From: Actinomycetota bacterium
GTDB taxonomy: Bacteria; Actinomycetota; Actinomycetes; Actinomycetales; Microbacteriaceae
NCBI GenBank assembly: GCA_005777405.1
Contig: SXMH01000179.1
Location: 1-37,366 of the forward strand
Direction of reading: 5' to 3'
DNA length: 37,366 bases
How positions within the stretch are numbered: position 1 is the stretch's first letter; the number at the start of each line of letters is the position of its first letter. The notes beneath the pieces were generated by a model. It had not been told where the DNA came from. It did not search any database and saw only the letters and a list, made by a program, of their open reading frames with translations. Of the stretch, positions 1 through 37,366 are shown piece by piece. The translations under genes were made by a program, and so were the position numbers.

Positions 1-690
1 CTGCATGACGATGAACACGATGTTGGTGCCAGGAGCGTGGTGGCCGGTGTCGAGGCACACCATCGCCTTGTCGCCGAGCGCCGCGACCTGGGCGTAGGCG
101 GTACCCCAGTCGGGAACATCGGTGTGATAGAACGCCGGCTCAAAGAACTTGTACTCGAGCACGAGCCGTTGGTCGTCACCGATTCGCTCGTAGATCGTGG
201 CGAGGCTCTCGGCGAGATTGTCTTGCCGAAGCCGCATGTCGTCTTGGCCGGGGTAGTTGGTGCCGTCGGCGAGCCAGATCTTAAGATCGCGCGAGCCCGT
301 CGCGTGCATGATCTCGATGCAGTCGAAGTGGTGGTCGATGGCGCGCTGGCGCGCCTTGGGGTCGCTCGCCGCGAGAGAGCCGAACTTGTATTCCTCGTCT
401 TGGAAGGTGTTCGAGTTGATCGTGCCGAGGGCCACGCCGTGTTCTTCGGCGTGGGCGCGCAGCGCGTTGTAGTCGTCGACCGTGTCCCACGGAATGTGCA
501 GGGCAACACTCGGCGCGAGACCGGTGTACCTGTGCACCTGAGCGGCGTCGGCGATCTTCTCAAAGGGGTCGCGCGGGGTGCCGGGCGTCGTGAAGACACG
601 GAATCGCGTGCCGGAGTTGCCGAAGGCCCACGAGGGCAATTCGATGGCCTGGCGCTCGAGCTGCGGCGCGATGGAGTCGAAGGTCGTCAT
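1..690 (-). CDS. rhaI: L-rhamnose isomerase (3' end outside window)
   Basis: Reverse-strand reading from ATG at 690: MTTFDSIAPQLERQAIELPSWAFGNSGTRFRVFTTPGTPRDPFEKIADAAQVHRYTGLAPSVALHIPWD...; no stop before window edge, so absent from ORF track. Resembles RhaI-type L-rhamnose isomerases. Confidence 0.85.
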   Translation of the reverse strand, partial: MTTFDSIAPQLERQAIELPSWAFGNSGTRFRVFTTPGTPRDPFEKIADAAQVHRYTGLAPSVALHIPWDTVDDYNALRAHAEEHGVALGTINSNTFQDEEYKFGSLAASDPKARQRAIDHHFDCIEIMHATGSRDLKIWLADGTNYPGQDDMRLRQDNLAESLATIYERIGDDQRLVLEYKFFEPAFYHTDVPDWGTAYAQVAALGDKAMVCLDTGHHAPGTNIVFIVMQ

Positions 691-720
691 TGACGGATGC
701 TGCTCTCTCGTGTGGCGGAT

Positions 721-778
721 TGAATCGTTTCACCACTGTACGCCCGGGAATCGCGGTGCGTCAAGTGAATCGATTCGA
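721..778. promoter_or_regulatory. Putative LacI-family operators in the rhaI/lacI divergent promoter
   Basis: TGAATCGTTTCA (721-732, near-palindrome) and GAATCGATTC (767-776, perfect palindrome) between divergent genes. Confidence 0.55.
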
Positions 779-791
779 CTAGCCTCGGTTC

Positions 792-1802
792 ATGGCAGCT
801 GTCGGCATCAAAGACGTCGCTCGACTCGCAGGAGTCTCCGTCGGCACGGTGTCGAACGTGCTCAACCGCCCCGATCGCGTGAGTGCCGACACCGTCGCCC
901 GCGTGCGAGCCGCAATCGACGAGCTCGGCTTCGTGCGTAACGACGCTGCGCGTCAGTTGCGCGTCGGGCACAGTTCGACGGTCGGTCTCGTCGTTCTCGA
1001 CGTCGGCAACCCCTTCTTCGCCGAGCTCGCTCGAGGCGCCGAAGACGCCGCAGACGCGGTCGGGCACTCAGTCATCCTGGGCAATAGTGACGAGAACGTC
1101 GCGCGCGAGGCTGCGTATCTCGACCTCTTCGAAGAGCAGCGGGTGCGGGGCGTGCTCATTTCGCCGATCGGAGATGTCACCTCGCGCCTGCAGAAGCTGC
1201 GCGAGCACGGCACTCGAGCCGTGCTCGTCGACCGCAGCGGCGAGGGCACGGGGGTGTCATCGGTGTCGGTCGACGACGTCGCTGGCGGCTACCTCGCCGT
1301 GCAGCATCTGTTGTCGCTCGGCCGACGACGCATTGCCTACCTCGGTGCGCAGTTCGAGATTCGTCAGGTCACCGACCGGCTCGAGGGCGCCCGCCGCGCA
1401 GTCGCTGAGGTGCCAGGGGCCGCGCTCGAAGTCGTCACCGCTGAAGGGCTCACGGTCGTGCACGGTCGCGCTGCCGGCCAGCAGCTCGTGCGCCGCCCGG
1501 CGTCGGAACGACCTGATGCCGTCTTTGCCGCCAACGATTTGCTGGCTGTGGGGCTGCTGCAGGCGCTCGTCATGACGGGTGACGTGCGCGTGCCCGCCGA
1601 CATCGCGCTCGTCGGGTACGACGACATCGACTTCGCCTCCGCCGCCGTCGTGCCTCTCACCTCAGTGCGACAGCCGGCTCGACTGCTCGGCGAGACGGCG
1701 ATCGGCATCTTGCTCGACGAAGCGGCCGACCCCGAACTCGCCGCGCGCGACGTCGTGTTCACCCCCGAACTCGTGGTGCGGGCCTCGACGGTCGACGGCT
1801 AG
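792..1802 (+). CDS. LacI family transcriptional regulator
   Basis: N-terminal HTH IKDVARLAGVSVGTVSNVLNRPDRVS; C-terminal PDAVFAANDLLAVG...VGYDDIDFA sugar-binding domain. Confidence 0.95.
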   Translation: MAAVGIKDVARLAGVSVGTVSNVLNRPDRVSADTVARVRAAIDELGFVRNDAARQLRVGHSSTVGLVVLDVGNPFFAELARGAEDAADAVGHSVILGNSDENVAREAAYLDLFEEQRVRGVLISPIGDVTSRLQKLREHGTRAVLVDRSGEGTGVSSVSVDDVAGGYLAVQHLLSLGRRRIAYLGAQFEIRQVTDRLEGARRAVAEVPGAALEVVTAEGLTVVHGRAAGQQLVRRPASERPDAVFAANDLLAVGLLQALVMTGDVRVPADIALVGYDDIDFASAAVVPLTSVRQPARLLGETAIGILLDEAADPELAARDVVFTPELVVRASTVDG

Positions 1803-1818
1803 GTTCGCTGCTGCTCGC

Positions 1819-4482
1819 TCATGCTGCGACGACCGCGTACGGCACGGCAAACTCGTGCTCGCCGCTGCTGACGCGCACCGGCTCGCAACCCTCGAGGTCG
1901 ACAACCGCCGCCGCTCCTGTCGGCACTGTCACCGCGACGTGCAGCTCGCCCGCCTCAAGTCGCCACGCAATCGACGCCGTTCCATAGGGAGTCTCATGAC
2001 GAGCGCTCGCCGAGGTCAGGCCCCCGCCCGGGCGAGGCGCGAAGACGATCTCGCGGTAGCCGGGCGCAGCGGGAGCGAGGCCTGCCACCACCCGGTGCAG
2101 CCAGTCGGCCACCGAGCCCAGCGCGTAGTGGTTGAACGACGTCATCGTGCCGGGGTGCACCGAGCCGTCGGGCAGCATGCTGTCCCAGCGCTCCCACACC
2201 GTTGTCGCGCCCATCGTCACTGCGTAGAGCCACGAGGGGCACTGCTCTTCGAGCAGCAGGTCGTAAGCGGCATCCATCTGGCCCGTTGAGCTCAGCGCAT
2301 CGCTGACGACGTTGACGCCCGCGAAGCCGACCGCGATGCGGTTGCCCGACTCTGCGACGAGCTCAGCGAGGCGCTGCCCAACTGCTGCGCGCAGAGCGGG
2401 ATCAGTGATGAGGTCGAAGCGCAGCGCGAGACCATAGGCGGTCTGTGCATCGGAGGTCATGCGGCCGTTGGGCAGCACATACTCCCGCTGAAAGGCAGTG
2501 CGAATCTCGTCAGCTAGCGCGTGGTAGCGCGCAGCATCCTGAGCGCGGTCGAGCACGTCGGCCATGCGCGCGAGCGTGCGAGTCGAGTGCGCGAAGTATG
2601 CAGTGGCGACCAGATAGCGGTCGGTCTTGGCGTCTGCCGGGTCTTGCGGCGGAGCGCTCGGATCGAGCCAGTCACCGAGCTGGAAGCCCTCGTTCCACAG
2701 TCGGTCGGGGCCGGCAAGTCGCTCGACGAGATCGACCCAGGCCCGCGCACTCGCATACTGGTCGGCGAGCACTCCGGCATCGCCGAAGCGCTCGTACAGC
2801 ACCCACGGGGTGAGCACGGCCGCGTCGCCCCAGACAGCACCGGGCCGAATGGGAGTCCACACCTCGTGCGCCGGAATCACCGGCACGTACCACGGCACTG
2901 TGCCGTCCTCGAGCTGATCCGCTGCGACATCGCGCAGCCAATTCGCGAGGAAGCCTGATGAGTCGTAGAGGTAGCTCGCCGTCGGGGCGAAGACCTGAAT
3001 GTCTCCCGTCCACCCCACGCGCTCGTCTCGCTGCGGGCAGTCAGTGGGAATGTCGACGAAGTTGCCGCGCATGCCCCACACCACGTTCTCGTGCAGTCGA
3101 TTGAGCTGCGGGTTCGAGCTCTCGAACCAGCCCGTGCGGCGCATGTCACTGTGCAGAACGCGGGCCACGATATCCCCCGCAGCCACGGCCGCGTCGAGAT
3201 CGCCGGGCCAACCCGTTACCTCGACGTAGCGAAAGCCGTGCACCGTGAACCGTGGCTCCCAGACCTCGGGTTCGTCTCGACCGGCGAGCACGTACACGTC
3301 GGTTGACTTCGCCTCGCGCAACGGTCGGGTGTAGAGCTCACCTGATTGCAGCACCTCGGCCGTGCGCAGGGTGATCGTGTCGCCGGCGGCGCCGGACACC
3401 CGCAGCCGTACGCGACCGACGAGGTTTTGACCGAGGTCAAGAAGTCGCTTGCCGCTCGGGCTCGTGAGTACCGCGACGGGTTGCACCTCCTCGGTGCAGC
3501 GCACGGCAGGGCCCACAGGTGCCACCATCGTGCCCATGTCGCGCTCGCGCACGGCCACCGGCGTCCACGCCTCGCCCGGCGCGATCGACTCGTCATACGA
3601 GGCCGTCGAGAACGCGACGCGCTCCTCGCGAGCGTCATAGGTCTCGCCGTCGTAGAGACCAGCATGCAGAATCGGGCCCGTGGATGCTCGCCATGAGCCA
3701 TCGGTCGCCACGACCGTGCGCGTGCCGTCGTCGTGCAGCACTTCGAGCTGCGCGATGAGCGATTGGTCACTGCCGAACAGGTTGCGGAAGCCGCCGCGCC
3801 AGCCGAGCCGGCCGCGGTACCAGCCATCGGCGAGCCACGCGCCGATGGCGTTGGGCCCGTGCGCCAGCAGATCGGTGACGTCGTAGGTGTAGTACCGCAA
3901 GCGCGAGCGGTACACCGTCCATCCGGGCAGCAGTTCATCACGGCCGACACGTGAGCCGTTGAGCTCAAGTTCAGCGAGACCGTGCGCGCTCGCGTACAAG
4001 CGCGCCCGCACGATGGGCTTCGAGACCTCGAATGCACGGCGCACGAGAGCAGGACGACGCGTGTCAGACTCGGGGTCTTCCTCCCACGCGGCACCGACGG
4101 GTTGCGCCTGCCAGTCGCTCGCGGTGAGCAGTCCCACTTCGAGAGTCGTCGCCGGGCTCCACGCGCTGTGCTCCCCCGCCGAGTTGATGACGCGCACCTC
4201 GACCGTCGCCCGCTCGCGCGACTGCAGCGGTGCCACAGGCCAGGGCACGAGCACCTGCTCGGTACCCGCCGCACCGTCCACGCGCACGATCTGGCTTTCC
4301 GGTGCGCTGTCGCGCGAGATACGAAGTTCGTAAGCGGTCTGCGCCCAGCCCGCCGGCGCCGTCGTGGTCCAGCTGAGTCTCGGAGAGCTCTCGCCAATGC
4401 CGAGTGGTTCGCGGTGATGTTCCACCGAGGGGGCCGCAACAGCGGCAGCCGACTCGGGTGAGGTGGAAGCGGTGATCGACAT
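1819..4482 (-). CDS. Alpha-L-rhamnosidase (GH78)
   Basis: 887 aa; motifs WTGDIQVFAPTASYLYD, DIPTDCPQRDERVGWTGD, TVWERWDSMLPDGSVHPGTMTSFNHYALGSV typical of GH78. Confidence 0.95.
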   Translation of the reverse strand: MSITASTSPESAAAVAAPSVEHHREPLGIGESSPRLSWTTTAPAGWAQTAYELRISRDSAPESQIVRVDGAAGTEQVLVPWPVAPLQSRERATVEVRVINSAGEHSAWSPATTLEVGLLTASDWQAQPVGAAWEEDPESDTRRPALVRRAFEVSKPIVRARLYASAHGLAELELNGSRVGRDELLPGWTVYRSRLRYYTYDVTDLLAHGPNAIGAWLADGWYRGRLGWRGGFRNLFGSDQSLIAQLEVLHDDGTRTVVATDGSWRASTGPILHAGLYDGETYDAREERVAFSTASYDESIAPGEAWTPVAVRERDMGTMVAPVGPAVRCTEEVQPVAVLTSPSGKRLLDLGQNLVGRVRLRVSGAAGDTITLRTAEVLQSGELYTRPLREAKSTDVYVLAGRDEPEVWEPRFTVHGFRYVEVTGWPGDLDAAVAAGDIVARVLHSDMRRTGWFESSNPQLNRLHENVVWGMRGNFVDIPTDCPQRDERVGWTGDIQVFAPTASYLYDSSGFLANWLRDVAADQLEDGTVPWYVPVIPAHEVWTPIRPGAVWGDAAVLTPWVLYERFGDAGVLADQYASARAWVDLVERLAGPDRLWNEGFQLGDWLDPSAPPQDPADAKTDRYLVATAYFAHSTRTLARMADVLDRAQDAARYHALADEIRTAFQREYVLPNGRMTSDAQTAYGLALRFDLITDPALRAAVGQRLAELVAESGNRIAVGFAGVNVVSDALSSTGQMDAAYDLLLEEQCPSWLYAVTMGATTVWERWDSMLPDGSVHPGTMTSFNHYALGSVADWLHRVVAGLAPAAPGYREIVFAPRPGGGLTSASARHETPYGTASIAWRLEAGELHVAVTVPTGAAAVVDLEGCEPVRVSSGEHEFAVPYAVVAA

Positions 4483-4505
4483 CGATAACCTCGGCGACTT
4501 TCTGC

Positions 4506-4574
4506 GAAACGTTTCAGTGCTGGCTGGGCGATCCCCTGCCTGTCGTGATTACTCTATCTTTGGTACGTTTCAAT
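4506..4574. promoter_or_regulatory. Putative LacI-type operators between GH78 and epimerase genes
   Basis: GAAACGTTTC perfect palindrome (4506-4515) and ACGTTTCAAT (4565-4574), the latter identical to one half of the 8931-8946 operator. Confidence 0.5.
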
Positions 4575-4656
4575 CGCCAGTCCGCGATGCCTCTTCGCAA
4601 CTGGGGACGACCGCGCGCATCGCACCGCACCCGACCGCTTTGAAAGACTGACCGCC

Positions 4657-5535
4657 ATGACCGATTCCGTCACCTCCCGCGCTCACCGCTCGGCCACTGG
4701 CCCGCTCACGATCGCCGTGACCGGTTCTTCCGGCAAACTCGGCCGCGCCGCCGTTGCCGATCTGCGTGAGGCAGGCCACGAGGTCATCGGCTTCGACCTG
4801 CACGGCACGGCAGGAGCCGGCTTCACCCAGGTGAAGCTCGACGACTACGGGCAGACCCTCGACGCCCTGCTCGGCGTCACCGCGCGTCACGCCGGCATCG
4901 ACGCACTCGTGCACCTCGCCGCGATTCCCGTCAACGGGCTCGTGCCCGATGCGGCGACGTTCCACAACAACATGGCGGTGTCGTTCAACGTGCTCTTCGG
5001 GGCGCATCGGGCGGGCATCCATCGCATCGTCACCGCCTCAAGCATCACCGCAGCCGGATTCCCCTACGACGTCGCACCCCCGGCGCTACCGGTCGACGAA
5101 TCGCACACCGTCGCGAACAACACCTACGGCCTCGGCAAGGTGTTGGAGGAAGCCATGCTCGGCCAGCTCGTCGACTGGAGCGAAGCATGCTCGATCACGG
5201 CGCTGCGGTTCACCAACGTGGTGGGCGCCGATGAGTACGGCACCTTTGAACGTGCGGCCGAAACCACCTATCGCCGAGACCTCATCGGCTCGTGGGTCGA
5301 TGCCCGCGACGGCGCACTCGCCATCCGTCTCGCGCTCGAGGCTGCTCGACCTGGTTTCACGGTCTATAACGTGGCCGCGCCCGAGTCCGGGTCGAGTATT
5401 CCGTCGCGCGAGCTCGCGGCGCTGTGGTTTCCTGGCACGCCGGTCGCCGACGATCTGGGCGAGTTCGAGTCACTCTTCTCGACCCGGGCCATTCAGCGAG
5501 ACCTCGGCTTCGCCGCCCGCCACGACTGGCGTTAA
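4657..5535 (+). CDS. NAD(P)-dependent epimerase/dehydratase (extended SDR, possible sugar/uronate dehydrogenase)
   Basis: 292 aa; TGSSGKLGRAAVADL Rossmann motif, DALVHLAAIP, NTYGLGKVLEE (YxxxK). Confidence 0.85.
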   Translation: MTDSVTSRAHRSATGPLTIAVTGSSGKLGRAAVADLREAGHEVIGFDLHGTAGAGFTQVKLDDYGQTLDALLGVTARHAGIDALVHLAAIPVNGLVPDAATFHNNMAVSFNVLFGAHRAGIHRIVTASSITAAGFPYDVAPPALPVDESHTVANNTYGLGKVLEEAMLGQLVDWSEACSITALRFTNVVGADEYGTFERAAETTYRRDLIGSWVDARDGALAIRLALEAARPGFTVYNVAAPESGSSIPSRELAALWFPGTPVADDLGEFESLFSTRAIQRDLGFAARHDWR

Positions 5536-5548
5536 CCGACCCACCCCA

Positions 5549-5646
5549 CGGCATCGACCGAACGACGGAGATTGTCCGTTCCACACCCCGAGATGAGCAG
5601 GGTTGACCTGTTGCAGGTCGTTGTGTCCGTCGTTCGGCCGATGCCG
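5549..5646. repeat. Long interrupted inverted repeat (MITE/REP-like or structured RNA element)
   Basis: CGGCATCGaCCGAACGACGGA (5549-5569) pairs with TCCGTCGTTCGGcCGATGCCG (5626-5646), one mismatch in 21 bp; nested hairpin GACCTGttgCAGGTC (5605-5619). Confidence 0.7.
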
Positions 5647-5656
5647 GGTCGGCCGC

Positions 5657-5680
5657 CCGGGGCGTCCGTACGCGCCCCGG
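5657..5680. terminator. Candidate terminator hairpin between convergent genes
   Basis: CCGGGGCG-tccgtacg-CGCCCCGG. Confidence 0.5.
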
Positions 5681-5692
5681 ACGACCGAGTCG

Positions 5693-6595
5693 TCAGCCCT
5701 TGACCGCGCCGGCCGCGAGGCCCTTGATGATGCGCTGGTTGAGGAAGAGGTAGAGCACGAGGATGCCGCCCACGGTGATACAGATGGCGGCGAACAGCGG
5801 CCCGTAGTTGATGGCGCCGTACTCGCCCGAAAAGTTCAGCAGCCCCACCTGGATCGTATTGAGCCTCCGCTGCCCTGCGAAGATCAGCGCGAAGAGCAGG
5901 TCGTTCCAGATGAGGAAGAACTGCACGATCGCCACCGTGATGACGGCGTTGCGCACCATCGGGAAACCAATGAGTACGAACGACTTCAGGATGCTCGCGC
6001 CGTCGATCGTCGCGGCCTCGAAGATCTCACGCGGGATCGCTCGGAAGTACGTCGCCATCATGAACACCGTGAGAGGCAAGCCGCCCGCGGTGTAGATGAC
6101 GATGAGCGGAAGGAGCGAACCATTAATGCCGAGGTTGAAGAACACGATGAACAGCGGCAGCACGATGATCTGGCCAGGAATCATGATTCCCGAGAGGAAG
6201 GTCAGCAGCACGCCGCCGCGACCCTTCCAGACCATGACCTCAAGCGCGAATCCCGCGGCCGTGCCGAGCACGACGATGAGCAGCAGTGAGGGAAAGGTCA
6301 CGATGACCGAGTTGGTGATGGTCGTCGCGAGGTTGCCGACTTCCCAGGCCGTCGCGTAGTTCTCCCACGCCCAGGTCTCGGGCAGCGCCCACGAGGGGTT
6401 GTTGAGAAAGTCGCTGTTCGACTTGAGCGAGTTGATGACCATCCACACGAGCGGATAGCCCGTGATGAGGATGAGGAACGCGATCGTCAGGAGCGCGGGC
6501 AGTCGCCGAACGGTGCGCAACGCTTTGTCACCGATCGAATCGTGACGGTGTCGGCGCACGGAGTGCGGAGTGGCGGTCTGAGTCATGGTGGTCAT
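5693..6595 (-). CDS. Carbohydrate ABC transporter permease (MalG-like, CUT1)
   Basis: 300 aa; multi-TM, EAATIDGASILKSFVLIGFPMVRNAV EAA loop. Confidence 0.93.
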   Translation of the reverse strand: MTTMTQTATPHSVRRHRHDSIGDKALRTVRRLPALLTIAFLILITGYPLVWMVINSLKSNSDFLNNPSWALPETWAWENYATAWEVGNLATTITNSVIVTFPSLLLIVVLGTAAGFALEVMVWKGRGGVLLTFLSGIMIPGQIIVLPLFIVFFNLGINGSLLPLIVIYTAGGLPLTVFMMATYFRAIPREIFEAATIDGASILKSFVLIGFPMVRNAVITVAIVQFFLIWNDLLFALIFAGQRRLNTIQVGLLNFSGEYGAINYGPLFAAICITVGGILVLYLFLNQRIIKGLAAGAVKG

Positions 6596-6605
6596 GGCGC
6601 GGGCC

Positions 6606-7487
6606 TCACTTCGTGTTGTCGCGACGCGACTGCTGGAAGATGACGAGGGTGACGAGCAACGACATGATCGTCAGCAGCAGCGCGATCGTCGAGCCGTAGC
6701 CGTAGTCGCTGAACTGGAACGCCGTGCGATACATGTAGAGCGTGAGTGGTGTCGTCGAGCTGCCAGGGCCACCGCCCGTGAGAGCGAAGACCGAGTCGAA
6801 CACCTTGATGGTGCCGTTGATGCTGAAGATGAGCGAGGCGAAGAGAATCGGCAGCGACATCGGCAGGATGATGTAGCGGAACAGCGACCAGCTGCGAGCG
6901 CCGTCGATGCGGGCCGACTCAACAATGTCGTCGGGAATGTCGAGCAGACCAGAGAAGATGAGCACGCCGTAGAACCCGACCGACCGCCAGATGTCCATGA
7001 TGATGACGACGATGAACGCGGTGCCGCCGGCACCGAGCCAGTCGATGGGCGTCACGCCGACGTTGAACAGCAGCTCGTTGACGAGCCCGTCATTGGGCGC
7101 CGACTGAAAGAGCTTTTGGTAGAGCAGCGAGATGGCGACAGTCGGCAGCACGACGGGGAAGAACACGAGCGTGCGCACGACGACTGACGACTTGCGCAAG
7201 ACGAAGTGGTAGAGCAGTGCCAGGCCGTAGCCGAAGACCACCTGGCCAATGGTGACGATGATCGCGTAGTTGACCGTGAACCAGAAGGCGTCGTGCACGG
7301 CCTTGTCGTTGACGAGCTTTTCGAAGTTGGCGATGCCGTTGAACTCGAAGCCCTGCAGAACGTTGCCGGTGAAGAAGGTGAGCCCGAGCGACCAGAAGAT
7401 CGGAACGAGCATGACGAGGGTGTAGACCAGGAGCGCCGGCCCCAGCAGGAGCGCGATCGCCTTCGGGTCGCCGAGGACGGATTTCAT
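6606..7487 (-). CDS. Sugar ABC transporter permease (MalF-like, CUT1)
   Basis: Start chosen at MKSVLGDPKAIALLLGPALLVYT (ATG at 7487), not the ORF start at 7859; ESARIDGARSWSLFRYIILPM EAA loop. Confidence 0.92.
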   Translation of the reverse strand: MKSVLGDPKAIALLLGPALLVYTLVMLVPIFWSLGLTFFTGNVLQGFEFNGIANFEKLVNDKAVHDAFWFTVNYAIIVTIGQVVFGYGLALLYHFVLRKSSVVVRTLVFFPVVLPTVAISLLYQKLFQSAPNDGLVNELLFNVGVTPIDWLGAGGTAFIVVIIMDIWRSVGFYGVLIFSGLLDIPDDIVESARIDGARSWSLFRYIILPMSLPILFASLIFSINGTIKVFDSVFALTGGGPGSSTTPLTLYMYRTAFQFSDYGYGSTIALLLTIMSLLVTLVIFQQSRRDNTK

Positions 7488-7551
7488 GGTGGCCTCTCGT
7501 GTACGGAAGGGCGGCCTGCACCCGAGGTCGAGGGTACGCCGCGCGGAGACG

Positions 7552-7591
7552 GAGCGAGGGGCGGGCGGGTGTCGCCGCCCGCCCCTCGCTC
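7552..7591. terminator. Strong GC-rich intra-operon stem-loop downstream of the solute-binding protein gene
   Basis: GAGCGAGGGGCGGGCG (7552-7567) / CGCCCGCCCCTCGCTC (7576-7591): 16-17 bp perfect stem with 6-8 nt loop. Confidence 0.8.
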
Positions 7592-7599
7592 GCGGGGTG

Positions 7600-8901
7600 T
7601 TACGGGTTGTCGATCGCGTCTTGCACGAGCGCCATGAACTCCTCAGCCGAGAGCTGGCCGGTGACGAGCAGTGCGGCGTTGGTCGACGAGACAGAGCTGG
7701 CCTTCGCCGGGAAGAGCGCCTCGAACCAGAGCACACTGTCGGTGCTGGTCGAGATCTCGTCGGCGATCGTCTGCGAGATCGCGGGCAGCTCGACCTCGAC
7801 GTCGGCGACGAAGCCGGTGATCTGACCCTGTTCGAGCGCCGCGTTGCCGTAGCCCTCACCGATGCACTTCAGCCACTCGGCGACGTCTTCGGTGTAGGTC
7901 TGCGAGCCGAAGGTGGCGGGCAGGCCGACGTTCGAGGGGTACGCGTCGATGCTGCCGGCGCCGCCCTCGACGGCCGGAAACTTGAAGAAGCCGACGTTGT
8001 CGGCACCGATCTCGTTGCCCTCGCCGTTGATGTTGCCAAGCAGCCAGCTGCCCATGTAGATCATGACGGCATTGCCCGTGAGGAACTCGTTGCTTGCACT
8101 GTCGTAGTCGAGCGATGCGACGTTGTCACCGAAGTAGCCGGCGGCACCGAGGTCAGCAATCGCCTGCGCGGCGGCCACGTACTCGGGGTCGGTCAGCTTG
8201 GCTTCGCCATCGGCGACCTTCTGCAGGGCGTCGCCGCCGAGCGAGCGGAAGAGGTAGCCCGAGACGAGGCGCGTGAGCGGCCATCCCTGCTCGCCCGAAG
8301 CGGCAAAGGGCGTGTAGCCCGCCGCCTGAGCCTCGCCAGCGACCGTGAGCAGCTCGTCCCACGTCGTGGGAACAGCCCAGCCGTTCTCTTCGAAGATCGC
8401 CGTGTTGTAGAAGATGCCTTCGATGTTGTACTGGAAGGGCAAGAACGAGAACTCGCCACCGTAGAGCTTCTTGATGGTCGAGACGGCGCCTTCGGCCACC
8501 TTGTCGCGAACACCGAGCTCGGTCATGGCCTCGTCGAGGTCGAGGACGACGCCGGCGTCGACGAGCTTGGCGCCCTCAGCCGGGTTGCCACCCGCGGAGA
8601 ACATCGGCGGCAGACCGCCCTGGCTCGCGAGCAGCTGCATCTGGGCGTCGATCTCGGCCTGGGGGATCGAGTTGATCTCGAGCGGCAGAGCGGCGTTCGC
8701 GTCTGCACACACACCGTCGACGAGCGCCTGCAGCACGGGCTCGGTCGTGGTGTTCTCAGCGTTCTTCGTGAACAGGAACGACTCGGGCTCGGTGGTCGCG
8801 CCGCCGCCGCCTGCACAGGCGCTCAGCAGCATGGCACCGGCGCCCGCGACAGCGAGCGAGGTGAGGATGGGGCGCCGGAGACGCCGGGGTGCTGTGGTCA
8901 C
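7600..8901 (-). CDS. Extracellular sugar-binding lipoprotein of ABC transporter
   Basis: GTG start at 8901 preceded by AAGGAGGAAAA; lipobox LLSACAGGGG; family 1 SBP-like sequence. Confidence 0.92.
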   Translation of the reverse strand: MTTAPRRLRRPILTSLAVAGAGAMLLSACAGGGGATTEPESFLFTKNAENTTTEPVLQALVDGVCADANAALPLEINSIPQAEIDAQMQLLASQGGLPPMFSAGGNPAEGAKLVDAGVVLDLDEAMTELGVRDKVAEGAVSTIKKLYGGEFSFLPFQYNIEGIFYNTAIFEENGWAVPTTWDELLTVAGEAQAAGYTPFAASGEQGWPLTRLVSGYLFRSLGGDALQKVADGEAKLTDPEYVAAAQAIADLGAAGYFGDNVASLDYDSASNEFLTGNAVMIYMGSWLLGNINGEGNEIGADNVGFFKFPAVEGGAGSIDAYPSNVGLPATFGSQTYTEDVAEWLKCIGEGYGNAALEQGQITGFVADVEVELPAISQTIADEISTSTDSVLWFEALFPAKASSVSSTNAALLVTGQLSAEEFMALVQDAIDNP

Positions 8902-8927
8902 TTTTCCTCCTTGAAAGGTGGGCGTCT

Positions 8928-8949
8928 CCAATTGAGACGTTTCAATTGG
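8928..8949. promoter_or_regulatory. LacI-family operator between SBP and GH3 genes
   Basis: CCAATTGAGACGTTTCAATTGG, 22-bp palindrome with a single non-complementary base pair. Confidence 0.75.
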
Positions 8950-9050
8950 TGAGAGTAGACGGGCTCTCCCGTGGTGTCAAGTGCGGATGCTCCCCCGCAC
9001 TTCTGCGGGCACGAGGCCCATGGCGCCCCCTATGGGGCAGAATCGCGAAC

Positions 9051-11465
9051 ATGGTTGGAACGTCACAAAACGATGACGATCGCTCGTCGGGCATCTTGCC
9101 TGCCACGGTCGCTCCCCCTCGTCCTCGCGCTGCTGCAGCGCGGCGCGCAGCGGCTGTGCTCGAGGGTCTCACGCTCGAGCAGAAGCTCGCACAACTCGTC
9201 GGGTTGTGGGCCGGTGCTTCTCGAGCGGGCGGCGGCGTCGCCCCCATGCAAGATCGCCTGCTCGACGATTCGCGCCACCTCGAGAGCTTTGCGGCGCACG
9301 GTCTCGGCCAGCTCACGCGGCACTACGGCACCACGCCGCTCGACGCGCTTGACGCCCGAGAACTGCTGCGTGAACGGCAATCGTGGCTCACCGAGCAAGC
9401 CCCGGGACTCGGCGCGATCGTGCATGAGGAGACACTCACGGGGCTGCTCGTGTGGGGCGCGGCGGCGTTTCCGACCCCCTTGGCGTGGGGGGCGACGTGG
9501 AGCCCGGCCCTCGTACGCGAGCTAGGCGAACTCATCGGGGCAGACATGGCCGCGCTGGGCATCCACCAGGGCCTCGCTCCGGTGCTCGACGTCATTCGCG
9601 ACGTGCGCTGGGGGCGTGTGGAGGAGTGCATCGCAGAGGATCCCCTGCTCGTCGGCGCCATTGGCAGCGCCTACGTTGCGGGCCTCGAGTCACAAGGTCG
9701 AGTGGCAACGCTCAAGCACTTTGCGGGCTACTCGGCGTCGCGCGGGGGGCGCAACATCGCTCCGGTGTCGATGGGCCGGCGCGAGCTCGAAGAGGTCTTC
9801 CTGCCGCCCTTCGAGCGCGCGATTCGCGAGGGCGGCGCCAGGTCAGTTATGAACTCGTACTGCGAGATCGATGGGGTGCCTTCGGTCGCCGACCCCTGGC
9901 TCTTCACCGAGGTGCTGCGCGAGCGGTGGGGCTTCACCGGCACTGTTGTCGCCGACTACTTCGCCATCGACTTCCTCACGGTCAACCATCGCGTAGCCGA
10001 GACGGCACACCACGCGGCAGCGCTTGCGCTCGAAGCGGGCATCGATATCGAACTGCCGACCGGCAAGGCCTACATGGGCCCCCTTGCCGAGGCGGTGCGC
10101 TCGGGCGACGTGGATGCCGCGCTCGTCGATCGCGCAGCCCTCAGGGTGCTCGAGCAGAAGGCGCAACTGGGCCTTCTCGGGCCGCTCGACGACGAGAGCA
10201 TTGTGCCCGAACTCGTGCCACAGGGCGCGATTGACATCAACGGGCCGGCTCATGACGATCTCGCACGTCGACTCGCCGAAGCTTCCATCGTGCTGCTCGC
10301 GGGCGCCGAGGCGCTGCCATTGCGCTCCGCTGATGGCACGCCGCCGCGGCGCATTGCTGTCGTCGGGCCGGTCGCCGAGAGTCGCGAGAGCCTGCTTGGC
10401 TGCTACAGCTTCATCAATCACGTGCTTTCGCGACACCCCGATGATCCGTGGCGCCTCGACGTTCCAACGATCGCCGAGGCTCTCGCCAGCGAATTTGACC
10501 GCGCACAGCTCGTCACAGAACGAGGCTGCGCGATCGCCCCCGGCCTCGTGGGCGACGAGCCTGAGAGCGACGCCGACGTCGAGGTGGGCATCGCTGCCGC
10601 GGTGCTCGCGGCGGGCTCAAGCGACCTCGCGGTGCTTGTGCTTGGTGACCGCTCGGGCATGTTCGGGCGCGGCACCTCTGGGGAAGGCTGCGACGTCGTC
10701 ACGGCCGAGCTTCCCGGCGATCAACGCCGCCTGGCCGAGGCTGTGCTAGCTACTGGCACCCCGACGGCGCTCGTGGTCGTCTCAGGACGCCCGTACGTGC
10801 TCGACGGTCTCGTCGATCGTGCAGTCGTCACGGTGCAGGCCTTTCTGCCAGGGCAACGGGGCGCGGAGGCAGTTGCGGGCGTGCTGAGCGGCAGGCTGGT
10901 GCCCAGCGGGCGTCTACCGGTGAGCATCCCGTCGCGATCGAATCCTCATCCGAGCTCGTACTTGCGACCCTTCTTGGGCGGCCCCACCGGAGTGAGCAGC
11001 GCCGACCCCACTCCGCGATTCGCCTTTGGCTTCGGTCTCTCAACGACGAGCTTCACCGTTGAAGTGGTGTCAGCGCCGAGCGGTGACCGGCCAGTGGATG
11101 CCGCGCTCGAGATCGACGTGCTCGTTCGCAACACGGGCGAACGCGCGGGGGTCGAGGTAGTGCAGGTCTATGCCGCCGGTCGGGTGTGCAGCGTGACGCG
11201 GCCCGAACGAGAGCTCGTGGCATTCGAGCGCGTGCATCTTGAACGACACGAACAGCGTCGACTGCGTGTGCGCATTCCGCCGCGCGCATTGTCGTTCATC
11301 GATCGGCGCGGCGACCGCGTCGTGGAGCCCGGTCCTCTCGAGCTGGTTCTCGCGCCCGACGCCCTCGCCGCACCGCACGCGACGGTCGCGCTGAGGCTCA
11401 CCGGCACGCGCCGTGTCCTGGTCGATGATGACTACTCGCACGCGAGTTGGAGCCCGGTGCCGTGA
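9051..11465 (+). CDS. Glycoside hydrolase family 3 (beta-glycosidase)
   Basis: Start at MVGTSQNDDD; TLKHFAGYSASRGGRN, SVMNSYCEIDGVPS, GTVVADYFAI (nucleophile Asp), fibronectin III-like C-terminus. Confidence 0.93.
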   Translation: MVGTSQNDDDRSSGILPATVAPPRPRAAAARRAAAVLEGLTLEQKLAQLVGLWAGASRAGGGVAPMQDRLLDDSRHLESFAAHGLGQLTRHYGTTPLDALDARELLRERQSWLTEQAPGLGAIVHEETLTGLLVWGAAAFPTPLAWGATWSPALVRELGELIGADMAALGIHQGLAPVLDVIRDVRWGRVEECIAEDPLLVGAIGSAYVAGLESQGRVATLKHFAGYSASRGGRNIAPVSMGRRELEEVFLPPFERAIREGGARSVMNSYCEIDGVPSVADPWLFTEVLRERWGFTGTVVADYFAIDFLTVNHRVAETAHHAAALALEAGIDIELPTGKAYMGPLAEAVRSGDVDAALVDRAALRVLEQKAQLGLLGPLDDESIVPELVPQGAIDINGPAHDDLARRLAEASIVLLAGAEALPLRSADGTPPRRIAVVGPVAESRESLLGCYSFINHVLSRHPDDPWRLDVPTIAEALASEFDRAQLVTERGCAIAPGLVGDEPESDADVEVGIAAAVLAAGSSDLAVLVLGDRSGMFGRGTSGEGCDVVTAELPGDQRRLAEAVLATGTPTALVVVSGRPYVLDGLVDRAVVTVQAFLPGQRGAEAVAGVLSGRLVPSGRLPVSIPSRSNPHPSSYLRPFLGGPTGVSSADPTPRFAFGFGLSTTSFTVEVVSAPSGDRPVDAALEIDVLVRNTGERAGVEVVQVYAAGRVCSVTRPERELVAFERVHLERHEQRRLRVRIPPRALSFIDRRGDRVVEPGPLELVLAPDALAAPHATVALRLTGTRRVLVDDDYSHASWSPVP

Positions 11466-11532
11466 CGAACAGCCGCCGATACGAGCCGCGCTCATCGTGC
11501 ATTACAGTGAGCCCACACCGGCAGGAAGGTCG

Positions 11533-12561
11533 ATGATGGCGCGCGTCAGCATCCGCGAGGTCGCGGCTCTTGCCGACGTGGCTCACGGCACCGTCTCGAA
11601 TTTTCTCAACCACCCCGAACGGGTCTCTGCCGACAAGCGAGAACGCATCCAGCGGGCCATCGATCAGCTCGGATACATCCGCAACAACGCGGCGTGGCAG
11701 TTGCGGCTCGGGCGCAGCGGCATGATCGCGTACCTTGCCCCCGACGTCAGCAACCCCTTCTTCGCGACGATCGCCGAGGGTGTCGAGCGGCGAGCGTCAG
11801 AGCACGAGCTCGGCGTCTCGATCGCGAATTCGCATCGTTCGCGCGAGCGTGAAGACGCCTACATCGCTCAGTTCGAGTCGCAGCGTGTGCAAGGCATGCT
11901 CGTATCGTCACACCATCCCATCGAAGATCGCCTTCGTCGGCTGCACGAACGGGGCACGCCCACCGTTCTCGTCGGGCAACGATCGAGCGACGACTCGCTG
12001 TCGTCGATTTCTATTGACGACCGCACCGGGGGCCGACTCGCCGCAGAGCACTTGCTCTCCCTCGGCCGTCGACGCATCGCCTTCGTCGGAGGCCCGCTTG
12101 GCATCCGTCAGGTTGCCGACCGCTTTGAAGGGGCGAGTTCGGCGATCGGGGCCTCGGGTACAGCGACGATCGAAGTCATTCCGCAGAACGAACGCACGCT
12201 CTCGGGTGGTCGCGAAGTGGGCCGCCTCATCGGCGAACGCAGCATTGAGCGCAGACCCGACGCGATCTTCGCCGTCAACGATCTGCTCGCACTCGGCATC
12301 ATGCAAGAGCTCGTGGTGGGCCACGGCATTCGCGTGCCCCATGACATCGCGATCATCGGATACGACGACATCGAGTTCGGCGAGGCCTCCCTTATTCCCC
12401 TCAGTTCGATCCGCGCCCCGCACGAAGACTTCGGCGTCGCGGCGGTCGATCTGCTCGTGAACGCGATGGCTGGCGACCACGAGGGTGAGCGTCACATCGT
12501 CTTCCCGCCCGAGCTGGTCGTGCGCGCATCGACCGCGGGTGGGGCCGGCCTCAGCGGCTGA
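11533..12561 (+). CDS. LacI family transcriptional regulator
   Basis: MMARVSIREVAALADVAHGTVSNFLNHPERVS HTH; start moved from 11413 to ATG with RBS-like GGAAGG. Confidence 0.94.
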   Translation: MMARVSIREVAALADVAHGTVSNFLNHPERVSADKRERIQRAIDQLGYIRNNAAWQLRLGRSGMIAYLAPDVSNPFFATIAEGVERRASEHELGVSIANSHRSREREDAYIAQFESQRVQGMLVSSHHPIEDRLRRLHERGTPTVLVGQRSSDDSLSSISIDDRTGGRLAAEHLLSLGRRRIAFVGGPLGIRQVADRFEGASSAIGASGTATIEVIPQNERTLSGGREVGRLIGERSIERRPDAIFAVNDLLALGIMQELVVGHGIRVPHDIAIIGYDDIEFGEASLIPLSSIRAPHEDFGVAAVDLLVNAMAGDHEGERHIVFPPELVVRASTAGGAGLSG

Positions 12562-12566
12562 GGCCG
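12546..12566. terminator. Palindrome spanning both stop codons of convergent overlapping genes
   Basis: CGGCCTCAGcggCTGAGGCCG; contains TGA (12559-12561, + strand gene) and TCA (12551-12553, stop of - strand gene). Confidence 0.6.
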
Positions 12567-13900
12567 AGTCTCTCTCGCCGGCCGCGCCAGCCGAGGGCTG
12601 CGACTCCGGCGATGAGTACGGCAATGGCGAGGGAAGCGAGCTGCGAGGGTTCAACGCTCGATCCGGTCGCGGCGAGTTCGGCCTCCTCACCCGCCACGGT
12701 GATGTCGACCGCACCCACTTCAACGCCGTCGAGCAGCAGAACGATGCGGTGAGCTCCAGCCGGTGTGTCAGCGGGAATCGTCACCGTGGTCGAGAGGGTT
12801 CCGTCGGCGTTCGACGTTGCGCTGCCGAGGGGCACGGGCGTGGACTGCAGTTCGAGTTCGTACTCGGTCGAGAAGAGCAGGCCCCACACGTTGACGTCGA
12901 TCGTCGCTCCCGGAGCAACGGTGCTCGAGCCCCCCGCACTCACGGTGGGCTCGGCGATGCGGCCACTCGGTGCAGTCGCGATGACATAGGACTGCGTGTT
13001 CGCTGCCTGCACCGTCGCGACCGCGTAGACAACTTCGCCCACCAGCGAGCGGGTCATCGCCAGACTGCTGCCTGTCGCGCCGGTGATCTCGGTGCCGTCT
13101 TCGAGATACCACTGCCAGTCGACCGCTGTGGGGCTGGGGCTCCAGGAGCTCGAGTCGAGAGTGGCCGTAAGAGTGCCAGCGAGCGTGAACTCGCCGCTGA
13201 GCTGCGGGTGGTCGCCGGGGATGAACGAACCCAGGCGCACAGTGTTCGAGAACGGCGAGTTGAGAGTGACATACGTGCTTGCCGTGGGCGCCGTGAGGGT
13301 CGCGATGACGTAGACCGGCGTGCCCAGCAGGTCGACAGTTGCCGTCAGCGAAGCACCCGTTCCCATCTCGGCGTTGGTGTCGACGCGATACCACGTGAAC
13401 TCGACGTCGTCAGGGCTCGGGGTGATGCCGCTCGTGTCGATCGAGGCGGAGAACGATGTGCCGATGACACCCGAGCCGACAACCGTCGGCTGTGGCACTC
13501 CGGCGAACTCCGCCAGTCGCACGGTGTTCGAGAATGCCGAGTTCAGGGTGACGTAGTTGCCCGTGTCGGGCGCCGACAGTGTGGCGATGACGTAGACGGG
13601 GGTGCCCAGCAATGCCGTCGTGGCCTCGAGAGTCGCTCCGGTGCCGATCTGCGCGTTCGTGTCGACGCGGTACCAGGTGTAGTCGACGCCCGTGGGTGTG
13701 GGGGTGACGCCGGTCGTGTCGAACGATGCCGAGAACGATGTGCCCACGACACCCGATCCCGCCACCGTCGGTGAGCCGACGTTCGAGAACTCGCCCGCAG
13801 CATTCGCCGCGGACACGGGAGCGACGAGCCCGAGAAGAACGCTGAGCGCGAGGGCCGCGAGGGCTCCGGCAGTTCGGCGGGCGCGAGAGCGAGGGGTCAC
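12551..13900 (-). CDS. Secreted repeat protein with LAxTG (sortase E-type) cell-wall anchor
   Basis: 449 aa; signal peptide, three about 94-aa Ig-like repeats, C-terminal ELAATGSS-hydrophobic-RGRRERLGLSR. Confidence 0.8.
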   Translation of the reverse strand: MTPRSRARRTAGALAALALSVLLGLVAPVSAANAAGEFSNVGSPTVAGSGVVGTSFSASFDTTGVTPTPTGVDYTWYRVDTNAQIGTGATLEATTALLGTPVYVIATLSAPDTGNYVTLNSAFSNTVRLAEFAGVPQPTVVGSGVIGTSFSASIDTSGITPSPDDVEFTWYRVDTNAEMGTGASLTATVDLLGTPVYVIATLTAPTASTYVTLNSPFSNTVRLGSFIPGDHPQLSGEFTLAGTLTATLDSSSWSPSPTAVDWQWYLEDGTEITGATGSSLAMTRSLVGEVVYAVATVQAANTQSYVIATAPSGRIAEPTVSAGGSSTVAPGATIDVNVWGLLFSTEYELELQSTPVPLGSATSNADGTLSTTVTIPADTPAGAHRIVLLLDGVEVGAVDITVAGEEAELAATGSSVEPSQLASLAIAVLIAGVAALGWRGRRERLGLSR

Positions 13901-14040
13901 GAGAACTCCAAAGGGGGGTCAGGAGCGAGTGCGCTTGGGTGAGGGATGCTCTGAGTTCGACAGTAGACGATGCGCACAGTGAGCGCACCACTGTCGCGAC
14001 AACGAATTGCGCCGCCCGTGGACGAGCGCGTCGTGGATGC

Positions 14041-15333
14041 TCAGCCGAGCCTGCGCACCCGTTCGAGCACATCAACAGGGCCCACCTGGCCGCCCTTGAA
14101 CAGCATCTCGATGCCGTCGATGTGGGGCGCTTGGGCGGTAACGCGGCACAGCACGACGTTGTCGACTGGATTCGCAGCGATGGACACCGAATCGACGCCG
14201 ACTCGAGCGGCAACGTGCCCCGACGTATCACCGCCGCAGACGATGATCCTCCTGGTGAGTCCGGCTGCAAGCGCTGCGGTGATGGCGCGCGCCGACGCTT
14301 CGGCGATCGCCGACACCGCGGATGATGGGTCCGACACATCGACCCCGTCAGCGTCGAGCACGACACTCGTGCCGGCGTCGAGCAGGAGCAGCGCTGCGTC
14401 GACTGCCTCGGTCGACTCGACGAGCGGAAGCGGCAGTACCGCCCAGCCGTGCGATCGAGCGTGTTCGATCTGCTCGCGGGTGCGAGGCGACCGGCTTCCC
14501 GAGACGGTGAGGACGGGAGCGGTCGCAGGGCCAGTCGTGGCAACCTGGCGTGTACCCTCGAGCCCTGCCACCGCAGAGTCGGTGCGGGGCCTCGTTCGGG
14601 CGAGCGCGGCGCTGAGACCACCGGAGCCGAGAACGAAGCGAGGCGAGGTGTCGGCGGCGAGCATCCACAGCGCTTCGCCCAGCAGCGCGAGGTGATTGTC
14701 ATCGAGAGCATCGAGCACGAGGGCGGCGTGTTCGGATGACTGCACGAGGCGCGCCACACCTGCCGCCGACTCGTAGACCGTGAGAGGCAACTCACCGATC
14801 GGAAGCGCGGTCTGCGCCGAGAGATGCACGGCGAGTTGCGACTCGGTCATGGGAGTCGAGGGGTGCGTCGACATGGTCGGTTGCCGGTCGAGGCGGTACA
14901 CGACGTCACCCTCGGCGGCGAAGTGATGCCCGAACAGCGTGAAGCGGCCGAAGTCGGGCTGCGCGAACAGCAGTGGCACGGTCGCGTCACCACAGCGACC
15001 GCGAGCGAGCTCGAGCACACGGCCGAGGTTGCCGATGGTCGGTGACGAATCTGCGGTCGAACAAGCTTTGTACTGCACGATCTGAGCACCGACCGAGAGG
15101 AGGAGGTCGAGTGCCTCGCCGACCTCTCGCTCGATCGCGGCCGTCGGAAGCGACCGTGCGACACCAGCGATGCCGACGAGTGGAGTACCTGCGCTCGCGA
15201 GGAGCTCAGGGGAAGGAGTGCCCAGAAACAAGGTGCCGGCCCAGCCAGATCGCGCGAACTGCAGCAGCACATCGATGCTGCCGGTGAGGTCATCGCCGTA
15301 GAACGCGACATCAGGCCGCGCGAGCTCAGCCAC
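14041..15333 (-). CDS. Four-carbon acid sugar kinase family protein (DUF1537; candidate 3-oxo-isoapionate kinase, OiaK-like)
   Basis: GTG start (VAELARPDVAFYGDDLTGSIDVLLQFA) overlapping the upstream stop; YGDDLTGS, LFAQPDFGRFTLFGHHF and ICGGDTSGHVAARVG typical of DUF1537. ORF-track start at 15720 is too long. Confidence 0.85.
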   Translation of the reverse strand: MAELARPDVAFYGDDLTGSIDVLLQFARSGWAGTLFLGTPSPELLASAGTPLVGIAGVARSLPTAAIEREVGEALDLLLSVGAQIVQYKACSTADSSPTIGNLGRVLELARGRCGDATVPLLFAQPDFGRFTLFGHHFAAEGDVVYRLDRQPTMSTHPSTPMTESQLAVHLSAQTALPIGELPLTVYESAAGVARLVQSSEHAALVLDALDDNHLALLGEALWMLAADTSPRFVLGSGGLSAALARTRPRTDSAVAGLEGTRQVATTGPATAPVLTVSGSRSPRTREQIEHARSHGWAVLPLPLVESTEAVDAALLLLDAGTSVVLDADGVDVSDPSSAVSAIAEASARAITAALAAGLTRRIIVCGGDTSGHVAARVGVDSVSIAANPVDNVVLCRVTAQAPHIDGIEMLFKGGQVGPVDVLERVRRLG

Positions 15334-16591
15334 GCACCCCGCCGAACGTATCGACCGCGGCGCGCAATGCTGGCGAACGCTCCACTGCGGCGGCGAAGCT
15401 CTCTCCATGCTCGGCGGCGTGCCACGCGGTGCGCATCGCCTCGACCCCAGCGGCGGCGCCGTGCGGGTGGCCGTGAATGCCGCCGCCCGCGAGCACGAGC
15501 ACGTCGGTCGTGTCGACCGCGGCGTGCGTGTCGTGCGCGAGCCCTGCCCACTGGCCCGACGACAGCACGGGCACGATCGGTCGGTGGTCGAGCATTGGCG
15601 TGCGCACCTGGCGAATCGAGGCCAGCACTTCGGCATCGCTCTCGTAGAACTTGTTGCTGATGCCGTTGGTGTGCAAATGGTCGACACCAGCGACGCGAGC
15701 GAGCGCCTGCCATGCTCCATAGCCGAAGCCCAGTTGGGGAGACCGCATCATCGAGCCGAGCATGGCGCGGTGGCCGTGAATCGGCAGCTGCGAGTGTCGT
15801 CGCACCCACTCCGTGCCCGCGAAGCCCACCATGTTCACGCACACCATGATGCAGGTGCCGCCCTGCTCAAGCACGAGATCGTGGTTGTGCCGCATGCGCT
15901 CGAGGTCATCGGTGATGTTGAACGCGTACATCGGCATGGTGCCGGTGCGATCCGCGTGTCGCAGCAGCACAGGCATGACGGCCTTGACTCGCTCCTCGAA
16001 CGGAGCAATCGCGCCATTGCCCTGCAGCTCATCATCTTTGATGAAGTCGATGCCCGCCGTCGCGAGCTCACCCACGAGCTCGGCGAGCTCGTCGGGCCGC
16101 AGGCCAATCGAAGGCTTAACGATCGTGCCGATCATCGCCCCTTCGCTGCGGCCCATGAGCCGCCGCGTACCCTCGACGCCGAAGGCCGGGCCCGGGTACC
16201 GCTCGGCGAACTCTGACGGCAGGTCGAGGCCGATGAGCTTGATGGCGGCGAGTTCGCGCAACTCGAAAAGGTTGCCGGCAACTGCCGCGAGCAGGTTGGG
16301 CAATGAGGGCCCGAAGTTGTCGAGAGGAAACCGCAGCCGCAGCAGCGCGCGCCGTCGTTTATCGGGATCACCCTTCGCTCCGGGCAGAGCGCTTGCGCCC
16401 GACAGCGGCAGTTCGTCGACACTCACCACCTGGGCAGCCGATCGCGCGCGCAACTCGTCCGACTCCCGCTCGACCCGAATGAAGGTGCCCGTCGACTGCT
16501 CGCCCGCGAGGGCCTCGGCTGCCTGCTGGAGTGGAAGAGAGGTCTCAATCTCATACGAGGCGATGACTTCAGAGCGTGGCACGTCGCTCAC
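15326..16591 (-). CDS. RuBisCO large-subunit-like protein (form IV RLP)
   Basis: GTIVKPSIGLRPDELAELVGELATAGIDFIKDDELQGN, HGHRAMLGSMMRSP, DHLHTNGISNKF, LVLAGGGIHGHPHG. GTG start at 16591 overlaps the GH127 stop (GTGA). Confidence 0.9.
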   Translation of the reverse strand: MSDVPRSEVIASYEIETSLPLQQAAEALAGEQSTGTFIRVERESDELRARSAAQVVSVDELPLSGASALPGAKGDPDKRRRALLRLRFPLDNFGPSLPNLLAAVAGNLFELRELAAIKLIGLDLPSEFAERYPGPAFGVEGTRRLMGRSEGAMIGTIVKPSIGLRPDELAELVGELATAGIDFIKDDELQGNGAIAPFEERVKAVMPVLLRHADRTGTMPMYAFNITDDLERMRHNHDLVLEQGGTCIMVCVNMVGFAGTEWVRRHSQLPIHGHRAMLGSMMRSPQLGFGYGAWQALARVAGVDHLHTNGISNKFYESDAEVLASIRQVRTPMLDHRPIVPVLSSGQWAGLAHDTHAAVDTTDVLVLAGGGIHGHPHGAAAGVEAMRTAWHAAEHGESFAAAVERSPALRAAVDTFGGVRG

Positions 16592-18567
16592 GACCAGACC
16601 ACCGGCAACCACACCGACATCTCGCCGGGGCCACGGTTGCTCCACGCGAAGTAGGGAATAAGACGCAACGGGATGCCGCGCAGCGGTGCGTCGTCGAGAT
16701 CGCTGTAGAGCGCGCCGGAGTCGGCGGGCAGCACGGCCGCCTCACCGCGCAGTTCGACCACCCGATGCCCGGCGACCTCGCTCTCGTGCGGCTCAAGACG
16801 GGCATCCCTCGGCACAGCCACTTGCTCAAGCAGCACTCCCGCAGGCAGATCGTGGCTCTCGAGCGCATAGACGATCGGGCCCCGCTGCACCGCCACCTGA
16901 TTGCTCGCTTCTTCGACGAGCCGGTGTGCCCTCAGAATGCGCGCGGGCATGGGCAGCTCGAGCACGATCGTTTCGCCCGCCGACCACGTGCGCTCAAGAC
17001 GCACATAGGTGCCGGCTGCGACGGGTTCGGCTGCGCCCCCAGCGATGCTCAGGGTGGCGCCCCCCGCCCAGCCCGGTACGCGCAGCATGACGGGCACTGT
17101 CGCACCACTGCCGGTCGCCTCATCAACGTGCAACGCGATGCGGCCGTGCCACGGGTAGTCGCTCTCTTCGCGCAACACGAATCGGCCGCCATCGGCGAGG
17201 TCGACCGTGCTCGATGTGCCACCGTACATGTCAACACGCAAGCCTTGCGAGGTGAGACTCGCGCCCCGCTCATGCCAGCGGGCGAGGGTGCGGGCAAGGT
17301 TCGGCGGGCAGCAGAAGCACGAAAGGTAGCGTTCTCGCAGTCGAGCGTCGGAGGGCGGGGGCTCAGGCGTGGGGCGCAGCACGGTGTCGCCGGGCATCCG
17401 CAGGGGGAACGGAAGCTCGCGCACCTGGCGCAGCGGGTTCGTGTAGAAGTACTCGGTGCCTGCCAGGCTTACCCCCGCGAGCAACGTGTTGTGGGCGATG
17501 CGCTCAACGAGATCGGCGTACTTCGCCTCGCCAGTGAGAGAGAGCATGCGTTCGCTCCACAACAACATGCCAATGTTCGCGCAGGTCTCGTTGTGCGCCG
17601 TGGTGTGCGGCAGTTGATAGGCGCGACCGTAGGCTTGGTGCACGCGGGTGATCTCGCTTTGCCAGGGATACCCATCGGGCGATGCACCGTCATAGAGGGC
17701 TCCGCACCCGCCGGTGAGGGCGAGCTTCGTGTCGACGACGTCTTGCCAAACCGACTCGAGCACGGTCATGAGGCTCTTGTCGCCGGTCTCGAGAACGAGA
17801 TCAGCGAGACCTGCGTAGAGATAGTTGGCACGCACGGCATGCCCAGCCGCGACGCGCTGTTCGCGCACGGGGATGCGGTCTTGATTGTCATCGCCACCCT
17901 GAAAGTCGTCGCGCACCTCGATGAAGGCCTCGGCAAGCCGCAGCCATCGCTCGGCTCCAGTCGCGCGGTAGAGCTCGACGACGGCCATGTAGTGCGAGGG
18001 GCAGATGGCACTGCGGGCCAGGTCGAGCGGCTTGTCGCGCGCGAGCGCTTCAAGCCAGCTGGCTGCGCCTTCGGCCACCGTGAGAAAGCTGGTCTCGCCC
18101 GTGACTGCGTGGTGTCGCACGGCAGCGCTGATGAGATGGCCCAGGTTGTAGGTCTCGAAATTGAAGCGATCGGCCAGCGGCAGCGCCTCTTCGCTCTTGC
18201 GTTCGGCGATCACGGTGGGTGTGTGCACATAGCCGTCAGAGCGCTGCGACCGAGCGATGAGCTCGACCGCAGCATCAACCTGCGCGCGCAACGGCGAGGC
18301 GGGCTCAAGCTCGATGACGGCGAGCGCCGCCTCAAGCCACTTGTAGAAGTCTCCGTCAAGGAAGGGCGGCCCAGCGTGGTCGCCCTGCTCGTCTCCGACC
18401 GCAATGCGAAAGTTGCGCAGTGCTGGGCTCACCGCATCGTCGGCGAGGTCGGCTCCGATCGCGGGCACGGTCGTGCCGTGCACTCGCTGCTGGATGCCCT
18501 GCCAAAAGCCGCTGGTGAACCGCACGGTCGCGACGCCCGGTGGCACAGTGGTGGTGCTCATGCGCAT
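16588..18567 (-). CDS. Glycoside hydrolase family 127 (beta-L-arabinofuranosidase-like, DUF1680)
   Basis: 659 aa; FWQG, TVIAERK, LPHTTAHNETCANIGMLLW, RYLSCFCCPPNLARTLA (Cys-Cys motif). Confidence 0.92.
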   Translation of the reverse strand: MRMSTTTVPPGVATVRFTSGFWQGIQQRVHGTTVPAIGADLADDAVSPALRNFRIAVGDEQGDHAGPPFLDGDFYKWLEAALAVIELEPASPLRAQVDAAVELIARSQRSDGYVHTPTVIAERKSEEALPLADRFNFETYNLGHLISAAVRHHAVTGETSFLTVAEGAASWLEALARDKPLDLARSAICPSHYMAVVELYRATGAERWLRLAEAFIEVRDDFQGGDDNQDRIPVREQRVAAGHAVRANYLYAGLADLVLETGDKSLMTVLESVWQDVVDTKLALTGGCGALYDGASPDGYPWQSEITRVHQAYGRAYQLPHTTAHNETCANIGMLLWSERMLSLTGEAKYADLVERIAHNTLLAGVSLAGTEYFYTNPLRQVRELPFPLRMPGDTVLRPTPEPPPSDARLRERYLSCFCCPPNLARTLARWHERGASLTSQGLRVDMYGGTSSTVDLADGGRFVLREESDYPWHGRIALHVDEATGSGATVPVMLRVPGWAGGATLSIAGGAAEPVAAGTYVRLERTWSAGETIVLELPMPARILRAHRLVEEASNQVAVQRGPIVYALESHDLPAGVLLEQVAVPRDARLEPHESEVAGHRVVELRGEAAVLPADSGALYSDLDDAPLRGIPLRLIPYFAWSNRGPGEMSVWLPVVWS

Positions 18568-18642
18568 GGTGCCTCTCGCCCGCGCGGCTCTGCGGGCACG
18601 ACGGTCGGCCTGGGCGCGGCGGGCGCGTTCAGGCTACGATGA

Positions 18643-18677
18643 GGTGCAATTCGCCGCAACCGTGCATAATCTTGCAC
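18643..18677. promoter_or_regulatory. Putative SorC-type operator/promoter
   Basis: GTGCAATT followed by inverted repeat GTGCA-taatct-TGCAC (18662-18677) in the GH127/racemase divergent intergenic; CATAAT resembles a -10. Confidence 0.45.
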
Positions 18678-18700
18678 TTCGCCCCGTTCAAGGAGACCCC

Positions 18701-19369
18701 ATGGCCGCCGTCGACCGCATCGGCTTCCTCCACACTGGCGCGGTCGTCATCGACCCGGTGCGCTCACTCTTCGCACAGCACGTGCCCACCGTCACTGCCG
18801 TGAACTACTTGGACGACCGCATCGTTGCTGACCTCGGCGATCCCGACCGTCACGACTCGGTGCGTGACCGAGTGATCGGCCTCGTGGAGACGGCTAAGGC
18901 CGCTGGCATCGATACGGTCATGCTCACCTGCTCGTCCATCTCGGAATACGCTGCCGAGGCGAGCGCGGCGACCGGAGTGCGTGTGTTGCGCATCGATGAG
19001 GCCATGGCCGACGACGCGGTCGCCGCCGGTTCACGCATCACGGTTATCGCAACCCTGCCGACGACGTGCGCGCCGACCTCGCGACTCATCGACGAGCGGG
19101 CGCGACTCGCTGGCAAAGAGGTGCAGCTCACGAGCATCGTCGTTGAGGGCGCTTTCGCGGCAGTGGCGGCGGGAGACCGTGCGACCCACGACGCGCTCGT
19201 CGGTGCCGCCATCGAACGAGCGGCGACTCAGGCCGATGTGATCGTGCTTGCGCAGGCCTCGATGGCGGGCGCCGCTGACGCCGTGAGCGTGTCAGTGCCG
19301 GTGCTGTCGAGCATCGCCCCGGGCATCCGTCGCCTCGCGGCGCTGCTCGCTGACGACGCCGCCCGCTGA
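18701..19369 (+). CDS. Aspartate/glutamate racemase superfamily protein
   Basis: MAAVDRIGFLHTGAVVIDPVRSLF...TVMLTCSSISEYA; RBS AAGGAGA upstream of ATG 18701. Confidence 0.8.
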   Translation: MAAVDRIGFLHTGAVVIDPVRSLFAQHVPTVTAVNYLDDRIVADLGDPDRHDSVRDRVIGLVETAKAAGIDTVMLTCSSISEYAAEASAATGVRVLRIDEAMADDAVAAGSRITVIATLPTTCAPTSRLIDERARLAGKEVQLTSIVVEGAFAAVAAGDRATHDALVGAAIERAATQADVIVLAQASMAGAADAVSVSVPVLSSIAPGIRRLAALLADDAAR

Positions 19370-19375
19370 CGGCTC

Positions 19376-19405
19376 ACTCGCTACCGACGCCGCTCGCTAG
19401 CGAGT
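19376..19405. terminator. Candidate terminator between convergent genes
   Basis: ACTCGCTA (19376-19383) / TAGCGAGT (19398-19405); also internal CTCGCTAGCGAG palindrome. Confidence 0.45.
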
Positions 19406-20377
19406 CTGCTGGCTGCCGTCAGACGACTCCAGCAACCGCTCTGCCGTGCGAAGGTCGGTGACGAGCGTGGTCACCCAGCCGCCCGCGAGGGCGCCGAGCA
19501 TCGGTTCAATCTTGCGCTCGCCACCCGCCACGCCCACGCGCCGCGGGATGGCCAAGAAGTCATCGACCGCAATCGACACCGTGCGATCGTCGAGCGGGCC
19601 CGCGACGAGCGAGCCGTCACGGCGAAACACACGATGGCAGATGTCGCCCACGGCCCCCTCAGCGAGCAGTGCCTTGCGCTCGTCGGGTGAAAACGCGTTG
19701 CCGCTTTCGGCGAGCAGTTCGCTCGGTTCGATCGATCCGATTCCGACGACCGCCATGGTGAGAGCCCGCCAGCGACGGGCGACCTCGGCGAGGGCGGGGT
19801 CGTCGAGTAGCCGCCGCTGCGTCTGCCGATCTGCGACCACTCCTGGCGCCTGCACGAAGACGGGGCTCGCGCCGAGTGCTCGCGCGAGGCCGTCGACGAG
19901 CCGATGCACTTGACGCTGCACCTCGGGCTCGCCCATGCCCCCGAGCAACTGCACGACCTCCGCAGCCCCGCGGCCGCTCAGGGGGCGCACACGGTCGGCG
20001 ACGGCCATGAGCGTCTGGCTCCACGAGGCGATGCCGATGCGCTCTCCCTCTCCCACGGTGGTCTCGAGATGCGCGGCAGCTACCGCGGCGATCGCTGAGC
20101 GCACCTCGGCGTCATCAGCGTGCTCATCAACGTCAGCGATGATCGCCTCGGCAAGACCGAAGCGCTGCTCGAGCGCATCTTCGAGCTCGCTGTGCAGCCC
20201 CGGTGCAATGGTCACGACAGTGCGCACGATGCCGAGCTCGCCAGCGCGCTTCAGCAGCCGAGAGACCTTTGCCTGCGAGATGCCCAGCGCCTCCGCAATC
20301 TGCACCTGACGCAGCCCGCGCTCGTGGTGCAGTCGCGCGACTTTGGTGAGCAGGCGCAGCTGCGGATCGACATGCAC
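19397..20377 (-). CDS. SorC/DeoR-like sugar-binding transcriptional regulator
   Basis: 326 aa; LTKVARLHHERGLRQVQIAEALGISQAKVSRLLKRA HTH; GIASWSQTL, VVQLLGGMG, VVGIGSIEPS. Confidence 0.92.
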   Translation of the reverse strand: MHVDPQLRLLTKVARLHHERGLRQVQIAEALGISQAKVSRLLKRAGELGIVRTVVTIAPGLHSELEDALEQRFGLAEAIIADVDEHADDAEVRSAIAAVAAAHLETTVGEGERIGIASWSQTLMAVADRVRPLSGRGAAEVVQLLGGMGEPEVQRQVHRLVDGLARALGASPVFVQAPGVVADRQTQRRLLDDPALAEVARRWRALTMAVVGIGSIEPSELLAESGNAFSPDERKALLAEGAVGDICHRVFRRDGSLVAGPLDDRTVSIAVDDFLAIPRRVGVAGGERKIEPMLGALAGGWVTTLVTDLRTAERLLESSDGSQQTR

Positions 20378-20391
20378 GGGCGCAAGTCTAT

Positions 20392-21660
20392 TCAGCGTGG
20401 TGGCGCCACCGCGGGCTCGAGCCCAGCGATGAAACTCACGAGTGCGTCGCGGGCGATGAGGGCGCCCAGCCCCTCGGCGCGCGCGAGCAGACCGTGGTCG
20501 GCGAACGGCACCTCGACGCGCGTGACGGGCACGCCGATCGTCGTCGCGGCGGCGGCGAGCATCCGCGCACCCCCGGCGGGCACGAGGTGATCGTGCTCGA
20601 CCGTCACGAGCAGCGTGGGCGGCGCATCCGCCGTGAGGTACGTGGTCGGGTCAACAGCCGCCACGCGATCGGGATGCTGCGCCGGAGAGCCCCCGAGGTA
20701 GCGCTCGACCATCGTGCGCGAGTAGCGACCCATGCTCAGCTCGGGGTTGGCCCAGAACTCGCCGACGTCCACCACGGGCACGATGCCCGCGACTCCCGCG
20801 GGTATGGGTACGGTCGCGCCGTCGGATGACTCGGCGCACTCATCCTTCGCAGCGCCCCTCGCAGCACGGTAGGCGGCGCTGAGAGCAAGCCCGCCTCCGG
20901 CGGAGTCGCCGGCGATCACGATGCGACGCGGGTCGCCGCCGAAGCGTTCAGCGTTGGCTGCTGCCCACACGAGTGCGCACGCCACCTCGTCGGCAGCGCT
21001 CTGCCACGTGGCACGGTCGGCAGTTGCAAGCGTGTAGTCGGCGCTCAGTACCACGATGCCCTCGTCTGCCAGCGCCCGCAGCCACTCACCGTGGAGGGTT
21101 CGGTCATGCAGTATCCAGCCGCCGCCGTGCAGGTAGAGAACGACCGACGCGCCCGACGCAATACCGCTCGGGCGATAGATGTCGACGAGAAGCGGGTCGC
21201 CGTTCTCGAGTGTGTGCGCGTACGTCTCGGTCGCGTTCGCCCCCGCGCCAGTCGGCAGAGTGAGAGGCGCGAGGGCCGCGAGCGTCAGGTATCGGGGCTC
21301 GGTGCCCTCAGGGTGAGCGGCAACCGAGGCGACGGTGAGCGCCGCACCGAAGACCGCTGTTGCGCTCAGGGCGACGACGGAGAGTGCGGCGAGCAGCCGA
21401 TGATCACTCCGACGACGCGAGCTGGCCGCGGCGATGGCGAGAGCGAGTGCTGCCGCCAGTGCGGCGAGGCTCCACCACGCGCCGAAGCCGAGCACGTGCC
21501 ACCGGCCACCGAGCCCGAGAAAAGGAATGCCTGGAACGACGACACCGAGCGCCACGAAACTCAGCACGAGAACCGCCGCGCCAAGTGCCGCTGTGCCGAG
21601 CCTCAGCAGTGCGGTGCGAGGGCGCGACGACGCGTCGCGTGCGTCGGCCCGGGATGCCAT
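20392..21660 (-). CDS. Membrane-anchored alpha/beta hydrolase (HSL-type esterase)
   Basis: N-terminal hydrophobic segments, YLHGGGW oxyanion motif, IAGDSAGGGLAL nucleophile elbow, HDHLVPAGGARM; ATG at 21660 preferred over 21714. Confidence 0.85.
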   Translation of the reverse strand: MASRADARDASSRPRTALLRLGTAALGAAVLVLSFVALGVVVPGIPFLGLGGRWHVLGFGAWWSLAALAAALALAIAAASSRRRSDHRLLAALSVVALSATAVFGAALTVASVAAHPEGTEPRYLTLAALAPLTLPTGAGANATETYAHTLENGDPLLVDIYRPSGIASGASVVLYLHGGGWILHDRTLHGEWLRALADEGIVVLSADYTLATADRATWQSAADEVACALVWAAANAERFGGDPRRIVIAGDSAGGGLALSAAYRAARGAAKDECAESSDGATVPIPAGVAGIVPVVDVGEFWANPELSMGRYSRTMVERYLGGSPAQHPDRVAAVDPTTYLTADAPPTLLVTVEHDHLVPAGGARMLAAAATTIGVPVTRVEVPFADHGLLARAEGLGALIARDALVSFIAGLEPAVAPPR

Positions 21661-21703
21661 GTGCTGATTCTGTCGCACTCTGCGCGCGGGGATGCTCGTA
21701 CAC

Positions 21704-21714
21704 TTGTATAACAA
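21704..21714. promoter_or_regulatory. Putative GntR/FadR-type operator
   Basis: TTGTATAACAA fits TNGTNNNACNA just upstream of the GntR gene. Confidence 0.55.
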
Positions 21715-21732
21715 TCTGCTACTGTCGCGATC

Positions 21733-22422
21733 ATGAGTAGTGAGGCCCTCGCCGTGACCCGAGTGCCCGACGCGGTGTACGAGGCGCTACGCGAGAGCAT
21801 CCTGTCGCAGCGCGAAGCACCAGGAACTGCCATCACCGAGCAGTCGATCGCCGATCGCTACGGCGTTGCGCGACCCACGGCCAAGGTTGCTCTCGAACGG
21901 CTTGTCGCCGACGGACTGCTGCGACGCGAAGCCCACAAGACTGCGCGTGTTCCCGAACTGAGTCGTGACGACATCGTCGATCTCTACGCGAATCGCGCCG
22001 TCGTCGAAGAGGCCGCTTTGCGCACGCTCGCGAGCGATGGCGTCGTGCCGCTCGCCGCCATGGCAGCCCAGCGCGTGCTGGCCGATGCCCTGAACGACAT
22101 CAGCACCGATGTCGCGCCCTTGGCTCGCGCCGACATCGCGTTTCACCGCGCCCTGGTCGAGGCACAGCGTTCGCCGAGGCTCGCGCGCCTGCATGCCCTG
22201 CTCATGGGCGAGATCGAGCTCTGCACGGGGCAAGTGCAAGCGCACCGGCTGCTCGCTCTCGATGACGTCGTCACACAGCACCAGGGCATTCTCGATGCCG
22301 TCGCGGCCGGTGACCCCGAGCTCGCGGGCTCACTGACACGCATCCATATCGAGGGCGCTCGCGACCGCCTGCTCGCCCGCTACGACTCGCAGCACGCGAC
22401 CCAGTCCCCCACAAAGGAATAG
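21733..22422 (+). CDS. GntR family transcriptional regulator (FCD domain)
   Basis: YEALRESILSQREAPGTAITEQSIADRYGVARPTAKVALERLVADGLL HTH; FCD-like C-terminus. Confidence 0.92.
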   Translation: MSSEALAVTRVPDAVYEALRESILSQREAPGTAITEQSIADRYGVARPTAKVALERLVADGLLRREAHKTARVPELSRDDIVDLYANRAVVEEAALRTLASDGVVPLAAMAAQRVLADALNDISTDVAPLARADIAFHRALVEAQRSPRLARLHALLMGEIELCTGQVQAHRLLALDDVVTQHQGILDAVAAGDPELAGSLTRIHIEGARDRLLARYDSQHATQSPTKE

Positions 22423-22425
22423 CTC

Positions 22426-23658
22426 ATGGTGAAACGTCGATTCCCCCGCCCGAAAGAACTCGCGCCTCTCATGCGGTTCAAAGCACCGACCCTCAATGCC
22501 AAGAAGCGGCGGCTGGATGCTGCGCTCACGATCGCCGATCTTCGCAGCATCGCGCAGCGCCGCACGCCCAAGGCTCCCTTTGACTACACCGAGGGCGCGG
22601 CCGAGGGCGAGCTCAGCCTCGCCCGAGCGCGCCAAGCCTTCAGCGACATCGAGTTTCACCCCGCGATTCTGCGCGACGTCAGCAGCGTCGACACGGGTTG
22701 GGATGTACTCGGCTCGCGCGTGGAACTGCCCTTCGGCATCGCTCCGACCGGCTTCACGCGCATGATGCAGACCGAAGGTGAGGTCGCGGGAGCGACCGCA
22801 GCGGCTGCGGCGGGCATCCCCTTCTCACTGTCGACGATGGGCACGACCAGCATCGAGGGCGTGCGGGATGCGGCGCCCGAGGGTCGCAACTGGTTTCAGC
22901 TCTACATGTGGAAAGACCGCGAGCGTTCGATGCAACTCGTCGAGCGTGCCGCCGCCGCAGGCTACGACACGCTGCTCGTCACCGTCGACGTGCCCGTCGC
23001 GGGAGCCCGACTGCGCGACAAGCGCAACGGCTTCTCGATTCCTCCGGCGCTCACGATCGGCACCGTGGTCAACGCGATCCCCCGGCCCTGGTGGTGGTGG
23101 GACTTCTTGACCACCGAGCCGCTCGCCTTCGCGAGCCTCTCGAGTTGGAATGGCACGGTCGCCGAGCTGCTCGACCACATGTTCGACCCCACGGTCACGT
23201 ACGACGACCTGCGATGGATCAAGGAGCAGTGGCCGGGCAAGCTCGTTGTGAAGGGCGTGCAGACGGTCGACGACGCGAAGAAGCTCGCCGAGCTTGGCGT
23301 GGATGGCATCACGCTGTCGAACCACGGCGGGCGCCAGCTAGACCGCGCGCCGATCCCCTTTCACTTGCTGCCCGAGGTCGTGCGCGAGGTCGGCAACGAC
23401 ACCGAAGTACACCTCGACACCGGCATCATGTCGGGCGCCGACATCGTGGCGAGCGTCGCGCTCGGCGCGCGCTTCACACTCATCGGTCGCGCCTATCTCT
23501 ACGGCCTCATGGCGGGCGGACGAGACGGAGTCGATCGCGCGATCGACATCCTCCGTGGTGAGATCACGCGCACGATGAAACTGCTGGGCGTGAGCTCGCT
23601 CGACGAGCTCGAACCGGGACACGTCACGCAACTGCAGCGGCTGATCGCCCGCGGCTGA
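22426..23658 (+). CDS. FMN-dependent alpha-hydroxy-acid oxidizing protein (L-lactate dehydrogenase LldD-like)
   Basis: [84 protein letters not shown]. Confidence 0.92.
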
Positions 23659-23665
23659 TCGAGCC

Positions 23666-23705
23666 GGCACCGTCGCGACGTCGTGGTGGTCGTCGCGGCG
23701 GTGCC
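23666..23705. terminator. Bidirectional terminator between convergent genes
   Basis: GGCACCGTCGCGACG / CGTCGCGGCGGTGCC, 15-bp stem with one G-T pair, 10-nt loop. Confidence 0.65.
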
Positions 23706-23710
23706 CTCGG

Positions 23711-24406
23711 TCACGAGAGTTCGAGTTCGCGAGCAATGCCCCGCAAGTGACCGGCATAGCCTCCGGCCGTGCGCCCGTCGAAGCGGCCCGAGGTCATGAC
23801 CTCGGCGCGGTCGCTCGCGATGAAGACCGCACCCGCCTTGCGCAAGCGGTGCACGAGATCGACGTCTTCGTGCTCGGGCATCGGCGAGAAGCCGCCGACG
23901 TCGAGGTAGCGCTGCACGCTGAGGCCGAGATTCGCTCCGTGCACGTGCCCGTTGGGGCGCCCCGGAATGTGCGTCGCGCGCCACTTCTCCACGTGCGCGG
24001 GCGAGAGGTCGGCGAAGTCGGGCCGCACCGTGCCGATCATGACGTCGATGCCAGCGCGGCTGATCGCCCGCTGCTCACGAATCCAGTTGGGCGGCACGAC
24101 CGAGTCGGCGTCGGTGTGGGCCAGCCACGAGCATCCACGGTCGATCGCCCGGCGAGAACCGAGTGCGCGCGCCTCGCCGACGTTCTCGAGGTCGACGGCC
24201 TCGACGATCCATTCGGCCGTTGTCCCCGACTCGGAGGCGAAGCGCTGGGCCAGCTCGACGGAGCGATCGGTGCACGCGTCGGCCACGACGACGATCGTGA
24301 CACGTCCGCCTGCCGCAGTCGCAGCAACCCGCACCGACGCAAGGCAGCGTGCGATCAACTGCTCTTCATTGCGTGCCGGAATCACGACACCGACGTGCTC
24401 TTTCAT
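23711..24406 (-). CDS. Glycosyltransferase family 2
   Basis: VGVVIPARNEEQLIARCLASV, VVVADACTDRS, LAHTDADSVVPPNWI. Confidence 0.9.
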   Translation of the reverse strand: MKEHVGVVIPARNEEQLIARCLASVRVAATAAGGRVTIVVVADACTDRSVELAQRFASESGTTAEWIVEAVDLENVGEARALGSRRAIDRGCSWLAHTDADSVVPPNWIREQRAISRAGIDVMIGTVRPDFADLSPAHVEKWRATHIPGRPNGHVHGANLGLSVQRYLDVGGFSPMPEHEDVDLVHRLRKAGAVFIASDRAEVMTSGRFDGRTAGGYAGHLRGIARELELS

Positions 24407-25713
24407 ACGATGCCCTCCCGCTGAGCGACCGAACGGGAGTCGGCGCTGTAGACATCGAGCACGAAGTCGGCCTCGCGGTGATGCACGAGGCGCGGGATGC
24501 CCTGCTCATCGAGCACGTCGTGCACCCTGTCGCCGCTCAGCACGTGGGCTGCCGCCGCGTGGCGCCAGTGGCAGGCGACGATCGTGCCCTCGTCACCCAG
24601 GGCGACCTGCATCTCGAGCGCGAGTCGCTGCAGTTCGGCTTCGGTGAAGTAGTAGCCCACCTCAGACAGCACGATGAGATCCCACGGGCCGGATGGGAGC
24701 CCGTCGCGCACGTCGCTGCGGGTGACCTCGACTCCGCGACGGTGCCCGAGCCTCGATCGGGCTCGCTCGACGGCGACGCTCGAGAGGTCGACGGCGAGCA
24801 GCTGGTCGCAGCGTTCGGCCAGTTGCTCGGTGAGCACGCCGATCGAGCAGCCGATCTCGAGCACGCGTGCGTAGCGTTGAGCGGGCAGGCTGGCGAGGGT
24901 CAGCGCGCGCTTGCGCTGCTCGTACCACCGCGATTCGAGACCCCAGGGGTCGTCGCGGCGGGCGTAGGTCTCGGCGAGAAAGGTCGAGATCGGGTCACCC
25001 TCGACGAGAAAGAACTCGGCACCGACATCGAAGTGCTCGAGCATTGACGGCGAGAGCACGGGTTCGGGTTGCTGCCACTGCGAAGCGTACTCGGCGAGCG
25101 CCGAGCGCTTGGGCTCCGGATCGATCGTCGCGGCCCGCATGCGCGCCCAGTCGACCTCGGGGGCGTCGGGCGTTCCCCAGTGCCAGAGCCAGATGGGGTA
25201 CTCCCAGAGCTGCGCCGGCTCGGCGAGCTCGGCGACCAGTCGAGCGGCGATCTCTCCGACGACGCGATGATCGCGGTGGCCGTCGCCGCGCCAGGGGGCG
25301 AGCACGGTCGAGCCCGCGGGGGCTGCGGTGAGCACCTCGGCGAGCGACTGGGTGATGCTGTCGCGATGCTCGAGGGTCTCGCCGTCGGGAAAGCCGAGCA
25401 GTCGCAGTCGGGCGGCGGGGGCGAGAGTCGCGATCGCCGAGACTGCTTCCCGTGCGCGCCGGTGCGGCATCGCGGCATCGTCAGGGTGAGACGCTGCGCC
25501 ATCCGTGACGATGACGACGTCGATCGGCAGTCCACGAGCCGCGCACGCCGCAATGACGCCACCCGCCCCGAGGGTCTCGTCGTCGGGATGCGCAGCGATC
25601 ACGACGAGCGATGTCACGAGATCGAGGTCGAGGCTGGGGGCTTCACGCCAGCGCGCATCGGCTCGCCAGTGCTCAGCAGGGGTGCCCGGCTCACGGGCGT
25701 CGAAACTCACCAC
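24403..25713 (-). CDS. Bifunctional PIG-L family deacetylase / class I SAM-dependent methyltransferase
   Basis: LVVIAAHPDDETLGAGG and GDGHRDHRVVGE (PIG-L zinc motifs), then VLEIGCSIGVLTEQLAERCDQLLAVDLS (SAM motif I). Confidence 0.9.
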   Translation of the reverse strand: MVSFDAREPGTPAEHWRADARWREAPSLDLDLVTSLVVIAAHPDDETLGAGGVIAACAARGLPIDVVIVTDGAASHPDDAAMPHRRAREAVSAIATLAPAARLRLLGFPDGETLEHRDSITQSLAEVLTAAPAGSTVLAPWRGDGHRDHRVVGEIAARLVAELAEPAQLWEYPIWLWHWGTPDAPEVDWARMRAATIDPEPKRSALAEYASQWQQPEPVLSPSMLEHFDVGAEFFLVEGDPISTFLAETYARRDDPWGLESRWYEQRKRALTLASLPAQRYARVLEIGCSIGVLTEQLAERCDQLLAVDLSSVAVERARSRLGHRRGVEVTRSDVRDGLPSGPWDLIVLSEVGYYFTEAELQRLALEMQVALGDEGTIVACHWRHAAAAHVLSGDRVHDVLDEQGIPRLVHHREADFVLDVYSADSRSVAQREGIV

Positions 25714-26753
25714 GGTGCGGCCTCGGCACTGAGCGCCGTGCCCAGTGATGCCTCGTCTCGCTCGGCGTGATGCTGCCGCAGGTAGAGCTGCAGGTCGGCG
25801 ACTCGTTTCGCAAAGGCGGCGTCGAGCGCGAGGGGCGCGGGGCCGAGGGCGCGCAGTGCGCGCACCATGATCTCGTCGGATGCTCGCGCCACCGTCGCCC
25901 GCACCCTCTTGGCGACGACGCGCGCGTCGATTCCCTCGACGGCGACGAGCTGGGCAGCTTCGTGCAGGGCCCTGCGCGCCGACTGCAGCAGTTCATCGAT
26001 CGCCCCGAGGTGCGCGAGCGAGTGCGGGTTCGATGCGTCGACGACGGCGGCGTGCACGCGTCGCGCGATGCCGACCGCTCCGCCGTACCAGCACGCCGCG
26101 ACGCCCACGCCGCCCCAGGCGAAGCCTTCACGCTCGAGATACCAGCCGGCCGCCCCGATCGGCTCGGCAGGCACCGCCGTGAACCGCACGGGTCCGCTTG
26201 GAATCTCGGTGAGGCCGCGAGCAAACCAGGCTGCATCGTCGACGTCGACCCCTGGGCCGTCGAGGCGTACCGCGAACAGCCCGCGTTCGCCGCCTGCGTT
26301 GTGTAGTCGCGCGGTGACGAGGGCCACGTCGAGCCGACCGGCGAGTGAGCACCACGGCTTGCGGCCCGAGAGCGTCACGCTGCCGTCGTCAGCGGTCGTC
26401 GCCGTCAAGGGCTCGTCTCCCCCCTCCGCGGCGAAGACCCCCCACAGCAGTTCGGTGACGTCGTCGGTCTCAGCATCGAGTCGGGAGACGTTGGCCTCGT
26501 GCAAGATGCCGAGAGCATCCAGATGCGGTTCGACGGCGCGCGCTGCCGCGACGTCGTGCGCGGCGAGGGTGGCGAGCGCCTCCCAGCGATCGAGCGTCGA
26601 GCAGGGTGAGTGCTGCTCTTGCGTGCCCAGCACGCGCGCGAGCGCGAGCGCATCGTCGACCGAGCGCGGCGCGGCGTACTGGACGAGCGCCGCGAGCGAG
26701 CCGGCGCCGTGCAGCGTCGGGCTCAGAGAAACGGCGTGGATGGTCGAGGTCAA
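25707..26753 (-). CDS. Acyl-CoA dehydrogenase family protein
   Basis: 348 aa; GRKPWCSLAGRLDVALVTAR and GIARRVHAAVV helical region; overlaps the next gene by 7 bp. Confidence 0.75.
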   Translation of the reverse strand: MTSTIHAVSLSPTLHGAGSLAALVQYAAPRSVDDALALARVLGTQEQHSPCSTLDRWEALATLAAHDVAAARAVEPHLDALGILHEANVSRLDAETDDVTELLWGVFAAEGGDEPLTATTADDGSVTLSGRKPWCSLAGRLDVALVTARLHNAGGERGLFAVRLDGPGVDVDDAAWFARGLTEIPSGPVRFTAVPAEPIGAAGWYLEREGFAWGGVGVAACWYGGAVGIARRVHAAVVDASNPHSLAHLGAIDELLQSARRALHEAAQLVAVEGIDARVVAKRVRATVARASDEIMVRALRALGPAPLALDAAFAKRVADLQLYLRQHHAERDEASLGTALSAEAAPW

Positions 26754-26896
26754 ACGGTCAGCTCCCGGTAGCGCGCGGCACGACCGCGAATCAGTTCAGA
26801 GCGTGCAGTCTCTCGCCGCCCGTCACCCCGCGACAATGGGTTGACAGCGCGACTGATCTGCGCTTGTGCGGCACGATTGAGCCCCCCTCGTGGCGC

Positions 26897-27784
26897 TCAG
26901 GGCAGCGGCACTCCGCGCGAGTACACGTCAGCCGCGAAGGCCTCGCGCAACTCGTCGTCGACCTCGAGCGTGCTCGCGGCGAGACTGTCGAGCGCGCTCT
27001 CGACCCGACGCGGGCCGATGACCGGCCAGCAACCAGGAAGGGCGTCGAGCATCGACGCAAGTACGAGGCGGTGCACCGACACGGGCTCGCCGGCGGTCGT
27101 GCGCGCTGTCGCGAGCGCGCTCACGCGCGGCACGCGTGTCGCCAACGGCGCCGCCCTCGGGCCACCGAAGGGCGCGTAGGCGAAGAAGTCGATGCCCTCG
27201 TCGAGGCAGTAGGCGTACTCCTCGAACGAGTCGACGCCCACGCCCAGCCGGTTCTGCACGGCGTCGAGGCGACCGACGCCCGCGACACTCTCGAGCAGTT
27301 CGAGGTTGGCGTTGGAGAGGCCGACGCGCTGGGCAAGGCCTTCGTCGCGCAACTCGAGCAGCACGCGCACCGACGCCGCGAGGTCGTCGACGCGATCGGC
27401 GCGGTGCAGCAGCAAGAGAGCGGGCGGGCCGCCCAGCACCTCCGCACTGATCGCGACGTCTCGGCGCAAGCGCTCGGCACTGCCATCGACGTCCCACGAC
27501 GAGACTCCCACACGAGAGTGTCCGGCCTTCGTGATGATCGGGATGCCCGGCCGCAGCTCGACCGCTTCGCGCGCGAGTCGCTCACCCGCAGTCTCGTCGT
27601 CGACCGTGGCGTAGGCGCGCGCGGTGTCGATGGCGACCGCGCCGCCCTGGTTGAGAGGCCTTTCGGCGGCGGCGCGCACGATGTCGCGCGACCGAGCCGG
27701 GTCGGCATCAGCATCCAGCACGAGGGAGGCAAGGCCGAGCACCACGCCACGCGGCGCGAACGACGAGTCGACGGGCACTGTCAT
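26897..27784 (-). CDS. Aldo/keto reductase
   Basis: Start at MTVPVDSSFAP; AIDTARAYATVDDE, IITKAGHSRV, LLLLHRAD, RVGLSNANLELLE, VIGPRRVESALDS. Confidence 0.85.
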   Translation of the reverse strand: MTVPVDSSFAPRGVVLGLASLVLDADADPARSRDIVRAAAERPLNQGGAVAIDTARAYATVDDETAGERLAREAVELRPGIPIITKAGHSRVGVSSWDVDGSAERLRRDVAISAEVLGGPPALLLLHRADRVDDLAASVRVLLELRDEGLAQRVGLSNANLELLESVAGVGRLDAVQNRLGVGVDSFEEYAYCLDEGIDFFAYAPFGGPRAAPLATRVPRVSALATARTTAGEPVSVHRLVLASMLDALPGCWPVIGPRRVESALDSLAASTLEVDDELREAFAADVYSRGVPLP

Positions 27785-27806
27785 GTCGCGAGCGTATCGC
27801 TCGGGC

Positions 27807-28649
27807 TCAACCGGTGCGCTCGAGAATCGCGCGCGACAGGGCGTCGACCGCCTCGCGCGGGCCACCCGCGCGGCCGAGAAGGCTGAAGTCGACCTCGCCG
27901 AGCTCGGGCAACTCGGCCGCCGCCGTGACGCTCGCGAGGTCGGCGGGCAGGAGCGAGAGCGGAAAGACCGCGACTCCCATGCCCGCGCGCACGGCGGCAA
28001 GCGCCCCGTTCACTTCGCGCACGGTGCACGTGATGCGCCACGTGCGCGCGGCGTTCTCGAGCGCGTCGATCGCCCGCGAACGACTGAGGCTCGGCGCCTG
28101 GTAGGCGATGAGCGGCACGGGCTCTCCGGGAGCAAGCGCGTATCCGCGGTGCGCCACCCATGCCAGTCGATCGCGGCGGACGAGCCGACCCTCCGACTCT
28201 CCGCCCTCGTGCTTCACGAACACGAGGTCGAGTTGGCCCGCGTGCAGGCGCTTCTCGAGGGCGACGCTCTGCCCCACCGTGAGTTCGAGGTTGATCTGCG
28301 GGTGCAGCTGACGAAAGTCTCGCAAGACCTGCGGCAACTGCGTGAGCGCGAGGTCGTCGGCAGCGCCGAAGCGCAATCGACCCCGCATCGCGGTTCCGCG
28401 AAAGTAGGCGGTGGCCTGGTCATGCGCCGCCAGAATCGTGCGCGCGAAACCGAGCAACGCCTCACCGTTGTCGGTGAGGCGCATCGTGCGGGTGTCGCGG
28501 TCGACGAGGGTGCGGCCGCACGCGATCTCGAGCCGACGCACGTGCTGACTGACGGTGGGCTGGCTGAGCCCGAGCGCCTGTGCGGCACGCGTGAACCCTC
28601 CCGCGTCGGCGAGGGCAACGAAGGTGCGCAGTTGCACGGGGTCGAGCAT
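27807..28649 (-). CDS. LysR family transcriptional regulator
   Basis: MLDPVQLRTFVALADAGGFTRAAQALGLSQPTVSQHVRRLE HTH; ATG at 28649. Confidence 0.93.
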   Translation of the reverse strand: MLDPVQLRTFVALADAGGFTRAAQALGLSQPTVSQHVRRLEIACGRTLVDRDTRTMRLTDNGEALLGFARTILAAHDQATAYFRGTAMRGRLRFGAADDLALTQLPQVLRDFRQLHPQINLELTVGQSVALEKRLHAGQLDLVFVKHEGGESEGRLVRRDRLAWVAHRGYALAPGEPVPLIAYQAPSLSRSRAIDALENAARTWRITCTVREVNGALAAVRAGMGVAVFPLSLLPADLASVTAAAELPELGEVDFSLLGRAGGPREAVDALSRAILERTG

Positions 28650-28778
28650 CCATTGCTCCTTATTCGTGAACGCAATGACAGTTATAGCCTCCATTCTGCC
28701 CCGTGATGATGGATGCCCTGCCTAGGCTGGCACGCGGGCGATGACGCCCGGCCGCTCCCGATAACGACGTGAACTGAC

Positions 28779-30125
28779 GTGACGACGCACCAGCAGACAG
28801 ACTTTCCTCCGACCGAACCGATTCCCGTGCACCGGGGCAGCCCGAGCCTGCGCGACTCGTTCGCCTCGCTGCAGATCATCAACTACCGCCGCTTCCAGGC
28901 CTCGCAGCTGCTCGCCCACACTGCAGGCTGGATGCAGCGCATCGCGACCGACTGGCTCGTGCTCGAGCTCACCGGCAACATCGCGGCCGTCGGCGTGACC
29001 GTCTTCTTGCAGTGGGGGCCGATGATTCTGCTCGGGCCCTATGGCGCTGTCATCGCCGACCGCTTCGACAAGCGTCGCCTGCTCATGGTGATGTTCACGC
29101 TCTTCGCGGTGCTCAGCGCGCTGCTGGCGGCGCTGGCCCTCACGGGGGTCGTGGAGCTCTGGCACGTCTATGCGATCTCTCTCGTGCTGGGGCTCGTCTT
29201 CATCGTCGAAAGCCCCGCTCGGGTCGTCTTCCTCAGCGAAATGGTTGACCCCGGCCGGCTGCAGAACGCCATCAGTCTCAATGCGAGCGTCTTCCACTTC
29301 GGCGGCTTCATCGGCCCGGCGGTGAGCGGCATCATCATCGCCGTGTGGGGCTCGGGCTGGGCGATCGCCGTCAACGCCGTGGCCGCACTCGTGGCAGTCG
29401 CTGTGCTCGCGACGCTGCGCACCGATGAGCTGCGCATCGTGCCGCGACGGCCGCGAGCATCGGGGCAGATCAGAGAAGCCCTGCGTTACGCCCGATCGAA
29501 GCCGACCATTCTGTGGCCCATGATCATGCTCATGTTCGTGTCGGTGTTCGGGATGTCACTGCCGGTCATCCTCACGGGATTCGCGAACGAGGTCTACGAG
29601 ACCGGGTCAACGGGATACGGCCTGTACACCTCGCTCGTCGCCATCGGCGCGCTCAGCGGAGCACTGCTTTCAACGCGACTGCGCACACTCCGGCTGCGCA
29701 CCATCATCGGCTTCGCCCTGCTCTACGGCGCCCTCCAGGCACTCGCCGGCCTTGCCCCCTGGTACGCGATGTTCTTGCCGCTGCTCGTCTCGATCGGCCT
29801 GGCGCGACTCATCTACGCGATCATGGCCGACTCGCTCGTGCAGCTCAGCTGCAACCCGAGCATCCGCGGTCGGGTCATGTCGTTCTACGTCATGATCATG
29901 GTCGGCGGCCAAGCCATCGGAGGGCCGCTCATGGGCGGCATCGCCGAGCTCTTCGGCCCGCGACTCGCGCTCGTCGTCGCGGGAGCCGTGCCCGCCCTCG
30001 CCGCGATCGTCATCGCCGTGCTCATCGCCCGGTCGGGTTCGCTGCGGTTGCAAGTGCGACTTCGTCGTGGCGAATCGATCGTGTCGATCGTCGCGCGTTC
30101 GCAGATCACGCCGCAGCAGCGCTGA
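28779..30125 (+). CDS. MFS transporter
   Basis: 448 aa, GTG start; multiple TM segments, GAVIADRFDKRRLL (MFS loop 2-3 motif). Confidence 0.9.
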   Translation: MTTHQQTDFPPTEPIPVHRGSPSLRDSFASLQIINYRRFQASQLLAHTAGWMQRIATDWLVLELTGNIAAVGVTVFLQWGPMILLGPYGAVIADRFDKRRLLMVMFTLFAVLSALLAALALTGVVELWHVYAISLVLGLVFIVESPARVVFLSEMVDPGRLQNAISLNASVFHFGGFIGPAVSGIIIAVWGSGWAIAVNAVAALVAVAVLATLRTDELRIVPRRPRASGQIREALRYARSKPTILWPMIMLMFVSVFGMSLPVILTGFANEVYETGSTGYGLYTSLVAIGALSGALLSTRLRTLRLRTIIGFALLYGALQALAGLAPWYAMFLPLLVSIGLARLIYAIMADSLVQLSCNPSIRGRVMSFYVMIMVGGQAIGGPLMGGIAELFGPRLALVVAGAVPALAAIVIAVLIARSGSLRLQVRLRRGESIVSIVARSQITPQQR

Positions 30126-30174
30126 CGTCGGGATGCCGCGCGCGACGCCGAACTGCGGCGCTTAGGCTCGACGC

Positions 30175-31098
30175 ATGGAGTACTGCATCTTCACCGAGCC
30201 CCAGCAGGGCGCCAGTTACGACACGATCGTCGCCCACGCGCAGCGCGCCGAGCAGCTCGGCTTTCACGCCTGGTTCCGCAGCGACCACTACCTCGTCATG
30301 GGTGATGGCGATGGGCTTCCCGGCCCGACCGATGCCTGGACGACCCTCGCCGGACTCGCCCGCGAGACCAGCACGATTCGACTCGGCACCCTCGTGAGCT
30401 CGGCCACGCACCGTCACCCCGGCATTCTCGCGGTGCAGGTCGCGCAGGTCGATCAAATGTCGGGTGGGCGCGCCGAGTTCGGTCTCGGAACCGGCTGGTA
30501 CGCCCGCGAGCACGAAGCCTTCGGCATCCCCTTCCCTGACAAGCGGTTCGGCATGCTCGAAGAGCAGCTCGCGATCGTGACGGGCTACTGGGCCACCCCC
30601 GATGGAGCGACCTTCTCGTTCGAGGGCGACCACTACTCCCTCGTCGACGTGCCGGCGCTGCCGAAGATCGTGCAAGACCGCATGCCCGTCATCGTGGGCG
30701 GCGGCGGACCACGTCGCACGCCCGAGATCGCGGCTCGCTTCGCGACCGAGTTCAACATCGGCTTCCGCAGCATCGACGGCTTCCGCGACGTGCTCGAGAA
30801 CCTCGACCGCGTCTGCGCCGACGAGGGGCGCGACCCGGCGACCCTCAAGAAGTCGGTGGCATGGCCCACGGTCGTGGGCCGTGACGCTGCCGAGATCGCG
30901 CGGCGGTGCGCCGCGGTCGGCATCGACCCCGAGGGCGACCACGACGAAGAGCTCGTCGGCACTCCGGCCCAGGTCGTCGAACGCTTGGCGGCACTCGGCG
31001 AGCTCGGCGTCGACCGGGTCTACTTGCAGACGGTCGACATGACCGATCTCGAACACCTCGACCTCATCGCGGCCGACGTGCTGCCGCAGCTGGCGTGA
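30175..31098 (+). CDS. LLM class F420-dependent oxidoreductase
   Basis: AEQLGFHAWFRSDHYLVM, LGTLVSSATHRHPGILAVQVAQVDQMSGGRAEFGLGTGWY. Confidence 0.92.
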   Translation: MEYCIFTEPQQGASYDTIVAHAQRAEQLGFHAWFRSDHYLVMGDGDGLPGPTDAWTTLAGLARETSTIRLGTLVSSATHRHPGILAVQVAQVDQMSGGRAEFGLGTGWYAREHEAFGIPFPDKRFGMLEEQLAIVTGYWATPDGATFSFEGDHYSLVDVPALPKIVQDRMPVIVGGGGPRRTPEIAARFATEFNIGFRSIDGFRDVLENLDRVCADEGRDPATLKKSVAWPTVVGRDAAEIARRCAAVGIDPEGDHDEELVGTPAQVVERLAALGELGVDRVYLQTVDMTDLEHLDLIAADVLPQLA

Positions 31099-31111
31099 GC
31101 GGAGCATCCCG

Positions 31112-32125
31112 ATGACGACCACCTCCTTCGGCGCCGCCGCAGAGTGGACCAGGCGACACGTCGACGCTGGCCGGCTCCCCGTGGCGGTTCTCGGCATTGC
31201 CGACGTCAACGGCGTCGTCGATGTCGCCGCGTTCGGCACCGATGCGGTGAGCGGACGCACGGCGCACATCGACGACCGCTTCGCGCTCTACTCGGTGACG
31301 AAGCCACTCGTCGCCCTCACGGCGATGCGCGCGGTCGAGCGCGGACTGCTCACGACCGAGACGCCGCTGCGGGATGCCCTGCCGGCGTTCGCGAGCCCCG
31401 AGGTGACCCTCGCCCACCTCATGAGTCACACCTCGGGCGTCGCCGAGCTCACGCTCGAAGGGGGCAGCGCCGCTCGCAGCCACGGCTACCCGTCGACGCT
31501 GCGCGAAGCGATCGAGCGCGCGCCGCTCGACTACGCACCTGGCTCCGCTCGTCGCTACACGAACATCACCTGGGCGGGTGTCACGGCGCTCGTCGAGCAC
31601 GCCACGGGCAGAGCGTTCGAGGACGAGTTCGCCGACATGGCCCGCGCGGTCGGGGCCGAAGGCTTGTCGTTCGATACTGAGGGCGTGCACCACGTGCACG
31701 GGGCCGAGCGGTATGAGCACGACCCCGCCGCGCTCTTCGCACTGCGCCACCCGGCGGCCGGAGCGGCGGCGCGCGCGAGCGACCTGCTCGCCGTGGGTCG
31801 ATCGCTGCTCGCCGGTGATGACGCGATCGTGCACCGCATCACTCTTGAGGCAATGCTGCGCCCGCGCACGAGCGGTCTGACGGTGCTCGACGCCGACCGC
31901 AGGCGCCACCCCGAAGACTTCGGCATCGGCTTCAACTTGCCCCGCCGACCGAGCCTGCTCGACCACAGCACCTTCGGCCACGAAGGATGGTGTCGCTCGC
32001 AACTCTGGGTGTCTCGCGAGACCGGCCGCTGCCTCGTGCTGCTGACCAACCGTCTCGACAGCGGCGAGCCCGACGTGGGAGTCGACGTCGACGAATTGCT
32101 CAACGCTGCCTGGGCTGGCCGATGA
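31112..32125 (+). CDS. Serine hydrolase (beta-lactamase/class C-like)
   Basis: FALYSVTKPLVAL (SxxK), LMSHTSGVAEL, RRYTNITW (YxN). Confidence 0.9.
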   Translation: MTTTSFGAAAEWTRRHVDAGRLPVAVLGIADVNGVVDVAAFGTDAVSGRTAHIDDRFALYSVTKPLVALTAMRAVERGLLTTETPLRDALPAFASPEVTLAHLMSHTSGVAELTLEGGSAARSHGYPSTLREAIERAPLDYAPGSARRYTNITWAGVTALVEHATGRAFEDEFADMARAVGAEGLSFDTEGVHHVHGAERYEHDPAALFALRHPAAGAAARASDLLAVGRSLLAGDDAIVHRITLEAMLRPRTSGLTVLDADRRRHPEDFGIGFNLPRRPSLLDHSTFGHEGWCRSQLWVSRETGRCLVLLTNRLDSGEPDVGVDVDELLNAAWAGR

Positions 32126-32790
32126 GCGATCGACCCCCGCACGTCATCGTGCTGCCCGGGGGCGGGTATTCGGGCCATGCCGGTCACGAGGGAGAGCCCG
32201 CCGCCGAATGGCTGCGCGGGCTCGGGCTCGACGCCTCAGTGCTGCGCTACCCCGTGAAGACTCGTCACCCCGGCCCGATCGACGCCGTGCGTGCCCGCGT
32301 CGCCGAACTGCGCGGCGAAGGAGTGCAGCGGCTGGGCGTGCTCGGCTTCTCGGCGGGCGGGCACCTCGCGGCGCACGCTGCGACCGAGGGTCTCGTCGAC
32401 GCCGCCATCCTGGGCTATCCCGTCATCTCGATGATGACCCCGACACACGCGGGCTCGCAGCTCAACCTGCTCGGTCGCTGGCCGATGCCGTGGAAGCGAC
32501 GCGCGTTGTCGATCGAGCACCGGGTCACGCCCTTGACTCCCCCGCTGTTCATCTGGCACACGGCCGCTGACGATGGCGTGCCGGTCTATCACTCGTACCG
32601 GCTCGGTCTCGCGCTCGAACGGCACGGAGTGCCGCACGCGATGCACGTCTACCCGCAGGGTCGGCACGGACTCGGGCTCGTCGAAGAGTGCCGGCAGGTG
32701 AGCGCCGCGGAGGTCGCGACGGCTGGCATCGCGCGGCACTGGACGCGCGACTGCGCCGAGTGGCTCACCGAGCTCGGCTGGATCGACTGA
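32122..32790 (+). CDS. Alpha/beta hydrolase
   Basis: ATGA overlap with upstream gene; VIVLPGGGYSGHAGHEGEPAAEWL, LGFSAGGHLAAH, TAADDGVPV, QGRHGLGL. Confidence 0.88.
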   Translation: MSDRPPHVIVLPGGGYSGHAGHEGEPAAEWLRGLGLDASVLRYPVKTRHPGPIDAVRARVAELRGEGVQRLGVLGFSAGGHLAAHAATEGLVDAAILGYPVISMMTPTHAGSQLNLLGRWPMPWKRRALSIEHRVTPLTPPLFIWHTAADDGVPVYHSYRLGLALERHGVPHAMHVYPQGRHGLGLVEECRQVSAAEVATAGIARHWTRDCAEWLTELGWID

Positions 32791-32827
32791 GGAGTCGGGT
32801 TGCCTGGGCGTCAGGGTTGCCTGCGCT

Positions 32828-33682
32828 TTAGGCTTGCCTGCGGCGAGCATCCGTCGCCCTGATCGCACCGACCGATGCCCACACGACGCTGACGGCAATG
32901 ACGCACGCGACCCACAGCGCGGTGAGCCCGGCCTCGGCTGTGCTGAGGCCCACGCCGATGAGGGCGTAGGTGACCGTCGCGGCGTACACGATCGATCCCC
33001 GCGACAGCACGACGAAACCGACGGCCATACCGGCGGCGGCTGCGAGCACGAGCAACTGCCACGTGATGCCCCACGCTGTCTCGATCTCTGCACCCGAGCC
33101 TTGCGTCACCGTGGCGACCTGCAGGAAGAAGGCCATGGATGTCCAGCCCGAGTACGCGCCGAGCATGAGGTAGAGCAGGGCGCGCTCGGCCACGTTCCAC
33201 GTCGCAATCTCATCGCGAGCCGCGACCACGCGCTGCCACGCCATGACGTGCGCCGTGATGATGGCGGCGAAGACCACGAGGCCTGTGGGATTGTCTTGGC
33301 TCAGGCTCGCGGCCGCGAGCCAGAGACCGAAGCAGAGGTACACGACCGCCATCGGGCCGGCGAGCGCGTCGCGAACGCCAGCGGTGTCGGTGATCGTCGA
33401 CGGCCGCACTTGGGCCAGCGACCACGCGATGCTCGCGAGAATGATGACGCCCCAGATGGCGAACCACGCGCCAGGGGGCACGAGCGGCGAGAACTCGGCG
33501 CCCGACTGCAGCGTCGTCGGTGACAGCCAGTCGAAGATGAGCGACGAGATCGGCTGACCGATTGCGAGCACGACGACCGCGATGCGCCAGGCGCGACGAC
33601 GGCCGATCAACGAGGTGGATGCACCGCCACGGGGCGCTGCCGTCGAGGCGGTGCTCAGTGTCGTGCTCGATGCAGCGCTCAT
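32828..33682 (-). CDS. Integral membrane protein, possibly distant TspO/MBR-like
   Basis: Multi-TM protein with PPGAWFAIWGVIILASIAW; family assignment tentative. Confidence 0.6.
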   Translation of the reverse strand: MSAASSTTLSTASTAAPRGGASTSLIGRRRAWRIAVVVLAIGQPISSLIFDWLSPTTLQSGAEFSPLVPPGAWFAIWGVIILASIAWSLAQVRPSTITDTAGVRDALAGPMAVVYLCFGLWLAAASLSQDNPTGLVVFAAIITAHVMAWQRVVAARDEIATWNVAERALLYLMLGAYSGWTSMAFFLQVATVTQGSGAEIETAWGITWQLLVLAAAAGMAVGFVVLSRGSIVYAATVTYALIGVGLSTAEAGLTALWVACVIAVSVVWASVGAIRATDARRRQA

Positions 33683-33780
33683 GGTGTGTCCCCCTCAGCG
33701 ATCCACTCCACGGTACGCGGGCTCGGCAGCGGCGATGACGGGCTGCCAGGCAAGACCCAGGTGGCGGCGCACTCTTGACT

Positions 33781-33798
33781 GGCAACCTCTTGGTTGCC
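33781..33798. promoter_or_regulatory. Putative ArsR-type operator
   Basis: GGCAACC-TCTT-GGTTGCC perfect inverted repeat directly upstream of the regulator. Confidence 0.6.
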
Positions 33799-33810
33799 TA
33801 TTGTGAAGGC

Positions 33811-34095
33811 GTGACTCCTGACCTCATCTTCCGCGCACTGGGCGACCCCACGCGCGCGGCGATCGTCGACGAGTTGCGCGAGCGCGATGATCAGGCGCTC
33901 TTCGAACTCTGCACTCGACTCATCACGAAACGCGACATCGCTGTCTCGCGGCAAGCCGTCTCGAAACACCTCGCCCTCCTCGTCGAGGCGGGCGTCGTCG
34001 AGGCGGTGCGCGACGGGCGCACGACTCGACACCGGCTGCAACCCGCAGCCCTCGACACCGCGCGGGCCTGGCTCGCCGGAGAGGAACCATCATGA
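33811..34095 (+). CDS. ArsR-family winged-helix regulator
   Basis: GTG start VTPDLIFRALGDPTRAAIVDELRERDDQALFELCTRL...SRQAVSKHLALLVEAGVV. Confidence 0.88.
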   Translation: MTPDLIFRALGDPTRAAIVDELRERDDQALFELCTRLITKRDIAVSRQAVSKHLALLVEAGVVEAVRDGRTTRHRLQPAALDTARAWLAGEEPS

Positions 34096-34487
34096 GCATC
34101 ATCACCGCGACGACGAGCATCTTCGTCGACGATCAGCAGCGCGCGCTCGACTTCTATGTCGGCACCCTCGGCCTCGAACTGCGCGCCGAGTTTCCCGCCG
34201 GCGAACACCGGTGGATCACGATCGGCTTGCGCGAGGGGGCCCCCGCCCACGACATCTCGCTCGAGCCCGATGACCACCCCCAGGCGCACGCTCTCAAGAC
34301 CGCGCTGCGTGAGGAGGGCATCCCCTTCTTCAGCCTCGGCGTCGACGACGTGACCGCCGAGGTCGCGCGCTTGCGCGAGGCCGGGGTCACGATCGTGCAA
34401 GAAGCCACCGAACTGGGGCCGGTCACGATCGCGATCGTCGATGACGGCTGCGGCAATTACGTGCAACTCGCGCAGATGATGGGCTGA
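34092..34487 (+). CDS. VOC family protein (glyoxalase/bleomycin resistance fold)
   Basis: ATSIFVDDQQRALDFYVGTLGLELRAEFPAG; ATGA overlap with ArsR gene. Confidence 0.9.
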   Translation: MSIITATTSIFVDDQQRALDFYVGTLGLELRAEFPAGEHRWITIGLREGAPAHDISLEPDDHPQAHALKTALREEGIPFFSLGVDDVTAEVARLREAGVTIVQEATELGPVTIAIVDDGCGNYVQLAQMMG

Positions 34488-34492
34488 GCCGG

Positions 34493-35029
34493 TTACAACA
34501 GAGTGGGGTCATGCGTCTGCGGCACGTGGATGCCCGCAAACCGCAACCCGGTCGTGACGAGCGCGACGCGGTGCAGCCCTGCCACCTCGGCCGGAGTGAA
34601 CCAGCCCGCCTCATCAGTCGACCCGCCCACCTCATTGCGCAGCGCGCCGCCGACGATGCGGCAGCGGTACACGATGCGCAGCGCCTGCAGCGAGCGCGGC
34701 GCGGCCGCGCCCGCCGCTCGCGCCGCCGCTCGGTCAGAGACTCGTCGTGCGGCAGGGATCACCGCGGAGTCGACGCCGAGCAGCTCGATGATCTCGACGT
34801 CGAAGCCGGTCTCTTCGAGCACTTCGCGCACGACCGCGACCTCCGGGTGCTCACCGGGCTCGAGTCCGCCGCCGGGCAGGGTCCATCCGCCCTTCACACC
34901 TTCTTGCCAGTGCGCGAGCAGCACGCGCTCCTCGGCGTCGGTGATGATGCCGTAGGCGCCCACGCGAATGTCGACCCGCTCGGCTGGCCCATCGCCCGGG
35001 AGGTCGGTCGGCGGCTGACGCTCGGTCAC
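34493..35029 (-). CDS. NUDIX hydrolase
   Basis: Nudix box GGGLEPGEHPEVAVVREVLEETGFD. Confidence 0.92.
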   Translation of the reverse strand: MTERQPPTDLPGDGPAERVDIRVGAYGIITDAEERVLLAHWQEGVKGGWTLPGGGLEPGEHPEVAVVREVLEETGFDVEIIELLGVDSAVIPAARRVSDRAAARAAGAAAPRSLQALRIVYRCRIVGGALRNEVGGSTDEAGWFTPAEVAGLHRVALVTTGLRFAGIHVPQTHDPTLL

Positions 35030-36159
35030 GGCAACGGCCCCAGCAGGTGCGCGGCCACCGAAGCGTGCACGGCCTCGGTGTCGCTCGGGTGATAGACACC
35101 CGCGAGCACGTCACGCTGCAGTCGGGCGAGCTCGCCATCAGCGCGATAGGCGCCGCCGCCACTCGCGCGCATCGCCGTGTCGACCACGCGTCGCGCTGTC
35201 TCGACCGCGCGGTGCTTGAGGCCGGCCAGGTCGCGCTGCCACCGGTCGGCTCGGTCGACTCCGCCGTCGACGTCGCGAGCCACCGCCGTAAGTTGCGGGG
35301 CGAGGGCGTCGAGATCAAGCGCGGCGGCGGCGAGCATCCGGCGCGTATCGGGGTCGTGAGCGTAGGGCGCCCCGTCAGCGCTCAGTCGTGTGCGCCTGTG
35401 TGCCGACGCGACGGCGAGCTCGAGGGCGCGGTCGGCGATGCCGGCATAGACACTCGCGATGAGCGTGTGAAAGTTGGCGCTGATCGCGAGCAAGAAGCGG
35501 TCGCGCTGCGGGCCGACGGGCAGCACGCGCGAGACACGCTCGTCGGGCACGACAGCCCCATTGAGCTTCGTCGTGAAGCTCTGGGTGGCGCGCATGCCGA
35601 GGGCATTCCAGTCGGGCACGATCTCGATGTCGGCCGTATCACGAGTGAGAAACCCGTGCACGATCTGCGGCTCGCCCGCCGCGGCCTCGTAACGCCCCAG
35701 CACACCCAGCCTGGTCCACGCGGGCGACAGCGTCGTCATGATCTTGGTGCCCGTGAACGCCCAACCGCCGTCGACCCTGTCAACACGCGTCGTCGAGTTC
35801 GTCATGACGGCGTCGTTGCCGGCCTCGCTCAGCGCGAAGGCAAACACTTCGCCTGCGTCGATGTCGTCGAGCACCCACGCAAGGGTGTCATCACCCGCGG
35901 CGGCAAGGTCGCGCGCGACGCCCATCCACACCAAGTGCATGGTGAGGCCCAGGGCCGTGGCGGGAGCGTGGGCCGCCAGCAATCTCTGATCAGTGGATGC
36001 TCGCTCAAGCCCGCGCGGCGCCAGATACCCCGCGCGGCGCAGCTCGTCGAGGTCGTCGGCGAAGAACTCGTTGCGCTCGTCGTAGCCGGCTGCGCGTTCG
36101 CGCACGCGCGCGAGCAACTCACCGCTCAGGCTGCTGCTCGGCTCAGTGCTGCGCTCCAC
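35026..36159 (-). CDS. Acyl-CoA dehydrogenase family protein
   Basis: FAFALSEAGNDAVMTNSTTRVDRVDGGWAFTGTKIMTTLSPAW; GMRATQSFTTKLNGAVVPDERV. Confidence 0.88.
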   Translation of the reverse strand: MERSTEPSSSLSGELLARVRERAAGYDERNEFFADDLDELRRAGYLAPRGLERASTDQRLLAAHAPATALGLTMHLVWMGVARDLAAAGDDTLAWVLDDIDAGEVFAFALSEAGNDAVMTNSTTRVDRVDGGWAFTGTKIMTTLSPAWTRLGVLGRYEAAAGEPQIVHGFLTRDTADIEIVPDWNALGMRATQSFTTKLNGAVVPDERVSRVLPVGPQRDRFLLAISANFHTLIASVYAGIADRALELAVASAHRRTRLSADGAPYAHDPDTRRMLAAAALDLDALAPQLTAVARDVDGGVDRADRWQRDLAGLKHRAVETARRVVDTAMRASGGGAYRADGELARLQRDVLAGVYHPSDTEAVHASVAAHLLGPLP

Positions 36160-36192
36160 GCCCCCACGCTACCCCCGACCCCCTGGGCCCTA

Positions 36193-36247
36193 GTGTCGTC
36201 ACTTCCCGTCGCCTCGTTCGCGCGGAGGCGACGCGAAGTGACGACAC
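36193..36247. repeat. Long near-perfect hairpin (REP/terminator-like palindrome)
   Basis: GTGTCGTCACTTCcCGTCGCCTC / GAGGCGACGcGAAGTGACGACAC: 23-bp stem with one mismatch and 9-nt loop. Confidence 0.8.
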
Positions 36248-36276
36248 CAGAGTTGGGGGCGCGGCACACGCGTGAC

Positions 36277-36642
36277 TTAGAGCGTGGCGAAGCCCGCGAC
36301 TGCCACGAAGGCAGCGAGCACCGCGATCACGGCGTTGACGGGCAGGTTCGGCTTCTCGCCTCGGCGCGCGTGCACGACGAACGCGCCGATCTGCAACACC
36401 ACAACACCCACCGCCGCGAGCGGCGAGAGCACCGGGGCAATGTCGAGCAGTCGCGGCACGATGAGCCCGATGGCCGCGAGCACTTCGGCAACGCCGATGA
36501 GCTTCACCGCCACCGGCGAGAAGTCAGCTGCCCACGGCTGCTGCGCCACGTGCTTCTCTCGAGGGGTGATGATCTTCATCGCACCGGCCGCGAGATTGAC
36601 AAGGGCGAGCAGCCCCGAGACGATCCCGATCGCGATCTCCAT
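36277..36642 (-). CDS. DoxX family membrane protein
   Basis: MEIAIGIVSGLLALVNLAAGAMKIITPREK...FSPVAVKLIGVAEVLAAIGLIVP; ATG at 36642. Confidence 0.85.
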   Translation of the reverse strand: MEIAIGIVSGLLALVNLAAGAMKIITPREKHVAQQPWAADFSPVAVKLIGVAEVLAAIGLIVPRLLDIAPVLSPLAAVGVVVLQIGAFVVHARRGEKPNLPVNAVIAVLAAFVAVAGFATL

Positions 36643-36708
36643 GATGGTTACCTTTCGTGTGTGGGTTACGCTCAGTGTGTTTGTACACGATCGGAACCGG
36701 GCACTGCA

Positions 36709-36725
36709 GTGTGCCTGAGGCACAC
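36709..36725. promoter_or_regulatory. Putative HxlR operator
   Basis: GTGTGCC-TGA-GGCACAC inverted repeat in the DoxX/HxlR divergent intergenic. Confidence 0.5.
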
Positions 36726-36761
36726 GAGTGTGACCATCGTGCGACGAGAGGCGGAGCATCC

Positions 36762-37130
36762 ATGCGCCAGTGCGAACCCGACCCGGCATTCGGCGCTGTC
36801 GTGCGCCAAGTGCTCGATCGCGTCGGCGACAAGTGGAGCCTGCTCGTCATGCGCGAGCTCGCCGAACAGCGCATGCGGTTCACCGAGCTGCTGCGCTCGG
36901 TCGACGGCATTTCGCAACGGATGCTCACGCGCACCCTGCGCGAGCTCGAGCGCGACGGACTCGTGTCGCGCGAGGTCTTCGCCGAAGTGCCGCCGCGCGT
37001 CGAATACGAGGTCACGGCTCTGGGTCACACACTGATGCCCCACGTGAAGTCGCTCGCCGACTGGGCCGTGCAGCACCGCGATGACATCGAGCAGCACCGC
37101 GCTCGGTTCGACGACGCGCTCGCGAGCTGA
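36762..37130 (+). CDS. HxlR-type winged helix-turn-helix regulator
   Basis: VLDRVGDKWSLLVMRELAEQRMRFTELLRSVDGISQRMLTRTLRELERDGLVSRE. Confidence 0.92.
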   Translation: MRQCEPDPAFGAVVRQVLDRVGDKWSLLVMRELAEQRMRFTELLRSVDGISQRMLTRTLRELERDGLVSREVFAEVPPRVEYEVTALGHTLMPHVKSLADWAVQHRDDIEQHRARFDDALAS

Positions 37131-37218
37131 GCGCCCGCACTCCGCCGCGCCAGAGGAGGGCATCCGCCCAGGGCGAACGGCCCACCGCAATGTCGCAGGG
37201 CGCGAGTAGCATCCGCGC

Positions 37219-37366
37219 ATGGCATTCATCGAAGCCCACGGGCTCGTCAAGACCTATACGCCGAAGGGCGCGCCCGTCGTGCGCGCGCTCGACGGTCTCG
37301 ACCTCGAGGTGCCGCAAGGCACCGTCACAGCACTACTCGGCCCCAACTGCGCCGGCTAGACCACCA
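37219..37366 (+). pseudogene. ABC transporter ATP-binding protein fragment, in-frame TAG in Walker A (real lesion or contig-end error)
   Basis: MAFIEAHGLVKTYTPKGAPVVRALDGLDLEVPQGTVTALLGPNCAG*TT; expected GPNGAGKTT. Confidence 0.6.

Follow-up and report, generated by a model that had tools for sequence, protein, structure and literature searches.

A conserved GH127, RuBisCO-like protein, kinase and racemase-fold gene module as a candidate pathway for aceric acid

Aceric acid (3-C-carboxy-5-deoxy-L-xylose) is a branched acidic sugar of side chain B of rhamnogalacturonan II (RG-II), a pectin that also contains apiose. To our knowledge, it is a rare sugar confined to this one plant pectin, and RG-II itself is a component of the walls of all plant cells. 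The release of rare sugars from RG-II by bacteria is known. In Bacteroides thetaiotaomicron, BT1003 is the aceric-acid hydrolase (PMC5698469), and BT_0993, a GH2 enzyme, cuts the Gal-beta-1,2-aceric acid linkage (PMC11739564). We found no description of the fate of free aceric acid in this RG-II system, and no published aceric-acid catabolic pathway in the open-access literature. For other acid sugars, the account in PMC6302742 of Carter et al. 2018 describes apiose catabolism via 3-oxo-isoapionate, in which the kinase OiaK acts with the RuBisCO-like proteins (RLPs) OiaT or OiaX. Threonate is degraded in four steps by LtnD, OtnI, OtnK and OtnC (PMC12540250).

We analyzed a 37,366-nucleotide stretch of a Microbacteriaceae assembly (the window), in which a GH127 glycosidase, an RLP and a DUF1537 kinase are encoded in succession (Table 1). 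A preliminary description of this DNA had reported the triplet, and all three genes were found on the minus strand at the places claimed, with both overlaps as described: the GH127 stop and RLP start share 4 bases (GTGA), and the RLP stop and kinase start share 8. The 4-nt overlap is readable in about 16 of 26 loci and the 8-nt overlap in about 20. Conservation of the triplet, proposed there as a check, was likewise found and is strong, the three genes recurring together in the window, in 6 more genomes from its family and at 19-20 additional loci. Among 300 genomes of the host family, 7 carry the module RLP, and the same 7 carry the BT_1003-like GH127 and RAC, a divergent PF01177 Asp/Glu-racemase-fold protein; the chance overlap of two such 7-of-300 genome sets is 2.5e-14, uncorrected for descent. 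The recurrence of the triplet exceeds chance. Gene order varies, being RLP-kinase-GH127-RAC in L027 and L057. RAC and a SorC-type regulator, both absent from the preliminary description, are conserved with the triplet, RAC adjoining the module in all clade loci and the regulator occurring in 16 of 25. The window contig belongs to a genome that is 81% complete and split into 219 contigs, and the module is missing from other members of the genus, which leaves room for misbinning or a recent transfer.

Table 1 Features of the aceric-acid candidate module and its surroundings in the window.
Feature	Position	Strand	Evidence or remark
GH78 alpha-L-rhamnosidase	1819..4482	-	Pfam Bac_rhamnosid6H, 422 bits
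ABC permease (less certain part)	5693..6595	-	BPD_transp_1
ABC permease (less certain part, start unrefined)	6606..7859	-	BPD_transp_1
ABC substrate-binding protein (less certain part, start unrefined)	7600..8931	-	SBP_bac_1
DUF1537 kinase, OiaK-like, GTG start	14041..15333	-	best NCBIfam model OiaK; SBD_N/NBD_C
RLP (RuBisCO-like protein), GTG start	15326..16591	-	best NCBIfam model OiaX
GH127, BT_1003-like aceric acid hydrolase (predicted)	16588..18567	-	NCBIfam AcerHdlse, PDB and Pfam matches
32-bp operator-like element, between GH127 and RAC	18645..18676	-	conserved in 12 loci
RAC, PF01177 Asp/Glu-racemase-fold protein	18701..19369	+	PF01177, 60 bits
SorC/DeoR-type sugar-binding regulator	19397..20377	-	Sugar-bind PF04198, 188 bits

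The operator-like element reads TGCA-N6-TGCA-N3-TTGCG-N5-TTGCA and always lies ahead of GH127 (0.0 occurrences expected), with one copy per genome at 0-1 mismatch. A strict palindrome near RAC, GTGCA-N-TGCAC, was set aside, being present in the window only; the longer element is the conserved one. Among the neighboring genes, GH78 adjoins the module in 14 of 25 clade loci. A GH2 beta-galactosidase, also found in 14 of 25, fits an aceric-acid substrate, because BT_0993, which cuts the galactosyl linkage to aceric acid, is likewise a GH2. The ABC substrate-binding protein matches the GH78-linked set of L036, L037 and L040 at 70-79% and the RAC-linked set at 42-47%. Lactate dehydrogenases are inconstant, with LldD in the window only and an FAD/FeS dehydrogenase, which looks D-specific, in 10 of 25 loci; this counts against the pathway proposed below. 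Outside the clade, RLP, kinase and RAC lie beside pectin or RG-II-type genes on a Rufibacter plasmid and in Paenibacillus and Hephaestia, and RLP and kinase without RAC occur in RG-II-type clusters of Streptomyces and Croceibacterium.

The window GH127 contains the Pfam Beta-AFase domain (303 bits) and scores 736 bits against the NCBIfam model AcerHdlse, below the equivalog cut-off of 950, which its same-family relatives in the 300 genomes also fall short of (at most 765 bits). The nearest PDB chain is BT_1003 (5mqo, 595 bits), followed by 4qjy (326 bits) and HypBA1 (256 bits). GH127 scores in the 300 host-family genomes are bimodal, at 638-765 bits versus at most 435 bits for ordinary GH127s. 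The proximity to BT_1003 and this clean gap speak for the aceric-acid option of the preliminary description, and the gene families and their neighbors make aceric acid the probable substrate of the module. GH127 shows no obvious signal peptide and is therefore probably cytoplasmic.

For the RLP, which contains the RuBisCO_large Pfam domain (207 bits), the best NCBIfam model was OiaX (410 bits, cut-off 700), ahead of RuBisCO III (248 bits) and the MtnW models (149-190 bits, short of the MtnW cut-off). The best model for the kinase was OiaK (243 bits, cut-off 700), with the DUF1537 domains SBD_N (153 bits) and NBD_C (64 bits). Both belong to the OiaX/OiaT and OiaK superfamily, at scores below the curated cut-offs. 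The OiaX cut-off was of no use for classifying relatives, being reached in 0 of 31 genomes. The RLP is about 50% identical to apiose-type RLPs that occur without TPI/RpiB, and 40% identical to annotated OiaX. It retains the RuBisCO residues E60, T65, N123, K175, K201, D203, E204, H294, R295, H327, K334, S379, G403 and G404, with K177 altered to S and W66 to F. E60, N123, H327 and S379 (RuBisCO numbering) are kept in 22 of 22 clade RLPs and lost in 5 of 5 annotated OiaX, whose pattern is D60, G123, Q327 and G/C379; the window RLP differs at all four. The RuBisCO residues for carboxylation and hydration, expected of OiaT, are present. We therefore lean towards an outcome of the OiaT type (transcarboxylase/hydrolase) over the OiaX type, a label that rests on context and residues. 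The argument that missing TPI/RpiB genes prove chemistry of the OiaT type was weakened, since two other annotated OiaX loci, L137 and L138, also lack these genes nearby. Position 298, which is W in 26 of 27 RLPs accompanied only by ApnO (apionate oxidoisomerase) and F, L or I in the module clade, is not diagnostic of substrate because RAC-positive RLPs of other phyla mostly retain W.

A sequence search of RAC against the PDB gave no match. Its AF2 model (pLDDT 96) has the Asp/Glu racemase fold, which Foldseek matched with an E value of 1e-7 and TM of 0.7-0.8. Cys77, in the motif TCSS, is kept in 39 of 39 homologues, and the second Cys is absent in all 39, replaced in the motif LAQASM. Paralogues of RAC are flanked by genes for a threonate-dehydrogenase-like protein on one side and a DUF1537 kinase on the other, or follow genes for an FGGY kinase and a LacD-type aldolase. 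Because known pathways have an isomerase (OtnI) in such places, RAC is somewhat more plausibly an aldose-ketose isomerase of aceric acid than another kind of enzyme. We know of no aldose-ketose isomerase in PF01177. Tests of RAC against glycosidases or ApnO were underpowered once corrected for the tree, although the raw counts (29/34 versus 11/65) are strong.

From these sequences we infer every reaction of the following pathway. An imported oligosaccharide would be trimmed by GH78, together with the GH2 beta-galactosidase in many relatives, and GH127 would then release aceric acid, CHO-CHOH-C(OH)(COOH)-CHOH-CH3. RAC would move the carbonyl to give HOCH2-CO-C(OH)(COOH)-CHOH-CH3, a homologue of 3-oxo-isoapionate with CHOH-CH3 replacing CH2OH. 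The DUF1537 kinase would phosphorylate C1 of this 2-keto aceric acid. The RLP would decarboxylate the C1-phosphate to an enediolate equivalent to that of RuBP without the 5-phosphate, add CO2 back on C2 and hydrolyze C2-C3, yielding 3-phosphoglycerate and L-lactate. That RAC, GH127, RLP and kinase form an aceric-acid module with all of these steps is our preferred reading, at about even odds.

The final step could be simpler, with the RLP acting as an OiaX-like decarboxylase that converts 2-keto aceric acid 1-phosphate to CO2 and 5-deoxypentulose 1-phosphate, which a rhamnose-type aldolase would cleave to DHAP and acetaldehyde, the earlier steps being unchanged. OiaX is indeed the best curated model for the RLP. 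Several loci have genes for rhamnose isomerase and a RhaE-type bifunctional aldolase/dehydrogenase next to the module, and module genomes encode rhamnulose-phosphate aldolase along with further class II aldolases, which keeps this route in play. The presence of class II aldolases nevertheless does not help to tell a decarboxylase from a transcarboxylase, because they occur in 18 of 18 genomes searched. Against a decarboxylase stand the distance from annotated OiaX and the four RuBisCO residues that OiaX has lost; moreover, no aldolase is constant in the module, and these genomes contain no further copy of the operator-like element at 0-1 mismatch. We consider this outcome rather unlikely. It is extremely improbable that the RLP serves as an enolase of methionine salvage or as a true RuBisCO: the fold and catalytic residues of RuBisCO are kept, but the MtnW and RuBisCO III scores fall well below that of OiaX, K177 is changed, and the gene is coupled to those of a DUF1537 kinase and a glycosidase. 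The DK-MTP-1-P enolase assignment, named as a check in the preliminary description, was accordingly ruled against by the model scores.

Other readings concern the substrate. The kinase and RLP might act on 3-oxo-isoapionate from apiose, with GH127 merely a neighboring RG-II enzyme; OiaK and OiaX are the top-scoring models, apiose too comes from RG-II, and ApnO and RAC occur together in three Acidobacteria loci. However, ApnO was found within 10 kb neither in the window nor in the clade loci, except L057. An ApnO-like gene is present in 17 of 18 module genomes, at most about 25 kb from the module in 9. In the 8 genomes examined, it belongs to a separate, RLP-free set with a TIM-barrel protein, a DHA-kinase-family kinase, TPI and RpiB, and in most of them an ApnL-like lactonase. 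A 40% paralogue of ApnO lies elsewhere, in such an apiose-type set, and true ApnO (47-50% identity) is, within the host family, confined to genomes that carry an apiose-type RLP. Because module genomes carry this separate RLP-free pathway, apionate is an unlikely substrate and was set aside as the main one. An apiose reading, which would also leave the translational coupling and exact co-occurrence of GH127, RLP and kinase unexplained, is improbable. The suggestion of a route from a branched plant sugar through glycosidase, kinase and RLP is thus supported, and its apiose or apionate version is not. For the gap noted earlier, no apiose dehydrogenase or lactonase being evident in the window, the overlooked RAC gene is a better candidate answer, as aceric acid would need only an aldose-ketose isomerization. 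GH127 might instead be an ordinary beta-L-arabinofuranosidase or similar furanosidase, with RLP and kinase acting on some acid sugar of four to six carbons that has no relation to it. The family does include beta-L-arabinofuranosidases and anhydrogalactosidases, and the AcerHdlse match is under its cut-off; yet a 200-bit gap separates this GH127 from ordinary ones within the same bacterial family, and among enzymes of solved structure BT_1003 is the closest by a wide margin, leaving very little room for this reading.

Returning to the aceric-acid pathway, a bolder reading, which we consider less likely than not, is that the RLP shifts the carboxylate within a 5-deoxypentulose 1-phosphate skeleton to give 3-phosphoglycerate and L-lactate, that RAC is the first enzyme with the Asp/Glu racemase fold to act as an aldose-ketose isomerase, and that this is the first aceric-acid pathway. 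If so, four genes would supply all the missing steps for aceric acid, the fold would gain a new function, and the combination of GH127, RLP, kinase and RAC would be a genetic marker for aceric-acid users. The RLP reaction would be new and close to the chemistry of RuBisCO itself: with an enediolate like that of RuBP minus one phosphate, fixation of free CO2 onto 5-deoxypentulose 1-phosphates might also be possible.

Compared with the B. thetaiotaomicron system, the module GH127 falls in the same clade as BT1003, and the neighboring Gal-beta-1,2-aceric acid linkage, the target of BT0993, is common to both; that system is described for depolymerization, whereas here the hydrolase is coupled to a kinase and an RLP. 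RAC shares its predicted fold with the Asp/Glu racemases and arylmalonate decarboxylase of PF01177 but, unlike two-cysteine racemases, keeps one Cys, at the first position only. The 3-oxo-isoapionate pathways (PMC6302742) likewise place a DUF1537 kinase beside an RLP, and the predicted substrate of the module has the same phosphate-CH2-CO-C(OH)(COOH)- head; the module differs in having GH127 and RAC and lacking ApnO, and its predicted CHOH-CH3 side group would yield lactate in place of glycolate. The threonate pathway follows the order proposed here, from a carbonyl-shifting isomerase to a DUF1537 kinase to loss of the carboxyl group, with OtnI in the place of the PF01177 protein and the aldolase-II protein OtnC in that of the RLP.

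The window's GH127 glycosidase, RuBisCO-like protein (RLP) and DUF1537 kinase are encoded by genes that overlap by exactly the 4 nt and 8 nt given in the preliminary description, confirming its account of the triplet; the divergent gene for a PF01177 protein, here termed RAC, was overlooked there. The sole NCBIfam match of the GH127 was the aceric acid hydrolase model (736 bits, cut-off 950), while the top models were OiaX for the RLP (410 bits, cut-off 700) and OiaK for the kinase (243 bits, cut-off 700). Methionine-salvage models scored the RLP at 149-190 bits, far under its OiaX score. Since these scores fall under the NCBIfam cut-offs, the three proteins are regarded, by sequence, as relatives of the curated families and not as confirmed members. 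Comparison with the PDB identified 5mqo, titled Glycoside hydrolase BT_1003, as the nearest solved structure to the GH127 (595 bits; runner-up, 326). BT1003 was reported as an aceric acid hydrolase (PMC5698469), and aceric acid is 3-C-carboxy-5-deoxy-L-xylose (PMC8218411).

Features of the window and of compared loci (L-numbers)
Feature	Position or loci	Strand	Description
Xylose-isomerase-like gene	1-690	-	truncated; 73% to RhaI of L049
449-aa protein	12551-13900	-	similar repeats; C-terminal LAATGS...membrane-helix...RRER tail
GH127, RLP, DUF1537 kinase	14041-18567	-	three overlapping genes
RAC	18701-19369	+	PF01177 protein, divergent from GH127
GntR/FCD regulator	21733-22422	+	
L-lactate dehydrogenase-like gene	22426-23658	+	FMN-dependent
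Gene run	23711-26753	-	family 2 glycosyltransferase; PIG-L deacetylase + methyltransferase fusion; weak acyl-CoA dehydrogenase-like ORF
RAC paralogues	L129:7106-7783; L131:7055-7804; L132:7074-7823		operon: threonate-dehydrogenase-like + RAC + DUF1537 kinase
Other RAC paralogues	L133-L136		operon order: FGGY kinase + LacD-type aldolase + RAC
RLP-free apiose-type set	L156 (window genome, contig C46), L153-L160		ApnL-like, ApnO-like, TIM barrel, DHA-kinase family, TPI, RpiB
575-aa family	L103:7533-9260; L035:10990-12711; L080:7527-9254; several more loci		directly before RAC-RLP-kinase (Paenibacillus/Cohnella)
Zinc alcohol dehydrogenase variant	L030, L032, L055, L056, L059, L065, L086, L123		

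Among 300 genomes of the family, 7 encode RLPs with at least 62% identity. GH127 proteins scoring 638-765 bits with the aceric model occur in exactly those 7 (next best, 435), as do RAC proteins scoring 296-325 bits (next best, 228); the chance overlap of two such 7-genome sets is 2.5e-14, shared descent being ignored. Scanning public genomes gave a further 19 loci of the window's RLP clade, from hosts including Microbacterium, Herbiconiux, Promicromonospora, Jiangella, Ruania and Desertihabitans; some duplicate genomes of the family set. GH127 and RAC were present in all 19, and the kinase was absent from one, cut by a contig end. GH127 and RAC are co-oriented in L036, L037, L040 and L047, with RAC directly upstream; in L027 and L057, RAC is downstream of GH127. 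Across 25 clade loci, neighbours comprised an ABC transporter (18-21), a SorC-type regulator (16), GH78 (14), a GH2 beta-galactosidase (14) and an FAD/FeS dehydrogenase (10). The GH2 enzyme BT_0993 cleaves Gal-beta-1,2 off aceric acid (PMC11739564). Rhamnose genes also adjoin the module in L036, L040 and L049. The 449-aa protein of the window, for which a Pfam search returned no match, is probably cell-wall anchored.

A 32-bp element, TGCA-N6-TGCA-N3-TTGCG-N5-TTGCA, precedes GH127 in 12 clade loci (0.0 expected from shuffles) and keeps this place with either RAC or the transporter as the divergent neighbour. With 0-1 mismatch, it occurs at most once per genome and solely at the module in 11 whole genomes, and the SorC-type regulator is a natural candidate for its binder. 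A second conserved motif, ~TGTGTCAACAGTCAGTGTTGAAATTCTATTCAC, was observed upstream of the transporter, in the GH127/SBP intergenic region, in many Microbacterium-type loci (L041, L043, L046, L053 and others).

The AF2 model of RAC (pLDDT 96) has the Asp/Glu racemase fold; a sequence search of the PDB gave no match. A single cysteine (TCSS) is kept in 39/39 homologues, and the customary second cysteine is absent. In three loci, RAC paralogues are flanked by a threonate-dehydrogenase-like gene on one side and a DUF1537 kinase on the other; several of those in FGGY/LacD-type operons (L133, L134 and L136) adjoin a 3-oxo-tetronate kinase (420 bits in L136, above its cut-off) and a 3-oxo-tetronate-phosphate decarboxylase-like gene. 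In the known threonate route, the equivalent position is held by the isomerase OtnI (PMC12540250). From these positions we infer, by analogy, that RAC may be a carbonyl-shifting isomerase, its paralogues possibly forming a new isomerase family that replaces OtnI-type enzymes.

Related arrangements occur independently outside the clade. RLP-kinase-RAC is found on a Rufibacter plasmid that bears, at other sites, genes for a 43% GH127, GH140, GH28 and fucosidase, and Croceibacterium has overlapping GH127-family protein-RLP-kinase genes amid beta-galactosidases and a fucosidase. In Streptomyces NBC_00184, the cluster that holds RLP and kinase also includes an apiosidase-type gene, GH28, GH78, GH2 and fucosidase. 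Paenibacillus and Cohnella loci have a 575-aa protein-RAC-RLP-kinase order with GH78, one also with GH42 and GH95. The 575-aa family, also found near RLP-kinase in Streptomyces/Kribbella, had no Pfam match; profile comparison (93%) and a Foldseek search with its low-confidence model (pLDDT 64) suggest a GH127/GH146-like fold, and the protein may therefore stand in for GH127 at its loci. At least one glycosidase of the kinds listed for these clusters lies within 10 kb of 29/34 RAC-bearing versus 11/65 RAC-less loci, a difference that is strong uncorrected but for which a tree-aware test is underpowered. RAC presence requires no fewer than 11 changes on the RLP tree, which means that a single inheritance event does not account for the link. 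A further RLP-kinase variant, with RAC and ApnO absent, adjoins a zinc alcohol dehydrogenase, perhaps a third way to the ketone substrate.

RG-II contains two branched sugars, apiose and aceric acid, and the preliminary description had considered a substrate like either. A 38-42% homologue of ApnO, an apiose-type gene, occurs in 17/18 module genomes; it is also found in many genomes without the module, and therefore stands alone. In eight regions examined, its set includes a xylose-isomerase-like TIM barrel, a DHA-kinase family kinase, TPI and RpiB, mostly with an ApnL-like lactonase, which we take to be the RLP-free apiose route (OiaC, LerK). The window's source genome (81.5% complete, 219 contigs) carries this set on another contig; in nine other genomes roughly 25 kb or less separates it from the module, and some of these sets have a GH140 apiosidase-type gene. 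Given this separate set, apionate use would not need the module's RLP and kinase. The earlier interpretation is partly supported: its aceric-acid branch is the better one, and an apionate substrate is not supported.

In the proposed aceric-acid route, built on established knowledge and the structures of the compounds, the aldehyde would be moved to C2, giving HOCH2-CO-C(OH)(COOH)-CHOH-CH3, that is, 3-oxo-isoapionate with CHOH-CH3 instead of CH2OH. The subsequent kinase and RLP steps would copy those known for 3-oxo-isoapionate, whose 4-phosphate undergoes decarboxylation and transcarboxylation/hydrolysis by RLPs of Agrobacterium K84 and Xanthobacter (PMC6302742). The transcarboxylase version would yield 3-phosphoglycerate and lactate, predicted as L-lactate from the L-xylose C4 configuration. 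The FMN-dependent L-lactate dehydrogenase-like gene of the window would fit this product, but in other loci it is not a conserved neighbour of the module.

The window RLP retains the RuBisCO residues E60, T65, N123, K175, K201, D203, E204, H294, R295, H327, K334, S379, G403 and G404, with K177 replaced by S and W66 by F. Five annotated OiaX proteins instead have D60, G123, Q327 and G or C379. The identity of the window RLP is 50% to the apiose-type RLP of L127, which lacks TPI/RpiB neighbours, versus 40% to OiaX. This residue pattern and the nearness to apiose-type RLPs without TPI/RpiB favour, but do not establish, a transcarboxylase outcome; two OiaX loci likewise lack TPI/RpiB, which weakens that absence as a sign. 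Judged by its sequences, the module would represent a new variant of the branched-sugar pathways that combine a DUF1537 kinase with an RLP, its catalytic steps being putative.
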